Of a stretch of DNA of 64,000 nucleotides, positions 1 to 64,000 are shown one piece after another. This stretch comes from Magnetospirillum gryphiswaldense MSR-1 v2 (GTDB lineage: Bacteria > Pseudomonadota > Alphaproteobacteria > Rhodospirillales > Magnetospirillaceae), in contig NC_023065.1 in assembly GCF_000513295.1 (NCBI RefSeq), positions 3,456,501 through 3,520,500 on the forward strand, written 5' to 3'. The notes beneath the pieces are model-generated. The model searched no databases. It was not told the origin of the DNA and saw nothing but the letters and a program-made list of their open reading frames with translations. A program made the translations under genes and the position numbers. The first letter of the stretch is position 1. Each line of letters starts with the position of its first letter.

Positions 1-862
1 TTTCAACAATCCGCAGGGTTTGTGGTCGCAAGCCCCGTTGGATGTGTTGTTGGTGGGTGATTCGTACACCCACGGCGCTTGTGTCGAACGCGAAGACACT
101 TTTGCCGCCACCATCCGGCAAGTTTATCCAAAAACGATCAGCATCGGTATTGGAGGTAACGGCCCGATCCTGGAATTGGCAGGATTGCGCGAATACGGGC
201 CGACGCTCCGGCCCAAGGTGGTGGTCTGGGTTTTCACCATCGACAACGATTTCAGCGATTTCGAGCGGGAAAGCCAGAATTCGGTCCTGCGTGCTTATCT
301 CGATGGAGAATTCAGCCAGAAATTGCTGTCTCGCCAAGCAGAGATCGACGATGGTCTGAAGAGCTATTTCCGTAAGGTTATGGTAGAGCGCCTGATTTCT
401 CAAGCTCAACCTGTATCTCCGGCCAAGGCAGTACATATAGATACTCAAATAGGCAGCATACGAGACTTCTTTTCACTGGCATCTCTGCGGAGATTACTCG
501 GTGTATACTTTTCATGGCCGGTACGCGACTATCAAGGCGTTGGCGACGTCTTATCCAAGGCCAAGGTGCTGACTGAATCTTGGGGCGGGCGAATGATCGT
601 GGTTTTCCAGCCCTCGTCCTACTCCTTTATCGGCTTCAATCGCTTCGATGGCATCAGCGACATGTTGCAAAAGGACTTTGCCCGGACGGTGGCCCAACTC
701 GACCTGCCCTATGTGGATGGTTTAGCCATCCTGCGCTCGGCCGAAGCCCGTCAACCGGTGTTTTGGGGCTTGGGTTCACACACTACGCCTTGGGGTTACC
801 AGGCCTTGGGAGCGGCTATCCGCGATAAGGTCGGCCAGATCGTCGCGGGCCAGGATGGCTAG
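1..862 (+). CDS. SGNH/GDSL hydrolase-like protein, 5' partial
   Basis: The gene enters from the left edge. The reading frame is open from base 2, and the residues before the TTG at 20 match the region preceding the catalytic block of the paralogue at 57427-58815, so the true start lies outside the window. The catalytic Ser sits in a G-D-S-Y-T-H-G block (56-76). An N-G-P segment follows, and a C-terminal S-H-T-T-P-W-G segment supplies the likely catalytic His. Such proteins in polysaccharide loci hydrolyse or transfer ester-linked acyl groups in the periplasm. The exact substrate is unknown. The stop overlaps that of the convergent SIS gene by two bases. The paralogue carries N-terminal membrane segments, so this protein probably does too. 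Confidence 0.75.
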   Translation, partial: FNNPQGLWSQAPLDVLLVGDSYTHGACVEREDTFAATIRQVYPKTISIGIGGNGPILELAGLREYGPTLRPKVVVWVFTIDNDFSDFERESQNSVLRAYLDGEFSQKLLSRQAEIDDGLKSYFRKVMVERLISQAQPVSPAKAVHIDTQIGSIRDFFSLASLRRLLGVYFSWPVRDYQGVGDVLSKAKVLTESWGGRMIVVFQPSSYSFIGFNRFDGISDMLQKDFARTVAQLDLPYVDGLAILRSAEARQPVFWGLGSHTTPWGYQALGAAIRDKVGQIVAGQDG

Positions 863-1479
863 AACTTGCGGGCCGCCACCAGTGCCGGGTCCATGCGGGC
901 CTGGCGCAGATATTGGGCCAACACATGCATCAGGCTTTGGTGCACGTCCTCGATGACACCGTAATTGTCGCCCCGCACATGCAGGTTGATGTCGGCCAGG
1001 GCAGCGGACCGCCCGCCGGCGAAGCCGGTGATGGCGATGCTGGCGATGCCGTTTTCCTTGGCGTGCGCGATGGCGTGTACCACGTTTTCCGAATCGCCCG
1101 ACGACGAAATGGTGATCAGCAAGTCGCCGGGGCGACCAGCCAGAGCCAGTTGGTGGGCGAACACCTCGGCGTAGTTCACGTCGTTGGCGATGGCGGTCAT
1201 GATCTCGACATTGCAGGACAGGCTGTGGATACGCGGACGCAGGCCGGTGTCGGCGGATACGCCGCGGGCATGGTCGCACACCAGATGGTTGGCGATGGCC
1301 GCCGATCCGCCGTTGCCGCAGGAATAGACGACGCCATCGGCAGCCACCGTGCGGGTGATCAAGGCGCCGGCGGCGGCCAATGCCGCTTCATCGACCGAGG
1401 CCATGGCCTCGGCGATCTGCTGGCGGTAGTCACGGTAGAAAGCGGCGATGTCGTCGTATTTGTGAAACGGAAAAGTCAT
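859..1479 (-). CDS. SIS-domain phosphoheptose isomerase-like protein (GmhA family)
   Basis: A 206-residue single-SIS-domain protein, the usual length for GmhA/DiaA proteins. The phosphosugar-binding signature S-C-G-N-G-G-S-A is near residue 50 and I-S-S-S-G-D-S-E follows near 115. A late E-D-V-H supplies the GmhA-type catalytic His. The acidic residue after the first loop is in a C-D-H context rather than the usual E-E, so isomerase activity is not certain. GmhA converts sedoheptulose 7-phosphate to glycero-manno-heptose 7-phosphate for LPS core or heptose sugars. The ATG at 1479 is chosen because the protein begins there with typical N-terminal helix sequence; the frame stays open further upstream but runs through the divergent deacetylase region. 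Confidence 0.75.
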   Translation of the reverse strand: MTFPFHKYDDIAAFYRDYRQQIAEAMASVDEAALAAAGALITRTVAADGVVYSCGNGGSAAIANHLVCDHARGVSADTGLRPRIHSLSCNVEIMTAIANDVNYAEVFAHQLALAGRPGDLLITISSSGDSENVVHAIAHAKENGIASIAITGFAGGRSAALADINLHVRGDNYGVIEDVHQSLMHVLAQYLRQARMDPALVAARKF

Positions 1480-1578
1480 CGGCCCAGCCCATGCAATCGG
1501 ATGCGGCAGCAATAGCCGAAGCGGGTCCGGGATACAACATCCGTGCGTCGCTGTCGGTGCTTGTGCTATGGAAAGGCC

Positions 1579-2403
1579 ATGTCCGACCTTCGCTCCCTGA
1601 TCGCTCCCGTCTGGTTGGCCGCATGGCGCGGCGTGTGCGCCGTGGTTCCGCCCAGGGGCTATCGCACGCTTTTGTTTCATGACGTGCCGTCGCCGCAGCG
1701 TCCGGTCTTCGCCGCGCTGGTGCGGCGCCTGCTTGCCGATGGCCGGCTGATCACCCCGGCCCAGGCCGCCGCCTCGCCTCGACCCGGTGGCATCCTTCTC
1801 AGCTTCGATGACGGCTTTCAGTCCAATCTGGAGGTGGCCGAGACCATCCTTGCCCCTTTGGGTATCCAGGCGCTGTTCTTCATCTGCCCCGGTCTGACCC
1901 AATTGTCGGGCGCGGCCCAAAGCGCCGCCATCGCCGCCAATGTCTTCGACGGCAAGCGGGCGGCGGGGGATTTGCGCATCCTGGACTGGGATGGGGTCGA
2001 GCGGTTGAAGGCCTTGGGCCAGGAAATCGGCAGCCATACCCTGGACCACAAGCGCCTGACGGCCTTAAGTCCCGATGCGCGGGCAGAACAGATCGAGGGG
2101 GCGGCGCAGGCGTTTCGCCAGCGTTTGGGGGCGGTGCCCGACTGGTTCGCTTATACTTTCGGCGATGCCTGGTCGGTAGACGCGCCGTCCCTGGCCGCCA
2201 TCGCCGCCTTGCACCGGTTTTGCCGCAGTGGTGTACGCGGGGCCAATCACGCTGCTGTCAGCCCCTTTGCCCTGCGCGCCGATCATGTGGAGTTGGGCGG
2301 TGGTGATGCCTGGCGCCGGCTGGCGGTGGAAGGGGGACTTGACCCGCTGTACCGCAAGGCCCGTGCCCATCTGGACGGGCTGGCCGCCGGCCTAAAGGCT
2401 TAG
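1579..2403 (+). CDS. polysaccharide deacetylase (NodB-like)
   Basis: A 274-residue protein of the carbohydrate esterase 4 type. It has a L-L-F-H-D motif near residue 40, the metal-binding S-F-D-D-G-F motif near residue 77 and I-G-S-H-T-L-D-H near residue 150, which are the three expected NodB blocks. Members de-N- or de-O-acetylate surface polysaccharides or sugar intermediates. No clear signal peptide is seen, so the site of action is uncertain. The ATG at 1579, preceded by an AAAGG, is preferred over the upstream in-frame GTG at 1543, whose extra 12 residues are Cys/Arg-rich and atypical. The 3' end overlaps the convergent FemAB-like gene by 12 bases. Confidence 0.8.
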   Translation: MSDLRSLIAPVWLAAWRGVCAVVPPRGYRTLLFHDVPSPQRPVFAALVRRLLADGRLITPAQAAASPRPGGILLSFDDGFQSNLEVAETILAPLGIQALFFICPGLTQLSGAAQSAAIAANVFDGKRAAGDLRILDWDGVERLKALGQEIGSHTLDHKRLTALSPDARAEQIEGAAQAFRQRLGAVPDWFAYTFGDAWSVDAPSLAAIAALHRFCRSGVRGANHAAVSPFALRADHVELGGGDAWRRLAVEGGLDPLYRKARAHLDGLAAGLKA

Positions 2404-3321
2404 GAACTCGCCGGCCAGACAGTATTCCTCGCCTTTCATGCCGCGCTTGAAGGCAGCGATGCCGGGGGTCAGGTCGGCGTCGATGCCGCCCAAGTCGAGC
2501 CACAGGCAGCCTTGCGCCTTCAGCGTCACCACCGCTTGCCACAGCAGGAAGTTGTTGGCTTTCAGCTTGCGGCCCATATCGCCGTTCCAGCCGACCAGAT
2601 AGGTGGCGCTGGCGCCATGGCGGGCCAGCAGGATGCCGCCCACGGGTTCGCCGTCGGGGGCGAGGGCACGGATGACCAGCAGGTCTTCGGGCCGATACAG
2701 CGATTGGGCCAGGGCGGCGATCTGGGCCGGCGGCATGCCGGTGAAATGCTTGTCGCGCATCAGCGCCGCATAATGCCCCATCAGCCACAGCCGGGATTCG
2801 GCGCTGGCCGAGACATCCGCCGACAGGCCGGCTTTTTCCGCCCCCACCAGCATGTTGCGCCATTTGCCGTCCAGCCGCTTGCGCAAGACGTCCAACGGTT
2901 GCGCCAGATCGATCCAGGCCGAGCCCCAACACGGTGCCTTGCGGCGGATCAGGCCAAGGCGGGGGGCATGGTCCTGCCCCAGTTCAGGGGCGATGAACAA
3001 GGCCGCCGCCCGCCACAGCCGCCACGGACGGCGTAAGGCGGTGATGATCTCCAGTTGGTCTTCGAGCGCAAGCGGGCCAAGCCACACCGGGCCGCGATTG
3101 AGCCGGGCGATACGGGCCAATCCGGCCACGCGCTTTTCCAGCACCTGGGCCAGGGCCAGCGGCTGGCCGTCTTGGCTGATCAGCAGACGACGGGGGCTCC
3201 AGCCTTCGGCCCGCTTGGCCTCGCCGTAGGCCCAGCTCTGCACCAGGGCGGATTGGCCGGCCTGGGTGAACAAATCTTCCCACTGGGAGCGGGTCAGGCT
3301 GTCGAAAGTGAAGTCAAACAT
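2392..3321 (-). CDS. FemAB/GNAT-fold aminoacyl- or acyltransferase-like protein
   Basis: A 309-residue protein resembling the FemAB (lipid II glycyltransferase) and PEP-CTERM-associated GNAT families. It has two GNAT-like halves. The second contains P-V-G-G-I-L-L-A and then Y-L-V-G-W-N-G-D followed by L-L-W-Q-A, which is typical of the second acetyltransferase-like domain. It may transfer an amino acid or acyl group onto a glycan amino sugar; no substrate can be read from sequence. It is the last gene of the minus operon. Its ATG overlaps the upstream stop by eight bases (ATGTTTGA), which indicates translational coupling. A longer frame exists upstream but lies inside the aminotransferase gene. 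Confidence 0.75.
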   Translation of the reverse strand: MFDFTFDSLTRSQWEDLFTQAGQSALVQSWAYGEAKRAEGWSPRRLLISQDGQPLALAQVLEKRVAGLARIARLNRGPVWLGPLALEDQLEIITALRRPWRLWRAAALFIAPELGQDHAPRLGLIRRKAPCWGSAWIDLAQPLDVLRKRLDGKWRNMLVGAEKAGLSADVSASAESRLWLMGHYAALMRDKHFTGMPPAQIAALAQSLYRPEDLLVIRALAPDGEPVGGILLARHGASATYLVGWNGDMGRKLKANNFLLWQAVVTLKAQGCLWLDLGGIDADLTPGIAAFKRGMKGEEYCLAGEFLSL

Positions 3322-4351
3322 GGACCAGGGCCTTGGCGTAAAGCTGTTCATATCCTGGTGGCAGCGCGCCATGCACCGGCAGCAGGATCACCGACCGGCG
3401 CAGGCCGATGGCATTGCTATCGCTGACTTCCGGTGGCAGGTCGGGCCAGCTTTCCACCGGCAGATGGGCCTGTCGCAAGGCGGCATAGCGGGCAATGGCG
3501 ATGTCGGTGTCGTCGCAGCGTAGGGTCAGACGGTAAGGAGCCGGGCCGTCATCGGCGAACAAGGGATGCCAGCCGGCCAGTCCCCCCACCGCATGGCGCA
3601 AGGCGGCGGCATTCATGCGGCGCCTGCTTGCCTCGGCGGCCAGATCGGCGTCGCCCATAAGGCCCTGGGCCAGGGGGGATGGGTAGAGCGGGGCGGGTAC
3701 GTCCCCGTCCGTCGGATCCGTCAGGAAATCGGCTTGGCCGCCCTGGGGCAAGCGGGGGCGCACAATATCGGGAAGACTCCGCTGAAGCAGGCGTCGCCAC
3801 ACCCACGGCCAGGGTGAGGATTGAACCATGGACGGGCATGGCGGCAGCGGTGCGCCGTTGGACACCAGCACCGCGCCATCGGGCAGGGCCAGCACCTTGT
3901 GTGGGCTGTAAAGAATGTAATCCCCCTCTTGGCCAATGCCTGACGTCGGGGCCAGGACATGAGCGGCATCCTCGACCAGCAGGGCGCCGGTGCGGGCGCA
4001 GGCGACGCGGGCGCCGTCCAGCGACACGGCGCGACCAAAGGTGTGGACGGCCACCACCAGATCGGCTTGGGTCAGATGATCCCAATCCGCCAACCCGTTA
4101 CCATCCACCGGGACGAAAATCAGCCGCGCCCCCATGGCCCGCAGCGGAGCCAGGGATGCGTTGCAGAACCAGGACGGCAGGGCGACCGTGGGCGTGGTCC
4201 CGCGCAGGCTGGCCAGCCAGGCCAGCGACCAACTGGATCTGGGGGTCACCATGGCCTGTTGACCCGCGCGCCGCCAAAGGGCGGCGGCATCGGTAGTTCG
4301 GTGCCGGCCAAGCAAGCTTTGCCATGTGGGTAGGGGGGCTGTGGTGATCAT
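3314..4351 (-). CDS. DegT/DnrJ/EryC1-like PLP aminotransferase-fold protein
   Basis: A 345-residue protein. V-E-D-A-A-H (Asp128) and S-P-H-K (Lys152) match the PLP-ring and Schiff-base positions of sugar aminotransferases of the DegT/StrS family, so it is probably catalytically competent. Overall similarity appears looser than for the two other DegT proteins in the window: the region following the Lys reads L-A-L-P-D-G instead of the common T-T-G-E-G-G. It could aminate the CDP-keto-deoxysugar made by RfbF/RfbG, or act on a different substrate. It lies between the flippase (38-base gap) and the FemAB-like gene. The ATG at 4351 starts a normal DegT N-terminus. Confidence 0.7.
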   Translation of the reverse strand: MITTAPLPTWQSLLGRHRTTDAAALWRRAGQQAMVTPRSSWSLAWLASLRGTTPTVALPSWFCNASLAPLRAMGARLIFVPVDGNGLADWDHLTQADLVVAVHTFGRAVSLDGARVACARTGALLVEDAAHVLAPTSGIGQEGDYILYSPHKVLALPDGAVLVSNGAPLPPCPSMVQSSPWPWVWRRLLQRSLPDIVRPRLPQGGQADFLTDPTDGDVPAPLYPSPLAQGLMGDADLAAEASRRRMNAAALRHAVGGLAGWHPLFADDGPAPYRLTLRCDDTDIAIARYAALRQAHLPVESWPDLPPEVSDSNAIGLRRSVILLPVHGALPPGYEQLYAKALVHV

Positions 4352-4389
4352 GGCGGCATCATCGGTCCGCTTGGCGGCGGGTGCAACCC

Positions 4390-5610
4390 CTATGCCCTGG
4401 CGTCGAAGCGCAGCACCAAGGCCGCCAGCACGACGAAAGCCCCGGCATAGGCCGCCGACAGGGCCAGACCCAGATGGGTGGCATCGACGCTTTCCCCCAT
4501 GAGCACGGGCCATAGCGGGATCAGCAAGCCGCCATACTGGGCCAGACGGGCGACCAGCAGCCAACGGACCCGTTTGGAAGCCACCACCTCCGAGCGCAAG
4601 GTTTCAAACAAAGGCAGAAACAGGATCATGCCGGCCAGTGCCGCCAGGATCGGCGCCGCCGGCGCCCAAGGTGCGCCGAAGATCCACGGCACCACCGGAT
4701 CGGCCAATGCCCAAGCAAGGATTGCGGCCAAGGCCAAAGGTGGGGCGGTGACCAGCAGGAGGCGACGGCGCATCAGGCGGCGTTGACCATGGCATTCGGT
4801 TTGCCCGAACCAAGCACCCGCCACCCGTCCACTGATCGGTTGTAGCACTTGTTGCGGTACCATAGCCAGACGTTGTGCCTGGAAGAACAGTCCGGCGCCG
4901 CTCAGGCCGGTATTGGCATTGACCAGCAACAGAGTCAGGCGGGAAAAGCTGTTTTCCAGCATGGCGTCCAGCCAGACGCCGCGTCCGTCCCGCAATACCG
5001 CGCGCCATTGCGACCAACCGACCCAGTGGAATCGATAAAATGAAATGGCACCGATGCCGATCAAGGCGGCCAAACCGCCGAGGGTGAAAAACAATTCGCG
5101 CAAATACAGACTTCCCGCCCCGATTCCGGTCAGGACCAGGATCACGGCCAAGCCGTGCCCGCTGATCTGGACCGCGGTTTCAATGACGGCCAAGGCGCCA
5201 AAACGCAAGCCGCGTTCGAAGAAAGCCCGGTTCTGGTTGGTCCAATGACCGATCACCAGGGCCAGGACCAGGCACCAATCGGTCCACTGGGTGTTGCCGG
5301 CGCTCACCATCAGCACCGTGATCAGCAGCGATGCTAAAATGGTTTCCCAGCCGATGACCGAAAACAGCAGATCGCGACGCGGTGCATCGAGTTCGGCTTC
5401 AAGGGTACGGATAATCAAGGTGTTGGCTCGGATGGACAGAACCGACAGCACCAACGCCGCCGAGGCCTGGACCACGGCGAAGTGACCGAACTGGGCCGGA
5501 TCGAGGTGGCGGACCATGATCAGATTGGCGCCAAAAGCGACGACCGCTTGGGCCACGGCACTGGCCACCAGGATCAGGCTGGAGATGGCGAAGCGTGGGG
5601 TTCTCGGCAT
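4390..5610 (-). CDS. Wzx-type polysaccharide flippase
   Basis: A 406-residue, highly hydrophobic protein with about twelve predicted membrane segments, the length and pattern of the polysaccharide transporter (MOP/MATE-like Wzx) family. The N-terminal helix is followed by a M-V-R-H-L-D-P-A-Q-F-G segment, which matches the common pattern after the first helix of Wzx proteins. The expected role is to flip undecaprenyl-diphosphate-linked oligosaccharide across the inner membrane. It follows the GT4 gene by six bases within the minus operon, so it likely exports the unit built by the adjacent glycosyltransferases. The matching polymerase may be the protein at 60385-61848. Confidence 0.85.
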   Translation of the reverse strand: MPRTPRFAISSLILVASAVAQAVVAFGANLIMVRHLDPAQFGHFAVVQASAALVLSVLSIRANTLIIRTLEAELDAPRRDLLFSVIGWETILASLLITVLMVSAGNTQWTDWCLVLALVIGHWTNQNRAFFERGLRFGALAVIETAVQISGHGLAVILVLTGIGAGSLYLRELFFTLGGLAALIGIGAISFYRFHWVGWSQWRAVLRDGRGVWLDAMLENSFSRLTLLLVNANTGLSGAGLFFQAQRLAMVPQQVLQPISGRVAGAWFGQTECHGQRRLMRRRLLLVTAPPLALAAILAWALADPVVPWIFGAPWAPAAPILAALAGMILFLPLFETLRSEVVASKRVRWLLVARLAQYGGLLIPLWPVLMGESVDATHLGLALSAAYAGAFVVLAALVLRFDARA

Positions 5611-5616
5611 GGGAAC

Positions 5617-6756
5617 TCAGCCCGGCTTGCGCTGGGCGGTGTCGGAAAGGATTTCCATCAATCGCTCCACATGCTGCTCCCAGGTGTAGGAGGACAGCAC
5701 CCGTTTGCGGCCCCTATCCACCAGTTCGGCCCGCAAATGCGGGTCGCCCTCCAGCCGGTCGATGCCGTCCAGCAGCGACGACAGCGACAGCGGATCGAAA
5801 TAAAGTGCGGCGTCGCCGCAAACTTCGCGGTTGACCGGGGTGTCGGCGGCGAGAACGGGAATGCCGCTGCTCATGGCCTCGGCCATGGGGTGGCCGAAGG
5901 TTTCTGAAATGGACGGGAAGATGAAGATATCGTGGTTCTGGTACAGGGCCGGCAGGGATTCATAAGGCTGGCGGCCCAAGGTCACGGTCTGGGCGGCGAT
6001 GGCCTTGTCGACCAAGATGCGATCATGGGCGCTGCCCTGGAAGTCGTCCAGTTCCCGCCGGGTCATAGTGATGGTGGCATGGGCTTGGCTGCCCCGGGCG
6101 ATCAGCGCCTCGACCGCCTGGCAGACCAGGCCGGGGCGCTTATGCGGATAATATACCGACACGTAAAGCAGCCGCAGGATACCGTCGGCCCTCCAGTGCC
6201 GGGGCGCTTCCGTCGCCGGGACGAAGGAATGGCTCATGGTGCCATAGGGATTGACGGTGATCTTGGATTCCAGGTCGGGGGCCCACAGTGACAGCAGATC
6301 GCGCATGGCCGCCGTCGGTGTCATCACCTGATCGGCGCTGCGGGCCGAGGCGATGATCAGGCGGCGGCGGGCCTTGCGCTGCAGCGCCGACCACACCCCT
6401 TGTTCGGGGGAGACATTGGCCAGATAGAATGGATCGAACAGGCCGCCTTCGCGCACCAGCAGAACTTGCGGCACCGGACAGGCCAACAGGCCGAAATTGG
6501 CCGATGAAAACAATACGTCTGGTTTACGGCGGCTGACGATCCGGCGCCATTGCGTCTGTTCCCAGACTAGGCGCAGGGCGGGGCGCAAATCGCTGGCGGC
6601 GACCCGCAGCATGTTGGGTCGGTCGGTACCGGGAAAGCGCTGGGACACGGCGAATTCAGCGGTGCCGCTACGCTCTGCCAGACTGTCCATGAGATTGCGC
6701 GTATAGGTGACGATACCGCCCATACGGGCGGAAATGGCGTTGATCAGGATTTTCAT
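5617..6756 (-). CDS. GT4 family glycosyltransferase
   Basis: A 379-residue GT-B glycosyltransferase. The N-terminal acceptor domain starts M-K-I-L-I-N-A and contains the G-G-I-V-T-Y-T-R loop. The C-terminal domain has the nucleotide-sugar motif in F-P-S-I-S-E-T-F-G-H-P-M-A-E-A (E-x7-E type) near residue 285. It transfers an activated sugar to a lipid-linked glycan on the cytoplasmic face. The start overlaps the upstream stop by ATGA. The C-terminal half is similar in style to the second half of the fused protein at 10098-12113, including S-E-T/I-E-T-F-G, suggesting related origin. Donor and acceptor are not known. Confidence 0.85.
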   Translation of the reverse strand: MKILINAISARMGGIVTYTRNLMDSLAERSGTAEFAVSQRFPGTDRPNMLRVAASDLRPALRLVWEQTQWRRIVSRRKPDVLFSSANFGLLACPVPQVLLVREGGLFDPFYLANVSPEQGVWSALQRKARRRLIIASARSADQVMTPTAAMRDLLSLWAPDLESKITVNPYGTMSHSFVPATEAPRHWRADGILRLLYVSVYYPHKRPGLVCQAVEALIARGSQAHATITMTRRELDDFQGSAHDRILVDKAIAAQTVTLGRQPYESLPALYQNHDIFIFPSISETFGHPMAEAMSSGIPVLAADTPVNREVCGDAALYFDPLSLSSLLDGIDRLEGDPHLRAELVDRGRKRVLSSYTWEQHVERLMEILSDTAQRKPG

Positions 6757-7817
6757 GGTGTCTTAGATTCCCCGAACAGCCGGTTCAGGATGCCATGCAG
6801 GCGGGCATCGTGGCTATGGCCGCGTTCAATCATTGCCCGTGCCGCCGTCTGAGCCGCCTTGATTCGCGCCGTGTCGTCGGCCAGCCAGCGTTTCGCCTGG
6901 GTCACCAGATCATCGTCATCGCGGAAAAAACCGGCCTCGCTGTCGGGGTGGACCAAAGCGGCGGCTTCGTCGGAATATTCGTGCAGCATGAAGCCGCCGC
7001 AGGCCGGAATCTCCACCGTGCGGCAGGTTTGGCGGTCGCGGTTGCCCTTGCGCAGAAAGCCCAGGCTGATCTTGGCGGCGCCGACCACCTTGGCGTAATC
7101 GCGGTCATAGACCGGGCGGTTCTCGATGCGCAGATTGGGGTGGCGGTCGATCCAGCCGCCCCAGCCATTGCCCCACACCCTGACGGCCATGCCGGCTTCG
7201 GCCAGCCGCAACAGGCTGGCGGCACGCGGCGCTTCGAAGGTGCCGATGAAGGTGATGTCGGCCTGGACTTCCCGGCGTTCGGTTTCGCTCAATGCTGTCG
7301 GATGGTGCAAATCGGGATCAAAGCTGTTGTTGACGAACAGCATGCGGCGTACGCCCCAGGACGGCACCTCGTCAGCGTCGAGGTTGAACGATTTGGTGGT
7401 CAGCCACCAGTCGAAAACGGGCATGGCCCGCTCCAGCCAACGCGACCGATGGATGGGGTTCATCATGTCGTCTTCGGAATACCAGGCCAGCAGCGCCTTG
7501 GGCGCCACTTGGCGCAATCGGTTCAGGGTGGCGGCACGGATCATCGGCACCGCTTCGATCCACACCAGATCGCAATCCCGGGCGACAGCCGTCAAGACCG
7601 CGTCGTTGCAACTGGCCGGATCGGCGGGCAGGCGCAGGCGATAGCGCAGCCGGTCCATCAGGCTGGGCCGATCCTCATAGGTGGCACCGTCGCGGTTGAT
7701 GGGCACCACCCCGACCCGGTGGCCCAGCCGCCGCAATGCCGCTACCCGTTGCGGGGTCCGGCTGCCGGCGATGGTCTGGCCGACGACGACGATGGAAAGC
7801 GGCCTATCCAAGGACAT
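6753..7817 (-). CDS. CgeB-type glycosyltransferase (Glyco_trans_1_2)
   Basis: A 354-residue GT-B protein of the YkvP/CgeB type. The C-terminal region contains A-K-I-S-L-G-F-L-R-K, then R-T-V-E-I-P-A-C-G-G-F-M-L-H-E-Y, which is the hallmark of this family's donor-binding half. An S-E-D-D-M segment lies in the middle. It probably adds one sugar in the same pathway as the adjacent GT4 proteins. The ATG at 7817 is chosen: it lies in the overlap with the upstream gene (14 bases) and is followed by a normal Rossmann strand (L-S-I-V-V-V-G). An upstream in-frame extension of 34 residues is low-complexity and Pro/Arg-rich and is not supported. Confidence 0.8.
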   Translation of the reverse strand: MSLDRPLSIVVVGQTIAGSRTPQRVAALRRLGHRVGVVPINRDGATYEDRPSLMDRLRYRLRLPADPASCNDAVLTAVARDCDLVWIEAVPMIRAATLNRLRQVAPKALLAWYSEDDMMNPIHRSRWLERAMPVFDWWLTTKSFNLDADEVPSWGVRRMLFVNNSFDPDLHHPTALSETERREVQADITFIGTFEAPRAASLLRLAEAGMAVRVWGNGWGGWIDRHPNLRIENRPVYDRDYAKVVGAAKISLGFLRKGNRDRQTCRTVEIPACGGFMLHEYSDEAAALVHPDSEAGFFRDDDDLVTQAKRWLADDTARIKAAQTAARAMIERGHSHDARLHGILNRLFGESKTP

Positions 7818-8904
7818 GGGCCACCGCCTTGTGCAATCCGGCCAGATCGGCACGGAAGTCCCAGGTGGCGATGCGGGATGCCGCCGCTTGCCCACGGATT
7901 TCGCTTTGATCGAGAACATGGGCCAAGCCGACGGTCAGGGCGGCGATATCGCCAGCGGCGAACACCGCGCCGGTGCTGTCATCGACCAGATCGAAGGCGG
8001 CGCCGACCTGATCGCTGACCACCACGGCGGTGCCGCAGGCCATGGCCTCGTTCACCGCCAATCCCCAGGGCTCGTGTTCCGACGGCAGCACGAAGACGTC
8101 GGCCAGGGCATAAAAGGCCGGCAACTGGGTCTGATTGCGAAAACCGGCGAAGATCATCCCCGGTTCGGCCATGGCTTCCAGTTCGGCGCGCATCTCGCCG
8201 TCACCGACCATCAGCAGTGCCGGGCGCGGTTGGCGCAGGGATTTCCAGGCGGCGACCACCTGTTCGGGGTGCTTGCGCCGCTGGAACTTGCCCGCATACA
8301 GAATGACCTGTTGCTCCGGTTCGATGCCCAGCTCATGGCGCAAGGAGGCGGTGTCGGCCTGGGCGGCGTGGGCGGCGAAGAAAGCGTTGTCCACCGCGTA
8401 GGGCATGGTGATGATACGGTCGTCATTGATGCCGAAACGTCGGTAATAGGCGCCATTGGCCGATCCGATGGCCAGGAATCCCCGGCAACGGGCGAAGATC
8501 CAGCGCAGGTAAAGCCGCTTCAGCCAGCCGCGCGGGCCGATGCCGTCGGGCATGGCGCCATCCCAGTTCTCTGCCCGCATCAGCACCGGCTTGCCCAAGC
8601 GCGCTGCCAGCCGCAAGGTCCGGCGCATGACCGGGCTGGCCCAGCCGTGCAGCCAGATCACATCGGCGGCGGCGATTTCGGCGGCTAGGTCGGTTTCCGC
8701 CAGGGCGATGTTGTCGTAACCATCGCGCAAGGGCACGTCCCAGCGCACATGGGTGCCGAACCCGGGATCATGATAGCCGGCCACGGTGTCGACCCGTTCG
8801 AACAAGACCCGTAAATGCAGGCCGGAATCGGCGGCGATCAGGCGCAACAGCGGCGCTTGGTATTGGATGGGGTGACTGACCAGATAGAGCAGGCGCGGGA
8901 TCAT
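7804..8904 (-). CDS. GT4 family glycosyltransferase
   Basis: A 366-residue GT-B protein. The N-terminus reads L-Y-L-V-S-H-P-I-Q-Y-Q-A-P, a pattern common in group 1 glycosyltransferases of exopolysaccharide loci. The C-terminal half has L-Y-A-G-K-F-Q-R-R-K and the donor-site P-S-E-H-E-P-W-G-L-A-V-N-E-A motif. ATG 8904 overlaps the stop of the preceding gene by four bases (ATGA), so translation is coupled. An open extension upstream runs through the neighbouring gene and is not coding. It acts in the cytoplasm on a lipid-linked intermediate; the specific linkage is unknown. Confidence 0.85.
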   Translation of the reverse strand: MIPRLLYLVSHPIQYQAPLLRLIAADSGLHLRVLFERVDTVAGYHDPGFGTHVRWDVPLRDGYDNIALAETDLAAEIAAADVIWLHGWASPVMRRTLRLAARLGKPVLMRAENWDGAMPDGIGPRGWLKRLYLRWIFARCRGFLAIGSANGAYYRRFGINDDRIITMPYAVDNAFFAAHAAQADTASLRHELGIEPEQQVILYAGKFQRRKHPEQVVAAWKSLRQPRPALLMVGDGEMRAELEAMAEPGMIFAGFRNQTQLPAFYALADVFVLPSEHEPWGLAVNEAMACGTAVVVSDQVGAAFDLVDDSTGAVFAAGDIAALTVGLAHVLDQSEIRGQAAASRIATWDFRADLAGLHKAVAHVLG

Positions 8905-10088
8905 GGCTGTTCCCCCCAGACGGCGTGCCAGTTTTCCTCGAGAGCCTTGCGGAAGCAGGCGGGAGAATAACGGGTTTCCGCCAAGTGCCGGGCGGCGCGC
9001 CCCAGGCGGTGGCGCAAGGCACGGTCGGCGACCAGACGCAACAGGGCTTCGGCCATGGCCTGGGCGGTGGAATCCACCAGCACGCCGGTCTCGCCGTCTT
9101 GCACATAATCCTGCGGGCCGCCGCAACGGGTGGAAACCACCGGCACGCCGCAGGCCATGGCTTCGATGCCGACGATGCCGAATCCTTCCTGCGCCGATGG
9201 CAGGGCGAAAACGTCCAGTCCCGCGTAAAAGCCGGGCAGATCCCGGCGCGGCAGCACCCCTTGCCATTGCACCAGCGCGTGGGCGCCCAGGGACCGGATC
9301 ATGGCGGCGGTGGAGGGATCGGGCTGTCCGGTCAGGCGCAGACGGATGCGCGGGTCACGGCCATGGGCGATGACGATGGCGCGGACCAGCAGCCCCAGAT
9401 TCTTGCGCGGATCGTTGGCTCGCCCGGCGAAACCGATGATGCCGGCTTCCGCCTCGGTGGTGGCGGGGCGATACAGATCGGGATCGGTGGGGATGGGCAT
9501 GATCCCGGCCCGGTCCATGGGGAAGCCCAGGCGGCGGAATATGCCAAGCGCATGATGGCCGACGGTGACGATGTGGCCGGTTCCGGCCAGGATGCGCCGC
9601 TCCATGGCCGCCTGCACCGGGCCGACGATTGTGCGGTCGATCAGGCGGCGCGGCCAGGCCATGGCCCGACGGCGGTCCAATCGGTCGCCCAGCATGTCGC
9701 TGGCGCACCACACCAGATGCGGCACTTCGGCGGTCCGCAGGGGATTGGATACCAAAACGGTACCGCCCACCGCCACATGACGGTCATGGGCGTCGATCAA
9801 TGCCCGCCAGCGCGGCGAATCCAGATAATAGGGAAATTCCAGCTCGGCCCAGCGGCAGCCCACGGCGATTGCGGCGCATTCGTCGTCGAAGCACCGCCCG
9901 GCCTCCGTCCGTGGGCAGCGCAGGCTCCAGGGCGGCGGGCTGAGATGGCGGTGGCTGGATAGCGGTGCGTAATAGGCGATGGTGATTTGATGTCCGCGCG
10001 CGGCCAGCTCCTGCGCCAGCAACCGGGTCTTGGCCGGAACGCCGCCCTCGAACGGGGGCAGGGTGATGATCAGGGTGCGCTGGGCCAT
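8901..10088 (-). CDS. GT4 family glycosyltransferase
   Basis: A 395-residue GT-B glycosyltransferase. The N-terminal P-P-F-E-G-G-V-P-A-K loop contacts acceptor in this family, and the donor domain contains G-R-A-N-D-P-R-K-N and P-S-A-Q-E-G-F-G-I-V-G-I-E-A-M-A, a clear E-x7-E motif. It lies nine bases downstream of the GT2-GT4 fusion gene in the minus operon. It is likely responsible for one linkage of the repeat unit assembled by the rfb-associated enzymes. Start ATG at 10088 follows a typical hydrophobic first strand. No donor can be assigned. Confidence 0.85.
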   Translation of the reverse strand: MAQRTLIITLPPFEGGVPAKTRLLAQELAARGHQITIAYYAPLSSHRHLSPPPWSLRCPRTEAGRCFDDECAAIAVGCRWAELEFPYYLDSPRWRALIDAHDRHVAVGGTVLVSNPLRTAEVPHLVWCASDMLGDRLDRRRAMAWPRRLIDRTIVGPVQAAMERRILAGTGHIVTVGHHALGIFRRLGFPMDRAGIMPIPTDPDLYRPATTEAEAGIIGFAGRANDPRKNLGLLVRAIVIAHGRDPRIRLRLTGQPDPSTAAMIRSLGAHALVQWQGVLPRRDLPGFYAGLDVFALPSAQEGFGIVGIEAMACGVPVVSTRCGGPQDYVQDGETGVLVDSTAQAMAEALLRLVADRALRHRLGRAARHLAETRYSPACFRKALEENWHAVWGEQP

Positions 10089-10097
10089 GACGGTGGA

Positions 10098-12113
10098 TCA
10101 ATCTCGCCGTGCGGCATCGACCAGAACATCGGCGGTCTTGGCGGCCGTCTGTTTCCAGGAATACTGTTGTGCCCGCTCCACGCCGCGGCGGCTGAGTTCG
10201 GCCCGGGCCGCCGGGTCGTCCAGCAGGCCGCTGATGGCCTCGGCCATGGCCTGGGTATCGAGCGGGTCGAACAGGCGGGCGGCGTCGCCCACCACTTCCG
10301 GCATGGCCGAGGTGTTGGAACTGGCGATGGGGGCGCCGCAGGCCATGGCCTCGACCAGCGGATTGCCGAAGGTTTCGATGGTCGAGGGGAAGACGAACAC
10401 GGTGCAGCTTCGATAAAGCTCGATCAGGCGTTCCTGCGAACAGCCGCCCAGGAAGGTGATCATGGCCCCCATGTTCAAGTGTTCGATCTGTCGCAGCAAT
10501 TCGCCATGATAATCGGGGTCGATGATGCGGCCGGCGATCAGCAGGCGGGCCGAAGGCTGATGGGCTTGCAGCAAGGCCATGGCCTTGATCAGGGTGTGCA
10601 GGTTTTTCTGCACATAGATGTCGCAGACCGCCAGCAAGGTGCTTTGCTCGCGGCGCACCGAAGCATCGGGGGTGAAGGCCGGGGCGATGCCGTGGTGGAT
10701 GATCTCGACGCGTTTGACGATGGAATCCGGCAGGCCGAAACTGAGGGAGCGGCGGGCGTAATCGGACACGGCGATGGCCCGGCGGCAGGTGATCAGCGAC
10801 AGGGCGGTGGCCAAGGCCAGCATGCCCCAATAGACCCGCTTGCTCAGACGCTTGTCCCGCTGCACCACGGCCAGCGAATTGCGCAACAGGATCACCGGAT
10901 TGGGGGCGGCGAAGGGACCATAATTGGCGGGGGAAAAGGTCACCACCGCCAGCATTTCGCGGGCCAGGATCGGCAAGGCGAACTGTTCCCACAATAAAAG
11001 TCGCAGGAAACCGGTCTTGAACTGTAACAGATGCAGGCGCACGCCTTCTGGCGGTTCGCCGAACAAAGTGTATTGGTCTTCGTGCAGCAGCAGATGGATC
11101 TCAAGCCGGTGGTCATCGGCCAGATCGCCCAGGATGTTGCGCAGATAGGTGACGCCGCCGCCGCTTTTGGCATGCAGGCCGTTGATCAGTACCGGCAGAC
11201 GGTCATGGGGCGCCTTGGTGGGGCCACGCGGGATCAGGCTCAAGACCAAGGCGACCCAGTTTCGCGGCAGCAGCGGCCATTGGCGCAGGGATCGGGTAAA
11301 GAACCGGCGGGCGCTGATCTGGTCGCCGGCTTCCTGATAAAGCCGCCCGGCCCCATAATGCAGGCTGGCCAGGCGGCGGCGAAAGCGCAGGGCGTCGCGC
11401 CACGAACGGTCCGTCAGGGAATCATAATGCATTCGCACCGCCAGCAGCGATGCCTGCATATGACGTTCCGCCGATTTGCTTTGCTGGCCGGGATGGATGC
11501 GGTACTTGCTGAGCATCAGGGGGAGAAAGCGGATGCGCGCCCCGGCCTTGACCAGCTTGAGCTGCAATTCATAATCCTCGGCGCTGCGCAGGGCGGCATC
11601 CTCGCTGACACCGCCGACCTGTTGCAGCAGCGAGCGGCGGATGATGGTCGCCGATGGCGACATGGCCGAGCCCTCGAACAACAGATTGCGCAATTGTGCC
11701 TGCCGTTCCGGCCCCGGCAGCCAATCGCGCAGGATGCGGCTGCCGTCCCAGAAATGCACCCCGTGGGTGACGATATCGGTGTCGTCGGTCAGATGCGGCA
11801 GACAGGTTTCCAGCTTGTCGGCGTGCCAGACATCGTCGGAATCAAGGAAGGCCACCCATTGTCCCCGGGCTTCGGTGATGCCGATATTGCGCGAGGCGGC
11901 GATGATGCCGTGATTGGCGAAGGTGATCAGACGGATGCGCGGATCGTTGATTTCCGCCACCACACTTTCGGTATGGTCGGCGGAGTGATTGTTGATGACG
12001 ATGGCTTCCCAATCGGTCACCCGTTGAGCCAGGACGGAGTGCAAGGCCTCGCGCAGCCAGTCGGCCTGATTGTAGGTGGGGATGATGATCGTGATCAGGG
12101 GAACATGGGTCAT
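10098..12113 (-). CDS. Bifunctional glycosyltransferase: GT2 domain fused to GT4 domain
   Basis: A 671-residue two-domain protein. Residues about 1-290 form a GT2 (GT-A) domain: I-I-I-P-T-Y-N-Q near the start, the metal-binding D-S-D-D near residue 92, and an S-A-E-D-Y-E segment later. From about residue 300 a GT4 domain begins with L-I-N-G-L-H-A-K-S-G-G-G-V-T-Y and ends with the E-x7-E motif in P-S-T-I-E-T-F-G-N-P. The linker lies around R-G-P-T-K-A-P. Such a fusion can build two consecutive linkages of a repeat unit. The ATG overlaps the upstream stop by four bases. There is no frameshift or stop between the halves, so the fusion is real in this sequence. Confidence 0.85.
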   Translation of the reverse strand: MTHVPLITIIIPTYNQADWLREALHSVLAQRVTDWEAIVINNHSADHTESVVAEINDPRIRLITFANHGIIAASRNIGITEARGQWVAFLDSDDVWHADKLETCLPHLTDDTDIVTHGVHFWDGSRILRDWLPGPERQAQLRNLLFEGSAMSPSATIIRRSLLQQVGGVSEDAALRSAEDYELQLKLVKAGARIRFLPLMLSKYRIHPGQQSKSAERHMQASLLAVRMHYDSLTDRSWRDALRFRRRLASLHYGAGRLYQEAGDQISARRFFTRSLRQWPLLPRNWVALVLSLIPRGPTKAPHDRLPVLINGLHAKSGGGVTYLRNILGDLADDHRLEIHLLLHEDQYTLFGEPPEGVRLHLLQFKTGFLRLLLWEQFALPILAREMLAVVTFSPANYGPFAAPNPVILLRNSLAVVQRDKRLSKRVYWGMLALATALSLITCRRAIAVSDYARRSLSFGLPDSIVKRVEIIHHGIAPAFTPDASVRREQSTLLAVCDIYVQKNLHTLIKAMALLQAHQPSARLLIAGRIIDPDYHGELLRQIEHLNMGAMITFLGGCSQERLIELYRSCTVFVFPSTIETFGNPLVEAMACGAPIASSNTSAMPEVVGDAARLFDPLDTQAMAEAISGLLDDPAARAELSRRGVERAQQYSWKQTAAKTADVLVDAARRD

Positions 12114-13057
12114 GGCGTAGCCTTGGCCTGGGCCAGACAGAAATCAAGGGTTTCGTCGATGGCCGCCGCCAGATCGGCTTGCGGGGTGAAACCGCAGGCA
12201 CGCAGCCTGTCGATCCGGTATTCCAACGGTGCCGCCGTTTCACCGGGGGCGGGGGCGGGGCGCTGCAAGGCGACGATCAGACCCTTGGCACGGGCGCGGG
12301 CCAGCACCAGATCGGCCATGGCCGCCGCACTCGTGCTGTGTCCGCTGCCCAAATTCATCAAGCCGTCGCCCCAGGCGTCCGGCGGAAGCGTCAGCAGATG
12401 GGCCAAGGCGTTTTCCACATCGGCCAGTGGGATGAAATCGCGGCTGACCAGACCGCTGCTTCGCATCACCAACGGTCCGCCCGCCGCCGCCGCCCGGCAT
12501 AAATCGTTGACCAGCAAGCCCCAGCGATCGATATCGGCATGGACCGGGGCGCCGATGGCGTTGGACAGGCGCAGGGCCAATGCGCCGATACGGCCCTGGG
12601 CGTGGGCGGCCAAGACGAAATCCTCGGCTACCCGGTTGCTGATGCCGTAAGGATGGCGGGGCAGCGGCAGCGTGGTTTCGTCCACCACGCCGTTCAGGCG
12701 GGCGCCGTAGACATGGGCGGTGGAAAACAGGACGAAGCGCCGGCAGCCGGCGGTGATGGCCGCTTCCAGCAGGCGGATGGTGTATTCACCGTTGATGCGC
12801 AGGGCTTGTATCGGATCACGGGCGCATTCGGCATCGGACAGGCCGGCCAGATGCACCACGGTCCGGCAGCCGGCGCACGCCGCCGCCACACTGGCCGGAT
12901 CGTCCCAATCCAGCACGATGGTTCGGGCATCCTTGGCCCAGATGGGTGAAAGCGGGCGACGGCTGGCCAAGCGGATATCATGGCCCCGCGTCAGCAGATG
13001 GCGGGCCAGACGCCCACCCACATAGCCGCTGCCGCCGGTGATCAGGATGGCGGTCAT
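12110..13057 (-). CDS. NAD(P)-dependent epimerase/reductase (extended SDR), atypical active site
   Basis: A 315-residue extended SDR with the Rossmann motif T-G-G-S-G-Y-V-G at residues 7-14 and a S-T-A-H-V-Y-G strand. The catalytic Y-x-x-x-K position reads Y-G-I-S-N (codon AAC at the Lys site), so the normally essential Lys is Asn. Either this is a diverged enzyme with altered mechanism or a nucleotide-sugar binding protein without the usual activity. By position after the RmlC-like gene it is the candidate reductase or epimerase that finishes a CDP-6-deoxyhexose. Start and stop overlap both neighbours by four bases. Confidence 0.75.
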   Translation of the reverse strand: MTAILITGGSGYVGGRLARHLLTRGHDIRLASRRPLSPIWAKDARTIVLDWDDPASVAAACAGCRTVVHLAGLSDAECARDPIQALRINGEYTIRLLEAAITAGCRRFVLFSTAHVYGARLNGVVDETTLPLPRHPYGISNRVAEDFVLAAHAQGRIGALALRLSNAIGAPVHADIDRWGLLVNDLCRAAAAGGPLVMRSSGLVSRDFIPLADVENALAHLLTLPPDAWGDGLMNLGSGHSTSAAAMADLVLARARAKGLIVALQRPAPAPGETAAPLEYRIDRLRACGFTPQADLAAAIDETLDFCLAQAKATP

Positions 13058-13500
13058 GGCCTCTCCCGCCAGACATAGGGGATGGACGGGTCGTCATGAT
13101 CCTTGCGTTCACCCTCGCTCGGGTCATGGGCAAGGGTGGCGCAATTGGCGACCAGGGCGGTTTCTCCGCCGACGCATTGAAAGCCGGTCCATAAGCCCGG
13201 CGGTACGCTGACCAGGGCATAATCATCATCGCCCAAAGCGATTTCCTGCACCTGACCATGGGTAAGGCTGTGTGGGCGAGGATCGAACAGGACGAAATTG
13301 ATGCGGCCCACCGGTACCGCGTAGTTCAGGCTCATGCGGTGGTGGTAGTGCCAGGCCTTGATCTTGCCAGGATGGACCGAGGAAAAGTAAATCTCGCCGA
13401 ATTGCTGGAAAACCGGAGAATCAACGCGCAACATATGCATCACCGCGCCCCGGTCGTCGGCGATACGGCGCAACGGGGTGAGGACGACACCGTCGATCAC
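13054..13500 (-). CDS. RmlC-like sugar 3,5-epimerase (cupin)
   Basis: A 148-residue cupin of the dTDP-4-dehydrorhamnose 3,5-epimerase type. The signature D-D-R-G-A-V-M-H (residues ~15-22), H-P-G-K-I-K-A-W-H-Y-H-H (the catalytic His of the RmlC family sits in this W-H-x-H segment) and V-P-P-G-L-W-T-G-F are all present. It is shorter than true RmlC (about 180 residues), as is common for RmlC-like proteins in other pathways. Next to rfbF/rfbG it would be expected to epimerise CDP-4-keto-6-deoxyglucose rather than dTDP substrate; that is inference from context. The gene overlaps both neighbours by ATGA. Confidence 0.8.
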   Translation of the reverse strand: MIDGVVLTPLRRIADDRGAVMHMLRVDSPVFQQFGEIYFSSVHPGKIKAWHYHHRMSLNYAVPVGRINFVLFDPRPHSLTHGQVQEIALGDDDYALVSVPPGLWTGFQCVGGETALVANCATLAHDPSEGERKDHDDPSIPYVWRERP

Positions 13501-14567
13501 CGGCTTGTGCCCATGTAATCGTTGATCTGGTTCTGGCAGACGGCGCGGGGCGAGGCGTTTTCACGGATGACCTGACGATACCAGCCGATGGTGCGGTCGA
13601 TGGTTTCATCCACTCCCCAGCGTGACCGCCAGGCCAGATCCACGGCGGCGCGGTCGGTGTTCAACTGCAACAGCCGGGCTTCGTGCGGGGCGTTGGCCTC
13701 GGGCGAGACCTGGAACGACCCTTCGCCCCAGACCTTGACCGCCTCGGCCACCAATTCGCCGACGGTACGGACCGAACCGACGGGCGGGCCGAAATTCCAG
13801 GCGCCGCCGAATTTCTTCGGCTGGTGCAGCAGCTGGGCGGCGACGGACAGATAGCCCGACAGCGGCTCCAACACATGCTGCCATGGGCGGGTGGCATGGG
13901 GGTTGCGCACCGGTACCGGCTGTCCGGCTTCCAGGGCGCGGATGCAATCGGGGATGATGCGGTCGCGGGCCCAATCGCCGCCGCCGATGACGTTGCCGGC
14001 ACGGGTGCTGGCGATGCCGAAGCCGGGGCGGGAGTCGAAATAGCTGGAGCAATAGGCGGAAAAAATGATTTCCGCCGCCGCTTTCGATGCCGAATAGGGG
14101 TCACGTCCGCCCAGTTCGTCGGTTTCGCGGTAGCCCCACACCCATTCCTTGTTTTCGTAGCACTTGTCCGAGGTGATGTAGACCGCCGCCCGCACCGAAT
14201 CGCTGGCACGCAGGCATTCCAGCAGGTTCAGCGATCCGCCCACATTGGTGTCGATGGTCTGCTTGGGCTGTTCATAGGACAGCCGCACCAGGGCCTGGGC
14301 GGCCAGATGGATGACCACTTCGGGCTGGGTTTCGGCGAAGACCTGGGACATATGATCGAGATCACGGACGTCGCCATCCACATGACGCATGTACTGGCGC
14401 AAGCCCAGCAGGTCGAACAGCGGACGCTCACCTTCGGGCGGCAGGGCATAGCCGGTGACCTCGGCTCCCAGTTCGGTCAGCCACAGACACAGCCACGACC
14501 CCTTGAAGCCGGTGTCGCCGGTGACCAGCACCCGCTTGCCCTTGAAGGCGGCGAACAGTTTTTCCAT
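13497..14567 (-). CDS. rfbG: CDP-glucose 4,6-dehydratase
   Basis: A 356-residue extended SDR with T-G-D-T-G-F-K-G-S-W at residues 16-25, which is characteristic of CDP-glucose 4,6-dehydratase, and the family segments V-R-L-S-Y-E-Q-P, I-T-S-D-K-C-Y-E-N and R-P-W-Q-H-V-L-E-P-L-S-G-Y. Tyr158 and Lys162 form Y-S-A-S-K. It converts CDP-glucose to CDP-4-dehydro-6-deoxyglucose in the cytoplasm, the entry point to CDP-linked 6-deoxy and 3,6-dideoxy sugars. ATG 14567 overlaps the rfbF stop as TGATG, with a GGAG nine bases upstream; an in-frame ATG three codons earlier (14576) is possible. No rfbH is present, so 3-deoxygenation is unlikely here. Confidence 0.93.
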   Translation of the reverse strand: MEKLFAAFKGKRVLVTGDTGFKGSWLCLWLTELGAEVTGYALPPEGERPLFDLLGLRQYMRHVDGDVRDLDHMSQVFAETQPEVVIHLAAQALVRLSYEQPKQTIDTNVGGSLNLLECLRASDSVRAAVYITSDKCYENKEWVWGYRETDELGGRDPYSASKAAAEIIFSAYCSSYFDSRPGFGIASTRAGNVIGGGDWARDRIIPDCIRALEAGQPVPVRNPHATRPWQHVLEPLSGYLSVAAQLLHQPKKFGGAWNFGPPVGSVRTVGELVAEAVKVWGEGSFQVSPEANAPHEARLLQLNTDRAAVDLAWRSRWGVDETIDRTIGWYRQVIRENASPRAVCQNQINDYMGTSR

Positions 14568-15346
14568 CACCAGCATCTCCACGGAGCCCGGTCCGCGTTC
14601 CACAGATCATTCAGCAGCGTATAGTCGCGATAGGTGTCCATGCATTGCCAGAAACCGTCATGGCGATAGACCATCAACTGGCCGTCGGCCACCACCTTGC
14701 GCATAGGATCTTGTTCCAGCATGACATTGTCGTCGCCGATGTAATCCAGCATTTTGCGGTTGCAGACGAAGTAGCCGCCGGAGATGCAGCCGCCGGTGGC
14801 CTGGGGCTTTTCGTTGAACTCGCGCACGCTGCCGTCGGCCTCGACCCCCAATTCGCCGAAGCGGCCGGGCGGACGTACGCCGGTGACGGTGACCAGCTTG
14901 CCGTGGCCGCGATGAAAATCGACCAGGGCATTGATGTCGATATCGGCGACGCCGTCGGCGTAGGTGAGCAGGAAGTCCTGGTCGTCGCCCAGATATTTGG
15001 CGATGCGCTTGACCCGGGTACCGGTCAGGGAATCGAGACCGGTTTCGGCCAGGGTGATCTTCCAACCGCTTTCGTCGTGATCGCCATGATAGTCGATGGC
15101 CTTCTCGCGCCCCAGCGTCAGGGTGAAGTCGCTGGTGAAGGCCTGATAGTTCAGGAAGAATTCCTTGATGGTGTGGCTTTTATAGCCCAGGCACAGCACG
15201 AACTCGGTGAAGCCGTGGGCGGCATAGGATTTCATCACATGCCACAGGATGGGTGCCGGCCCCACGGGGATCATCGGCTTTGGGATGTTGTCGGCGACGT
15301 CGCGGATACGCGTGCCCTGACCGCCGCAAAGAATGACGACTTTCAC
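14567..15346 (-). CDS. rfbF: Glucose-1-phosphate cytidylyltransferase
   Basis: A 259-residue nucleotidyltransferase. It begins V-V-I-L-C-G-G-Q-G-T-R-I-R (residues 3-15), with K-P-M-I-P-V-G-P and the family-typical Y-A-D-G-V-A-D-I-D and E-K-P motifs. Length and segments match RfbF/DdhA closely. It makes CDP-glucose from CTP and glucose 1-phosphate, supplying the adjacent RfbG. It is the first gene of the minus operon. The start is a GTG at 15346 preceded by an AGGTG about seven bases upstream, and a candidate promoter lies 30-60 bases further upstream. Confidence 0.93.
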   Translation of the reverse strand: MKVVILCGGQGTRIRDVADNIPKPMIPVGPAPILWHVMKSYAAHGFTEFVLCLGYKSHTIKEFFLNYQAFTSDFTLTLGREKAIDYHGDHDESGWKITLAETGLDSLTGTRVKRIAKYLGDDQDFLLTYADGVADIDINALVDFHRGHGKLVTVTGVRPPGRFGELGVEADGSVREFNEKPQATGGCISGGYFVCNRKMLDYIGDDNVMLEQDPMRKVVADGQLMVYRHDGFWQCMDTYRDYTLLNDLWNADRAPWRCW

Positions 15347-15556
15347 TTTGGAGCACCTAGCCTTTTGGAAAGCACACGAACCTAGCGGTCCCGGCTAGTG
15401 TTTGTCAATTATGGGCGTGGCGGAGCCGCACTATAACTCTATTGCGTCCACCAGACAGCTATGCCATGACCACGTCCCATAGTGCCGCTCGTCGGAGCAG
15501 GGAAACGGAAACCTAACGCACGACAATAGACGCCTCCTCTGCCGGTGGATCGTATC
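15347..15556. promoter_or_regulatory. Divergent intergenic region between the two large operons
   Basis: This 210-base gap is the longest in the window and separates the two divergent operons. I see no coding sequence, JUMPstart/ops element, tRNA or strong terminator. A TATAAC at 15432-15437 could serve the plus operon, but nothing resembling TTGACA stands 16-18 bases upstream. The plus leader would be about 110 bases if that box is used. The two start regions could be regulated together here. Confidence 0.55.
15379..15408 (-). promoter_or_regulatory. Candidate sigma70-like promoter for the minus operon
   Basis: On the minus strand a perfect TTGACA (15408-15403) is followed 18 bases later by TAGGTT (15384-15379), a weak -10 box matching three of six consensus bases. 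The GTG of rfbF starts 33 bases below. The -35 match is good, the -10 is poor, so this is a plausible but unproven promoter for the whole minus operon. Confidence 0.4.
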
Positions 15557-17524
15557 ATGCCTTTGTTAGACATCCTGTTTGTCGCCCCACCGCAACGGGC
15601 TTTTTTAGGGTATATTGTTCTGTTGTCAGGATTGTGTTGGCTTTCCGGCTTGATTTTGCGCCAACGTGGTGTTCTGGGCACGGCGTTCGGCTTTATGGTT
15701 TGGGCCGCAGCCAGTACTCTGGCCTTATTGGTTCTGCGCCAGTTCGGCGCCTCGATAAATTGGTTTATCCCCTTGTCGGCGTTGATCGCCGTTATTGGCG
15801 GCGGCGTATTGAGGCTGGCTTTGCCCGCGCCCCAGCCGCAGTTTGGCGGTCGATACTCGGCGATGCTGATCGTCATCATGCTGGCCTTGGTGATTTGGGT
15901 CCTGCGCATGATCCAACTGGATCCGTCCGCCAGCCTATCGTCGCATCATGGCTGGTATCCCTTATATATCGAGGATTCGTTCCAATTAGGCCGCTTCGCT
16001 CGGATCGAAGATTTCGCCTTCGGAAACGGCTATCTGGCGAGTATCTTTTTCAACCTCGATCTCATGGGGCTATCGGTTCTGGGTAAGAGCTTGGGCGTGT
16101 TCTCCGCCTGGCAGGCCTATAGCGCGGCGTCCATCCTTGCGGCCATTCTCAGTATTGGCGTGCTCGCCGAGGGCTTGGCCCGCTCACGGCCCGCTTTGCT
16201 GGCGTATGCGGGGCTGGTTCTGGCCTTATTGGCCTTTGATTTCTTGTACCGGACGACGTTGGCGCGCAATTGGGGCGACGCCCTGCTGTTCCTGCCTGGC
16301 GCGGTCATGCTGGTGACCATGACCCGTGAAGACGATTTGCGCACCCGGGCGCTGTGGACGGCTGCTGCTGCCATCTTCATGGTTGTCGGTCGGCATTATG
16401 GCGCTTTCTACGCAGGTATGATCATGCTGGTCGGGTACGGCTTGGTTTGGTCGCATCAAAAGCGGTGGGATTTAACGCCGTGGGTGGTTATAGGGCTGTT
16501 GTTGGTAGTGCTTTCGGTGCGCGACATCGCGTGCTTCCTGGTTCCGCCCAGTCCTTATTACCCCGGCTCCAAACTGATCGACGTGGCTGCGCCACCCAAA
16601 AACCTGTTATTGCAGGGAACCTTGAACGACCTTGGTATCTTGACCGACGGAGTTCTGGCCAGATTTTGGGTTGATTGGCGCAATATTTACCTGCTCGCCG
16701 GGATTGGCTTGATCGTCTTTTGGCTCCGGAACCGGTATCTGGGGAAGGCATGGTTGGCATTGGGTTTGGCGCCGTTCGGTCTGGTGCTGCTCCCGCAATT
16801 GCTTCAATACCTTACGCTTTATCGCTCAAGCCCGCCTTACAGCAAGGCGGCTCTTATCAGCTTGCACATGTTCAGCTGGTACCCGGCCTATGTGCTGGCC
16901 CATACGAGGTGGTCGCCGCCTTGGCGCACGGGTCGGTGTCGGGCAGCGCTGACGGTGTTGCTGGTGATGGCAGGCGTGGGGGGGGTGGTCCTGGTCCGTC
17001 AGGGGCAAAAGGCCGGCCTGGACTTCGGGAAGGGACCGAATGCGGTGCTGGAGGCGGCTTTCGATCGTTACCGCCAACACAACGTTGATCTGAATATCGC
17101 CGAAAGAATGCGTGTTGAGCTGACACCGGAACAGTTCGACGAGGTGGTCGATCGCCCGATCCTGTACCTGCACTACGAACCGGGTCTGGCCTTGCGGAAT
17201 TTCATCGGTGGTCATCTGATTTGCGACCTGGATTTCTGGGGCCCGACAGTGCATCAGGCCATGGCCGAGGTCTCGTCCTTGCGCGAAGTGGTCGCACGCT
17301 TGGGTTACCCCAGCATTTATTTCAGCTTTCCCGATCCTGGTCTTTACAGCCGCTATTACCCCGAGATCTGGTCGCGATTCGCGACCGAGGTGTTAGGCTT
17401 GCACGATGCGGACTGGATCGAGCACAAAATCGTCTATGGTAAGGTTGTTCTGCTGGTCCCGAGGCGTCCCGCCGATGCGGCGCCGCCGGCCTGCGCGGCC
17501 TTTTCGACCAACCATCGTCCTTGA
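15557..17524 (+). CDS. Large multi-pass membrane protein, possible GT-C glycosyltransferase or polymerase
   Basis: I do not recognise the family. The 655-residue protein has about twelve hydrophobic segments up to residue ~490, then a soluble C-terminal domain of about 150 residues. An S-H-H-G-W-Y-P-L-Y-I-E-D loop near residue 130 and repeated long loops resemble GT-C type proteins, where such acidic loops bind lipid-linked donors, but this is a shape argument only. A poly-G tract of eight lies at 16978-16985. It is the first gene of the plus operon. ATG 15557 has GGTGGA about eight bases upstream; a GTG four codons earlier (15545) is an alternative. It might be the polymerase or a ligand-transferring enzyme for the region. 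Confidence 0.65.
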   Translation: MPLLDILFVAPPQRAFLGYIVLLSGLCWLSGLILRQRGVLGTAFGFMVWAAASTLALLVLRQFGASINWFIPLSALIAVIGGGVLRLALPAPQPQFGGRYSAMLIVIMLALVIWVLRMIQLDPSASLSSHHGWYPLYIEDSFQLGRFARIEDFAFGNGYLASIFFNLDLMGLSVLGKSLGVFSAWQAYSAASILAAILSIGVLAEGLARSRPALLAYAGLVLALLAFDFLYRTTLARNWGDALLFLPGAVMLVTMTREDDLRTRALWTAAAAIFMVVGRHYGAFYAGMIMLVGYGLVWSHQKRWDLTPWVVIGLLLVVLSVRDIACFLVPPSPYYPGSKLIDVAAPPKNLLLQGTLNDLGILTDGVLARFWVDWRNIYLLAGIGLIVFWLRNRYLGKAWLALGLAPFGLVLLPQLLQYLTLYRSSPPYSKAALISLHMFSWYPAYVLAHTRWSPPWRTGRCRAALTVLLVMAGVGGVVLVRQGQKAGLDFGKGPNAVLEAAFDRYRQHNVDLNIAERMRVELTPEQFDEVVDRPILYLHYEPGLALRNFIGGHLICDLDFWGPTVHQAMAEVSSLREVVARLGYPSIYFSFPDPGLYSRYYPEIWSRFATEVLGLHDADWIEHKIVYGKVVLLVPRRPADAAPPACAAFSTNHRP

Positions 17525-17578
17525 CCCGCATGCGCCTAGCGTGGAACAAAGTCCGATCTTAATTCGGAGGGTAATCTG

Positions 17579-18538
17579 ATGCGCGTCGCCGTGGTCGGTT
17601 CCGGGAACATGGGCTCTAACCATTTACGGGTTTACAGTCAACTGCAGGGGCCGGAACTGGTTGGTTTGGTCGATCCCGACCGCAACCGGGCCGAGGCTTT
17701 AGCCAAGCAATATGGCTGCCAGGTGTTCGAGCGCGCGGAAGATCTGGTGGGCAAGGTTGACGCTGTGACCATTGCCAGCCCATCGGTGACCCATGGCGAG
17801 ATCGGAACTCTGCTGCTGCAGAACGGCATTCACTGTTTGGTGGAAAAGCCGTTGGCGGTTACCGAGGAACAATGCCAGTCGTTGATCAGCGCCGCGGAAA
17901 AAAGCGGTGCCGTGCTGATGGTCGGTCATATTGAACGATTCAATCCGGCGGTCGAGCAGTTGGGGCAGTTCCTGGCCGGCAGCCACAAGATATATGCTCT
18001 GGACGCCCGCCGGATGAGCGCGGTGTCGTCGCGTATCACCGACGTGGATGTGGTGATGGATCTGATGATCCATGATCTCGATGTCGCCAACGGGTTGATC
18101 ACCGACGACGTCGTCAGCGTCCAGGCCCAGGGCATCGATGTGCAGGGTTTTGGCCACGATTTCGTCACCGCCTTGGTGCGCTACGCCGGCGGCATGGTGG
18201 CCAGCTTCACCGCCAGCCGTATCACTCAGAACAAAATCCGCCAATTGCACATCACCGCCGACATTGGCTTCGTCGAGGCCGATTACCTGCGCCAGGAAAT
18301 GATGATCTACCGCCAGAGCCGGGCGTCCGATCTGCCGTCGGGCTCGGCTGGGGGCTACGTCATGGACTTGGCCATGGATCGTGTCTATGTGCGCCATTCC
18401 GAACCGCTGGTGCGCGAGATCAGCCATTTCGTCGAGGTGGTCAAGAATGGCGGCAAGCCCAAGACCGACGGCGCCAGTGCTCTGCGCTCGTTGCGGCTGG
18501 CCTGGGCCATTCAGGACGCGTTGAAGGCGGGGGCCTGA
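17579..18538 (+). CDS. Gfo/Idh/MocA family sugar dehydrogenase
   Basis: A 319-residue oxidoreductase. The N-terminal Rossmann motif is V-G-S-G-N-M-G-S-N (residues 5-13), then V-E-K-P-L-A, the Lys-containing E-K-P signature of the family, and G-H-I-E-R-F-N-P in the substrate domain. Such enzymes oxidise sugar hydroxyls on nucleotide sugars (for example WlbA/WbpB). A GGAGGG about seven bases upstream of ATG 17579 gives a strong ribosome site. Together with the SDR and aminotransferase immediately following it makes the classical 3-keto then transaminate pair, suggesting a 3-amino or similar sugar. Confidence 0.85.
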   Translation: MRVAVVGSGNMGSNHLRVYSQLQGPELVGLVDPDRNRAEALAKQYGCQVFERAEDLVGKVDAVTIASPSVTHGEIGTLLLQNGIHCLVEKPLAVTEEQCQSLISAAEKSGAVLMVGHIERFNPAVEQLGQFLAGSHKIYALDARRMSAVSSRITDVDVVMDLMIHDLDVANGLITDDVVSVQAQGIDVQGFGHDFVTALVRYAGGMVASFTASRITQNKIRQLHITADIGFVEADYLRQEMMIYRQSRASDLPSGSAGGYVMDLAMDRVYVRHSEPLVREISHFVEVVKNGGKPKTDGASALRSLRLAWAIQDALKAGA

Positions 18539-18540
18539 TT

Positions 18541-19512
18541 ATGGCGGGACGTTTCGCAGGCAAGCGGGTTGTCGTCACCGGCGGCGCCGGCTTCATCGGC
18601 AGTCATCTGGTGGACGCATTGTTGGCCGAGAATGCCGCCCATGTGGCAGTGGTCGATAGCTTCTTCCTGGGCAAGGAGGAGAATCTGGACCAGGCCTGCC
18701 GCCTGCACGGCGACCGGCTGACGGTGCTGCGCGAAGATGCCGGCGAGCTGACCGCTATGGCGGCAGTGATGGACAAGGTTAAGCCTGACTTGGTGTTCAA
18801 CTTGGCCACCAAGGCGCTGCTTTATTCCTTCTTCAATCCGGCTGGTGCCTGTCGGGTCAATCTGGACATCGCGATCGCACTGGCCGAGTTGCAGCGCCAA
18901 GGTGCCTTTGGCCGTTTGGTGCATTTCTCGTCATCCGAGGTTTACGGTACCGCCCAGTACGTGCCCATGGATGAAAATCATCCGTTGTTGGCGGAAACCT
19001 CTTATGCCGCCGGCAAGGCGGCGGGCGACTTACTGTTGTCATCCTATGTCAAGATGTTTGGTGCCGACATCACCATGATCCGGTCGTTCAACAATTACGG
19101 CCCGCGTCAAAACGACGGCCAGTTGGCTGCCATCATCCCCTTGACGCTACGCAAGATTCGCGAAGGCGGCCAGCCGATGATCCAGGGTGACGGCCTGCAG
19201 ACCCGCGATTTTATCTATGTGGGCGACACGGTGGAAGCCACCTTGAAACTGTCCCAGCACGACGACATCAAGGGTCGGGTGCTGAATTTGGGTTCGGGCT
19301 GTGAAACCACCATCAAGGCCATCGTCGACGGCATCTGCGCCGAAGTGGGCTACCAAGGCGGCATCGACTGGCAACCGTCGCGCGTCGCCGACGTGCGCCG
19401 TCATTGCGGCGATGTCAAAGCCGCCACCGCCTTGATCGGTCCCATTGCCACCACCAGTCTGGAACAGGGGCTGAAGCAGACCATCGCTTGGTATCGGAGC
19501 CATGCATCGTGA
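18541..19512 (+). CDS. Extended SDR, nucleotide-sugar 4,6-dehydratase or epimerase (LegB-like candidate)
   Basis: A 323-residue SDR with T-G-G-A-G-F-I-G-S-H at residues 13-22, S-S-S-E-V-Y-G-T-A-Q-Y-V-P, Y-A-A-G-K as the Y-x-x-x-K pair and R-S-F-N-N-Y-G-P-R-Q. The S-E-V-Y-G-T-A segment followed by the Pro resembles LegB-type (GDP-GlcNAc 4,6-dehydratase) proteins, though the same motif is also seen in UDP-glucuronate decarboxylases. It could supply the 4-keto intermediate for the DegT protein immediately downstream, or for LegC at 24923. Start is two bases after the preceding stop, with a start ATG in a G-rich context. Confidence 0.75.
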   Translation: MAGRFAGKRVVVTGGAGFIGSHLVDALLAENAAHVAVVDSFFLGKEENLDQACRLHGDRLTVLREDAGELTAMAAVMDKVKPDLVFNLATKALLYSFFNPAGACRVNLDIAIALAELQRQGAFGRLVHFSSSEVYGTAQYVPMDENHPLLAETSYAAGKAAGDLLLSSYVKMFGADITMIRSFNNYGPRQNDGQLAAIIPLTLRKIREGGQPMIQGDGLQTRDFIYVGDTVEATLKLSQHDDIKGRVLNLGSGCETTIKAIVDGICAEVGYQGGIDWQPSRVADVRRHCGDVKAATALIGPIATTSLEQGLKQTIAWYRSHAS

Positions 19513-20621
19513 TTCCCATCATCCGCCCTGATCTGAGCTACGATGAGGTCACCGAGAATCTGCGGGCCGTGATTGAGTCGGGACAGCTGACCTGCGGTCG
19601 CATGGTCGCTGAATTCGAATCGCTGGTCGCTCGGACCGTCGGGGTGAAACATGCCGTCGCCACCACTTCAGCGACCACCGCCTTGCACTTGGCTCTGGCC
19701 GCCAAAGGCATCGGCGCGGGAGACGAGGTGCTGGTGTCCGATTTCTCGTTTCCGGCCAGCGCCAACGCCATCATCCAGACCGGTGCGGTTCCGGTCTTCG
19801 TCGATTGTCGCCCCGGAGGTTTCGATCTGGATGTAGACGACGCGGTCGGCAAAGTGACGGCGCGGACCAAGGCGATCATGCCGGTCCATCCCTTCGGCAT
19901 GCCCGCCGACGTCAAGGCCATCGCCGCCATGGCCGATCGGCATGGCTTGTTCGTGGTGGAAGACGCCGCCTGTGCTATCGGTGCCGAACGCGACGAGATC
20001 CGCTGTGGTGGTGGTCCTGGTGTGGGGTGCTTCAGCTTCCATCCGCGCAAGCTGATCACCACCGGCGAAGGCGGAATGGTGACCACCAATGACGACGCTT
20101 TGGCGGCGCGGCTGCGTCTGTTGCGGAGCCATGGCGGCCAAGCCGGTCCCAAGGTCGGGCTGGAGTTCGTCGAGAACGGCTACAATTACCGTCTGTCGGA
20201 AATTCAGGCGGTCCTGGGCATCGCCCAGATGAAGCGGCTGGACGCCATCCTGGCCGATCGTCGCCGGACCGCCGCTTTGTACCGGCAGGGTTTGGCGGGG
20301 TGGGCAGATGTGGCCTTGCCGCAATTCGACGTCGTGGGCAGCGGCACGTTCCAATCCTTCGTCGTTATGCTGGGCGACAACATCGACCGTGACCGGGTGG
20401 TCGGCGACATGCGGCAGGCTGGCGTCGAAACGACTTTAGGTACCTATGCCCAGCATGCTCATCCGGCATTTATCCGATTTGGATACGCCGCCGGGGCGTT
20501 GCCCCATTCGTGGCGGGCGCAACGTCAAAGCCTGACTTTGCCGCTGCTGCCAAGAATGGATGGCGAGACGGTGTCCAAGGTGATCGACGCGCTGCGCCGG
20601 GTCCTTGAGGTGTCGGTTTGA
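19509..20621 (+). CDS. DegT/DnrJ/EryC1/StrS sugar aminotransferase
   Basis: A 370-residue PLP aminotransferase. V-E-D-A-A-C-A supplies the PLP-binding Asp, and Lys181 in S-F-H-P-R-K-L-I-T-T-G-E-G-G is the Schiff-base Lys. It transfers an amino group to a keto nucleotide sugar. The start is a GTG at 19509 overlapping the upstream TGA (GTGA). It belongs with the dehydrogenase/SDR pair before it, giving a three-step oxidation, epimerisation or dehydration, and amination module. The exact sugar is not determinable. It ends in the TGAC repeat region that precedes the regulator gene. Confidence 0.88.
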   Translation: MIPIIRPDLSYDEVTENLRAVIESGQLTCGRMVAEFESLVARTVGVKHAVATTSATTALHLALAAKGIGAGDEVLVSDFSFPASANAIIQTGAVPVFVDCRPGGFDLDVDDAVGKVTARTKAIMPVHPFGMPADVKAIAAMADRHGLFVVEDAACAIGAERDEIRCGGGPGVGCFSFHPRKLITTGEGGMVTTNDDALAARLRLLRSHGGQAGPKVGLEFVENGYNYRLSEIQAVLGIAQMKRLDAILADRRRTAALYRQGLAGWADVALPQFDVVGSGTFQSFVVMLGDNIDRDRVVGDMRQAGVETTLGTYAQHAHPAFIRFGYAAGALPHSWRAQRQSLTLPLLPRMDGETVSKVIDALRRVLEVSV

Positions 20622-20678
20622 CTGGGGTCTTTACCGGTCAAGCCGCCAATTGACACTAGTCAGTGAGGGGGGTAGTGT
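20619..20678 (+). promoter_or_regulatory. Candidate promoter with inverted TGAC/GTCA repeats upstream of regulator
   Basis: A perfect TTGACA at 20650-20655 is followed, after 17 bases, by TAGTGT (20673-20678), a weak -10. The -35 overlaps an inverted repeat, TGAC-ACTA-GTCA (20651-20662), and a second TGAC/GTCA pair occupies 20619-20622 and 20637-20640. These could be operator half-sites for the regulator itself. If the -10 is real the transcript would begin at or beside the ATG at 20686, giving a leaderless or nearly leaderless message. Confidence 0.45.
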
Positions 20679-20685
20679 TCGCGGT

Positions 20686-21339
20686 ATGAACGCTCATCCT
20701 GACCAGACTTCTGGTATCAATTCGGAGGCAGAGGTCATCTTGCGCTTGTTGAGGCTTGTGCATTCCAACAGCGCCTTGACGCAAAGACGAATTGCCAACG
20801 AGTTGGGGATTGCCGTTGGCATGGCCAACGCATATTTGCGCCGCTGCGTCACCAAGGGTTTGATCAAGATCGAGCAGGTTCCCGCCAACCGGTATATGTA
20901 TTATCTGACTCTCACCGGCTTCGCTGAAAAAAGCCGCCTGAGTATCGAGTATCTCACGCAGTCATTCGGATTTTTCCGTGCAGCTCGGCGGCAATGCGAA
21001 GTGGTGGTGGAAAATTGCCAAGTCGCGGGTCATCGCCGTCTGGCGTTGTTTGGGGCAAGTGAATTAGCTGACGTATTCATGCTTTGCATCCACGATTTGG
21101 ACGTTTCGGTTATCTGCTTGGTGGATGAATCTATGGAGCCCGGACGTTTTCATGGACGACCGCGGGTTTCGTCTTTGGATGACGCGGTCGATATCGATGC
21201 GGTGGTGTTGACCGATCTGAAGGCGCCGCTTCTGGCCTATGAGGCGCTTCAACGACGGTTTGAAGCCAGTCGGATCCATGTGCCGAAGATGCTGGGTATG
21301 TCGGAAGATGACTTGTGCGGACAGGGTGGCCTGGGATAG
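20686..21339 (+). CDS. EPS-associated winged-helix transcriptional regulator with C-terminal Rossmann-like domain
   Basis: A 217-residue protein. Residues ~15-80 form a winged helix-turn-helix like the MarR-type EPS-associated regulators: L-T-Q-R-R-I-A-N-E-L-G-I-A, then A-Y-L-R-R-C-V-T-K-G-L-I-K. The C-terminal part, from about residue 115, has a Rossmann-like strand R-L-A-L-F-G-A-S-E-L-A and alternating strands like a nucleotide-sugar or CoA-binding domain, so it may sense a pathway intermediate. That domain is not found in the short MarR_EPS proteins. It is the only transcriptional regulator in the window, placed inside the plus operon with its own candidate promoter. Start ATG 20686 follows the TTGACA/TAGTGT pair. 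Confidence 0.8.
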   Translation: MNAHPDQTSGINSEAEVILRLLRLVHSNSALTQRRIANELGIAVGMANAYLRRCVTKGLIKIEQVPANRYMYYLTLTGFAEKSRLSIEYLTQSFGFFRAARRQCEVVVENCQVAGHRRLALFGASELADVFMLCIHDLDVSVICLVDESMEPGRFHGRPRVSSLDDAVDIDAVVLTDLKAPLLAYEALQRRFEASRIHVPKMLGMSEDDLCGQGGLG

Positions 21340-21430
21340 GCGTCGTCACGGATAAGTATTGCTTGTGTCAAATGCCTTCGATGATGCCAAATTATCGAAT
21401 TATTAACCTGAGGTATACAAAAAATATAAT

Positions 21431-23734
21431 ATGGATATACAGAATATAGTCTTCGAATTTGGGACAAAAGCCGAGACTTTGGCGCGACTTCAGGTCATGC
21501 CATTTAAGGACGCACTATTTTGTCCACAGATTATTGTTAATTTTTCTGAATGGCAGGCGAATCCAAAGAAGTTAATTGATTTAATTATTGAGCAGTTTCC
21601 CGGTGTTCTGCTGGTTGTTCGTTCCAGTGCGGCTTGCGAGGACGGTTGGGACAACTCAATGGCCGGCGCCTTTAAAAGTATCGCCAACGTCGCCGCCGAA
21701 CATCAGGGAGTACATCAGGCGATCACTGAGGTTTTCGGTAGCTATGGTGGGGGGCGGTCCGGCGACCAAGTTCTGGTTCAGCCGATGGTCCAAGATGTGG
21801 CTTTGTCCGGCGTGGCGTTGAGCCGCGATATCGAAGCGGGGGGGCCATATTACGTCGTCAATTACGACGACCTCACCGGGCGAACCGATACGGTTACCGG
21901 CGGTGGGGAGAGCAAGACCGTCCTGGTGCACCATGCTCGTCCGCAAGCAGTCCACAGCCCGCGTATTCGCAGGATTATCGCCACTGTCTCTGAACTTGTT
22001 GTCGCCACTGGATGCGACGACCTGGATGTAGAGTTTTGCATGACCCATGGCGGTCAGCTTTATATTTTGCAGGCGCGACCTTTGGCCGCCAGCAAGCAAT
22101 GGCAGAACATCGACACGTCCAAGGTCTCGGCAAGCCTTGACGAAGTGCGGATACGGCTGACCGATCTGATGAAGCCGGCCGCGGGGGTTTGCGGAAGCAC
22201 CACCGTTTTGGGTGAGATGCCGGACTGGAACCCCGCCGAGATGATCGGTAATGCTCCACGGCCGTTGTCCTTGTCCCTTTACAAGAACTTGATCACCGAC
22301 GGTGCTTGGTGGCGGGCCCGAGTCAACATGGGCTACCGCGCGGTTCCTCATCCACTGCTGCTTGATCTGCATGGCCGCCCCTATATCGACGTGCGCCTGT
22401 CGCTCAATTCCTTTCTGCCTCAGTCGGTGTCGGATGAGCTTGCGGAAATGCTGGTGAACGGTCAATTAGCGCGCCTAGCCGCCAAACCGGAAAGCCATGA
22501 CAAGATCGAATTCGAGGTGGCGGTCACCTGCCGTGATTTGGCATTTCCGACCGATCGTCTGGCTGAGGACGGGCTTTCCCACGGCCAAATCGCGGAATTT
22601 GAGTATCACCTTAAGGGTCTCACCGCCCGCGCCCTGACATCGGTTCCGCGGATGGCGCACTTGCTGGAGCGGACACGGGGGTTGGCGGGTCACGGTGACT
22701 TGGCCCAGATGTTGGACGATTGCCGCAATGAGGGGACGATCCCGTTCTCGGAATTGGCGCGACACGCATTCATCGGGATGACGTTTTTGAAAAGTTTGGT
22801 TGCCCGTGGCGCGTTAAGCCAGTATCGGGCCGACCTTTTCATGCACAACATTGAGACCGTTGCCGGCGAGTTCGTCGCGGATCTCCATCAAGTCAGTATC
22901 GGCGAGAAATCGCGCGGCGATTTCCTGACCCGTTACGGTCATCTGCGGCCTGGAACCTACGATATTCTGTCAGCTCGCTATGACGAATCGCCAGACCTTT
23001 ATCTGGGGCGTCACAGCCACGCCCCCGAGCAGGTCGAGCCATTCCAACCCACCGGCGAAGAACGCAAGGCCATCGACCAGCTTTTGTCCGAGGCCGGCTA
23101 TCAGGTGGATTGCGGTCACCTTCTGCACTATGTGACGGCGGGCGTTGCCGCGCGCGAGGAAGCGAAATTCAACTTCACTCGCAATGTCAGCAACGGTCTA
23201 GCCGCCATCGACCGATGGGGGGCTGGTCTGGGGCTGTCGCGTGACGACCTGTCGTTCCTGGAAATATCGGATATCCTGAATTCCGCCGACCTGGGTCTGT
23301 TGCGCGACAAAGTGGCGCGGGGGCGTGAGTTCTATGAACTGACGAAGATGATTCGATTGCCCCACCTGCTGTGTGAACCCGACGATATCGACGTGGTACG
23401 AATACCGCTAGGGCGCCCCACCTTCATCACCGGGAAAAGCGTTACCGCCCCGACTATCCAATTAGGGGTGGCGTCCAACGTGGACATTGACGGGCATATT
23501 GTCTTGATCGAGGCGGCGGATCCTGGTTACGACTGGATTTTCTCGCACGATATTGTGGGATTGGTGACCAAGTACGGCGGGGCCAATTCCCATATGGCTA
23601 TTCGTTCGGCGGAATTCGGCTTGCCCGCTGCCATCGGCTGTGGTGAACGACTGTATTCCGTCCTGGCTTCAGGCAAAGTGCTCGAACTCGATTGTGCGGC
23701 AAGCCGGGTTAAAGTAGTGGATTCTCTTCGATAA
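21431..23734 (+). CDS. PEP-synthase-like ATP-grasp/phosphohistidine protein, likely L-glutamine kinase (Cj1418-like)
   Basis: A 767-residue protein. The N-terminal half has the PPDK/PEP-synthase ATP-grasp features: V-V-R-S-S-A-A-C-E-D near residue 62, V-Q-P-M-V-Q near 118, and D-L-D-V-E-F followed by I-L-Q-A-R-P-L-A near 210. The C-terminal swivelling domain has G-G-A-N-S-H-M-A, with His721 as the phospho-carrier. The PEP-binding TIM barrel of true PEP synthase is missing and replaced by an unrelated middle region. This domain plan is that of the Campylobacter L-glutamine kinase Cj1418, which phosphorylates the amide nitrogen of glutamine as the first step to phosphoramidate. The partner enzymes are at 47356-50997. 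The upstream 90 bases are AT-rich; ATG 21431 has no good ribosome site. Confidence 0.75.
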   Translation: MDIQNIVFEFGTKAETLARLQVMPFKDALFCPQIIVNFSEWQANPKKLIDLIIEQFPGVLLVVRSSAACEDGWDNSMAGAFKSIANVAAEHQGVHQAITEVFGSYGGGRSGDQVLVQPMVQDVALSGVALSRDIEAGGPYYVVNYDDLTGRTDTVTGGGESKTVLVHHARPQAVHSPRIRRIIATVSELVVATGCDDLDVEFCMTHGGQLYILQARPLAASKQWQNIDTSKVSASLDEVRIRLTDLMKPAAGVCGSTTVLGEMPDWNPAEMIGNAPRPLSLSLYKNLITDGAWWRARVNMGYRAVPHPLLLDLHGRPYIDVRLSLNSFLPQSVSDELAEMLVNGQLARLAAKPESHDKIEFEVAVTCRDLAFPTDRLAEDGLSHGQIAEFEYHLKGLTARALTSVPRMAHLLERTRGLAGHGDLAQMLDDCRNEGTIPFSELARHAFIGMTFLKSLVARGALSQYRADLFMHNIETVAGEFVADLHQVSIGEKSRGDFLTRYGHLRPGTYDILSARYDESPDLYLGRHSHAPEQVEPFQPTGEERKAIDQLLSEAGYQVDCGHLLHYVTAGVAAREEAKFNFTRNVSNGLAAIDRWGAGLGLSRDDLSFLEISDILNSADLGLLRDKVARGREFYELTKMIRLPHLLCEPDDIDVVRIPLGRPTFITGKSVTAPTIQLGVASNVDIDGHIVLIEAADPGYDWIFSHDIVGLVTKYGGANSHMAIRSAEFGLPAAIGCGERLYSVLASGKVLELDCAASRVKVVDSLR

Positions 23735-23795
23735 CCTTCCAATTCCAATGCCAACCTCATCCGTAAGGATGAATACCTAGGGAAACCAACAGGAT

Positions 23796-24926
23796 ATGGC
23801 TGATTCCCATCAATACCAGACCGCCCATCATGTCGCTTTCAGCGTGAACGCCCATTTGCCGGACTCGTATCAGACCGAAATCTTCGATGAAGCTTTGCGC
23901 ATGACCTCGGAGATTCTGGAAAAGCACGGTCTCCAGCAGCGAAAGGTGCTGATCGTGGGCGGGGCGGGCTATATCGGTTCGGTGTTGACCGGACATTTGT
24001 TGGACAGCGGCTATCAGGTTCGCTGCGCCGACTTGCTGGTATACGGCAACGGCCTGACCGTGGTGCCTTATCTGTCCCGTCCCGGCTACGAGTTCGTGCA
24101 TGCCGACCTAAGCGACGAGGCGCAGTTCGTATCCTTACTGGAGGGAATCACCGATGTGGTTCTGCTGGCCGGTCTGGTGGGTGACCCGGTCACCAAGAAC
24201 TTTTCCGAGGCGGCAGCCCGCATCAACGATGCCGGCCATGAAACCATGTTGAAGCTGCTCAATGGGCGGGGATTGAATCGGGTTATTTTCGTTTCCACCT
24301 GCTCCAATTACGGCTTGATCGAAGGCGATCAATTTGCCGACGAGAACTTCGAGCTGAAGCCGTTGTCCCTGTACGCCAAGTCGAAGGTGGCAGTGGAAAA
24401 GGCGCTACTGTCGCAAAAGGACGTGGATTACACGCCAGTGGTCTTGCGCTTCGCCACCGCCTTCGGTCTCAGCCCGCGCATGCGTTTCGACTTGACGGTC
24501 AGCGAATTCACCCGCGCCCTGGCCTTGGGTGAGGACCTGCTGGTATTCGATGCCCATACTTGGCGTCCTTATTGCCATGTCCGGGATTTTTCCGAATTGA
24601 TCCGCTGCGCCATCGAAGCCCCGAAGGCCCGCGTCGCCTTCCAGGTGTTTAACGCCGGAGGTGATTCCAACAACAACACCAAGCAGATGATCGTTGACCA
24701 GATTCTCGAACAACTGCCGGATGCCAAAGTCCGCTATCAAGAACATGGCGCCGATCCGCGTAACTACCGGGTCGATTTCGGCAAGGTGTTTCGAGTCTTG
24801 CACTTCCAGCCGCGCTTCACTGTCGCCGACGGCGTGCGGGAGCTGATTGCGGCCATCCGCCAAGGTCTCTTCCACGACATCGCTCAACCCACCAGCTATT
24901 ACGGTAATTGGGAGCCACGGGTTTGA
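23796..24926 (+). CDS. NAD-dependent epimerase/dehydratase (extended SDR)
   Basis: A 376-residue extended SDR with an N-terminal extension of about 50 residues ahead of the Rossmann motif V-G-G-A-G-Y-I-G-S. The catalytic pair is Y-A-K-S-K, within S-L-Y-A-K-S-K-V. The strand V-F-S/V-S-T-C-S-N-Y-G is the usual SDR Ser/Thr site. The V-F-N-A-G-G-D-S-N-N-N segment and a H-V-R-D-F motif fit sugar epimerases. The long N-terminus may be real or a mis-start, since no other start near residue 45 is obvious. It immediately precedes LegC with a four-base overlap, so it may be the 4,6-dehydratase of the legionaminate pathway in place of the LegB-like candidate at 18541. The two cannot be separated by sequence alone. 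Confidence 0.7.
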   Translation: MADSHQYQTAHHVAFSVNAHLPDSYQTEIFDEALRMTSEILEKHGLQQRKVLIVGGAGYIGSVLTGHLLDSGYQVRCADLLVYGNGLTVVPYLSRPGYEFVHADLSDEAQFVSLLEGITDVVLLAGLVGDPVTKNFSEAAARINDAGHETMLKLLNGRGLNRVIFVSTCSNYGLIEGDQFADENFELKPLSLYAKSKVAVEKALLSQKDVDYTPVVLRFATAFGLSPRMRFDLTVSEFTRALALGEDLLVFDAHTWRPYCHVRDFSELIRCAIEAPKARVAFQVFNAGGDSNNNTKQMIVDQILEQLPDAKVRYQEHGADPRNYRVDFGKVFRVLHFQPRFTVADGVRELIAAIRQGLFHDIAQPTSYYGNWEPRV

Positions 24927-26092
24927 TCCAAGCCTTTGATCCTCGATGCGTCGTCGATGCCATCAGCCGGGTGGTCGGTGGTCCCGCCGCCCTGCACGAG
25001 CCACGTTTTGTTGGTCGCGAGTGGGATTACGTTAAGGAATGCATCGACACCGGCTGGATTTCCACCGCCGGCAAGTTCGTCGAGCGTTTCGAGGACATGC
25101 TGGTGGAGCAGACCGGCGTAGGCCATGCGATCGCGGTCGTCAACGGCACGGCCGCTTTGCATTCCTGCCTGATGCTGGTCGGTGTGGGACAGGACGATGA
25201 GGTGGTGATCCCGGCTCTGACTTTCGCTGCGACCGCCGCTGCGGTCGCCTATTGCGGCGCCATTCCCCATTTTGCCGATTCTTGCCCCAACACTCTAGGC
25301 CTCGATCCGGCGAAACTGGACGCTTGGCTGAGCGATGTCGGTCGACGCCAAGACGGTAAGCTAGTCAACCGGTTAACCGAACGCCGTATTGCTGCCGTGG
25401 TGTGTATGCACACCTATGGGCATCCGGTGGACCTGGATGCCTTGGTTGAAGTGTGCAATCGTCATGGTCTGCCGTTGGTCGAAGATGCCGCAGAATCCTT
25501 AGGAACAACTTACAAGGGACGCCATACCGGCAATTACGGTGTGGTCTCGGCCGTCAGCTTTAATGGCAATAAAATCGTCACGACCGGTGGGGGGGGGGTG
25601 ATCCTCACCAACGACCCCGATTTGGCGCGGCGAGCCAAACATTTGACAACTACGGCCAAGCTGCCGCATCGATGGGAATTCAGCCACGACATGGTCGGCT
25701 ACAATTATCGTATGCCGAACATCAACGCGGCCCTGGGCTGCGCGCAATTAGAACGTTTGCCCGAGATCGTAGAGGCTAAACGCCTTTTGGCGGCGCGATA
25801 TGACCAGGCATTTGCCGGTCTGGGCGGCGTCCGCTTCTTTACCGAACCCGGTTTCGCCCGCAGCAATTATTGGCTGAATGTCATCCTGCTGGATCGGGCT
25901 CAGGCCGACAAACGCGATACGCTATTGGAAATGTTGAACGATGCCGGCTACATGAGCCGACCCGCCTGGGTATTGATGTCTCGCCTGCCGCCCTATGCCG
26001 AAGGACCGCGGATGGATGTGTCGGTCGCCGAAGATATCTATGACCGCCTGATCAACATTCCCAGCAGCCCTTTTCTGGTTGATCCACGATGA
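24923..26092 (+). CDS. legC: LegC-type sugar aminotransferase (DegT family)
   Basis: A 389-residue DegT-fold aminotransferase. The N-terminal L-H-E-P-R-F-V-G-R-E then Y-V-K-E-C-I-D-T segment is strongly LegC-like. V-E-D-A-A-E-S-L-G is the PLP-Asp block and Lys217 in S-F-N-G-N-K-I-V-T-T-G is the Schiff base. LegC aminates the 4-keto GDP-sugar of the legionaminic acid pathway. A run of eight G's lies at 25589-25596, within the G-G-G-G-V motif after the Lys. TTG 24923 is chosen: it overlaps the upstream stop as TTGA, with GGGAG eight bases upstream; a TTG five codons earlier is alternative. Confidence 0.82.
   Translation: MIQAFDPRCVVDAISRVVGGPAALHEPRFVGREWDYVKECIDTGWISTAGKFVERFEDMLVEQTGVGHAIAVVNGTAALHSCLMLVGVGQDDEVVIPALTFAATAAAVAYCGAIPHFADSCPNTLGLDPAKLDAWLSDVGRRQDGKLVNRLTERRIAAVVCMHTYGHPVDLDALVEVCNRHGLPLVEDAAESLGTTYKGRHTGNYGVVSAVSFNGNKIVTTGGGGVILTNDPDLARRAKHLTTTAKLPHRWEFSHDMVGYNYRMPNINAALGCAQLERLPEIVEAKRLLAARYDQAFAGLGGVRFFTEPGFARSNYWLNVILLDRAQADKRDTLLEMLNDAGYMSRPAWVLMSRLPPYAEGPRMDVSVAEDIYDRLINIPSSPFLVDPR
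25589..25596 (+). repeat. Homopolymer G8 tract inside legC
   Basis: Eight consecutive G bases encode part of the conserved Gly run after the catalytic Lys. A change of one base would truncate the enzyme. Such tracts are phase-variable in Campylobacter glycan genes, but slippage here is untested and Gly-rich codon context explains the tract equally well. Confidence 0.7.
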
Positions 26093-27270
26093 CTGCCCCC
26101 AAGCGAAAAATCTGTGCCGTCACCGGCACTCGCGCAGAATACGGTCTGCTGTACTGGACTCTGCGCCGCTTGGCGGCTGATCCCCGCGCGCAATTGCAAT
26201 TAGTGGTGACTGGCGCACATCTCAGCCCGGTTTTTGGCATGACGGTGGACATGATCGAGGCCGATGGTTTTACCGTCGATGCTCGTGTCGATATGCTGCT
26301 TGCCGCCGACACTCCGGTGGCCATCGCCAAATCCCTGGCCCTTGCCGGCATCGGCATCACCGAGGCGTTTGAGCGCCTGGAACCGGATCTGGTGGTGTTG
26401 CTGGGTGATCGTTACGAAATTCTGCCAGCGGCCCAAGGGGCTATGCTTCTGGGGCTGCCCGTGGCTCATATCCATGGGGGAGAGGTCACCGAGGGCGCCA
26501 TCGATGACGCGATCCGGCATGCCGTCACCAAGATGAGTCATTTGCACTTCGCCACAACCCAAGACCATGCTGACCGTATTGTCCAGATGGGCGAGAATGC
26601 GGCCAAAGTTTGGAATGTCGGGTCACCTGGCGTCGAAGTCATCCGCAAGTTGACGCCCTTGTCGCGGGCCGAAGTGGAGGCCCGTTTGGGCATGGCTTTG
26701 CGTCCGACGAACTTGCTTGTTACCTACCATCCGGTGACGGTGGGGGTGGCGGATCCCGCCGCAGGCATGCGAGAATTGGTGACCGCGTTGAGCCGCTTTC
26801 CCGATGCCAGTGTGGTGATCACCGGCGTGAATGCGGATCCCGGCAATCGGGCGATCGCCAGCGTGGTCGAACAATTCGCGGCGGCGCATCCGGGTCGGGT
26901 GGCGGCTCGTCCGTCGTTGGGCTCGTTGCTCTATCTGTCCACCATGTACCAATCCTCGGTGGTGGTGGGCAATTCGTCCAGCGGCATCATCGAGGCGCCG
27001 TCGGTCGGCGTACCCACTGTCAACATGGGGGCGCGGCAAGACGGTCGCCCGCGTGCCGCCTCGGTTATCGATTGCGATGAAACCGCCGATGCTGTGGCTT
27101 CGGCGCTGGCCCAAGCCCTTGATCCAACCTTCCGTGACGGAATGCGCACCATGGTCTCACCCTATGATGGCGGGGATGCATCGGAACGCATCTCCCAGGT
27201 TCTGCTGACCCATCCATTGGACGGGTTGCAGAAGAAACGGTTTCACGACCTTTTGATCACAAGGGCTTAA
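26089..27270 (+). CDS. legG: NeuC/LegG-type hydrolysing UDP/GDP-sugar 2-epimerase
   Basis: A 393-residue WecB-fold epimerase. It begins I-C-A-V-T-G-T-R-A-E-Y-G-L (residues 8-20), the NeuC/LegG signature, then L-G-D-R-Y-E, I-H-G-G-E-V-T-E-G and V-V-G-N-S-S-S-G-I-I-E-A, covering the active-site His, Asp and nucleotide-binding Ser/Glu. These enzymes release the nucleotide while epimerising C2, giving a free 2-deoxy-2-acylamino mannose-type sugar for the synthase. It overlaps legC by four bases (ATGA). LegG is favoured over NeuC proper because LegC precedes it and LegI follows. Confidence 0.9.
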   Translation: MTAPKRKICAVTGTRAEYGLLYWTLRRLAADPRAQLQLVVTGAHLSPVFGMTVDMIEADGFTVDARVDMLLAADTPVAIAKSLALAGIGITEAFERLEPDLVVLLGDRYEILPAAQGAMLLGLPVAHIHGGEVTEGAIDDAIRHAVTKMSHLHFATTQDHADRIVQMGENAAKVWNVGSPGVEVIRKLTPLSRAEVEARLGMALRPTNLLVTYHPVTVGVADPAAGMRELVTALSRFPDASVVITGVNADPGNRAIASVVEQFAAAHPGRVAARPSLGSLLYLSTMYQSSVVVGNSSSGIIEAPSVGVPTVNMGARQDGRPRAASVIDCDETADAVASALAQALDPTFRDGMRTMVSPYDGGDASERISQVLLTHPLDGLQKKRFHDLLITRA

Positions 27271-27272
27271 GC

Positions 27273-28349
27273 ATGGCGTGCCTCATCATTGCCGAAGCCG
27301 GCGTCAACCATAATGGCGATATCGCTTTGGCCCACGCCCTTGTCGATGCCGCTGTCGCCGCCGGCGCCGACGTGGTCAAGTTCCAGACCTTCAAGGCCGA
27401 CCGTATGGCGACCCAACGGGCGCCGAAGGCCGACTACCAAAACGTCACCACCGATTCGGCGGAATCGCAGCATGCCATGCTGCGCCGGCTGGAATTGACG
27501 CCCGCCATGCATGATGAGTTGATCGCTTATTGCCGTCAGCGTGGCATTCGCTTCTTATCGACTCCGTTCGATCGGCAAAGCTTGGCCTATTTGGCTGGTG
27601 AGGTGGGACTTGACCTGATCAAGATTCCCTCGGGCGAGGTGACCAACGGACCGTTGTTGTTGGATGCCGCCCGTACCGGCCGCGATATCATCTTGTCCAC
27701 CGGCATGAGCGCGCTGGGCGAGGTGGAGGCTGCTTTGCAGGTGCTGACCTTCGGCATGCTCGAACCCACCCGGACGCCCGACGCGGCGCGGTTGGCTCAG
27801 GCGTGGCAAGTCACCGAGGGCCGGGTTCGGCTGCGGCAACGGGTAACCTTGCTGCACTGCACCACCGAATATCCGGCACCATTCGATTCGGTAAACCTAA
27901 AAGCCATGGAAACCATGCGCGCGGCCTTTGGCCTGCGTGTCGGCCTGTCGGATCACACGGTTGGCATCGCCATACCGATTGCCGGTGCGTCATTGGGTGC
28001 GGCAATCATCGAAAAGCATTTCACCATGGACCGGACCTTGCCCGGTCCTGACCACAAGGCCTCGTTGGAACCCTTGGAACTCAAGGCCATGGTCGAGGGC
28101 ATTCGCGCCGTCGAGTGGGCCATGGGTGACGGGGTCAAATGTGCTCAAGAGGCCGAGATTAAGAATATGGAGATCGCTCGGAAAAGCTTGGTGGCGGCCT
28201 GCGCTATCAAGGCGGGGGAATTGTTCTCGGCGGAAAACCTGGATGTCAAACGTCCCGGAAGCGGCATCTCGCCCATGCATTATTGGGGCCTGCTAGGACG
28301 TCCGGCAAAGTGCGACTATGATGCTGATGACCTGATCGTGGAGTGGTGA
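27273..28349 (+). CDS. legI: NeuB/LegI-type nonulosonic acid synthase
   Basis: A 358-residue synthase of the NeuB family. I-I-A-E-A-G-V-N-H-N-G (residues 5-15), V-K-F-Q-T-F-K, F-L-S-T-P-F-D, K-I-P-S-G-E-V-T-N and L-L-H-C-T-T-E-Y-P are the TIM barrel blocks, and the C-terminal SAF (antifreeze-like) domain follows with M-E-I-A-R-K-S-L-V. It condenses PEP with a six-carbon diacylamino sugar to make legionaminic (or a related) acid. In the 2-keto sugar set it is the committed step. It lies two bases after legG in the operon. Confidence 0.9.
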   Translation: MACLIIAEAGVNHNGDIALAHALVDAAVAAGADVVKFQTFKADRMATQRAPKADYQNVTTDSAESQHAMLRRLELTPAMHDELIAYCRQRGIRFLSTPFDRQSLAYLAGEVGLDLIKIPSGEVTNGPLLLDAARTGRDIILSTGMSALGEVEAALQVLTFGMLEPTRTPDAARLAQAWQVTEGRVRLRQRVTLLHCTTEYPAPFDSVNLKAMETMRAAFGLRVGLSDHTVGIAIPIAGASLGAAIIEKHFTMDRTLPGPDHKASLEPLELKAMVEGIRAVEWAMGDGVKCAQEAEIKNMEIARKSLVAACAIKAGELFSAENLDVKRPGSGISPMHYWGLLGRPAKCDYDADDLIVEW

Positions 28350-28356
28350 AGCTTTC

Positions 28357-29046
28357 ATGGCATCGATCCTGTTTATAGGCAAGCGTGACGACTTTTTTTG
28401 CGATCGGGCAGTGGAGTACATGCGGCTGCACTTTCCCGAGACGACATTCGTTCTGGCTCGGCGGGGCGATCCGCGGCCTGCGGTTTTCGACACGTGGCAG
28501 GGTGATTACATCGTGTCATATTTGTCGCCTTACATCGTACCGGGACACTTGCTGGCCCGTGCGAAACAGGCGTCCATCAACTTCCATCCGGGTCCACCGG
28601 AATATCCGGGGAGCGGCTGCACCAACTTCGCCCTTTATCATGAGGTCGAAGAATATGGTGTCACGTGTCACCACATGCTGGAAAAGGTGGATACCGGCGC
28701 CATTGTCGGGGTGCGTCGTTTCCCCGTCCTGCCAATCGATACGGTTTATGCCGTGACCCAACGCTGCTATGCGGCGTTGTTGGATTTGTTCTACGAGGTC
28801 ATGGACCGTTTGGCGGTCGGGCAGCCGTTGCCGGAGCAACCGGACAAGTGGACACGTAAACCGTTCAAGCGATCCGAGTTGGACCTGCTTTGTGAGATTA
28901 CTCTTGAAATGCCGGCGGATGAGGTCAAGCGCCGTATTCGGGCGGTGACCTTCCCCAACGCCCCCGGCGCCTACGTTGATCTGCATGGTCACCGTTTTAC
29001 CTATGCCGGTCCTGTATCGCCCCGGAAGGAGGCTATGCGTCCGTGA
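28357..29046 (+). CDS. Sugar N-formyltransferase-like protein
   Basis: A 229-residue formyltransferase of the methionyl-tRNA/GART fold. Asn75 and His77 in I-N-F-H-P-G and Asp112 in L-E-K-V-D-T-G-A are the Asn-His-Asp triad used by N10-formyltetrahydrofolate formyltransferases such as VioF and FdtF. It lies where the Campylobacter pathway would have the LegH acetyltransferase, between the synthase and PtmE-like genes, so it may formylate the 4-amino sugar (later C7) instead of acetylating it. It might act on another amino sugar of the region. ATG 28357 starts cleanly seven bases after the previous stop. Confidence 0.78.
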   Translation: MASILFIGKRDDFFCDRAVEYMRLHFPETTFVLARRGDPRPAVFDTWQGDYIVSYLSPYIVPGHLLARAKQASINFHPGPPEYPGSGCTNFALYHEVEEYGVTCHHMLEKVDTGAIVGVRRFPVLPIDTVYAVTQRCYAALLDLFYEVMDRLAVGQPLPEQPDKWTRKPFKRSELDLLCEITLEMPADEVKRRIRAVTFPNAPGAYVDLHGHRFTYAGPVSPRKEAMRP

Positions 29047-30095
29047 GGAATTGGGTTCGAAATCTGGTTGGACCCGATGCCGAGGCGCGCTCGGTTATCG
29101 CAGCCCTTGATTCCACACAGCAGAAGATCGTCTTCGTGGTGGACGAACAGCGTCGTCTGCTCGGTTCGATTACCGATGGCGATGTCCGCCGAGCATTGCT
29201 GCGTGGTCTTGATCTGTCTGCTCCGGCGGAGCACGTCATGAACCATACTCCCATCACGGCGTCGATTTCAGTGGCGCGTGACGAAGTAATCACTCGCATG
29301 CGCAGCGCCAGCATCCGCTATATGCCTTTGCTTGACGGTGATGGCATCGTGCTGGACATCGCCGCGCTTAACGACGAAGAAGACGCTGGCGGGAAGGATA
29401 ACTGGGTAGTGCTAATGGCGGGCGGATTGGGAACCCGGTTGCGTCCGCTTACCGACGACGTTCCCAAGCCGTTGATCCCGGTCGGCGGCAAGCCGCTTTT
29501 GGAAACCATCATCCAATGTTTTATCGACCATGGTTTCCGTCGTTTCTTTGTCTCCCTGAATTATAAGGGCGAGCTGATCAAACAGCATTTTGGTGACGGT
29601 TCTCGTCTTGGCTGCCAAATCATCTACATCGAGGAAGACGAGCGCATGGGAACCGCTGGCGCCCTGCGATTGTTGCCCGATCGACCCACGGCCCCGTTGA
29701 TCGTCATGAACGGTGACTTGCTGACCAGCGTGAATTTTAGTCACTTGCTTGATTACCATCGCGAACACAAATCTGCGGCCACGATGTGTGTCCGCGAGTA
29801 CAATTTCCAAGTGCCGTTTGGTGTGGTCGAGATGGATGCCCATCGGATCATCCGGATCGAAGAAAAGCCGCTTCAGCGCTTCTTCGTCAATGCCGGGATA
29901 TACGTGATCAACCCGCATTTGCTGAACTTGATGCCCGATACGGGCTTCTACGACATGACCGAGCTTTACGCCAAGGCTATCGAAGGCGGCAATGCCGTCG
30001 CGGCTTTCCCTGTGCGTGAATATTGGTTGGATATTGGCCGCCATGACGACCTTAAGCGGGCCAACCTGGAATTTGCAGAGGTGTTTGCGCGATGA
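29043..30095 (+). CDS. CBS-domain nucleotidyltransferase (PtmE-like)
   Basis: A 350-residue protein with two CBS repeats at residues ~10-115 (I-F/V-F-V-V-D-E... S-I-T-D-G-D-V-R-R) joined to a nucleotidyltransferase starting at V-L-M-A-G-G-L-G-T-R-L-R-P-L (residues ~122-135) with K-P-L-I-P-V-G-G-K-P. This is the architecture of Campylobacter PtmE, a glucosamine-1-phosphate guanylyltransferase that makes the GDP-GlcN precursor for legionaminate. Starting from a GTG at 29043 that overlaps the formyltransferase stop (GTGA). The CBS domains may bind adenosine ligands and regulate flux. Confidence 0.82.
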   Translation: MRNWVRNLVGPDAEARSVIAALDSTQQKIVFVVDEQRRLLGSITDGDVRRALLRGLDLSAPAEHVMNHTPITASISVARDEVITRMRSASIRYMPLLDGDGIVLDIAALNDEEDAGGKDNWVVLMAGGLGTRLRPLTDDVPKPLIPVGGKPLLETIIQCFIDHGFRRFFVSLNYKGELIKQHFGDGSRLGCQIIYIEEDERMGTAGALRLLPDRPTAPLIVMNGDLLTSVNFSHLLDYHREHKSAATMCVREYNFQVPFGVVEMDAHRIIRIEEKPLQRFFVNAGIYVINPHLLNLMPDTGFYDMTELYAKAIEGGNAVAAFPVREYWLDIGRHDDLKRANLEFAEVFAR

Positions 30096-31003
30096 AGGCC
30101 GTTGTCATCGGTTTTGGTTCCATCGGGGCACGCCACGCCGAAGTCCTGAGTGCTGCCGGTCATCACGTCGCAGTGGTCAGTCGCCGCACGGTGGCGTGGC
30201 CAGACCGCTTTGCCTCGGTCGCTGAAGCCCTGGCGGTGTGGCGTCCGGGACTGGTGGTGGTGGCAAGCCGCACGATCGAGCACGCTTCCGATCTGGCGGC
30301 TCTCGCCGCCGCCGGCTATGACGGCGTGGTCATCGTCGAGAAGCCGCTCTACGACGTGCCAAAGCCGCTTCCGGCGAACAATTTCGCGCGGGTGGTGGTG
30401 GGCTACAATCTGCGCTTCCATCCGGTGATCGCCGCGTTGCGCCGTGTGGTTGCCGACCGCAACGTCCTGGCAGTGCATTCCTATGTGGGGCAGTACCTGC
30501 CGCAATGGCGGTCGCAACAAGATTATCGCCAGGGCTATTCCGCCCATCGCGACCAAGGCGGCGGTGTTCTGCGCGAGTTGAGTCATGAGTTGGACTTCGT
30601 GATGTGGCTGTTTGGCCGATGGCGCCGGGTTACTGCGATCGGCGGTCATTTCAGTCACCTGGAACTACAGGCCGATGACATCTTCACCTTGCTTCTTGAA
30701 ACAGAGCGCACCCCGGTGCTGACCATCGCGTTGAATTTTCTCGACAGCCAAGTGCACCGGGAAATCGTCGTTCTGACCGATAGCGGCAGCGTTCGCGCCG
30801 ATTTGGTCGCCGGAACGCTTGACGTTGACGGCGTCGTCGAGACGATTGCGGTGGATCGCAATTCCACTTTTGCCGCCCTGCACGCAGATTCACTGGCCAC
30901 TTCTCCCACAAGTGTCTGCACTTTGGCCGAGGGTGAGAATGTCATGGAGCTGATCGCTGCTGCTGAACAGGCAGCCAAGACCGGAGAATGGATCTCAAGA
31001 TGA
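30092..31003 (+). CDS. Gfo/Idh/MocA oxidoreductase (PtmF-like)
   Basis: A 303-residue dehydrogenase with I-G-F-G-S-I-G-A-R-H at residues 6-15, V-E-K-P-L-Y, and G-G-G-V-L-R-E-L-S-H-E-L-D-F, the family's substrate loop. It sits directly between the PtmE-like and LegF-like genes, as PtmF does in Campylobacter. There it takes part in the early precursor steps feeding GDP-GlcNAc supply together with PtmA; the exact activity is inferred. Both ends overlap neighbours by four bases (ATGA), suggesting tight coupling. Confidence 0.8.
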   Translation: MKAVVIGFGSIGARHAEVLSAAGHHVAVVSRRTVAWPDRFASVAEALAVWRPGLVVVASRTIEHASDLAALAAAGYDGVVIVEKPLYDVPKPLPANNFARVVVGYNLRFHPVIAALRRVVADRNVLAVHSYVGQYLPQWRSQQDYRQGYSAHRDQGGGVLRELSHELDFVMWLFGRWRRVTAIGGHFSHLELQADDIFTLLLETERTPVLTIALNFLDSQVHREIVVLTDSGSVRADLVAGTLDVDGVVETIAVDRNSTFAALHADSLATSPTSVCTLAEGENVMELIAAAEQAAKTGEWISR

Positions 31004-31704
31004 AGCGTCTTTGCACCATCTGTGCCCGCGGCGGTTCGAAGGGCCTGCCCAGCAAGAACATCCGCTTGCTTGAGGGCAAGCCGTTAATCGCCCATACCAT
31101 CGAGCAAGCCAAGCGTTTACGCCATTTGTTCGTCGGCATCGCGGTGTCGTCGGATTCAGAGGAAATCCTGGCGGTCGCCAGAGAATACGGGGTCGATTTC
31201 GCCATTCGCCGCCCGGATTCCATGGCCACGGATACGGCTTCTAAATTGCCGCCCATCCAGCACGCGGTTGAAGCCGTTGAGGCCGCGTTGAGCATCCATA
31301 TCGGCGCGATCGTCGATCTGGACCCGACCTCACCGCTGCGCGGTGATGACGATGTGGTCGGCGCCGTCGCTTTGTTCGACAAGACCGGGTGCCAATCGGT
31401 GTTGACGGGGGCTCCGGCCCGCAAGTCTCCCTATTTCAACCAGATGGAATGGGACGAGGGCGGTTTCGTTCGTTTGGTCAAGCCCTTGGCAAATCCGCCG
31501 TTCCGCCGTCAGGACGGTCCGCAAGTGTTCGACATGAACGCTGCCGTATATGTCTGGCGCCGGGATCGCTTCATGGTTGACCCCAAGGTCTTTTATGAAG
31601 ACAGCCAATTGTTCGTGATGCCCGAAGAACGGTCGTGGGATATCGACAACCTGATCGATTTCGAATTCGTCCAACTGATGATGGCCAAGGAAAAGCAGCA
31701 ATGA
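31000..31704 (+). CDS. legF: CMP-nonulosonate (legionaminate) cytidylyltransferase
   Basis: A 234-residue CMP-sugar synthetase of the NeuA/KdsB fold. It begins T-I-C-A-R-G-G-S-K-G-L-P-S-K-N-I (residues 5-20), the CTP-binding signature, with L-D-P-T-S-P-L-R near residue 105 and D-M-N-A-A-V-Y-V later. It charges the nonulosonic acid with CMP. The start at 31000 overlaps the preceding stop as ATGA; an in-frame ATG four codons earlier (30988) is possible. In this operon position it corresponds to LegF/PtmB. Confidence 0.85.
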   Translation: MKRLCTICARGGSKGLPSKNIRLLEGKPLIAHTIEQAKRLRHLFVGIAVSSDSEEILAVAREYGVDFAIRRPDSMATDTASKLPPIQHAVEAVEAALSIHIGAIVDLDPTSPLRGDDDVVGAVALFDKTGCQSVLTGAPARKSPYFNQMEWDEGGFVRLVKPLANPPFRRQDGPQVFDMNAAVYVWRRDRFMVDPKVFYEDSQLFVMPEERSWDIDNLIDFEFVQLMMAKEKQQ

Positions 31705-32534
31705 GCACCGGAAAGCAGTTGAATCGCGATCTGTTTTCGCTGGCCGGTAAGGTGGCGGTAGTCACCGGCGGTACCGGTATTCAAGGCGTCCGCATCATCC
31801 GGGGCTTGGCGGCGTTCGGTGCCGACGTGGCCGTCGTCGATCTTGACCCGGAGCTTTGCGAGACCCAGGCAAAAGCCCTGTGCGCGGAATACGGTGTGCG
31901 GGCCATCGGCGTCTGCTGCGACGTGTCGCAAAAGGATCAGGTGGACGCCATGGTGAAGCGGGTAGTGGCGGAACTGGGTGGAATCCATGTTCTTCACAAT
32001 AACGCAGCCACCAAGAGCAAAAATCCCCAGGATTTCTTCGTTCCCTTTGAAGATTTCAGCTTCGATGTCTGGCGCGACATCATGAGCGTCAATCTGGACG
32101 GTGTGTTTCTGGTGGCTCAGGCTGTGGGCAAGCAGATGCTCAGCCAGGGCACCGGCGGTTCGATTATTCAGGTTTCGTCCACCTATGGTGTCGTCGGCCC
32201 CGATTTCCGCATTTACGACGGTTCGCAATACATGGGCTTCCGGATCAGCACCCCGCCGGCTTATTCGGCTTCAAAAGCCGCAGTTTGCGGTTTGACCCGT
32301 TATCTCGCCACGTGGTGGGGGCCCAAGGGCATCCGCGTCAACACTTTGGTTCCCGGTGGGATCGAGAGCGGCCAAAACGAGGTCTTTCAGGACAATTATG
32401 GCGCACGCGTGCCGTTGGGACGCATGGCGAATGTGGACGAAATGGTGGGCGCTGTGGTTTATCTTGCCTCCGACGCGTCCAGCTACATGACCGGCCAGAT
32501 GGTTGTGGTCGATGGCGGGTGGACCGCTTGGTGA
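31701..32534 (+). CDS. Short-chain dehydrogenase (PtmA-like)
   Basis: A 277-residue classical SDR. The cofactor motif T-G-G-T-G-I-Q-G-V is at residues ~20-28, N-N-A-A-T at ~95, Q-V-S-S-T-Y-G near 160 and Y-S-A-S-K-A-A near 190, followed by N-T-L-V-P-G-G. There is a distinctive insertion around Y-D-G-S-Q-Y before the Tyr, as in Campylobacter PtmA. With the PtmF-like oxidoreductase it should act in the early legionaminate supply steps. ATG overlaps the cytidylyltransferase stop. Confidence 0.82.
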   Translation: MSTGKQLNRDLFSLAGKVAVVTGGTGIQGVRIIRGLAAFGADVAVVDLDPELCETQAKALCAEYGVRAIGVCCDVSQKDQVDAMVKRVVAELGGIHVLHNNAATKSKNPQDFFVPFEDFSFDVWRDIMSVNLDGVFLVAQAVGKQMLSQGTGGSIIQVSSTYGVVGPDFRIYDGSQYMGFRISTPPAYSASKAAVCGLTRYLATWWGPKGIRVNTLVPGGIESGQNEVFQDNYGARVPLGRMANVDEMVGAVVYLASDASSYMTGQMVVVDGGWTAW

Positions 32535-32553
32535 CGGGGAGTCAAAAGTAGCC

Positions 32554-33870
32554 ATGCAAAAAATCATTTACCCGTCCTCCATTGATACTCGTCCTTTCGA
32601 GGGTGCAGGCAGCGGTATGGCACGTTACGGGCTGCCGGCGACGGTTCAGTTCTGCAAGCGATGCGTGATCTCGAATCAGCGGCCCAATTCTTCGGTGGAG
32701 TTCCGCAACACCGCCGACAGCCACAAAGCCACTATCCATTTCGACGCGGATGGAATCTGTGACGCCTGCCGTTTATCGGAACAAAAGGCGCTGACGATCG
32801 ACTGGTCCGAACGCGACCGTGAATTGCGCGAATTGTGTGACCGCTATCGTCGCAATGACGGCCATTACGATTGCCTTGTCCCGGGTTCCGGGGGCAAGGA
32901 CAGCTTCTATGCCGCTCACGTGCTCAAGTACAAATATGGCATGACGCCGCTGACCGTGACCTGGGCCCCGCATACCTATACGCCGTGGGGCTGGGACAAT
33001 TTTCAGCGCTGGATTCACGCCGGTTTCGACAACAATCTGTTCACCCCCAACGCCCGGGTTCACCGTTTGTTGACCCGGTTGGCCGTGGACGTGTTGTTCC
33101 ATCCCTTCCAAGCTTTTATTTTGGGGCAGAAGAACTTGGCCCCTAAAATGGCGGCGCTCTACGACATTCCCTTGGTGATCTATGGCGAAAGCGAAGCCGA
33201 ATACGGCAATCCGCGCGGCGACGCCGAAAAGGCCAAACGCGATTGGACGTATTTCACCGCCAACGCCGAAAGCGATATCTTCCTGGGGGGTGTGTCGGTT
33301 GCCGATTTGAAGGAAAAATTCGGCCTGAAGCAGAATGATCTGGATGCGTATCTGCCGGCTAATCCGGAAAAGCTGGGCAAGGTCGGTGTCGAGGTTCACT
33401 ACCTGGGCTATTATCTGAAATGGCACCCGCAAAGCTGCTATTACTACTCAGTCGAGCACGGTGGGTTCCAACCGTCGCCCGAGCGCACGCCCGGCACCTA
33501 CAGCAAGTACAACAGCATTGATGATCGTATCGACGATTTTCACTACTACACCACGTTCATCAAGTTCGGCATCGGTCGCGCCACCTACGATGCCGCCCAA
33601 GAGGTTCGTTCCGGCGACATCGACCGGAACGAGGCCGTGGCGCTGGTGCGGCGTTATGACGGCGAATGGCCTGAGCGTTTCGCCGACGAGATCTTCCGCT
33701 ATCTCAGCATCACCGAAAAAGAGTTTCCGGAAGCGCACATGATGTTCGAACGGCCGATCTTGGACCGCGAATATTTCATGAGATTGAGTGATCAATACCG
33801 CTCGCCCCATCTGTGGCGGTATCAAGATGGCGCGTGGAGTTTGCGTAACACCGTCTGGCAGGGAGGTTAA
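32554..33870 (+). CDS. N-acetyl sugar amidotransferase (PseA/PtmG/WbpG-like)
   Basis: A 438-residue protein. A CxxC zinc-binding pair sits at Cys34/Cys37 and another at Cys69/Cys72. The ATP-pyrophosphatase PP-loop S-G-G-K-D-S is at residues 112-117. It matches PseA, Campylobacter PtmG and Pseudomonas WbpG, which convert an N-acetyl group on a (CMP-)nonulosonic or other sugar to an acetamidino group, using ammonia from the HisH/HisF-like partners. Both partners are encoded next door at 33878-34633 and 35329-35967. It is preceded by a weak ribosome site (GGGGAG). Confidence 0.88.
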   Translation: MQKIIYPSSIDTRPFEGAGSGMARYGLPATVQFCKRCVISNQRPNSSVEFRNTADSHKATIHFDADGICDACRLSEQKALTIDWSERDRELRELCDRYRRNDGHYDCLVPGSGGKDSFYAAHVLKYKYGMTPLTVTWAPHTYTPWGWDNFQRWIHAGFDNNLFTPNARVHRLLTRLAVDVLFHPFQAFILGQKNLAPKMAALYDIPLVIYGESEAEYGNPRGDAEKAKRDWTYFTANAESDIFLGGVSVADLKEKFGLKQNDLDAYLPANPEKLGKVGVEVHYLGYYLKWHPQSCYYYSVEHGGFQPSPERTPGTYSKYNSIDDRIDDFHYYTTFIKFGIGRATYDAAQEVRSGDIDRNEAVALVRRYDGEWPERFADEIFRYLSITEKEFPEAHMMFERPILDREYFMRLSDQYRSPHLWRYQDGAWSLRNTVWQGG

Positions 33871-33877
33871 TACCTCG

Positions 33878-34633
33878 ATGTCCTTTCGTTTGATCGCACG
33901 GCTTGATGTCAAGGCGCCCTATCTAATCAAGGGCGTCCATTTGGAAGGCTTGCGCAAGCTGGGGCATCCTCGATTATTTTCCGAACGCTATTACCATGAT
34001 GGGATCGACGAGATCGTTTACATTGATGCCGTTGCCAGCCTTTACCAGCGCAATACCATCACCGACCTCGTGCGTGAAACCGCTAAAAACGTTTTTATCC
34101 CGATCACTGTCGGCGGCGGCATTCGATCGGTCGAGGACGCCAAGGGGTTGCTGCAATCAGGGGCCGACAAGGTGGCGGTCAACACCGAGGCGATCCGTCG
34201 CCCGGATTTGATTTCGGAAATCGCCAACCGTTTTGGGGCTCAATGCATGGTTTTGTCCGTTCAGGCCAAACGCACTGGAAACCAATGGGAAGCGTATTGC
34301 GATCAGGGACGGGAACGGACCGGGTTGGATGTGATCGACTGGGTCAGGCGGGGGACAGAACTCGGCGCCGGCGAGATTTTACTGACGTCGGTTGACCGGG
34401 AAGGTACCGGGACGGGCTTCGATCTGGACTTGGTGCGCGCCGTTACGCAAGCCGTGTCCGTTCCGGTGATCGCCAGCGGTGGAATGGGGCGGTCAACAGA
34501 CATGGTCGAAGCCGCCGAGGCTGGAGCAGATGCGGTAGCAATGGCTCGGGTTCTGCATTACAACGAGGTCACGTTATCTGACGTGCGGTCGCATGCACGT
34601 GCGGTCGGCCTCGTTATTCGTGAATTCATGTAA
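33878..34633 (+). CDS. HisF-like cyclase subunit, amidotransferase partner
   Basis: A 251-residue TIM-barrel protein of the HisF family with P-I-T-V-G-G-G-I-R-S, S-G-A-D-K-V-A-V-N-T and P-V-I-A-S-G-G-M-G, the repeated phosphate-binding motifs. A dedicated HisF/HisH pair next to WbpG/PseA-type amidotransferases supplies ammonia for acetamidino sugar synthesis and is not histidine biosynthesis. The N-terminal R-L-D-V-K-A and G-V-H-L-E-G differ slightly from histidine-pathway HisF. Its function probably is to channel ammonia to the amidotransferase rather than make imidazole glycerol phosphate. Confidence 0.85.
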   Translation: MSFRLIARLDVKAPYLIKGVHLEGLRKLGHPRLFSERYYHDGIDEIVYIDAVASLYQRNTITDLVRETAKNVFIPITVGGGIRSVEDAKGLLQSGADKVAVNTEAIRRPDLISEIANRFGAQCMVLSVQAKRTGNQWEAYCDQGRERTGLDVIDWVRRGTELGAGEILLTSVDREGTGTGFDLDLVRAVTQAVSVPVIASGGMGRSTDMVEAAEAGADAVAMARVLHYNEVTLSDVRSHARAVGLVIREFM

Positions 34634-34647
34634 GAAAGTCAGACTCG

Positions 34648-35325
34648 ATGACTACGGATTTTTCCGATCTTCATCAGACCATTGCCGCTATCTTGGAAAA
34701 AGAAATCTCTGAAGTTCCAGAGAGCTATAACAAGAAGCGGCCCTATCAATCGTATGAACGGATTCAATTTCCTGGCATTCGATGGTCGGTGGAGAAGCGG
34801 ATTACCGAATACGGCCTTACCCGTTTTCTCGGCGCTGACAAAGTGGTGTTGGACATCGGTTCCAACTTTGGTTTCTTCGTGACCGAATTCGCCATGACCG
34901 GCGGCTCGGCCCACGGTGTCGAATGGAACGGCTATCTGAACGATATCGGCCGCGCCACCGCCCAGGCGTTGGGTGTGTCAGGCAAGGTTGATTTTTTCAC
35001 CTGTTCCTTTGAGGATTTTATCGCCCCGCTACAATACGACGTCGTTTTTTCTCTCGCGGCCTTCTACACCGCTGACGGGCATGAGCGCACCGCCGCCCGG
35101 GATTATTTCGGCAAGGTCGAGGCGATGTTGAAGCCCGGGGGCGTGGTATTCTACGAATCCACCTCGTACACCAAGACCGAAGGCAGCGAGGCTTATTCCC
35201 ATTACTTGGCGCGGACTTCTGTGCTCGATTGGCTACGGGAGAACATGGAATTGGTGGAGGAATATGAAACCCCGTCGGGAAGTGATGGGTATTTCCGCCA
35301 ATTTGCCGTGGCGCGCCGGGTCTAG
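34648..35325 (+). CDS. SAM-dependent methyltransferase (possible PtmH analogue)
   Basis: A 225-residue class I methyltransferase. The SAM-binding motif V-V-L-D-I-G-S-N-F-G is near residue 70, and the later F-S-L-A-A-F-Y and L-K-P-G-G-V-V-F-Y motifs follow. It lies between the HisF-like and HisH-like genes of the amidino module, as a methyltransferase (PtmH) does near the Campylobacter legionaminate amidotransferase. It could N-methylate the acetamidino group. Similarity to PtmH itself cannot be checked here, so the role is inferred from place. Confidence 0.7.
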   Translation: MTTDFSDLHQTIAAILEKEISEVPESYNKKRPYQSYERIQFPGIRWSVEKRITEYGLTRFLGADKVVLDIGSNFGFFVTEFAMTGGSAHGVEWNGYLNDIGRATAQALGVSGKVDFFTCSFEDFIAPLQYDVVFSLAAFYTADGHERTAARDYFGKVEAMLKPGGVVFYESTSYTKTEGSEAYSHYLARTSVLDWLRENMELVEEYETPSGSDGYFRQFAVARRV

Positions 35326-35328
35326 TCG

Positions 35329-35967
35329 ATGACGGCCAAGGTCACCATTGTCGATTATGAAAGTGGAAACATTTTCAGCGTTGCCAGCGCGCTACGTCAG
35401 TGTGGTGCTGAGCCGATTATCAGCGCGGATCCAACGACGATTGCTCGTGCCGAGCGTTTGATCATTCCCGGAGTGGGAGCCTTTCACGAGGCGATGCGGC
35501 GATTGCGGGCCAAGGGACTTGTCGATGCGATCCGATCTTTCGGGGTATCGGGTCGTCCGTATTTAGGCATTTGCCTGGGCATGCAGCTCTTGCTTGAGGA
35601 AAGCGAGGAGTTCGGTTTATGCCAAGGTCTTGGTTTGTTCAAAGGCCGGGTTGTCCCGGTGCTGAATGTGGATACCTTGGGACGGCGGCTGAAGATCCCG
35701 CAGATTGGCTGGAACCGGTTGATTCCCAGCGAGGGGAGCACTGCGCTACCGGATCTCCTGCAACCAAGCAACCGCGCGTCGGATGTGTATTTCGTTCATT
35801 CATTTATGGCGGTTCCCGAGCAGGCGGCCCGTGTTGCCGATTGTGTCTATGGTGGTCACCGCGTCTGCGCCGCTATTCAGTCCGATGCGGGATGGGGCAT
35901 GCAGTTCCATCCTGAAAAGAGTGGCGAATATGGCCTCGGTATCCTGAGGAACTTTCTTTCGATCTAA
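35329..35967 (+). CDS. HisH-like glutamine amidotransferase
   Basis: A 212-residue class I glutamine amidotransferase. The nucleophile Cys82 lies in L-G-I-C-L-G-M-Q and His194-Pro-Glu196 in Q-F-H-P-E-K, completing the catalytic triad. It produces ammonia from glutamine and with the HisF-like protein at 33878 delivers it to the PseA/PtmG-like enzyme. This sits three bases after the methyltransferase stop. It is a second, non-histidine HisH. Confidence 0.88.
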   Translation: MTAKVTIVDYESGNIFSVASALRQCGAEPIISADPTTIARAERLIIPGVGAFHEAMRRLRAKGLVDAIRSFGVSGRPYLGICLGMQLLLEESEEFGLCQGLGLFKGRVVPVLNVDTLGRRLKIPQIGWNRLIPSEGSTALPDLLQPSNRASDVYFVHSFMAVPEQAARVADCVYGGHRVCAAIQSDAGWGMQFHPEKSGEYGLGILRNFLSI

Positions 35968-35980
35968 GGACTCTCTCTCA

Positions 35981-36955
35981 ATGTCCCAGTTTAAACTTCA
36001 GATGGTCGAGACGCTGACGGAAAAGTGCGTATTCGTCGATGGATTGACTCGGACGGGCAAGATGTTGGTCACGCCTTTAGTGTCCAACTTGAAGCATGTT
36101 GAGTACGTCAACATTGCCGTAGAGATCGAGAACTGGGGCCTGTTGTGGCGAATGGGATTCGTCGATTCCAGCACTGCCGCAGCGTCGATCCGTATGGCGC
36201 TGAATTATTTCAGCTACGAGCGCATGGTTGGTCGCCACCTCAACACACGGTCGACCGATCAGTACAGCATCTATAAGTCGCTCAACCTCACGTCATTACT
36301 TCAGCGCAGCGTCGAGCCAGATGGTCGGCGTGCCGTCGAGAAATACCGGAAAGAAGGCTACATCCCCTGTTTCGTTACCCATGATACGCTCCCCAACATC
36401 GAAGTGTTTCTTGAGGCGCATCCCGGATTGATCGTTATCAATCCACTGCGTCATCCGGTTGATACAGTGATGTCCTGGTACCGGCGCGGCTGGGGGCAGC
36501 GTTATGGCACAGACCCCTTGGCGTTCACACCGACCGTGGCCACCGATAAAGCTCCGGTGCCGTGGTGGGCTATGGACAAGGTCGATGAATACGCTGTCGC
36601 TTCACCGTTGGAACGCTCTGTTATGGGCGTGCTCGCTGCCGAGAAAACATACGACGATGCCATGAAGCGGCTGGGCGCCGACGCCAGTAGCCACGTCTAC
36701 ACCTTGTGCTTCGAGCACATGGCGGTGAATCCGGAAGAGGAATTGGGCAAGTTGGCGGATTTCTTGGGAACCGAAATTCCGGCAGAGATGCGCACCATCT
36801 ACGCGCGTGAACGCGTTCCCCGCTGCCTTGATGTTGCCGAGCAGCAGGCGAAACTCAAGGAAATCAAGGACGGCGTTTCCGCCGCGTGTTTCGACGCGAT
36901 CGTCGCAGGCAGTCGGATCTACGAGGCCCGGTTTGGTCTGCCGGAGGTCGCATGA
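35981..36955 (+). CDS. Sulfotransferase-fold protein
   Basis: A 324-residue sulfotransferase-like protein. The N-terminal P-loop-like F-V-D-G-L-T-R-T-G-K-M matches the 5'-phosphosulfate loop, and I-N-P-L-R-H-P-V-D-T-V-M-S-W matches the 3'-phosphate-binding Arg/Ser segment. The usual donor is PAPS. No PAPS synthesis gene is in the window. The phosphoramidate pathway's last visible enzyme makes a PAPS-like 3'-phosphonucleotide, so this protein could be the transferase that uses it; that is a hypothesis (see findings). It is followed by the large GT-B-like protein with a four-base gap. Confidence 0.7.
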   Translation: MSQFKLQMVETLTEKCVFVDGLTRTGKMLVTPLVSNLKHVEYVNIAVEIENWGLLWRMGFVDSSTAAASIRMALNYFSYERMVGRHLNTRSTDQYSIYKSLNLTSLLQRSVEPDGRRAVEKYRKEGYIPCFVTHDTLPNIEVFLEAHPGLIVINPLRHPVDTVMSWYRRGWGQRYGTDPLAFTPTVATDKAPVPWWAMDKVDEYAVASPLERSVMGVLAAEKTYDDAMKRLGADASSHVYTLCFEHMAVNPEEELGKLADFLGTEIPAEMRTIYARERVPRCLDVAEQQAKLKEIKDGVSAACFDAIVAGSRIYEARFGLPEVA

Positions 36956-36959
36956 AATC

Positions 36960-38813
36960 ATGAAGCCGCACTCCCTGACGGACCGACCCGCCACGTTAAA
37001 CAGCCGATACAACCGACTGGCGCTGGTGAGTTCGCCGCGTCATTTGGCGCTTTTGAACAAGGAGGATGCCGACACCTTGGTCGTCATCTGCGATTGGCTG
37101 TTATGGCAATCGGCGGTGACGGACGGCTGGCACTGCGTCCATTTTGAAACTGCGCTGATCGACAACCACGCCCCCGATCCGCTCGATATGGACATCATGC
37201 TGAGGGCCAATGATTGGGTGTGGCTGGACGGCGTGGATCACACGCTGTTTCACGGGGTGTCGCTGGGGCGCCAGTTTTGCAGCACGGCGCAATATATCGT
37301 CTCAGCCTATTACCGTATGGACTTGGCCCTGCGCAAGCTGTTGTCGGAATTCAGCTGTCGTGAGGTGACCCTTTATGATTACTGGGTCGATCGCTATTTG
37401 GTGTCGCCGGATTTGCGTCATCTGATCGTCGCCACCGTCGCTCGCGACATGGGGGTGCACTTCGATGACCAACTGGATCCGGTGCTGCCGGGTGACCCGG
37501 CCCTGGCCGCCGCGCCATCGACGCTAGGTGCGCCGCCTACCGGTTGGCACAAGTTGGCCAAGCAATGTGGTCTGGCGCTCCATGGCTATGCCATGACGGT
37601 CATGGTGGCGGTTCAGCGCCGTTTGCGTCCACGGGTCAACCGTCCGTTGGTCATCGCTAATTGGAACATGGTGCGCTCGTTCCTACAGTCCGATCCCGCC
37701 GATGATTGCCAGCCCATGGTGCTGGCACCGACCCTGCCTAAAACCCTTAATTTGCTGCGCCGCTTTTGGAGCGCGAACATCTTGCCCTGTCCCTATCCGA
37801 GCGTTGGTCTGACGCAGCAGGAGAGGGAACAGATTGCGGCCATGGTGAAAGTCTACGAAGCGCACTGGAGCGAACCGGCTGAAGGTCTTGAAGAAGCGAT
37901 GCGTCGTTTCATGCGCGCCAGTGTGCTGACACTCGACAACCTGTTGCCGTTGGCCCGCCAGGTCAAAAGTGTTCAAGCGTTCTTGCGGCGCTATCGCCCT
38001 AGTCGAATCGTTGTCGATGGTGTCAAAAGCCCGCCATTGTCGATTTTTCTTGAATTAGGGAAGGCGCAGGGGATTCCCGCCGATTATATTTGGCATTCAC
38101 CCTTGGCTCCGCAGAATATCCGCTTCGATAACCTAGGCTGCGAATCGCGTCAGGAAGCGTTGGTCGAACGCTGCCTGTCCTGGGGCAAGTTCAACGACAT
38201 GTGGCTGGAACGGATTGGCGCCGCCTGTTCCTCGGTGCGAGTTGGTAATCCCGTGTTGGCTAAGTACACCGCCATGAAGAAGTCAGGGGGCGGTCGTGAT
38301 GTCGCCTTGTTGCTTCAGTTGGTGCCGGCGTTTTCCGACGTCCGAGGACTTTACTTGTCCCAATACGAATTCTTCGTTGAAGGTGTACGCCAATTAAATC
38401 AACTGGGATACAAACGCGTTATCTTTAAAATGCATCCCAGTATGTGGCGCGAGGAATATTACGAAGAAATCGCACGGCGTTTCGAGTTGAAGGTTGAAAT
38501 CAGAAAGCATGGCCGTTTCGAGGATTATGTGCGCGAGGCGGATCTGGTCGTCGGGCCCATGGTGTCCGGGGCGATGCTGGAAGTCCTGGCGTCGGGGACA
38601 CCCATGGTCGCCTATTTCCTGAAGCCGTCCACCTTGGATTCGACCTATTTCGATGGCCTTAATGTTCAGTCGGATATTTCGCGCCTGGGCGAGGCGGTGA
38701 CAAATAACGAATTTCTCGACCCTGCTGTCGTTTTAGACCTATATTGTGACTCAGAGTGCGGCCAGAGCCCGGCAGAGCGGTTTTGGCAGGCGCTGTCTCG
38801 ATCGCCGTTGTAG
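36960..38813 (+). CDS. Large GT-B-like protein, possible CMP-nonulosonate transferase
   Basis: A 617-residue protein I do not recognise as a named family. The C-terminal domain has K-M-H-P-S-M and, further on, G-P-M-V-S-G-A-M-L-E-V-L, i.e. a H-P motif followed by a Ser-containing donor loop as seen in polysialyl-, KDO- and CDP-glycerol transferases of GT-B type. The N-terminal 250 residues have no obvious match. It lies right after the legionaminate and sulfotransferase genes and could transfer CMP-legionaminate. The protein at 53262-54854 shares this motif layout. ATG 36960 is chosen after the preceding TGA; an earlier start would overlap the sulfotransferase gene for about 150 bases. Confidence 0.6.
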   Translation: MKPHSLTDRPATLNSRYNRLALVSSPRHLALLNKEDADTLVVICDWLLWQSAVTDGWHCVHFETALIDNHAPDPLDMDIMLRANDWVWLDGVDHTLFHGVSLGRQFCSTAQYIVSAYYRMDLALRKLLSEFSCREVTLYDYWVDRYLVSPDLRHLIVATVARDMGVHFDDQLDPVLPGDPALAAAPSTLGAPPTGWHKLAKQCGLALHGYAMTVMVAVQRRLRPRVNRPLVIANWNMVRSFLQSDPADDCQPMVLAPTLPKTLNLLRRFWSANILPCPYPSVGLTQQEREQIAAMVKVYEAHWSEPAEGLEEAMRRFMRASVLTLDNLLPLARQVKSVQAFLRRYRPSRIVVDGVKSPPLSIFLELGKAQGIPADYIWHSPLAPQNIRFDNLGCESRQEALVERCLSWGKFNDMWLERIGAACSSVRVGNPVLAKYTAMKKSGGGRDVALLLQLVPAFSDVRGLYLSQYEFFVEGVRQLNQLGYKRVIFKMHPSMWREEYYEEIARRFELKVEIRKHGRFEDYVREADLVVGPMVSGAMLEVLASGTPMVAYFLKPSTLDSTYFDGLNVQSDISRLGEAVTNNEFLDPAVVLDLYCDSECGQSPAERFWQALSRSPL

Positions 38814-38849
38814 TGGGCACCTTATATTCGATTAATGGAGTTGGATATT

Positions 38850-40970
38850 ATGAACGCCGTCGTTGCGCGCCCTCTGCGAATCGTGCTCAGCAGCATGAAG
38901 CATACCACCTCGGGCCGCCACTCTAGCTTCATGCCAGTGGCGATCGGTTTCATCGCTTCGTATCTCTTATCCAAGCTTGGTGATCGGGTTAAGGTCACGT
39001 TGCATGAAGATCCGGATGAGTTGCTGACTGTCATCAGGAACGAGTCGGTTGATGTGCTCGCATTGTCGCATTACTGCTGGAATGCCGAGCTTAATTATCT
39101 GACCATGCGTCACGCCAAGCGAATTAATCCGAATATTATCTGCGTCACTGGCGGCCCCGAGTTCCCGATACCCGAAGATTTCGAAAGCTGCCGTGAGTTT
39201 TTGCTCAAGCACGCGTCCATCGACATTCACGTCTACGGTGAAGGGGAAGTGCCTTTCGCCGCATTGATGGAGCGTCTTGCCGAGGGTGTCTCGCTTGAGC
39301 ATTTGATGTCCAATCCGCAACTGGGCAGCATGTCGATCCACCCGCAAAGCGGCGAGTTGGTTCATGGACCGCGCCCGGATCGTCTGATGGACATGGACGT
39401 AATTCCGTCCCCCTATTTGATGGGGTTGATGGATCACTTCTTTGACGGCGAACATGCGCCCATGGTCCAGCTGGCGCGCGGCTGTCCCTATCAGTGCGCC
39501 TTCTGCGACGCTTCGCAATCTTGGTATTCCAAGGTTGGTCGCTTCAGCATGGGACGGGTGCGCGAGGAGTTGCACCTCATCGCCGAGAAGGTCAAGGATC
39601 ATCCCCATCTGGTGCTGGCGATTACCGATTCTAATTTCGGGCAGTACAAGGAAGATGTGGAGGTGGCGACGATCTTGCGTGAACTGCGCGAGATCTATCA
39701 CTGGCCCAACGCTTTCGACGTCACCAGCGGCAAGTCACAGCATGAACGCATTCTTTCGGTCTCGGACATGCTGGACAACAAGTTCCAGCTCTACAGCTCG
39801 ACCCAGTCGTTCAACCAGGAAACACTGGAGATCATCAAGCGTAAGAACCTGGGGGGCGAGAAGTGGCACGAAGTGTTGGGCGAGGTCAAAAAGCGCCGGA
39901 TGGAAACCGCTGCTGACTACATCATCCCCATGCCTAAGGAAACCAAGCAATCCTTTTTAGACGGCATGAAGATTTACCTTGAGGCTGGCGTTGATCTGAT
40001 TGTCCCGCTTACCTTGGTGATGCTCAAGGGCACGCCGCTTGCGTCCAAAGAGCAACGTAGTTTGTACGAAATGCAGACTAAGTGGCGCTTGGTTTCCCGC
40101 AGTATCGGTACCTATGCCGGTGAACGCTGCTTCGAGGTCGAGGAAGTGTGTATCGCCACGAGCACTTTCTCGTTCCAGGATTACCTGGATTGCCGGGGCT
40201 TTTCTTACGCCACCATCTTGTTCCGCGATCCGCAATACGACGTAATCGAGAAGCATGTGCGAGAACTCGGCCTGTCGCCTTTCGAGTTCATCATGCGGGC
40301 GTGGGAGCTGATCCGGGACGGCAAGTCGCCGATCTCGGATATCTACGACGAATTCATCCGCCAGACGCGGATCGAATTGTTCGATGCGCCGGAATTGATC
40401 AAGGAGTTTTTTGACACGGAGGAGAGCTACGCCAAGTTGCTGACCGGTGAGTTGGGTGACAACTTGTTGCGGCGATTCCGGGCCATGGTGGTTATCGACC
40501 GCGCCAAGGAAGCGCTGATGTTTGCGTATGATTGCCTGTTCGACGTCGCGGGAGATCGGCTGACAGACGCCCAGCGCGCCGGCCTGGAAGCGTCGCGCCG
40601 TTGGGCGTCTTTGGTCCGCGACGTGGGGCCGGTGTTTGCCGGGCAGAATTTCGAAGGTGTGGAGCGTCTGCTTCACAGCGATTACGATATCCAGGCTTGG
40701 TACCAGGATCGCAGTGATAAGACCCTTGAGGATTTTTGTTATCAGACGACCTACCGTTTGTGGTTCGACGGCCAGAAGATTGGGGACATGCTGGGCACCG
40801 GCGAACGCATGTATGGCAAGGACAAGTACTTGAGCATTCCCAGGTTGTTGCTTTATTACGACGCCCGCCACTTCTGGTTCCGTTGCGATAGTGTGGAGCG
40901 TGAAGGTGCTGTTGGCGCTCGGCCTGATCGGGCGGGACTTGATTGGAAGCTACAAAACTGGTTATCTTGA
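38850..40970 (+). CDS. Radical SAM protein with cobalamin-binding domain
   Basis: A 706-residue radical SAM enzyme. The iron-sulfur motif Cys212-P-Y-Q-Cys216-A-F-Cys219 is clear. The N-terminal ~130 residues have a cobalamin-binding (B12-type) Rossmann fold pattern with V-D-V-L-A-L-S-H-Y and I-C-V-T-G-G-P-E. The C-terminal 250 residues have no recognised motif. Members methylate unactivated carbons or rearrange sugars and other substrates. ATG 38850 has a GGAG nine bases upstream and is preferred over 38835. This and the protein at 43200 are two different such enzymes in one locus. Confidence 0.8.
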   Translation: MNAVVARPLRIVLSSMKHTTSGRHSSFMPVAIGFIASYLLSKLGDRVKVTLHEDPDELLTVIRNESVDVLALSHYCWNAELNYLTMRHAKRINPNIICVTGGPEFPIPEDFESCREFLLKHASIDIHVYGEGEVPFAALMERLAEGVSLEHLMSNPQLGSMSIHPQSGELVHGPRPDRLMDMDVIPSPYLMGLMDHFFDGEHAPMVQLARGCPYQCAFCDASQSWYSKVGRFSMGRVREELHLIAEKVKDHPHLVLAITDSNFGQYKEDVEVATILRELREIYHWPNAFDVTSGKSQHERILSVSDMLDNKFQLYSSTQSFNQETLEIIKRKNLGGEKWHEVLGEVKKRRMETAADYIIPMPKETKQSFLDGMKIYLEAGVDLIVPLTLVMLKGTPLASKEQRSLYEMQTKWRLVSRSIGTYAGERCFEVEEVCIATSTFSFQDYLDCRGFSYATILFRDPQYDVIEKHVRELGLSPFEFIMRAWELIRDGKSPISDIYDEFIRQTRIELFDAPELIKEFFDTEESYAKLLTGELGDNLLRRFRAMVVIDRAKEALMFAYDCLFDVAGDRLTDAQRAGLEASRRWASLVRDVGPVFAGQNFEGVERLLHSDYDIQAWYQDRSDKTLEDFCYQTTYRLWFDGQKIGDMLGTGERMYGKDKYLSIPRLLLYYDARHFWFRCDSVEREGAVGARPDRAGLDWKLQNWLS

Positions 40971-40998
40971 TCTTTTGTCTCTTCGGAGCTGTTTTTTC

Positions 40999-41961
40999 AT
41001 GTCTGACATTCACGGCGAGGCTGAAGCATTCGATCGCCAAATCGCTGAACGCATCGCAAATGGTCACATCCCTGATCTTCGTCGGGTTCAGGATTGTGAT
41101 TATTTTTACGCCAATCCCTGGCGTCGAAAGGCCTATGTCGATTTGGACTTTGGCCAATTGTTCTCCCGCTTCGACAAGGCATTACGGGAGCATGCCCGGT
41201 CAGAGCCTGGACAGCCCTTGCGCATCTTGGAAGTTGGCAGCGGCCCAGGTTATTTGGCGTTGGAATTGGCGCGCGCCGGTCACGATGTCACTGGCATTGA
41301 TGTTTCCACCGGAGCGGTGGCCGTAGCTCGCAAGTACGCAGAGGAAGACCCCTGGAAGGCGGAACGGGGCCCGTTGCGCTATTTGGTGGACGACTTCCAG
41401 ACCACCGCTGAATTGGTGGCCGGTTCATTCGACGCCGTGTTGTTCATGGGGGCGCTGCATCACTTTCCCGACCAGGGCGGTGTTGGCCAAAGAGTGGAAG
41501 AACTGCTGAAGCCCGGAGGGGTGGTGTTGGTCCACGAGCCCACCCGTGACCGTATCTCTGAACCGATGATCGAGCTGCATTACCTGATCCGGTTGCTGCT
41601 GTCCTTAGGTGGCGGTTATCACGAAACGCTGCCGATTCCCGAGACCCCGGAACAGAGAGCAGAGCTCTTTCACGAGATCAAGAAAGAGGTTGAATTCGTC
41701 GATGAGAGTGGTGACAAGACCCAGTCGCCAAACGATAACGAAGCCGGCTACAAAGAAATGAGGGTCATGCTCAGTCGCTTTCAGGTGGTTCACGAGGAAG
41801 ATACCTACGCCTTCTTCCACGAGGTCATCGGCGGCTTGCGTTTCGACGAGGCGACCAATGCCAAATTGGCCCTCTATCTGCGTGATGCCGATGCGCGTCT
41901 GGTCAAGGGCGGAGTGCTGCCTGCTTACGAGTTCTTCTTCATTGGCCGCAAGGGAGGATGA
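40999..41961 (+). CDS. Class I SAM-dependent methyltransferase
   Basis: A 320-residue methyltransferase. The SAM motif L-E-V-G-S-G-P-G-Y-L near residue 78, G-I-D-V-S near 100 and F-M-G-A-L-H-H-F near 150 are typical of O- or N-methyltransferases. A hydrophobic middle (Y-L-I-R-L-L-L-S-L) may contact a lipid-linked or hydrophobic substrate. It could methylate the phosphoramidate or another group; no direct evidence. GGAG lies about ten bases before ATG 40999. Confidence 0.75.
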   Translation: MSDIHGEAEAFDRQIAERIANGHIPDLRRVQDCDYFYANPWRRKAYVDLDFGQLFSRFDKALREHARSEPGQPLRILEVGSGPGYLALELARAGHDVTGIDVSTGAVAVARKYAEEDPWKAERGPLRYLVDDFQTTAELVAGSFDAVLFMGALHHFPDQGGVGQRVEELLKPGGVVLVHEPTRDRISEPMIELHYLIRLLLSLGGGYHETLPIPETPEQRAELFHEIKKEVEFVDESGDKTQSPNDNEAGYKEMRVMLSRFQVVHEEDTYAFFHEVIGGLRFDEATNAKLALYLRDADARLVKGGVLPAYEFFFIGRKGG

Positions 41962-41963
41962 CC

Positions 41964-42131
41964 ATGGAATTTCTCAGGGGAAACTTCACACCGAAGAACA
42001 AGGTTGTGGAAGAAGACAAGACTGAATCCCTGGAGGAGCGCTTCGAGCGCGAGGCGCTGAAGCGTCTGGGCGGAAGCATTGCCTTCGTCTCCAAGAAAAA
42101 GGTTATGTGGGACAATAACGGCGATAAGTAA
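41964..42131 (+). CDS. Small hypothetical protein (55 aa)
   Basis: This is a 55-codon open frame, ATG to TAA, between the methyltransferase and the Maf-like gene. A clear GGAGG (41953-41957) stands six bases before ATG 41964; an in-frame ATG at 41958 directly abuts that site and is less likely. The product is charged, starting M-E-F-L-R-G-N-F and rich in Glu and Lys in its middle third, ending in V-S-K-K-K-V-M-W-D-N. It has no membrane segment and no cysteine. Its tight spacing (2 bases after, 16 bases before neighbours) and ribosome site support it as a real small gene. Function unknown. Confidence 0.7.
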   Translation: MEFLRGNFTPKNKVVEEDKTESLEERFEREALKRLGGSIAFVSKKKVMWDNNGDK

Positions 42132-42147
42132 GATCGGATTTCGGACG

Positions 42148-43179
42148 ATGATGGAAGCCACCCAGAACGGTGAACTGGCGTATAAATTGGTCCGGCGTAT
42201 GGATCAAATCACCTGGGATCGCGTTGGGCCCTCGATTGTTGAGAACGTTCACCGCAACAGCAAATTGCTGTCACAGGGACGTTCATTGGCTGATTTGCGC
42301 CACCAAGTGGTGGGCGAGGGCGACAGCGCCATCGTTATCGCCGCCGGCCCCAGCATCAAGCGTCGTGATCCCCTGGCCACCATCAGGGAATCCAGCTACA
42401 AGGGCGCACTGGTGGTGACTGAAAGCGCCATCGCCTATTGTCTGCGCAACGGCATCGTCCCTGATCTGTGTGTGACCCTGGATCCCCATGCGACCCGCGT
42501 GGTCCGCTGGTTCGGCGATCCCGAACTCACCCGCGAGAAGATCGAAGCCGATGACTATTACGCACGCCAGGATATGGACGAATTCTTCGCCGATCAGGTG
42601 AGTTCCAACGTGCAAGTGTTGCGCATGCTCGACGAACATGGGCCGAAAATTCGTATCGCCTTGTGCACCTCGGCGTCCAAGGCCGTGGTTGATCGCGTCC
42701 TGCAGACCGGCATGCAAGTCTATTGGTGGAATCCCATGATGGATGATCCCGACCTGCCGGACAGTGTTACTCGGACGTTCTACGATCTCAACGGTTTGCC
42801 GGCGGTCAACGCAGGCGGCAATGTGGGCTCGGCCTGCTGGATGATGGCCAATGCAGTTCTCGGCAAGAAGCATGTGGCGGTTACGGGAATGGATCTGGGA
42901 TATTACGGCGATACGCCTTACTACAATACCCAGTACTATCATGAAGCTGTTGACCTCGTCGGCAAGGAAAACCTTGACAAACTTTATCCGCGCTTCTTCA
43001 ATCCGCATGTGAGCGAGTGGTTCTACACGGATCCGGCTTATCTGTGGTATCGTGAGTGCTTCATCGAGATGACCCAGGATCCGGATTGCAAGACCTACAA
43101 CTGCACCGAGGGCGGGTGCCTGTTTGCCGACCATATCGACAGCATCCCGCTGGCAGACTTCCTTCGCCGGCACGGCTAA
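42148..43179 (+). CDS. Maf-like protein (DUF115), possible flagellin or glycan nonulosonate transferase
   Basis: A 343-residue protein of the DUF115/6-hydroxymethylpterin pyrophosphokinase MptE-like family. The motif A-A-G-P-S-I-K-R-R, followed by T-L-D-P-H and later V-T-G-M-D-L-G-Y-Y-G, matches the central domain of Maf motility accessory factors, which transfer nonulosonic acids to flagellin. Full-length Maf proteins are usually about 600 residues or longer; this one has only the central catalytic-type domain. The nearby legionaminate genes make a glycosyltransferase role plausible. The ATG pair at 42148/42151 is a start region with weak ribosome site. Confidence 0.8.
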   Translation: MMEATQNGELAYKLVRRMDQITWDRVGPSIVENVHRNSKLLSQGRSLADLRHQVVGEGDSAIVIAAGPSIKRRDPLATIRESSYKGALVVTESAIAYCLRNGIVPDLCVTLDPHATRVVRWFGDPELTREKIEADDYYARQDMDEFFADQVSSNVQVLRMLDEHGPKIRIALCTSASKAVVDRVLQTGMQVYWWNPMMDDPDLPDSVTRTFYDLNGLPAVNAGGNVGSACWMMANAVLGKKHVAVTGMDLGYYGDTPYYNTQYYHEAVDLVGKENLDKLYPRFFNPHVSEWFYTDPAYLWYRECFIEMTQDPDCKTYNCTEGGCLFADHIDSIPLADFLRRHG

Positions 43180-43199
43180 CCAGATAAACAGGTAGCACC

Positions 43200-44747
43200 A
43201 TGGCCAAGGTTCTATTCATCAATCCCCGCGTCCGTGAAGAGGACGAGCCCCGTCACGTTCCATACGGGATCGCTCTGCTAGCGGCCATTGCCATAGATCA
43301 GGGCCATCAGGTTCAGGTCTACGATGAAAACGCTTGGCGTCGAGGCCCGACCGTGCTGGAACAGGTGTTCAAGGCCGATGACTGGGATGTCATCGCGCTG
43401 GGCGGCATCACCACGTCGTACAACTCGATAAAGCAGATCGTGCCGCTGGCGCGCGAGTTCTGCCCCGGCGGGGTGATCGTGCTTGGCGGCGGTGTGCTGA
43501 CCTCGCTCCCGCGTGAGATGATGACCTGGCTGCCCGACGTGGATGTGGGCGTCATCGGCGAGGCCTTCGTCACTTGGCCCGAGCTGCTGGGCGCCATCGA
43601 CACCGGCGTGCGCGACTTCTCGGCCATTAACGGCCTGATCTTGCGCAAGGACGGCGGCTTGGTGTTCACGCCCCAGCGGGGGCTCATTCATAATCTCGAT
43701 TCCTTGCCCTATCCGGCGTGGGATCTGTTCCCGCTGGAGGAGGTCTATTTCCCCAACAGCCAGACCCTCTATTCGGAAGAAGGCATGCTGGCGACCCGCC
43801 GTCTGGACATCAATGCCAGCTACGGCTGCTCTTTGATCTGCCGCTATTGCTATCACCTCGGCATCGCCGGCGACATGCGCTACGAAACCGGCGAGGATGG
43901 CGAGGTAGAGGTGGTGTTCGACACGCCGGGCAATTACACCAGAACGATCCGATACCACAGTCCCGAGTACATTGTGCGTATGATCAAGCACATGTACGAC
44001 AAGTATAAGGTCAACTTCGTCGTCTTCCTTGATGAAAACCTGATGACCATGGACCGCTACTCCAAGGGCACTTGGCTGCGTGAGATTTGCCGCCTGTGGC
44101 ACGAGAACGGCCTCGCCCCGGTAATGCGCGAGGACGGTACCTGGGATGGCGTCTTCTGGAGCGGCACCAGCCACGCCACGCTGTGCAACCCGGAAATCCT
44201 CAAGATCATGCGCGAAGCGGGTTGCTCGCATCTGGTTTACGGTTACGAATCCTTCGCCCCGCACGTGCTGAAGACCATCGGCAAAGGTGCCACCCCGGCG
44301 AACAACAAACGCTCCTTCTTCTGGACGTTGGAAGCCGGTATCCGTCCGGTGCCGAATTTGATCATCGGCTTCCCCAACGACGATTTCGAATCCCTCCGCG
44401 CCAACATGCAGTCGTGGGACGATTTGGGTATTATCGTCAAGCCGCATTTCGCCACGCCCTATCCGGGATCGGAATGGTTCACTGTGTTCCGTTCGGATAT
44501 CGAAAACCAATACGGCGGCGTTCTCGAACGGTTCATCATGGCCTTAGGCGACGCCAGCCAGATTACGGCGGTCATCAGTAAAAACTTCAACGCCGTCGAA
44601 TTGGTTGGTTTGCGCGACATAATGGTTGCCTTGAACCACGACCGCATCAATGAATACGAGCAAATCTGGCGGCGCAACCATAACATTCCCGATGGCCAAC
44701 CCTCGACTTTGGTGGGATCGACGCAAGACAAAGAGATCAAGCGATGA
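43200..44747 (+). CDS. Radical SAM protein with cobalamin-binding domain
   Basis: A 515-residue radical SAM enzyme with an N-terminal B12-binding-like domain (residues ~1-150; V-I-A-L-G-G-I-T-T and V-L-G-G-G-V) and the iron-sulfur motif Cys210-S-L-I-Cys214-R-Y-Cys217. Further along is Y-G-Y-E-S-F-A-P-H, characteristic of methylthiotransferase/BchE-like radical SAM barrels. It lies after the Maf-like gene and before a methyltransferase overlapping its stop by ATGA. It probably modifies a sugar or lipid intermediate. Substrate unknown. Confidence 0.8.
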   Translation: MAKVLFINPRVREEDEPRHVPYGIALLAAIAIDQGHQVQVYDENAWRRGPTVLEQVFKADDWDVIALGGITTSYNSIKQIVPLAREFCPGGVIVLGGGVLTSLPREMMTWLPDVDVGVIGEAFVTWPELLGAIDTGVRDFSAINGLILRKDGGLVFTPQRGLIHNLDSLPYPAWDLFPLEEVYFPNSQTLYSEEGMLATRRLDINASYGCSLICRYCYHLGIAGDMRYETGEDGEVEVVFDTPGNYTRTIRYHSPEYIVRMIKHMYDKYKVNFVVFLDENLMTMDRYSKGTWLREICRLWHENGLAPVMREDGTWDGVFWSGTSHATLCNPEILKIMREAGCSHLVYGYESFAPHVLKTIGKGATPANNKRSFFWTLEAGIRPVPNLIIGFPNDDFESLRANMQSWDDLGIIVKPHFATPYPGSEWFTVFRSDIENQYGGVLERFIMALGDASQITAVISKNFNAVELVGLRDIMVALNHDRINEYEQIWRRNHNIPDGQPSTLVGSTQDKEIKR

Positions 44748-45592
44748 GCTTACAGCCCCACGTTGCCAATCCCCTAGTGCTGACCAAGTCGATTTCGCTG
44801 TGCGTCAAGGCCGCCATAAAAAACGCCATGTTGGCCGCCGGATGGTCATGGCGCCATTGGGATAGGGTACACGCTTATGTTCCGCGCCCCGATTCCGACC
44901 GTTTGACGCCGCAGCAAGTGGCCGACATCACCCTCTACTCGATAAACTTCTTTGAACGAGTGAAAACCGATCTAGAGGAACGGTCGGTCGACCAGCGACT
45001 CAACACCTGCGAATACCAAGCCATCCCACTGGTACGCCATGTTCTCGACACCGCCCGTTTGACCGGCAGAGTGCTCAACATCGGATGCGGTTTCCCGCTG
45101 ATCGAGTGCGCGGAAGCGGCGAAAAATTCCGACAGCTTTTGGATCAATCTAGACTTCGTTCCCGATCTTGCCGATCGTTGCGCCGCCATCGCCCGCCCCA
45201 ACACCCGATTCGTTTCCGGTTATCCGCTCGACTGGATTGAACGAACGGACGAGAAAATGTTCGATGTGGCGCTGTTTAACCGGGTGGCGGTATTGCTGAC
45301 GCCCGGTGAATTAAGAAGCTACCTTAAAGCGTTGGCTCGCGTAGCCCGCCATGTTGTGCTATGCGAGCCCGCATGCATCAACCGTTACCCTCGACCGGTG
45401 AATGTGGACACCATTCCGAGCGAACGACCGCTGCCGCTTTACGGAACCATGCACGTACATAACTACCGCTCTCTATTGGCCGAGGCCGGATTCGATCTTC
45501 TGCATTACACAGCCGCTCCGACCCCGATTGAATGGCATGGTGAAGAACATCATCTGATCCAGGCAATCGCACGGAACACAAGTCATGCCTGA
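44744..45592 (+). CDS. Class I SAM-dependent methyltransferase
   Basis: A 282-residue methyltransferase with L-N-I-G-C-G-F-P-L near residue 110 and F-N-R-V-A-V-L-L, resembling sugar-pathway methyltransferases. The region after the SAM motif is poorly conserved so the substrate cannot be guessed. It overlaps the radical SAM gene by four bases (ATGA) and the ABC transporter gene by eight bases. Positioned just before the phosphoramidate genes, it is a candidate for the O-methylation step of an O-methyl phosphoramidate, analogous to Cj1419/Cj1420; inference only. Confidence 0.7.
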   Translation: MSLQPHVANPLVLTKSISLCVKAAIKNAMLAAGWSWRHWDRVHAYVPRPDSDRLTPQQVADITLYSINFFERVKTDLEERSVDQRLNTCEYQAIPLVRHVLDTARLTGRVLNIGCGFPLIECAEAAKNSDSFWINLDFVPDLADRCAAIARPNTRFVSGYPLDWIERTDEKMFDVALFNRVAVLLTPGELRSYLKALARVARHVVLCEPACINRYPRPVNVDTIPSERPLPLYGTMHVHNYRSLLAEAGFDLLHYTAAPTPIEWHGEEHHLIQAIARNTSHA

Positions 45593-47348
45593 GCGCTCTT
45601 ACGGATTTTTTTCTACTTTTTCACGCATACCCCGAAAAGCCAGCATCATCTTTGTCGCGGTCGTGGCCGGACTGCTCGAAAGCGTCGGCTTGGCGCTGTT
45701 CCTTCCTCTGCTCAAAACAATAAACGGCACTGCAGCCGGCAACGAAGCGATATTATCGTCTGAGTTTCTCAAAGTCCTCGGCCTGTCGTCCAATCCGATA
45801 ATCTTAGGGCTGGGGATGGCGGCAACAATCATCGTCGCCTACTTAGTCGTGCTGCTTCGCGATCGCCTGATCATCAATGTAAAACACCACAGCGTCGAGA
45901 CACTGCGGGACCAGATCATCGGCAGTCTATTCCACTCTCAGTGGAAATACCTGTCCGCCCAGGCCGGCGGCGAAGTGATCAACCGATTGCTTGGTGAGTG
46001 CGCACGAGCAGGATATGCATTGACCTATCAGTTGCAAGCAGCTGCGGCAACTGCACAAGCGATTATCTTGCTCTCCCTTTCAGCTGTACTGGACTGGCAA
46101 TTGCTGATCGCTGTAATCGGGTTGGGAGCCTTGGTGGGGCTGGCCATCATGCCGCTGATGCGGCGATCCGCAAGAATAGGGCGAGAAACTGACGCAGAAA
46201 CCCGCAGCTACAGCTTCCATGTGATAGACTTTCTGCGCGGCGCCAAGTTGATACGGGTAACCGGCGCTGAAATGGAAGTGATCCAGCGCATTGCAGGCCT
46301 GAACGCGGCCACTCGAGATGCAAACGTGCGCGGCGAGTACACAATGGCGCTGACCAATTTTGTGGTTCGCTCTGCACCGGTCGCCATGGCGGGCATTTTG
46401 ATTGCATTGGCCACCGGCGCTTTTTATATCCCAGCAGCGGTTCTTCTGACTTTCATCCTGCTTCTGTCGCGAATCGCGCCGCTGCTGACGCAGGTGCAGC
46501 AACATCTGCAAGGTTATGCTGGCTACCGCAATGCGCTTGCGGTCGTGGACCAAGCGATCGCCCAAGCCGACGCTTTCGCCGAGCCGGCCACCGGCGTCAT
46601 GCCGCCGGTGGCCGGCATCGGTCGCGGCATTGACCTGCGCGGCGTGGGTTTCACCTATGACGGAAGCGAACACCCGGCTCTGATCAACATCAACGTTACC
46701 GTCCCACGCAATTCCACCGTCGCCGTCGTCGGCGGCTCGGGCGGAGGCAAAAGCACATTAATCGACTTGATCGCGGGCATCCGTTCCCCGAATGCAGGAC
46801 AGGTGATCGTCGACGGCAACGATCTCGCACGAATGGACGGTCACTCGTGGCGACGGCGAATCGGTTATGTCACCCAGGATGTAGTCATCCTTCACGACAC
46901 TTTGCGCAACAACCTGACGTTCGGCCGGTCGGCTATCACTGAACAGGATTTGCAATGGGCCATCGCCAAAGCTCATCTCGACTCTGTGATCAAGGACTTG
47001 CCAGACGGTCTTGAAACTGTGCTCGGTGAGGCTGGGACACGCCTGTCGGGCGGACAAAAACAACGGGTTTCTTTGGCCAGGGCGCTTGCCGGTCGACCTG
47101 ATCTGCTGTTGTTGGACGAGGCGACCAGCGCCCTTGACGCCGAGGCGGAGGCGGCGATCAAGCAGGCGTTGGATGAATTGGCAAGTGATCTCACCATGGT
47201 TATCATCGCCCATCGTCTTAACACGGTGGCCCACGCCCAGATGGTTTACGTCATGGAAGGTGGGCGGATCGTCGAAAGCGGTACGTTCGAGGATCTGAAG
47301 CGTCTGGGTGGACGTTTTACGCAACTGAGCAACCTGCAAAATCATTAG
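45585..47348 (+). CDS. ABC transporter (fused TMD-NBD), PglK-like glycan flippase
   Basis: A 587-residue exporter. Six hydrophobic segments precede a nucleotide-binding domain with Walker A G-G-S-G-G-G-K-S-T (residues 383-391), signature L-S-G-G-Q-K-Q-R and Walker B L-L-L-L-D-E-A-T-S. This is the type I half-transporter plan of PglK and MsbA, acting as a homodimer to flip lipid-linked oligosaccharide. It could serve a second glycan in addition to the Wzx pathway. The stop TAG is part of a G-rich stretch (47348-47354) that acts as the ribosome site of the next gene. Confidence 0.85.
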   Translation: MPERSYGFFSTFSRIPRKASIIFVAVVAGLLESVGLALFLPLLKTINGTAAGNEAILSSEFLKVLGLSSNPIILGLGMAATIIVAYLVVLLRDRLIINVKHHSVETLRDQIIGSLFHSQWKYLSAQAGGEVINRLLGECARAGYALTYQLQAAAATAQAIILLSLSAVLDWQLLIAVIGLGALVGLAIMPLMRRSARIGRETDAETRSYSFHVIDFLRGAKLIRVTGAEMEVIQRIAGLNAATRDANVRGEYTMALTNFVVRSAPVAMAGILIALATGAFYIPAAVLLTFILLLSRIAPLLTQVQQHLQGYAGYRNALAVVDQAIAQADAFAEPATGVMPPVAGIGRGIDLRGVGFTYDGSEHPALININVTVPRNSTVAVVGGSGGGKSTLIDLIAGIRSPNAGQVIVDGNDLARMDGHSWRRRIGYVTQDVVILHDTLRNNLTFGRSAITEQDLQWAIAKAHLDSVIKDLPDGLETVLGEAGTRLSGGQKQRVSLARALAGRPDLLLLDEATSALDAEAEAAIKQALDELASDLTMVIIAHRLNTVAHAQMVYVMEGGRIVESGTFEDLKRLGGRFTQLSNLQNH

Positions 47349-47355
47349 GGGGGGC

Positions 47356-47976
47356 ATGTTGCGTATCGCCCTAACCACACGGGTCACCCATCCTCAAGGT
47401 TATGCCGAGCCGCGTGACAGTTTGGCGCAGGACTGGACATCCTTGTTGGACGGCTGGGGGATGTTGCCGCTACTTGTTCCCAACACCTTGGCTAATCCTG
47501 CCGGCTGGGTCACGGCGCTGGTGGCTGACCTGTTGATATTGACCGGGGGCGAGGATTTGGGCAGCGACGAATCGCGTGATCGCACAGAACAAGCCTTACT
47601 GGAGCATGCTTTGTCCACCGGATTGTCGGTCTTGGCGGTCTGTCGAGGTCTTCAACTGGTCAACCGTCATTTCGGCGGAACCCTTGAACGTGTTAAAGGA
47701 CATGTCGCCAGTCGGCATTCGGTGCGTGTCGTGCCCGAGTGGCAAGACTTGTTGGGGGCCGAGCCCCAGGTCAATTCCTATCATAATTGGGCCATCCCAC
47801 CCCATGGACTGGGACGGGGATTGCGGTCGGTGGCCTGTGATCCCGAAGGACATGTAGAAGCCTTTACCTTTCCCGGAATTGCCTTGCTGGCGGTGATGTG
47901 GCACCCTGAAAGACCAATCATCCGGCTTCAGGATCGAGAACTTCTACAGCGCCTAGCAGCCAAGGATTTACCGTGA
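47356..47976 (+). CDS. Class I glutamine amidotransferase-like hydrolase, likely gamma-glutamyl-CDP-amidate hydrolase (Cj1417-like)
   Basis: A 206-residue class I GATase/peptidase C26 protein. Cys96 lies in V-C-R-G-L-Q and His183-Pro-Glu185 in W-H-P-E-R, giving the triad. No amidotransferase partner is fused, which favours a stand-alone hydrolase. In Campylobacter, Cj1417 of this fold releases glutamate from gamma-glutamyl-CDP-amidate to give cytidine diphosphoramidate. The following gene overlaps by four bases and is its expected partner cytidylyltransferase. The start ATG 47356 follows a run of seven G's that forms the ribosome site. Confidence 0.8.
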   Translation: MLRIALTTRVTHPQGYAEPRDSLAQDWTSLLDGWGMLPLLVPNTLANPAGWVTALVADLLILTGGEDLGSDESRDRTEQALLEHALSTGLSVLAVCRGLQLVNRHFGGTLERVKGHVASRHSVRVVPEWQDLLGAEPQVNSYHNWAIPPHGLGRGLRSVACDPEGHVEAFTFPGIALLAVMWHPERPIIRLQDRELLQRLAAKDLP

Positions 47977-48761
47977 CTACAAACGCCGTCATTCTTGCCG
48001 CCGGCAGTGGTAGCCGCTTGCGGCCCTATACCGATGATCGTCCGAAATCCATGGTCGAATTGGGTGGAATGAGCCTGATCGAACGCCAGGTGAGCACCTT
48101 GCGGGCGGCTGGCATCGAAGACATCACCATGGTTGTGGGCTACCGCGCCGAGGCGTTCGATCAGCTGTGCTTGCCGACAGTGCTGAACCCCGCGTGGGAT
48201 GTCACCAACATGGTGGAGACCCTGTTCTGCGCTGGTCATTTGATCGGTCCGGACACCATCGTCGCCTATGCTGACATCATTTATCAGCCCAACGTGATCC
48301 AAGCGTTGTGCGACAGCCCGCACGACGTCTCGGTCATCGTTGATCGCGGTTGGCGCACCTACTGGGAAAGCCGTTTCGACAATCCATTGGACGATGCCGA
48401 GACTCTGCGCCTGGACCCACAGGGGCGCATTGTTGAAATCGGCAACAAGCCGCAAAGTTTCGACCAGATCGAGGCGCAATATATCGGCTTAATGCGTTTT
48501 CGCGGTGAAGGCGTAAATATCCTGCGCCAGACACGGGCGGCGATGGGGTCTTGTCATCGGTCGTGGATGGACAAGCGTCCCATGGAAAAGGCCTACATGA
48601 CCGACCTTTTGATGGAAATGGTGTTGACTGGGCATCCGCCCCACGCCGTGTTCATCGATCACGGATGGCTGGAAATCGACACCGTCACCGATTACGAGAC
48701 GGCGCGGGCCAAGTTCGCCGACGGCTCCATTCGTGGGCAGTTTGACCCCGCCGCACGCTGA
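47973..48761 (+). CDS. Nucleotidyltransferase, likely CTP:phosphoglutamine cytidylyltransferase (Cj1416-like)
   Basis: A 262-residue nucleotidyltransferase of the LicC/phosphocholine cytidylyltransferase type. V-I-L-A-A-G-S-G-S-R-L-R-P-Y (residues 5-18) and R-P-K-S-M are the nucleotide-binding blocks, and N-P-A-W-D-V-T-N-M-V-E-T-L and A-Y-A-D-I-I-Y are the phosphocholine-type active-site segments. Campylobacter Cj1416 uses CTP and L-glutamine phosphate to form gamma-glutamyl-CDP-amidate, and genes of its partners flank this one. Start GTG 47973 overlaps the previous stop (GTGA). Confidence 0.8.
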   Translation: MTTNAVILAAGSGSRLRPYTDDRPKSMVELGGMSLIERQVSTLRAAGIEDITMVVGYRAEAFDQLCLPTVLNPAWDVTNMVETLFCAGHLIGPDTIVAYADIIYQPNVIQALCDSPHDVSVIVDRGWRTYWESRFDNPLDDAETLRLDPQGRIVEIGNKPQSFDQIEAQYIGLMRFRGEGVNILRQTRAAMGSCHRSWMDKRPMEKAYMTDLLMEMVLTGHPPHAVFIDHGWLEIDTVTDYETARAKFADGSIRGQFDPAAR

Positions 48762-50479
48762 TGAGTCGGGTGCCGAATATCCTGTTGCTGACCATTGACG
48801 CGCTTCGCTGCGACAGGATGAGCCTGCATGGATATTCGCGGTCGACCACGCCCAACCTGGACCGTTTGGCCACCCAGTCCATCGTGTGCGACCGCAACTC
48901 CTCACTGGCCGCTTTCACCCAGGCGTCCTTTCCCACCATCATGACCTCGACTCGGCCGCTTTCCTACGGCGGCTACGACAACGGCACGCTGGGCCGACCG
49001 GCCACCGTGCTGCGCGCCTGCCACGATGCCGGCTGGCATGTAACACTGCTCAGTTCGTTCAAATGGATCACACGCTTTTTCGGCTATGGTGACGGCGTCG
49101 ATTCCGAAGTCCATCTGTTCTCGCCGGTCAATCTCATGGGAATGGCCTTCAACCGCATGAAAAGCTCGGTGATGAGCCGCGCTGCCGGCGCGTTGAGCGA
49201 GGACGAGATGCTGGCGCTGGTCACGCCGGTAATGGATGATCTGTTTGTCCAGTTGGACGCATATTGCGTCGCCCGCAAGAGCCAGGGCGAGGCCGATCAC
49301 CAAGATTTTGGCGATACCCGCCTGGTTCGCGACGGCTTCGACTTCCATAAGGTGCAGTCCGTGGTGCATCGCCATCGGGCTGCGTTTGCCGGCGATCCCC
49401 GGGCCTATATGCGGAAGCATTTCGCCACCATGCCGGAAGCTCATGGCTGGCTAGCTGAGGAGTGGCGCTATTGCCGCAAATGGTCGCGGCTGGCCGAGGA
49501 GGCGGCTTTTCGCGCTGGTAACGCACTGGTCGGGGTGGTGGACAAGCGCGCCGCCATCCTGCGCGCGAACCGGCTTAAGCCCTTCGTCGATGGCGCCGCC
49601 CTGGCCGATCGTGTTATCCGGCTCATGCGCGATCGTGATCGCTCGAAGCCGTTCCTGATCTGCACTCACTTCCTCGACACGCATCTGCCCTATGCACCCG
49701 GGCGCGGCAGCCGGTGGTACAAGTCGGCACGCGATTATCTGCGGCCGTTGGGTTATGGCGACGAGATCGACATCTCGGCTGCGGTTACCAAACGCCCCCG
49801 CCGTCCAGACCTGTTGCCGTCATGGAGCGCCATGTATGACGCCGCGTTGCGCTATGTCGACGAGCAGATCGGTCGTATCGTCGCGGCGTTGGATGAGCCT
49901 GAGAACACCATCGTCGTCATCTGTGGCGACCATGGCGAGGAATTGGGCGAGCACGGCAATTACAGCCATTATTTCCGCCTGCACCACCACAATACCTGGG
50001 TGCCGCTGATCTTTATCCGGCCTGGCTCGCAGGGGATGCGTGTCGATGGCTTGACCAGCCTGCTGGACTTGGCCCCCACCCTAGCCCATTTGGCCGGTGC
50101 TCCCGCCATTCCCGGCTGGGAGGGGGCCGTGGTCACGTCGTCCGAAGTGGCGATACGTCAGACCATGGTGATGGAGACCTTCTACGGCGGCAATTGCCTG
50201 TTTGACCACCGTCCGGTCTACATGGCGGCGCGGGACCGCCGCATGAAACTGATCTGGAAAGAAGCCATGGACCCCGATGACAGGTTCGGTCCCATGGGCA
50301 ACGAATTGTACGACCTGGACGCGGATCCATTGGAGCAGGTCAACCTGTACCGGCCCGATCACGACGCCTTGCCCGTGCTGGAGCGCGCTGTGGCGGGCCG
50401 GCTGGCCGAGATCCCACAATTCGGTCGCGCCCGCCTCGCCCGGGCGTTTCCAGCTTTCGCAAAGGAGATGGCACCATGA
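48761..50479 (+). CDS. Alkaline-phosphatase-superfamily (sulfatase-like) protein with Thr nucleophile
   Basis: A 572-residue sulfatase-fold protein. The metal site has Asp13 in T-I-D-A-L-R and Asp390-His391 in C-G-D-H-G-E-E-L-G-E. The nucleophile position, Cys or Ser in arylsulfatases, reads F-T-Q-A-S-F-P (Thr53), so formylglycine is impossible. A Thr nucleophile in this superfamily is typical of phosphoethanolamine and related phosphotransferases. No N-terminal membrane segment is seen, unlike EptA-type transferases. It lies in the phosphoramidate gene block with TGATG and ATGA overlaps, so it may hydrolyse or transfer a phosphoramidate or phosphate group. Campylobacter Cj1415-1418 has no such gene. 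Confidence 0.75.
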   Translation: MSRVPNILLLTIDALRCDRMSLHGYSRSTTPNLDRLATQSIVCDRNSSLAAFTQASFPTIMTSTRPLSYGGYDNGTLGRPATVLRACHDAGWHVTLLSSFKWITRFFGYGDGVDSEVHLFSPVNLMGMAFNRMKSSVMSRAAGALSEDEMLALVTPVMDDLFVQLDAYCVARKSQGEADHQDFGDTRLVRDGFDFHKVQSVVHRHRAAFAGDPRAYMRKHFATMPEAHGWLAEEWRYCRKWSRLAEEAAFRAGNALVGVVDKRAAILRANRLKPFVDGAALADRVIRLMRDRDRSKPFLICTHFLDTHLPYAPGRGSRWYKSARDYLRPLGYGDEIDISAAVTKRPRRPDLLPSWSAMYDAALRYVDEQIGRIVAALDEPENTIVVICGDHGEELGEHGNYSHYFRLHHHNTWVPLIFIRPGSQGMRVDGLTSLLDLAPTLAHLAGAPAIPGWEGAVVTSSEVAIRQTMVMETFYGGNCLFDHRPVYMAARDRRMKLIWKEAMDPDDRFGPMGNELYDLDADPLEQVNLYRPDHDALPVLERAVAGRLAEIPQFGRARLARAFPAFAKEMAP

Positions 50480-50997
50480 TCATATGGCTGGTCGGTCTGT
50501 CTGGCGCCGGTAAAACGACGGTGGGACGCGAGGTGGTGCGGCAGTGGAAGCGGAGCGCGCCCAATACCGTGCTGGTGGACGGCGACGAGATCCGCGCGCT
50601 GTACAAGCACGATCAGCGCCCCGGCTCGCATACCGTCGAGGGCCGCCGGGACAACGCCGAACGCATCACCGCGTTATGCCATTGGCTGGACGGTCAGGGG
50701 ATCAACGCGGTGGTCTGCATCCTGTCCATCTTCCCCGAAATGCGGGCCGAGAACCGCATGCGGTTTTCCCAGTATTTTGAAGTCTATCTCAAGGTTCCGT
50801 TGCCGGCCTTGCAGGCGCGCGACGAGAAGGGCCTGTACGGCAAGGCGGCGCGTGGCGAGATGACCCATGTGGTCGGTATCGATATTCCGTTTCCGGAGCC
50901 CGAGACGGCTGATCTAGTGGTGGACAACACGCCGGGTGCTGCGGCCCCAGAGAACTTGGCCCGCCGCATATTGGAAGGCGCGGGGGTGCTGAAATGA
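50476..50997 (+). CDS. Adenylylsulfate-kinase-like protein, likely cytidine diphosphoramidate kinase (Cj1415-like)
   Basis: A 173-residue kinase resembling APS kinase (CysC). Walker A G-L-S-G-A-G-K-T-T is at residues 7-15, V-D-G-D-E-I-R at 34-40, and A-R-D-E-K-G-L-Y-G-K-A with a V-G-I-D-I segment follows, all of the APS-kinase fold. Campylobacter Cj1415 of this fold phosphorylates the 3'-OH of cytidine diphosphoramidate, producing a PAPS-like activated donor. ATG 50476 overlaps the preceding stop by four bases. No ATP sulfurylase is present, which argues against true PAPS synthesis. Confidence 0.8.
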   Translation: MIIWLVGLSGAGKTTVGREVVRQWKRSAPNTVLVDGDEIRALYKHDQRPGSHTVEGRRDNAERITALCHWLDGQGINAVVCILSIFPEMRAENRMRFSQYFEVYLKVPLPALQARDEKGLYGKAARGEMTHVVGIDIPFPEPETADLVVDNTPGAAAPENLARRILEGAGVLK

Positions 50998-51548
50998 GCT
51001 ATCCTTATGCTTCGGGTGCATTACTCGATCAGCGCAACACGTATTTTTATTCCGTATATGGGGGAAGGGCGTTCCTATCGGACTGGCAGGCGGTCCGCGC
51101 CCTGGTTCTGGTGGCGCCCGCCGCCCATCCGCCGGCTCCCCGGCCCGTCACCTTGCCTTCACATCCGATGGCGGTCGATACTGGGGATTTGCTAGAGGCG
51201 GTGATGGCCGCCCCGGCGGTCGAGGCCGCTCGTCCCTGGCTGGACGAATTGGTGAAGAAATTCGAGGTAACCAAGCGGATCCATCAGGCCTACGACCAGC
51301 ACTTTCGTGCCGTAGATCCGACGTCTTTTCGTGATCTGGCCCTTTACGTACGCTTGGCCGAGGTTTTTGAAGCCGCCTACGCTATGCTTGGGCAATTGCC
51401 CTTGCTCAACGCCTTGCTGAAGGTGATAGATACGTTGTCTGCGGTGCTGGCGGATTTGAACATGGAACAGCGCGCCCGAGTGGCGCTTTTGGCCCTGCGC
51501 GAACGTGAGCATGTGAACGCCTTGTCCGCGCGGCTGGGAGTCGGGTGA
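50994..51548 (+). CDS. Hypothetical protein
   Basis: A 184-residue protein of unknown family. It has a Pro/Ala-rich first third (A-A-H-P-P-A-P-R-P-V), then predicted helical, acidic and Leu-rich text with no transmembrane segment or recognisable motif. It overlaps the kinase gene by four bases (ATGA) and is followed by a formyltransferase overlapping as TGATG, so it belongs to the phosphoramidate transcription unit. It might be a helical scaffold or regulatory partner; nothing supports a reaction. It is worth a structure prediction. Confidence 0.7.
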   Translation: MSYPYASGALLDQRNTYFYSVYGGRAFLSDWQAVRALVLVAPAAHPPAPRPVTLPSHPMAVDTGDLLEAVMAAPAVEAARPWLDELVKKFEVTKRIHQAYDQHFRAVDPTSFRDLALYVRLAEVFEAAYAMLGQLPLLNALLKVIDTLSAVLADLNMEQRARVALLALREREHVNALSARLGVG

Positions 51549-52255
51549 TGCGCGTCTTATTCCTTGCTGCCTATACCAGTCGTTCCCGGGCCTATGCGCA
51601 AGCCATGGCGTGCGGGGGCATTAACCCGGATGCAGTGTTGTATTTCGGTGATGCGGGGCGCGATGTCGGGCTTGACCTCCCTGTTTCCGCCGATGCCGAG
51701 GCGCAAATTGGTGCCAGTCTGGTCGATCCACGGATTACATTGTGCGAAACCGTGGCGCTAGCCGGCTGGCCGGCAGAACATTGCGATGCCGAATCGGTCA
51801 ATAGCCCGGAGCTGATGGCCCGGATTCAAGCCCATGCCCCCGATTTGGTGATCTACAGCGGCTATGGCGGCCAGTTGATCAAGGCCGAGGTCTTGGCCTT
51901 GGGGCCGTTTCTGCACGTCCATTCCGGCTGGCTGCCTGACCATCGGGGCAGCACCACCCTTTATTACAGCTGGATCGAGCGTGGAGATTGCGCCGCTTCC
52001 GCCTTGTTGCTGGATCCGCGAATTGATGGCGGACCGACGTTGCTGCGCAAGCGTTTTCCGCCGCCGCCGCCGGGCCTGGATGTGGATCATGTCTACGATG
52101 GCACGATCAGGGCGAATGTCATGGTTGACGTTCTGCAGCACGTACGGAGAACAGGGGCCTTGCCCACTCCCGTTCCCGAGGAAGGGTCTGGGAGCGTCTA
52201 CTATGTGATCCATCCCGTACTCAAACATCTGGCCCTGTTACAGAACGAGCGTTAA
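51548..52255 (+). CDS. Formyltransferase-fold protein with altered catalytic site
   Basis: A 235-residue protein with the methionyl-tRNA formyltransferase/GART fold. The catalytic Asn of this fold is replaced: F-L-H-V-H-S-G-W has His123 where Asn stands, followed by His125, and Asp160 is in L-D-P-R-I-D-G-G-P. The first formyltransferase (28357-29046) retains Asn. It therefore may have altered activity, such as a different acyl or carbamoyl donor, or be a catalytically weak relative. It overlaps the hypothetical gene as TGATG and is followed directly by a zinc-ribbon methyltransferase. Confidence 0.7.
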   Translation: MRVLFLAAYTSRSRAYAQAMACGGINPDAVLYFGDAGRDVGLDLPVSADAEAQIGASLVDPRITLCETVALAGWPAEHCDAESVNSPELMARIQAHAPDLVIYSGYGGQLIKAEVLALGPFLHVHSGWLPDHRGSTTLYYSWIERGDCAASALLLDPRIDGGPTLLRKRFPPPPPGLDVDHVYDGTIRANVMVDVLQHVRRTGALPTPVPEEGSGSVYYVIHPVLKHLALLQNER

Positions 52256-53260
52256 ATGCGGGAAGAGGATATTCGCCCTGAGGCCTTGCTGAACGAGTAT
52301 CTGCGTCTTTCCGCCGCAGATGCGGAGCGGATACTGGCGCAAGGCGGGCGTTTGCAGCAACGCCCTTGCCCCGGCTGCGGAGAAGGGGAATGCTTGCCGC
52401 AGGGAAAAAAAAATGGCTTTCGCCTAGCTCGTTGCCCCCAGTGTGATACCTTGTACGCCATCGATTGTCTGGATGAGGCGGGATTGACTGCCTTGTACGG
52501 CGGTTCGCCGTCTGCGGAATATTGGGCCAGCGTGTTCATGCCGGCGGTTGCCGAGGCGCGGGCCCTGAATATCTTCAGGCCCCGCGCCCGGGCGGTTCAC
52601 GACCTTGTTTGCCAGCACGCTATGCCGCCGGCGCGTATGATCGATGTGGGGGCGGGAAACGGGGTGTTCCTTCAGGAATTCGCCGCCATCGGCTCGGCGA
52701 TGGAATGCTGTGCGGTGGAGCCGGGAGAGGCCGCCTCAAAGGCGTGCCGGGCCCTCGGTTTCTCGACTTTCCAAGGGTTTTCCGCCCAGGCGGCTCAGGC
52801 CGAAGGCTGGAAAGGAGGCTTTAATCTGGCCACCAGTTTTGAAGTCATCGAACACGTTCCCGATCCGGCCCAGTTTCTGCGCGAAATGGCAGCACTGGTG
52901 TGTCCGGGGGGGCTGATCCTGGCGACCGGCTTAAGTGGCTCGGGCTTCGACATCGTCAGCCTGGGCTTGAATGCCAAGGCGGTGGCGCCGCCTCATCACG
53001 TGAATTTCCTCAGTCGTCATGGCGTCAGTCGTTTGCTCGCGCGCAGCGGTTTGACCGAGCTAGCCTTCGTCACGCCGGGAAAACTTGACGTGGAAATCGT
53101 CGATAAGGCGTTTCAGGCCGATACGAATCTGATTTCAGATCCATTCCTGTCCCGCTTGCTGCGTCATGGCGGGGCAGAGCAAAAGGCGATGTTCCAAAGC
53201 TTCCTGAGCCAGGCGGGGTTGTCGTCGCATATGTGGATTTTGGCGCGTAAGGAACGCTGA
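52256..53260 (+). CDS. Zinc-ribbon SAM-dependent methyltransferase
   Basis: A 334-residue class I methyltransferase with an N-terminal Cys4 zinc-ribbon (C-P-G-C near residue 40 and C-P-Q-C near 60), then M-I-D-V-G-A-G-N-G-V-F as SAM motif and F-E-V-I-E-H-V-P-D as motif after it. This plan is found in sugar methyltransferases of TylM1/NovP-like or C-methyltransferase sort. The ATG directly follows the stop of the formyltransferase gene. It may methylate the sugar or the phosphoramidate. Substrate not readable. Confidence 0.75.
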   Translation: MREEDIRPEALLNEYLRLSAADAERILAQGGRLQQRPCPGCGEGECLPQGKKNGFRLARCPQCDTLYAIDCLDEAGLTALYGGSPSAEYWASVFMPAVAEARALNIFRPRARAVHDLVCQHAMPPARMIDVGAGNGVFLQEFAAIGSAMECCAVEPGEAASKACRALGFSTFQGFSAQAAQAEGWKGGFNLATSFEVIEHVPDPAQFLREMAALVCPGGLILATGLSGSGFDIVSLGLNAKAVAPPHHVNFLSRHGVSRLLARSGLTELAFVTPGKLDVEIVDKAFQADTNLISDPFLSRLLRHGGAEQKAMFQSFLSQAGLSSHMWILARKER

Positions 53261-53261
53261 G

Positions 53262-54854
53262 ATGGGCGTCTTGCTTCACCGCAGCAATGACCTGCCAAGT
53301 CCGGTCGAGTACCAGAATTGGGTCGGCATCGGTGGTTTGCGGGCCACCCCGGATGGGCCGGCCATGGATCTTTCGGCAGCGTTGGAGGATTCTTTCGATA
53401 GCCAAGCCCAGCACTGGTTGAAGATTGGCTATGATTTGGCCTTGGACCCAAGCGCCGACTTGGCCCACACACCGGCCTGCGTCGCCAACGCATCGGATTT
53501 CGGCGCCATGCTGGGGTGGGGAGCGTTGCTGAAAAAGTGGTCTGACCAGACCGGCACCGTCCTTGTCGTCTGCGATGACCCCTGGCTGTTCCGCCATTTC
53601 CGGAGGTTTCCCGGTGTCGTGGCTGGTACGGCGCCGCCTTTACTACCTCAGGTCCTGCGTCTCGCCATCCGTGGATATCTGGCCCGCATGCGTTTTACGG
53701 TGCGAATGGTGGTTCGCTATCTCAGGCAAGCGCGGCCTAGCCCGGCTCCAGGGGGAAGTTGGGTGTTGACCTATGCGCACCCTTCCAGCAACGGTGCTGG
53801 CCAGGATGCCTATTTCGGTGATCTGATGAGCAAGCTGCCGGGGCTGCGCCGGGTGCTGCATGTGGACGGACGGGCGGAGGTGACCGAACGGCTGATCTCG
53901 GAACGGACGGTCGCGCTCTCGTCTTGGGGATCGATCTGGTCGGCGTTCGGTCTACCGTTTGTCCGGTGGCGCCCCTCTCGCCGTCATCGTCATGGACCCC
54001 AGGGCTGGTTGGTCCGGCGGGCGGCAGCGATGGAAGGGGGGTCGGCTCAGGCCGCTGCCATCCGCTGGCAGCAAATCTGCCAGCGGAGGTTCATGGCCGA
54101 CCTGCGGCCAAACGTCGTGGCCTGGCCCTGGGAAAACCACGCCTGGGAACGCGATCTGGTAAGAGTCGCCCGTGTTCATGGAGTGAAAACTGTTGGTTAT
54201 CAGCATTCTGTCGTCGGCCGGCAGATGCTGAACTACGCGCCAGCATCCAACCCGGATGGGGAAGACGGCCTGCCGGACATGATGCTGTGCACCGGAACGA
54301 CGACGAGAACGCAACTGATGCAATGGGGGGTTCCTTCGGCGCGTACACGGGTTGCCGGCGCCCACCGCTTCGCCGCCTCGGCAAAAGTGGAATATGATCC
54401 CGCCCAACCAGTGTTCCTGGCCCTGCCGTTCGATTTGGCGACGGCCGCCGACATGTTGGAAGCGGCGCGTCGGGCGGTCAAAAGCGGGTTTCGTTTCTGG
54501 GTCAAGGATCACCCGATGACGCCATTCCAATTTCAGGAAAGCGCCGGGATAAGCCGCGTCCATCGCCCCCTGACCGCTTGTTCGGCGGTTAGGGCGGTAG
54601 TTTATGCCGCGACCACTGTTGGACTTGAGGCGGTGTTGATGGGTTTGCCGACACTTCGCTTTCGGCCTTCCGGACGAATATCGCTTGATATTCTCCCCGT
54701 CGGTTTATCCGTTCCGGTGACGGGTCCGAACGATTTGGCGGAAGTTTTAGGGACTTTGTCTTCGCCGCCACCACTGGACCGCAATCTGTTTTTTGCTCCT
54801 GTCGATGAAACCTTGTGGGCTGACATGATGGAAGGCCGCGCCAATGAGCAGTGA
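53262..54854 (+). CDS. GT-B-like glycosyltransferase, possible CMP-ulosonate transferase
   Basis: A 530-residue protein with a GT-B-like C-terminal half: V-G-Y-Q-H-S-V-V-G, then W-V-K-D-H-P-M-T-P and Y-A-A-T-T-V-G-L-E-A, i.e. the H-P motif plus Thr/Ser donor loop of capsule/sialyl-type transferases. The N-terminal half is not recognised. It sits just before a fused aldolase-CMP-synthetase gene, overlapping it by 11 bases, so it is a good candidate for transferring the CMP-sugar made there. It is the second protein of this motif type; the first is at 36960. Family assignment is unproven. Confidence 0.6.
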   Translation: MGVLLHRSNDLPSPVEYQNWVGIGGLRATPDGPAMDLSAALEDSFDSQAQHWLKIGYDLALDPSADLAHTPACVANASDFGAMLGWGALLKKWSDQTGTVLVVCDDPWLFRHFRRFPGVVAGTAPPLLPQVLRLAIRGYLARMRFTVRMVVRYLRQARPSPAPGGSWVLTYAHPSSNGAGQDAYFGDLMSKLPGLRRVLHVDGRAEVTERLISERTVALSSWGSIWSAFGLPFVRWRPSRRHRHGPQGWLVRRAAAMEGGSAQAAAIRWQQICQRRFMADLRPNVVAWPWENHAWERDLVRVARVHGVKTVGYQHSVVGRQMLNYAPASNPDGEDGLPDMMLCTGTTTRTQLMQWGVPSARTRVAGAHRFAASAKVEYDPAQPVFLALPFDLATAADMLEAARRAVKSGFRFWVKDHPMTPFQFQESAGISRVHRPLTACSAVRAVVYAATTVGLEAVLMGLPTLRFRPSGRISLDILPVGLSVPVTGPNDLAEVLGTLSSPPPLDRNLFFAPVDETLWADMMEGRANEQ

Positions 54855-56388
54855 AACTTTGAAAACCCGGCTTAGGGCCGGGCAGGTGGCGATCGGCGCG
54901 TGGCTGACCACTTCTTCCGCCGAAGTGGCTGAAATTATGGCTGCGCAAGGCTTCGATTGGCTGGCGGTGGACATGGAGCACGGCTCGGCCGGGGTGAACG
55001 AAGCATTCGGTGCGTTTCGTGCCGCCGAGCGGTGGGGGGTGGTGCCCTTCGCCCGCTTGCCGTCGTCCGATCCATTCCTGGCGCGGCGTTTATTGGATGG
55101 CGGCGCCCAAGGGGTCATAGTGCCGGTGGTCGAGGATGCGGACGATTTCGCGGATTTCGCTCAGCATTTGCTTTATCCCCCCAACGGTCGCCGTGGGGTG
55201 GGCCTGGGACGATGCAACCTGTGGGGGGCCGAGTTCGAATCCTATCTGACCAGATTTTCCCCGATCATGGTGGCGCAAATAGAAACCAAAAAAGGCGTGT
55301 GCGCCGCTGCCGCCATCGCGGCCCTGCCCGAGGTCGATGCCTTGTTCCTCGGGCCCTACGATTTGTCAGCCAGTCTGGGGGCGGCGGGTGATTTTCAGAC
55401 CGCCGATTTTCTGGAAGCGGTGGCTACGGTAAAATGCGCCTGCGAGCGTCACGGCAAGGCTTTGGGAATCCACCAAGTCGCGCCGGTCGCCTCGGAACTC
55501 GAGGCGCGAATCGCCGAAGGCAATCGTTTCATCGCCTATGGTACGGATGCTTTGGCGTTGCGCCATGCCTTGGCGGCAGTTTCGTCAAGGCGTCGGGCTG
55601 ATCCGGAGACAACAATGAAAACAATCTGCGTCATTCCCGCCCGCATGGCCTCGAGCCGTTTTCCCAACAAGCCCCTGGCGCCTCTGCTGGGGCTTTCCCT
55701 GGTTTTGCATGTTTGGGAACGATGCCGTTTGGCTCGGTGTTTCGACGACATCGTCGTCGCCACCTGCGATGAGGACATCGCCGCTGCCGTCCGGGCCAAA
55801 GGCGGTAAGGCGGTGATGACCGCCGACACCCATCCCGGTTGTGTCGATCGGACGGTGGAATGTATCGACAACATGGACCTGGGCTTGGCCGAAGATGATC
55901 TGGTGCTGATGGTCCAAGGAGACGAAGTCATGGTGACTCCCGCCATGCTTGAAGAGATGGCCGAGGCTTATAAACGGACCAAGGTGCCGGTGGTCAACCT
56001 AGCCTGCGTCATATCCGACGCCGCCGACTATGACGATCCGAACGTGGTCAAGGTCTGCGCCGACCTGCACGGACGGGCGTTGTTCTTCTCACGCACGCCC
56101 ATTCCGTCACGGTCCCGTGCCAAGGGCGCGGTGCCCATGTACCAGCAAACCGGCGTGATCGCCTTTTCCTATTCGTTCCTGAAAGCGTTTGGTCGGCTGG
56201 AGCGAACGCCCTTGGAGAAGGCGGAGCAAGTGGATATGCTGCGCACGCTAGAGCATGGCTATCCCATCCAGTTGGTGATGACGCAATCCCGCCTTTTGGG
56301 CGTCGATGTGCCGGGGGATATTGGACGGGGCGAGGCCTTGTTGCGGATGGATCCGACCACGCGCGCTTATATGGAGCTTCCAGGATGA
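54844..56388 (+). CDS. Fusion: HpcH/HpaI aldolase + KdsB-like CMP-sugar synthetase
   Basis: A 514-residue fusion. Residues ~1-255 are an HpcH/HpaI class II aldolase: D-M-E-H-G, P-F-A-R-L-P-S, a metal-binding V-A-Q-I-E-T-K and F-L-G-P-Y-D-L-S. Residues 258-514 are a KdsB/NeuA-type cytidylyltransferase, starting V-I-P-A-R-M-A-S-S-R-F-P-N-K-P-L-A and with V-Q-G-D-E-V-M. There is no stop between the domains. ATG 55615 begins the second domain and is preceded by GGAG at 55605-55608 with six-base spacing, so a separate shorter product might also be made. Together they would make a 2-keto acid sugar by aldol addition and activate it as CMP-sugar, unlike the synthase-plus-CMP pathways. Confidence 0.8.
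   Translation: MSSETLKTRLRAGQVAIGAWLTTSSAEVAEIMAAQGFDWLAVDMEHGSAGVNEAFGAFRAAERWGVVPFARLPSSDPFLARRLLDGGAQGVIVPVVEDADDFADFAQHLLYPPNGRRGVGLGRCNLWGAEFESYLTRFSPIMVAQIETKKGVCAAAAIAALPEVDALFLGPYDLSASLGAAGDFQTADFLEAVATVKCACERHGKALGIHQVAPVASELEARIAEGNRFIAYGTDALALRHALAAVSSRRRADPETTMKTICVIPARMASSRFPNKPLAPLLGLSLVLHVWERCRLARCFDDIVVATCDEDIAAAVRAKGGKAVMTADTHPGCVDRTVECIDNMDLGLAEDDLVLMVQGDEVMVTPAMLEEMAEAYKRTKVPVVNLACVISDAADYDDPNVVKVCADLHGRALFFSRTPIPSRSRAKGAVPMYQQTGVIAFSYSFLKAFGRLERTPLEKAEQVDMLRTLEHGYPIQLVMTQSRLLGVDVPGDIGRGEALLRMDPTTRAYMELPG
55605..55608 (+). promoter_or_regulatory. Internal ribosome binding site before second domain of aldolase fusion
   Basis: GGAG is positioned six bases before in-frame ATG 55615, which is the natural first codon of the KdsB-like domain. 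It could let the cytidylyltransferase be made alone in addition to the fusion, or be a relic of the ancestral separate gene. Confidence 0.5.
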
Positions 56389-57434
56389 CGACGAGTGGCA
56401 AATTGCGCGTGGGCATTGCCGGCTATGGAGTGGTCGGTCGCCGCCGTCGCGCCGTCATCGATTCCCACCCCGGTCTAATCACGGTCGCCGCCTGCGACCG
56501 CAACTTTGCCGATGGCGACACCCGGGTTGACGGCTTGACGGCGTACACCGAGGTTGAGTCCATGCTGGCGTCTGAGACGCTTGACGTGTTGTTCGTCTGC
56601 TTGACCAACGATGTCGCGGCCGCCGCCACCATCGCCGGCTTGCAACGCGGCCTGCATGTCTTTTGCGAAAAGCCGCCGGGACGGGATGTGGCCGACATCC
56701 GCCGGGTCATCGAAGTGGAAAAGGCGCATCCACAGCTGAAGCTGAAATATGGTTTCAACCACCGTTACCATGAATCGATCCGCGATGCTCTGGCGTTGCT
56801 GCGGTCGAACGAATTGGGACGCTTGATCAACATGCGCGCCGTGTACGGAAAGTCGAAGATCATCGATTTCCGCTCACCGTCGCATTGGCGGACCAAGCGT
56901 GCGGTGGCGGGGGGGGGTATCTTGCTGGACCAGGGTATTCATATGCTGGACTTGATGCGGTTGTTCGGCGGCGAGTTCACGCAGGTTCAGGCCATCGTTA
57001 GTAATGACCACTGGCATCACGACGTCGAAGATAACGCCTATGTTCTGATGCGTTCGGACCAAGGGGTGGTGGCCCTGATGCATTCCACCGCTACGGAATG
57101 GCGCCATCGCTTCCGCCTGGAAATGTCTTTGGAGCGGGGCTCGATTGTTCTCGGGGGCATCCTGACCAGTTCGAAAAGCTATGGTGCGGAAACCATCACC
57201 GTTTCTTGGAAAACTGAAGACGATGCCGGTGACCCGATGGAACGTGTCACACGCTATAATTTGGACTCGTCGTGGAAAGAAGAAGTCGGCGAATTTGCCG
57301 AGGCCGTGTTGAACGGGGCGCCCATTTTCAACGGTTCGTCCGATGACGCGCTGAAAACCATGGAATTGGTCTACCGCATCTATTGTGCTGACCCGCAATG
57401 GAAAGAACGTTGGGGCCTGTCTGAAAATGGCTAA
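56385..57434 (+). CDS. Gfo/Idh/MocA family oxidoreductase
   Basis: A 349-residue dehydrogenase. V-G-I-A-G-Y-G-V-V-G-R is the dinucleotide fold (residues 9-19), C-E-K-P-P-G the E-K-P motif and G-G-G-I-L-L-D-Q-G-I-H-M-L-D the substrate/catalytic His loop. A run of nine G's (56909-56917) encodes part of this loop. It likely oxidises or reduces the sugar in the aldolase module. ATG overlaps the fusion gene stop (ATGA). Confidence 0.85.
   Translation: MTTSGKLRVGIAGYGVVGRRRRAVIDSHPGLITVAACDRNFADGDTRVDGLTAYTEVESMLASETLDVLFVCLTNDVAAAATIAGLQRGLHVFCEKPPGRDVADIRRVIEVEKAHPQLKLKYGFNHRYHESIRDALALLRSNELGRLINMRAVYGKSKIIDFRSPSHWRTKRAVAGGGILLDQGIHMLDLMRLFGGEFTQVQAIVSNDHWHHDVEDNAYVLMRSDQGVVALMHSTATEWRHRFRLEMSLERGSIVLGGILTSSKSYGAETITVSWKTEDDAGDPMERVTRYNLDSSWKEEVGEFAEAVLNGAPIFNGSSDDALKTMELVYRIYCADPQWKERWGLSENG
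56909..56917 (+). repeat. Homopolymer G9 tract in an oxidoreductase gene
   Basis: Nine consecutive G's within the Gly-Gly-Gly catalytic loop coding region. It is the longest homopolymer G seen. One-base slippage would frameshift the protein at about half its length; no variation data exist. Confidence 0.7.
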
Positions 57435-58815
57435 GGGCCGGTCATTCGGTTTCGGCGGTTGGGTTTTCCTGTTGATGGCCTTGGGCGCGGCGACGGCCCT
57501 GGCCCTGGTTGTTGCGCAAGGTGGTCGTTTGATGGCCACACCAAAATTGGGGCTGGTTTTCGTCGTTCTACCCGCCGGCGTACTGGTTTTCGCATTGATT
57601 TGCCTGCGCCTGCCCACCGCCATGCGCCTGTCCGCGGCCATCACCTGCCTATCGATTGGGTGTTCGCTTTGGGCTTTCGAGGTTTGGCTGCTGGCGCAGA
57701 AAGGGCGACAAGGCGTGGACGAGTTGGTCGTGCGGGCCAAGGCCGCACAAGTGGCCTATGATGCGCGCAGTAAAAGCGAGGTGGTGAGCGATCTGCGCAA
57801 GGCCGGGCAGGATGCCTTCCCGGCTGTTTTCCCCTCGCTGTTTCTGATCCCGCAAGGGGCGAAAGGGGTCGTTCGTTCCCCCTTGAACTTGGATGGCGGC
57901 GAAATTCTGCCCTTGGGCGGAGTTCCGGAAAGCCGGGCGGTGGTGTGTAACGAAGCGGGGCAGTGGTTGGTGCAAGACACCGACCGCAACGGTTTCCCCA
58001 ATCCCTCCGACGTGGCGGCCCTGACGTCGGTCGATATCGCCTTGCTGGGGGATTCCTTCACCCAAGGCATGTGCGTTCCCACGTCCACCAGTTTTGCCGA
58101 CCGTATCCGCCAAGTGCATCCGGCCACCCTCAACCTGGGCAACGGTGGCAATGGTCCCCTGCTGGCCTTGGCGACTCTGATCGAATATGCTCGCCCCCTG
58201 GCGCCGCGTCGGGTGCTGTGGTTCTTCTTTGAAGGCAACGACTTGGCAGATTTGAACGTCGAGTCACGTAGCCCGCTGTTACGCGGCTACCTGGTCGGTT
58301 CGACCGCGCAAAACCTGACGGCGCGGGCGGGGCATTTGGCTCCGCTATTGCGTGACTATGCCGAAAAGTCGGTCGCGGCTAGTCAGACCGCTTATGCTGC
58401 GGGCAGCGCCTTGCCCCTGAGCCAACAAATCTTCCGTTTCGTGTCGTTGACGGAAACCAGGATTGGGCTGGGATTGACTGCGACCTCCATAGCCTCGCCG
58501 GATTTTGCTTTATTTGGCCAAGTGTTGACGGTGGCGCGGGACCAAGTGTCTGGTTGGGGCGGTCGGCTGACGATCGTCTATTTGCCGGCATGGGAAAGCA
58601 CCATCCAAAATCCACAAGCGGGGCTTTCCGAGTATCAGCGGGTGGCGACTATTATCAAGGATTTGGGCATCGATTTCGTCGATCTGCGGGCAGAAATCGC
58701 CAGACACCCCGATCCGATTGGTTTGTTTCCGTTGCGACAGGCAGGACATTACGCCGAGGCCGGACATTCCTGGGTAGCCGACAACGTATTGACACATCTG
58801 AGAGAAAGACCATGA
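57427..58815 (+). CDS. SGNH/GDSL hydrolase-like membrane protein
   Basis: A 462-residue protein. The first ~95 residues contain three or four hydrophobic segments; the soluble SGNH domain follows. The catalytic Ser210 is in L-L-G-D-S-F-T-Q-G, then N-G-G-N-G-P-L-L and a C-terminal H-Y-A-E-A-G-H-S-W supplies the His. It resembles the gene truncated at the left edge and so gives its likely full architecture. A role in acyl or ester group addition/removal on exported glycan is expected but unproven. It overlaps the preceding gene by eight bases. Confidence 0.8.
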   Translation: MAKGRSFGFGGWVFLLMALGAATALALVVAQGGRLMATPKLGLVFVVLPAGVLVFALICLRLPTAMRLSAAITCLSIGCSLWAFEVWLLAQKGRQGVDELVVRAKAAQVAYDARSKSEVVSDLRKAGQDAFPAVFPSLFLIPQGAKGVVRSPLNLDGGEILPLGGVPESRAVVCNEAGQWLVQDTDRNGFPNPSDVAALTSVDIALLGDSFTQGMCVPTSTSFADRIRQVHPATLNLGNGGNGPLLALATLIEYARPLAPRRVLWFFFEGNDLADLNVESRSPLLRGYLVGSTAQNLTARAGHLAPLLRDYAEKSVAASQTAYAAGSALPLSQQIFRFVSLTETRIGLGLTATSIASPDFALFGQVLTVARDQVSGWGGRLTIVYLPAWESTIQNPQAGLSEYQRVATIIKDLGIDFVDLRAEIARHPDPIGLFPLRQAGHYAEAGHSWVADNVLTHLRERP

Positions 58816-59468
58816 AGCGGGCCGTTTTGTTCGACCTGGACGGTACCTTGATCGATAGCGTGCCGGATGTCCGTCTGGCGTTGAACGCTATGTTGTCGCA
58901 GCGAGCTCGTCGTCCGCTGGCGCTCGACGAGGTGCGACAGATGGTCGGAGAGGGGGCGCAGGTCATGCTGGAACGCGCCTTCGCCGCGACAGGCGCCGCC
59001 GGTGGGGATATGGAACAGGCCTTGAGGGACTACCTTGCCGCTTATGCGGCGGCTCCGGTGGTCGAGACCGTGCTCTATCCCGGTGCAATGGAATGCATGC
59101 GGCGGTTGGTGGCGGACGGAAACGTTTTGGGGATCTGCACCAACAAGCCGTCCTCCATCGCCGTCTTGGTGATCCGTGAGCTGGGCCTGGACGGTTTGAT
59201 CGCCGGATATACCGGTGGCGATTCGCTGCCCTTTCGCAAACCCGACGGTCGCCATTTGCAGGCAACGCTGGAATGTATGGGTGTCGCGGGGAGCCCGGCG
59301 ATCCTTGTCGGTGATTCGGAAACGGATGTGGCCGCCGCCCGTGATTTCGGCATGCCCGTGGTGGCGGTTTCCTTCGGTTATGCCGACAACGCCGAGATGC
59401 TCGGCGCTGACCGGGTGATCTCGCATTTCCGTCATTTGCCCTTAGTTGTCGCTGAATTGATGCCATGA
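58812..59468 (+). CDS. HAD-superfamily phosphatase (Gph-like)
   Basis: A 218-residue HAD hydrolase of the phosphoglycolate-phosphatase type. F-D-L-D-G-T-L-I-D-S (residues 7-16) has the nucleophile Asp8 and Asp10. T-N-K-P-S supplies the second motif and V-G-D-S-E-T-D-V-A-A the metal-binding third. In this module it probably removes phosphate from a sugar or 2-keto acid intermediate, as KdsC does in KDO synthesis. The start overlaps the previous stop by ATGA. Confidence 0.85.
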   Translation: MKRAVLFDLDGTLIDSVPDVRLALNAMLSQRARRPLALDEVRQMVGEGAQVMLERAFAATGAAGGDMEQALRDYLAAYAAAPVVETVLYPGAMECMRRLVADGNVLGICTNKPSSIAVLVIRELGLDGLIAGYTGGDSLPFRKPDGRHLQATLECMGVAGSPAILVGDSETDVAAARDFGMPVVAVSFGYADNAEMLGADRVISHFRHLPLVVAELMP

Positions 59469-60388
59469 CCAGAATCGCCGTCTGCTCGCGTTCGTTTTCC
59501 CGTCATCCCATTCTCAGGGCGGAGTTGCTTCGCCGCTTTCCACAGGCGGAGATTACCTTCAATGATGCCGGTTTGTCGCTTTCGGGGCAGGAACTCATCG
59601 ATTTCGTCCGTGGTCATGATCGGGCAATCACCGCGCTGGAGCGTCTGGACGAGGCGTTTTTCGCGGCATTGCCGGAATTGAGGGTGGTGGGCAAGTACGG
59701 TGTCGGTCTGGACATGATCGACCTGCTGGCCCTACAGCGCCACAATGTGCGGCTTGGATGGGTGGGGGGGGTTAACCGCCGGTCCGTATCGGAATTGGTC
59801 ATTTCCTGCGCAATCGCCTTATTGCGGTACATTCCACAGGGCAACGCGGAAGTGCGCTCGGGGCAATGGCGACAATTGATGGGCCGTCAATTAACCGGGA
59901 AAACCGTCGGTATCGTCGGCTGTGGGCACATTGGGAAGGATCTGGTGACGCTGCTGCGGGCCTTCGATTGCAAGATCCTGGCGCATGACGTCTTGGATTT
60001 TCCGGATTTCTATGCCGCTCATTCCGTGCTTGCCGTGGGATTGGACCATTTGCTGTCGGAATCCGACGTGGTGACCTTGCATTTACCGTTTGATGAATCG
60101 ACCAGCAACATCCTGGGCCACCGCCAATTGGTTCGGATGAAGCCGAATGCTATATTGATCAATGCGGCGCGGGGCGGATTAGTGGACGAGTCGGTGTTGA
60201 AGACGATGCTAGCCGAGGGGCGACTGGGGGGCGCTGCATTCGATGTTTTCAACAACGAACCTCCGGAGGACATGGAATTGTTGCAATTGCCCAATTTTCT
60301 CGCTCTTCCTCATATAGGCGGAAGCGCAGAAGAGGCCGTGCTCGCCATGGGTTTTGCGGCCATCGATGGCCTGGGGGGAGGGGAATGA
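59465..60388 (+). CDS. D-2-hydroxyacid dehydrogenase (phosphoglycerate dehydrogenase-like)
   Basis: A 307-residue enzyme of the D-2-hydroxyacid dehydrogenase family. It has V-G-I-V-G-C-G-H-I-G (NAD site), N-A-A-R-G-G-L-V-D (catalytic Arg) and L-P-H-I-G-G (catalytic His). It would reduce a 2-keto acid or oxidise a hydroxyacid; next to an aldolase it could shape the precursor sugar acid. A G8 tract lies at 59764-59771. ATG overlaps the HAD gene stop. Confidence 0.82.
   Translation: MTRIAVCSRSFSRHPILRAELLRRFPQAEITFNDAGLSLSGQELIDFVRGHDRAITALERLDEAFFAALPELRVVGKYGVGLDMIDLLALQRHNVRLGWVGGVNRRSVSELVISCAIALLRYIPQGNAEVRSGQWRQLMGRQLTGKTVGIVGCGHIGKDLVTLLRAFDCKILAHDVLDFPDFYAAHSVLAVGLDHLLSESDVVTLHLPFDESTSNILGHRQLVRMKPNAILINAARGGLVDESVLKTMLAEGRLGGAAFDVFNNEPPEDMELLQLPNFLALPHIGGSAEEAVLAMGFAAIDGLGGGE
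59764..59771 (+). repeat. Homopolymer G8 tract in hydroxyacid dehydrogenase gene
   Basis: Eight consecutive G's encode parts of Val-Gly-Gly-Val in a loop before the NAD domain. A frameshift here would truncate the enzyme. Variation is untested. Confidence 0.65.
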
Positions 60389-61848
60389 CCCTGCCTCTCC
60401 GTGTTGATAGCGTCAAGCTGTGGTGGTGGAGTCTTCTGGTTGGCTTGTGTCTTGTAGGTTTCCTTTTGTTTTTTCGTCCTGACCGATTGACTCTTGCCGG
60501 GGCATTTGTTGGGGCACTGGCGGTTGTCATCTGTTTAGTGGTGATAATACAATATTTTACTTCACCCGTGCCGCAGGGGTTGCCATTTTTTGCCGGCATG
60601 GCGTTTTTCTATTTAGTTGCTTTTGCAATTCAGCCGTTCCTGGTTGATTTTATTTGGGATAATGGTTCAGATATTAGAATCTATGTTGGTTCCCCTGAAG
60701 TGTTTGAGTTTAATGCTGATAATGTCAGCTTAATATTCGTGGGGATTGTGAGTTTGTTCAGTGGTTTTATTTTTGTGCAGTCGCATGTTCGCCATTGGAT
60801 AGGGTCGCGACATTTAGTGGCAGATCTCTCATGTAACCGCCAAACTTGGCTTGCTTGGGTTTGCATCTTGGCTCATGTGGCTTGGGTTTTACTACCGAAC
60901 AAGTACGGTGCGGGGGCGCTCGATAAGCTTCTGATACCTTTAGGTTTTTTTGGCTTTGGCCTGTCTTTTTTGCTTGCCGTTAAGGGAAGGCTACCAAAAT
61001 ACCATATTATAATAATATTTGGAATACTATTACCATTAAGAATTTATGCCGGTATTAGTATCGGTGCTGCTGTAATGGTTTTGATTGTGCCTGCGTCTAT
61101 TTTATTTATTTTCGCAACGGTAAATAGGCGCCTATTTATTTATTCTGTCGCTACCTTGTCTGCTTTCACAGCTGTTTTTTATCCGTTTTTTGTTACATAC
61201 CGTAGCATTATGGCATGGGAAGTGCCTTCGCCGAGTCTTGAGCGACGCATTGAGGTTTTGGCCGTTTCGTGGCGTGATATGACAACAAAAGAAATTGTAC
61301 AGAAAAATGGAGATATGAAAACAGAATTTGAAGATGATAAATTCGCGCGTGTTTTCAGGCATGTAGCGAGGCGCCTGAATCAGGCGGTCGTTCTGTCTGT
61401 TGTAAAAGAAAAAACTCCGAGTGTCGTACCATATTGGCAGGGTAAGACGTTGTTGCAGGTAGTGACATCCCCTATCCCACGTCTGTTGTGGCCGGAAAAG
61501 CCAAAAGAGGTGCTTGGGAGCTGGTTTGGTAAAACATATGGTTTTATTGATTCTTCAGATCTTTCTATGTCCGTTAATTTACCGTGGTTGGTTGAGGCCT
61601 ACGCGAATTTCGGGTGGTATGGGATTGTCGGAGTTATGTTGCTCTGTGGGGCGTTTCTGGGAACATTAGATGCGACGCTCAATCGCCCTGGGGGCAGTCC
61701 TGTCGAAATTGCATTAGCAGGGGCGGTGATGTTCCCGTTAATTAATCAGGAATCGAACATTAGCTTGACCATGGGGGGGACAATAAATTTCTTAATTTGT
61801 GCCGTCACAATTATAAAAGTGGCTTCGGTAAGAATTAAATCAAAATAG
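60385..61848 (+). CDS. Wzy-like polysaccharide polymerase
   Basis: A 487-residue membrane protein with about eleven or twelve hydrophobic segments and a long loop around residues 300-360. Near the C-terminus is an I-P-R-L-L-W-P-E-K-P segment followed by Y-G-F-I-D and L-V-E-A-Y-A-N-F-G-W-Y-G, a pattern typical of O-antigen polymerases. Wzy joins repeat units in the periplasm. The gene is far more AT-rich than its neighbours from about 60530 onward, indicating recent transfer, as is common for wzy. It overlaps the dehydrogenase gene by ATGA. Confidence 0.75.
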   Translation: MTLPLRVDSVKLWWWSLLVGLCLVGFLLFFRPDRLTLAGAFVGALAVVICLVVIIQYFTSPVPQGLPFFAGMAFFYLVAFAIQPFLVDFIWDNGSDIRIYVGSPEVFEFNADNVSLIFVGIVSLFSGFIFVQSHVRHWIGSRHLVADLSCNRQTWLAWVCILAHVAWVLLPNKYGAGALDKLLIPLGFFGFGLSFLLAVKGRLPKYHIIIIFGILLPLRIYAGISIGAAVMVLIVPASILFIFATVNRRLFIYSVATLSAFTAVFYPFFVTYRSIMAWEVPSPSLERRIEVLAVSWRDMTTKEIVQKNGDMKTEFEDDKFARVFRHVARRLNQAVVLSVVKEKTPSVVPYWQGKTLLQVVTSPIPRLLWPEKPKEVLGSWFGKTYGFIDSSDLSMSVNLPWLVEAYANFGWYGIVGVMLLCGAFLGTLDATLNRPGGSPVEIALAGAVMFPLINQESNISLTMGGTINFLICAVTIIKVASVRIKSK

Positions 61849-62100
61849 CTTTACATTATAATGGTGCTGCTAATTGTAGATTTAGCTAATGGATATTTAG
61901 ATGGTGGCGAAGGATTGATTTAAATGAACTACTTCAGTCTATTAGGAGTAAGAAATCTTTTAAGCGTAGCTGCCGAAGTTTCCAATGTCATTCCATTACG
62001 GGATTGGCAGGGCAACCCGGGAGTAATCCTCAGGCATGATGTTGACCTCGAAATTAAGGCTGCGTACGACTTTTCACGGGTGATTTCAGAGGTAGGGGTT
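60530..62100. other. AT-rich island
   Basis: Base composition drops noticeably compared with the flanks, visible as runs of T and A (for example at 61005-61140). It covers most of the wzy-like gene and the start of the next gene, consistent with a horizontally acquired segment. The 75-base gap at 61849-61923 within it has no gene; it includes a TATAAT (61857-61862) without a convincing -35. Confidence 0.6.
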
Positions 62101-62673
62101 CGGTCGACCTTTTTTTTCCTGGTCACGGGTGAAACATACAACGTCCACTGTCTTTCCGCCCGACGTATGTTGCGGCAAATGGCCGATGAAGGCTTCGAGG
62201 TGGCGCTCCATTTCGACCCTCAGGTCTACGGCGACGCCGACGACGTGGCCCTGGCTCGCCATGCCCGGACCGAAGGCGATATCCTGGCCGACATCATCGG
62301 ACAGCCGGTCAATTCGGTTAGCCTGCACAATCCGTCGGTACACGGCAATTTCCTGCTGCTGGACGGCTGGAACAACGCCTATGATCCAGCCATTTTCGCC
62401 CCCGACCGTTATTTGTCGGATTCTCGCATGCAATTTCGCTCGGACCCGCTTGAATTCGTTGCGCAAGGGGCGGAACGGACGGTTCAACTGCTGTTGCATC
62501 CGTTGCATTACACCCTAGATGGCGACCGCTATCCACAGCCTATGCTGAATTACCTGGAGCGTCAGACCCGTACGGTCGATTCCATATTCCAGGTCAATTC
62601 CGAATATCAAGCACAGGTTGGGGATGGCTTGCTGGATGCCATGGCTCAAGCCCTAGCGTATTGGAAGCTGTGA
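61924..62673 (+). CDS. Polysaccharide deacetylase-like (WbmS-like) protein
   Basis: A 249-residue protein with the deacetylase motif L-R-H-D-V-D-L (residues 38-44 region), R-S-T-F-F-F-L-V and V-A-L-H-F-D-P-Q-V. These match the polysaccharide deacetylase variant seen in WbmS-type O-antigen proteins. It could remove an acetyl group from a sugar. Codon use becomes GC-rich again after about residue 60. No signal peptide is seen, so it probably acts on cytoplasmic intermediates. Confidence 0.7.
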   Translation: MNYFSLLGVRNLLSVAAEVSNVIPLRDWQGNPGVILRHDVDLEIKAAYDFSRVISEVGVRSTFFFLVTGETYNVHCLSARRMLRQMADEGFEVALHFDPQVYGDADDVALARHARTEGDILADIIGQPVNSVSLHNPSVHGNFLLLDGWNNAYDPAIFAPDRYLSDSRMQFRSDPLEFVAQGAERTVQLLLHPLHYTLDGDRYPQPMLNYLERQTRTVDSIFQVNSEYQAQVGDGLLDAMAQALAYWKL

Positions 62674-62677
62674 ACCG

Positions 62678-63631
62678 ATGAAATTATCCATCGTCACCCC
62701 CGCCTTCCGCGAGGCCCGCAACCTGCCGGTGATGTACGATCGCCTGAAGGCGGTGTGCGACGGTGCCGGTCTGGATTGGGAATGGGTGATCGTCGATGAT
62801 CATTCCCCCGATGACACTTTCGCCGTCACCCACGAACTGACCGAGCGTGACCCGCGCGTGCGCGGCATGCGACTGTCGCGCAATTTCGGCAGCCATGCCG
62901 CTATTTCCTGTGGCTTGGCGGCATCGCTGGGCGACGCCGTGGTGATCATGGCCGGCGACCTCCAAGACCCGCCCGAGACCATTCCGGCCCTTTTGGACCA
63001 TTGGCGGCAAGGCGCCCAGATCGTCTGGGCGGTGCGGGCCAAACGCGAGGGGGAGACCGCTTCGACCCTGGCGTTTTCCCGTCTTTATTACTGGTTGATG
63101 CGGCATGTGGCCGGATTGAAGGATACGCCGGCCATGGGCGCGGATTTCTTCCTGATGGATCGGGCGGCGGTGGACGCCTTTGCCCAGTTCGGCGAACGCA
63201 ATGTCAGCATCGTCGCCCTGGTGCAGTGGATGGGGTTTCGGCAGGCTCACATCGAATACGTCAAGGAAGCCCGCTTGCACGGCGTTTCGGGCTGGAATCT
63301 GTCGAAGAAGATTAAGCTGGTCATCGATTCCATGACTTCGTTTTCCTATCTGCCCATCCGCGCCATGTCGGCTATCGGCGTCGGCGTGGCGCTGATCGGC
63401 TTTCTGTACGCTTTGTTCGTGCTGGTGGCGGCGCTGGTGGAACGCTCGGTGCCCGGCTATCCGTCGCTGATGGTGGCGCTGCTGATTCTCAGCGGCTTGC
63501 AAATGGTCATGCTGGGAGTGCTGGGTGAATATATGTGGCGCACCTACGACGAAGGGCGCCGCCGTCCGCGCTGGCTGGTGGAAAGTGCCGTTGGTCGTCT
63601 GCCTGAATCGGGCAAGCCGCCTCAGGGCTGA
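62678..63631 (+). CDS. GT2 glycosyltransferase with two C-terminal membrane segments (GtrB/ArnC-like)
   Basis: A 317-residue dolichyl-phosphate-mannose-synthase-like protein. [10 protein letters not shown] and V-D-D-H-S-P-D are the GT-A blocks, then [10 protein letters not shown] supplies the metal-binding D-x-D-type motif. Two hydrophobic segments near residues 230-255 and 265-290 anchor it. Such enzymes make undecaprenyl-phosphate-linked sugars used by GT-C type transferases, for modifying LPS or O-antigen in the periplasm. Its stop overlaps the convergent acyltransferase by ten bases. Confidence 0.87.
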
Positions 63632-64000
63632 GCCCGTGCCGGCGTGCCCCAGGCCCGCGTTCCGCCAGGAATGTCGCGGTTGACCAGGGACATGGCCCCG
63701 ATCACCGCCTTGTCGCCGATGGTGACGCCCTTGGCCACCACGCTGTTGGGGCCGATATAGACGCCCGAGCCGATACTGACCGGGGCCTTGTCGATGGGAT
63801 CCACGCCCAGGCTGGTGCTGCGCCGCACGGTGTCGTGGGTATAGATGTGCACGCCGGCGCTGATGGAACACCAATCGCCGATGATCAGCGGGCCGCCGCT
63901 GCCGTCCAAGATGCAGTTGGGGCCGATCCAGGTGTTTTCACCCACCCGCACGTCACCCAGGATCAGCACACTGTCATAGCACGACGATCCGGCACCGAAG
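63622..64000 (-). CDS. Hexapeptide-repeat acyltransferase, 5' partial
   Basis: The N-terminal part lies beyond the right edge; the frame is open to base 64000. The visible ~125 residues are left-handed beta-helix repeats such as I-G-P-N-C, I-G-D-W-C, I-G-S-G-V and I-G-D-K-A, with H-T-Y-T-H-D near the middle. This pattern is of serine acetyltransferase/WbbJ-type O-acetyltransferases that acetylate sugars. The visible GTG 63969 is internal and not the start. It converges with the GT2 gene. Confidence 0.8.

Follow-up and report, generated by a model that had tools for sequence, protein, structure and literature searches.

A putative Campylobacter-type phosphoramidate donor cassette among surface glycan genes of Magnetospirillum

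Campylobacter jejuni divides synthesis of its phosphoramidate donor among a glutamine kinase (Cj1418), a hydrolase (Cj1417), a kinase (Cj1415) and a cytidylyltransferase. The last of these is Cj1416 (PMC12275187), and cj1415-cj1418 are described as the four MeOPN biosynthesis genes of this organism (PMC3907429). In the relevant passages of two reviews, MeOPN was identified only in Campylobacter (2019; PMC6429109) and the glutamine kinase was termed C. jejuni-specific (2022; PMC9561416). Beyond Campylobacter, a P-N group lacking O-methyl is reported on a surface glycan, the lipopolysaccharide, of Xanthomonas campestris and Shewanella; in that account it is a chemical structure whose genes are unnamed (PMC3907429). 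A cluster on Borg archaeal elements likewise places a phosphoglutamine cytidylyltransferase-like gene outside Campylobacter. There, O-methyl phosphoramidate is a prediction from structure prediction in archaeal extrachromosomal elements, and the account of the cluster names neither a wider distribution nor a gene pair like X184 and FTN below (PMC12660748). The suggestion in the first-pass annotation that our locus would widen the range of phosphoramidates was thus anticipated by these reports.

The window, by which we mean the whole 64,000-nt stretch of DNA that was analysed, belongs to Magnetospirillum. By family match it holds the same four enzyme types as the Cj1415-Cj1418 MeOPN pathway, and we consider it probable, from sequence comparison, that the organism synthesises, in its cytoplasm, an activated phosphoramidate donor destined for a surface glycan. 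The genes concerned are as follows.

21431-23734, + strand: L-glutamine kinase-like protein (Cj1418 type), 767 aa, PEP-synthase-like; from NF004508 and the mobile-domain His721
45585-47348, + strand: ABC transporter, membrane and ATPase parts; nearest models HepA and MsbA, below cut-off
47356-47976, + strand: class I GATase hydrolase, gamma-glutamyl-CDP-amidate hydrolase-like (Cj1417 type), 206 aa; from NF045546 and the triad
47973-48761, + strand: LicC-like cytidylyltransferase (Cj1416 type), 262 aa; from NTP_transf_3 and 1jyk LicC; adjoins the hydrolase in relatives
48761-50479, + strand: sulfatase-fold protein, 572 aa; from PF00884, structure model and Foldseek; Thr53 at the nucleophile place
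50476-50997, + strand: APS-kinase-like protein, proposed CDP-amidate kinase (Cj1415 type), 173 aa; from NF004041 and a tree
50994-51548, + strand: X184, helical protein, 184 aa; helical in the model of a fused protein from locus L109
51545-52255, + strand: FTN, formyltransferase-fold protein, 236 aa; from PF00551; His-x-His replaces Asn-x-His
52256-53260, + strand: SAM methyltransferase, 334 aa; Pfam methyltransferase, with a gap of 0 to FTN
53262-54854, + strand: P530, surface-carbohydrate-type protein; from TIGR04326; C-terminal part weakly CDP-glycerol-transferase-like

The hydrolase, cytidylyltransferase and kinase had been read as three adjacent, overlapping genes. Their frames lie at the positions and on the strand claimed, but the sulfatase-fold gene intervenes before the kinase, overlapping the cytidylyltransferase and kinase genes by 1-4 bases each. 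The chain of overlaps continues 3' of the kinase gene through X184 and then FTN. The sulfatase-fold gene, X184, FTN and the commonness of such cassettes had all been overlooked in that reading. Compared with C. jejuni, the window adds the sulfatase-fold gene, X184 and FTN, its glutamine kinase gene lies apart (24 kb from the rest of the cassette), and its hydrolase scores just 86.5 bits to its model. The ABC transporter gene ends 7 bases 5' of the hydrolase gene, and the SAM methyltransferase belongs to the same gene chain, with a putative role in the cassette. The setting is one of glycan genes: NeuC, NeuB, the sugar amidotransferase WbuX, a HisF-like protein and a GATase.

The glutamine kinase is the clearest of the four assignments, as the protein proposed for this role scores 840 bits to NF004508 (cut-off 501), a family which we take to include Cj1418. 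Its mobile-domain histidine, His721, is present in 80 of 81 aligned glutamine kinases (rows below 700 bits left out), and the remaining protein is cut off. The hydrolase has a GATase class I/Peptidase_C26 match, and the triad proposed for it, Cys96/His183/Glu185, is borne out, with each residue found in 76/76 cassette hydrolases; this alignment comprised the window protein, six relatives and scan proteins above 150 bits, with weaker, mostly cut-off ones omitted. NF045546 was the best of nine families for the hydrolase (86.5 bits, E 2.4e-24), although the 250-bit cut-off of the model was not reached. Fifteen of 16 cassette genomes likewise matched NF045546 at 71-130 bits, none above the cut-off, and one was without a match. 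A modest hydrolase score is unspecific on its own, because control genomes pass too: 2/14 at E 1e-12 and 14/14 at E 1e-3. The gamma-Glu-GABA hydrolase (PuuD) model NF008471 was not reached by the hydrolase either (27.4 bits against a 266-bit cut-off).

For the cytidylyltransferase, the LicC-type label agrees with the best PDB relative by sequence, 1jyk LicC, but searches cannot separate LicC from sugar nucleotidyltransferases, which supply the best NCBIfam models, all below their cut-offs (rows below 200 bits were left out of the residue alignment). The outcome that would speak against the pathway, closer kinship with generic families, was not seen for the kinase, whose tree sets it apart from the CysC/CysNC-like kinases compared, or for the hydrolase (86.5 versus 27.4 bits); the cytidylyltransferase was not distinguished in this manner. 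The proposal of a four-enzyme, Campylobacter-type donor pathway in an alphaproteobacterium stands on family matches, synteny, co-occurrence, fusions and active-site conservation, with the exception that this one enzyme is not separable from LicC and sugar nucleotidyltransferases. We regard the core function, with four roles assigned from homology, synteny and fusions, as likely.

The glutamine kinase exceeded the NF004508 cut-off in 7/61 genomes, host included, and hydrolase matches at cassette level (72-103 bits) were confined to the same seven; the next scores were 47.8 bits, for a second gene in one of these genomes, and 38.6 bits. This co-occurrence across the 61 genomes is more than chance, and all four core genes are present in all seven. 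A genome scan placed its best 80 loci in many phyla and in archaea; these contained the hydrolase in 70, the cytidylyltransferase in 70, the kinase in 58 and all three in 55. Within the 48 wide loci (4.9 kb or more on each side) the corresponding counts were 45, 46, 38 and 37, such that the kinase was missing in 10 and at least one core gene in 11. An even draw of the phylum gave hydrolase and cytidylyltransferase in 12 of 14 loci each and kinase in seven. No Campylobacter was among the best 80 scan loci and 26 matching plasmid records, and Campylobacter likeness was judged by family models. Locus L048 was left out of the neighbour set, since the same contig was already included. A histidine-phosphatase motif occurred in only 2/88 loci. 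A viral origin was rejected: among 35 pattern stretches of viral contigs, one encoded a relative, and one phage record matched. The matching record, an unverified contig from the gut, could itself be of bacterial origin.

Gene fusions tie the core enzymes to one another. The kinase is fused to the glutamine kinase in 5/80 best loci, perhaps through a single event, as the five form one clade in the kinase tree, and the hydrolase is fused to the glutamine kinase in two places (one of the 80 best loci and the phage record). These fusions bear on the alternative that survives best, namely that the same folds make a different CDP-linked head group, such as phosphocholine, phosphoglycerate or a phosphorylated amide other than glutamine. 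The resemblance of the cytidylyltransferase to LicC would suit it, as would the manganese-dependent promiscuity described for C. jejuni Cj1416 (PMC12275187); yet a linked glutamine kinase, a triad-intact GATase of the gamma-glutamyl-CDP-amidate hydrolase type and the fusions all fit N-linked phospho-glutamine, and we think a different head group improbable.

As had been proposed, the kinase is an APS-kinase-like P-loop protein (149.6 bits to NF004041, cut-off 127). In the kinase tree, 63 of 65 cassette kinases, including the window kinase within a starred set of 21, are set apart from 22 of 23 other APS-kinase-like proteins, at an SH-aLRT of 85, which is below the tool's mark of 95. The tree requires two label changes, against a mean of 20.6 when labels were shuffled, and 0/500 shuffles were as low. 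The comparison kinases were 26 rows less three cassette copies, two of the 23 being identical; rows below 100 bits were left out of the residue alignment. A role as PAPS kinase (CysC/CysNC) was rejected on this grouping and on the presence elsewhere in the genome, at C1:512791, of a separate CysNC-like kinase with 221 bits to PF01583, versus 102.7 for the cassette kinase. Both observations weigh against a sulfation operon, in which the kinase would be a PAPS kinase working for a sulfotransferase, the sulfatase-fold gene would remove sulfate and the remaining enzymes would be of generic types. What speaks for such an operon is the APS_kinase Pfam match, a sulfotransferase-like gene at 35981-36955 in the window and the sulfatase fold itself, but the kinase joins the glutamine kinase in the five fused loci, and the fold lacks the expected nucleophile. 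Sulfatases need a Cys or Ser that becomes formylglycine; the 48761 protein shares the fold of S1 sulfatases and has Thr53 (9/9 aligned proteins) facing the sulfatase Cys/Ser; its reading as a sulfatase was rejected. A sulfation operon is, on balance, very unlikely.

The sulfatase-fold protein, which has no hydropathy window above 1.6, and P530 are instead most likely the candidate phosphoramidate transferases here. P530 scores 63.9 bits to TIGR04326, below the cut-off of 250, aligns to the GlyPT profile at 82.5% in hhalign, and has relatives near the cassette in genomes G001, G006 and G043. GlyPT, sulfotransferase-like and sulfatase-fold genes could be interchangeable last enzymes: at stricter cut-offs the three types share no locus, which is suggestive, with no pair significant (p 0.06, 0.32 and 1.0), and at looser cut-offs loci L078 and L119 each show two types. 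None of the three types was found in 23/48 wide loci, and the GlyPT and sulfatase-fold profiles had no match in the 14 loci of the even draw.

X184 had no Pfam or NCBIfam match, and a PDB search with its profile returned nothing better than E 0.05. Formyl-THF-dependent formyltransferases use a catalytic set of Asn-x-His ... Asp. FTN shares the fold, His and Asp of the ArnA/methionyl-tRNA formyltransferase family, and the ArnA formyltransferase domain was the best Foldseek match of the fused L109 relative, but FTN departs from the full set: the catalytic Asn is replaced by His in 34/34 family members above 160 bits, while His and Asp are retained (13/47 FTN matches and 1/32 X184 matches were left out of the counts). 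X184 is fused to the kinase in two lineages and to FTN in six loci, one weakly, and FTN goes with X184 after kinship is allowed for (7-8 of 8 pairs agree, median p 0.016). We hypothesise that the two proteins probably act on the nucleotide-bound group. FTN occurred in 32 of the 80 best loci, which are those nearest the query, yet in 1/14 loci of the even draw.

Many other cassettes have a methyltransferase in place of X184/FTN. Counts over the best 80 loci (both 0, FTN only 32, specific methyltransferase only 18, neither 30) give a Fisher p of 2e-5. Mutual exclusion is nevertheless not claimed, because only 1-3 of 8 pairs were informative once kinship was considered, without significance, and the outcome depends on cut-offs, as in L104, where the methyltransferase accompanies an FTN-like gene at 151 bits, below the 160 threshold. 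In addition, the window itself has FTN adjoining a methyltransferase of another kind.

As we envisage it, the glutamine kinase (21431) would phosphorylate the amide nitrogen of L-glutamine, and the cytidylyltransferase (47973) would convert the product to its CDP derivative. Glutamate would next be removed by the GATase hydrolase (47356) to leave CDP-amidate, on which the APS-kinase-like enzyme (50476) would put a 3'-phosphate. A transferase, most likely the sulfatase-fold protein (48761) or P530 (53262), would then place the group on a glycan that is exported afterwards, perhaps through the ABC transporter (45585), giving the predicted P-N group on the host glycan. A bolder reading, which we consider rather unlikely, is that phosphoramidate tagging forms a widespread modular system across bacteria and archaea in which one branch, the window included, has a new chemistry: X184 would bind the CDP-amidate kinase or its product, and FTN would acylate or otherwise cap the P-N nitrogen at the donor level, before the group is transferred to the glycan by a sulfatase-fold enzyme of the cytosol that uses Thr as its nucleophile. 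That CDP-amidate is instead made for a small phosphoramidate metabolite with no glycan, akin to known P-N natural products (PMC6429109), seems highly improbable given the genes for nonulosonate, for other sugars and for an ABC transporter around the cassette and the glycosyltransferase genes adjoining two named plasmid cassettes.

Cassettes of this kind may carry misleading annotations; the one on an Azospirillum plasmid is labelled PEP-utilizing enzyme, gamma-Glu-GABA hydrolase family, phosphocholine cytidylyltransferase family and adenylyl-sulfate kinase. The cassette supplies candidates for the transferase step, and its host is a harmless laboratory organism suited to testing this chemistry. 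If the cassette works as we infer, P-N tagging of surface sugars would occur in many phyla, archaea included, and this rare P-N chemistry may be far commoner than thought.

The window spans C1:3456501-3520500 in a single-contig genome of 4,365,796 bases. The + strand carries the longest ORFs from about 15.5 kb through the window end, and G+C is 0.64-0.66 in the first 12 kb and 0.53-0.61 past 16 kb. Ahead of the glycan island, positions 1-15346 hold mostly minus-strand ORFs at higher G+C. The putative counterparts of the Campylobacter phosphoramidate-donor pathway (Cj1415-Cj1418) and their neighbours are:

21431-23734, +, glutamine kinase (Cj1418 type)
47356-47976, +, hydrolase
47973-48761, +, cytidylyltransferase
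48761-50479, +, sulfatase-fold protein
50476-50997, +, kinase
50994-51548, +, X184, a helical 184-aa protein
51545-52255, +, FTN, a formyltransferase-fold protein
52256-53260, +, methyltransferase
53262-54854, +, P530

Overlaps of 1-4 bases chain the genes from hydrolase to FTN, followed by the methyltransferase and P530 at gaps of 0 and 1. The first-pass annotation described a cassette of three adjacent, overlapping genes; the overlapping chain stands, but the three are not directly adjacent, the sulfatase-fold gene in their middle having been missed. The glutamine kinase gene lies 24 kb upstream of the cassette, ahead of the nonulosonate genes NeuC and NeuB.

Two of the core enzymes exceeded the cut-offs of their family models: glutamine kinase (840 bits, cut-off 501) and kinase (149.6 bits, cut-off 127). 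The hydrolase, at 86.5 bits, stayed below the 250-bit cut-off of its best family, gamma-glutamyl-CDP-amidate hydrolase, with the next family at 34.6. Such low scores are shared by the cassette genomes tested, 15/16 of which were matched at 71-130 bits with none above cut-off; 2/14 control genomes also pass E 1e-12 with this model. For the cytidylyltransferase, no NCBIfam model was above cut-off and the best were sugar nucleotidyltransferases. The hydrolase triad proposed earlier (C96, H183, E185) was present in all 76 aligned sequences, the kinase P-loop Gly12 and Lys13 in 65/65, and His721 of the glutamine kinase in 80/81. Two label changes were needed in a quick tree that set 65 kinases from cassettes against 23 further APS-kinase-like proteins (shuffled mean 20.6, 0/500 as low). 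The branch splitting the two groups had an SH-aLRT of 85, below the 95 mark; cassette kinases L073 and L117 fell beside the others, and non-cassette L149 among the cassette kinases.

Among the 61 genomes compared, glutamine kinase was above cut-off in seven, own included (controls 0/14). The same seven held a strong hydrolase match (Fisher p 2e-9, uncorrected for kinship), and all carried cytidylyltransferase and kinase in the same region. The order hydrolase, cytidylyltransferase, sulfatase-fold gene, kinase recurred in 4/7, window included. In G043 the glutamine kinase, itself cut at the contig end, is directly ahead of the cassette genes. The stretch from kinase to P530 differs between genomes: X184, FTN and methyltransferase in the window, a histidine-phosphatase-motif and a methyltransferase-like protein in G001, and, immediately 3' of the kinase in G043 and G006 (the latter of the window's genus), a 403-404-aa protein without family assignment. 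Near cassettes in the wider scans, histidine-phosphatase-motif proteins occurred at 2/88 loci (L043:9611-10198 and L159:16918-17496, only the latter carrying such an annotation); as an idea only, they could recycle a nucleotide by-product.

The glutamine kinase genome scan returned at least 542 encoding stretches. The best 80 analysed span, among other groups, Pseudomonadota, Acidobacteriota, Chloroflexota (Anaerolineales), Planctomycetota, Omnitrophota, Bacteroidota, Bacillota, Haloferax and other archaea, and hold hydrolase in 70, cytidylyltransferase in 70, kinase in 58 and all three in 55. Some absences fall on short contigs, yet 11 of the 48 wide loci (at least 4.9 kb on both sides) also lack at least one. 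As these 80 are the nearest to the query, a less biased Pseudomonadota set was added, in which glutamine kinase was above cut-off in 14/398 genomes, own included (controls 0/14 at E 1e-100). At 14 loci from 13 of these genomes, own left out, hydrolase and cytidylyltransferase were each present at 12, kinase at 7, methyltransferase and sulfotransferase-like genes at 6 each, and FTN and X184 at 1 each, with CDP-glycerol-transferase-like and sulfatase-fold genes at 0/14. FTN and X184 are therefore common near the window's branch and not generally. L118 and L120 are glutamine kinase homologues with no other profiled cassette gene within the fetched flanks, and a glutamine kinase-hydrolase fusion is encoded by L158 (MT837632.1), whose assignment to a gut phage is unverified and which is possibly bacterial DNA. 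Phosphoramidate beyond Campylobacter has been published in the form of LPS structures (cited in PMC3907429) and of a Borg prediction (PMC12660748). The literature searched, with most subscription journals outside its coverage, contained no cassette with X184 and FTN.

Fusions join several of these proteins. Kinase and glutamine kinase are fused at five loci, one clade in the kinase tree, and hydrolase and glutamine kinase in two places with opposite domain orders. A nucleotidyltransferase-like domain is N-terminal to glutamine kinase at 12 loci, one a plasmid (L061, L068, L072, L078, L084, L089, L097, L098, L101, L112, L123, L160). By a hand count uncorrected for kinship, a separate kinase is absent from 6/8 wide loci with this fusion versus 4/40 other wide loci (Fisher p 0.0004). 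X184 is fused to FTN in six loci (weakly in L078) and to the kinase in two lineages (rows L082 and L171 are apparently one locus), and therefore ties both, which suggests the nucleotide-bound group as the target of FTN. FTN has His as the first N-x-H residue in 34/34, where aligned methionyl-tRNA formyltransferases have Asn. The window's second formyltransferase (28357-29046), adjoining NeuB among the nonulosonate genes, retains the usual motif. The predicted structure of the natural X184-FTN fusion L109 (mean pLDDT 89, pTM 0.86) best matched the ArnA formyltransferase domain (E 5e-12); the 50 matches listed were all formyltransferase-type, spanning about 210-265 of 446 residues, and none matched the X184 part.

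Candidates for the last-step transferase in the best 80 loci were CDP-glycerol-transferase-like (20), sulfotransferase-like (11) and sulfatase-fold (5), the last also in the window and three relatives. No locus held two types at these cut-offs, pairs not being significant; at looser cut-offs L078 and L119 each did. None of the three types was found in 23/48 wide loci. The window has a sulfotransferase-like gene (35981-36955) in the same + strand cluster, besides the sulfatase-fold gene and P530. The sulfatase-fold model (mean pLDDT 83) matched sulfatases (best E 2e-17), with Thr opposite the Cys or Ser of two aligned sulfatases. An MptE-like protein (42079-43179) has weak similarity to PseD of flagellin modification (36 of 670 bits); flagellin may be the carrier of the glycan. 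Among candidates for the window's last step, we favour the sulfatase-fold protein because of its place inside the cassette, with P530 second.
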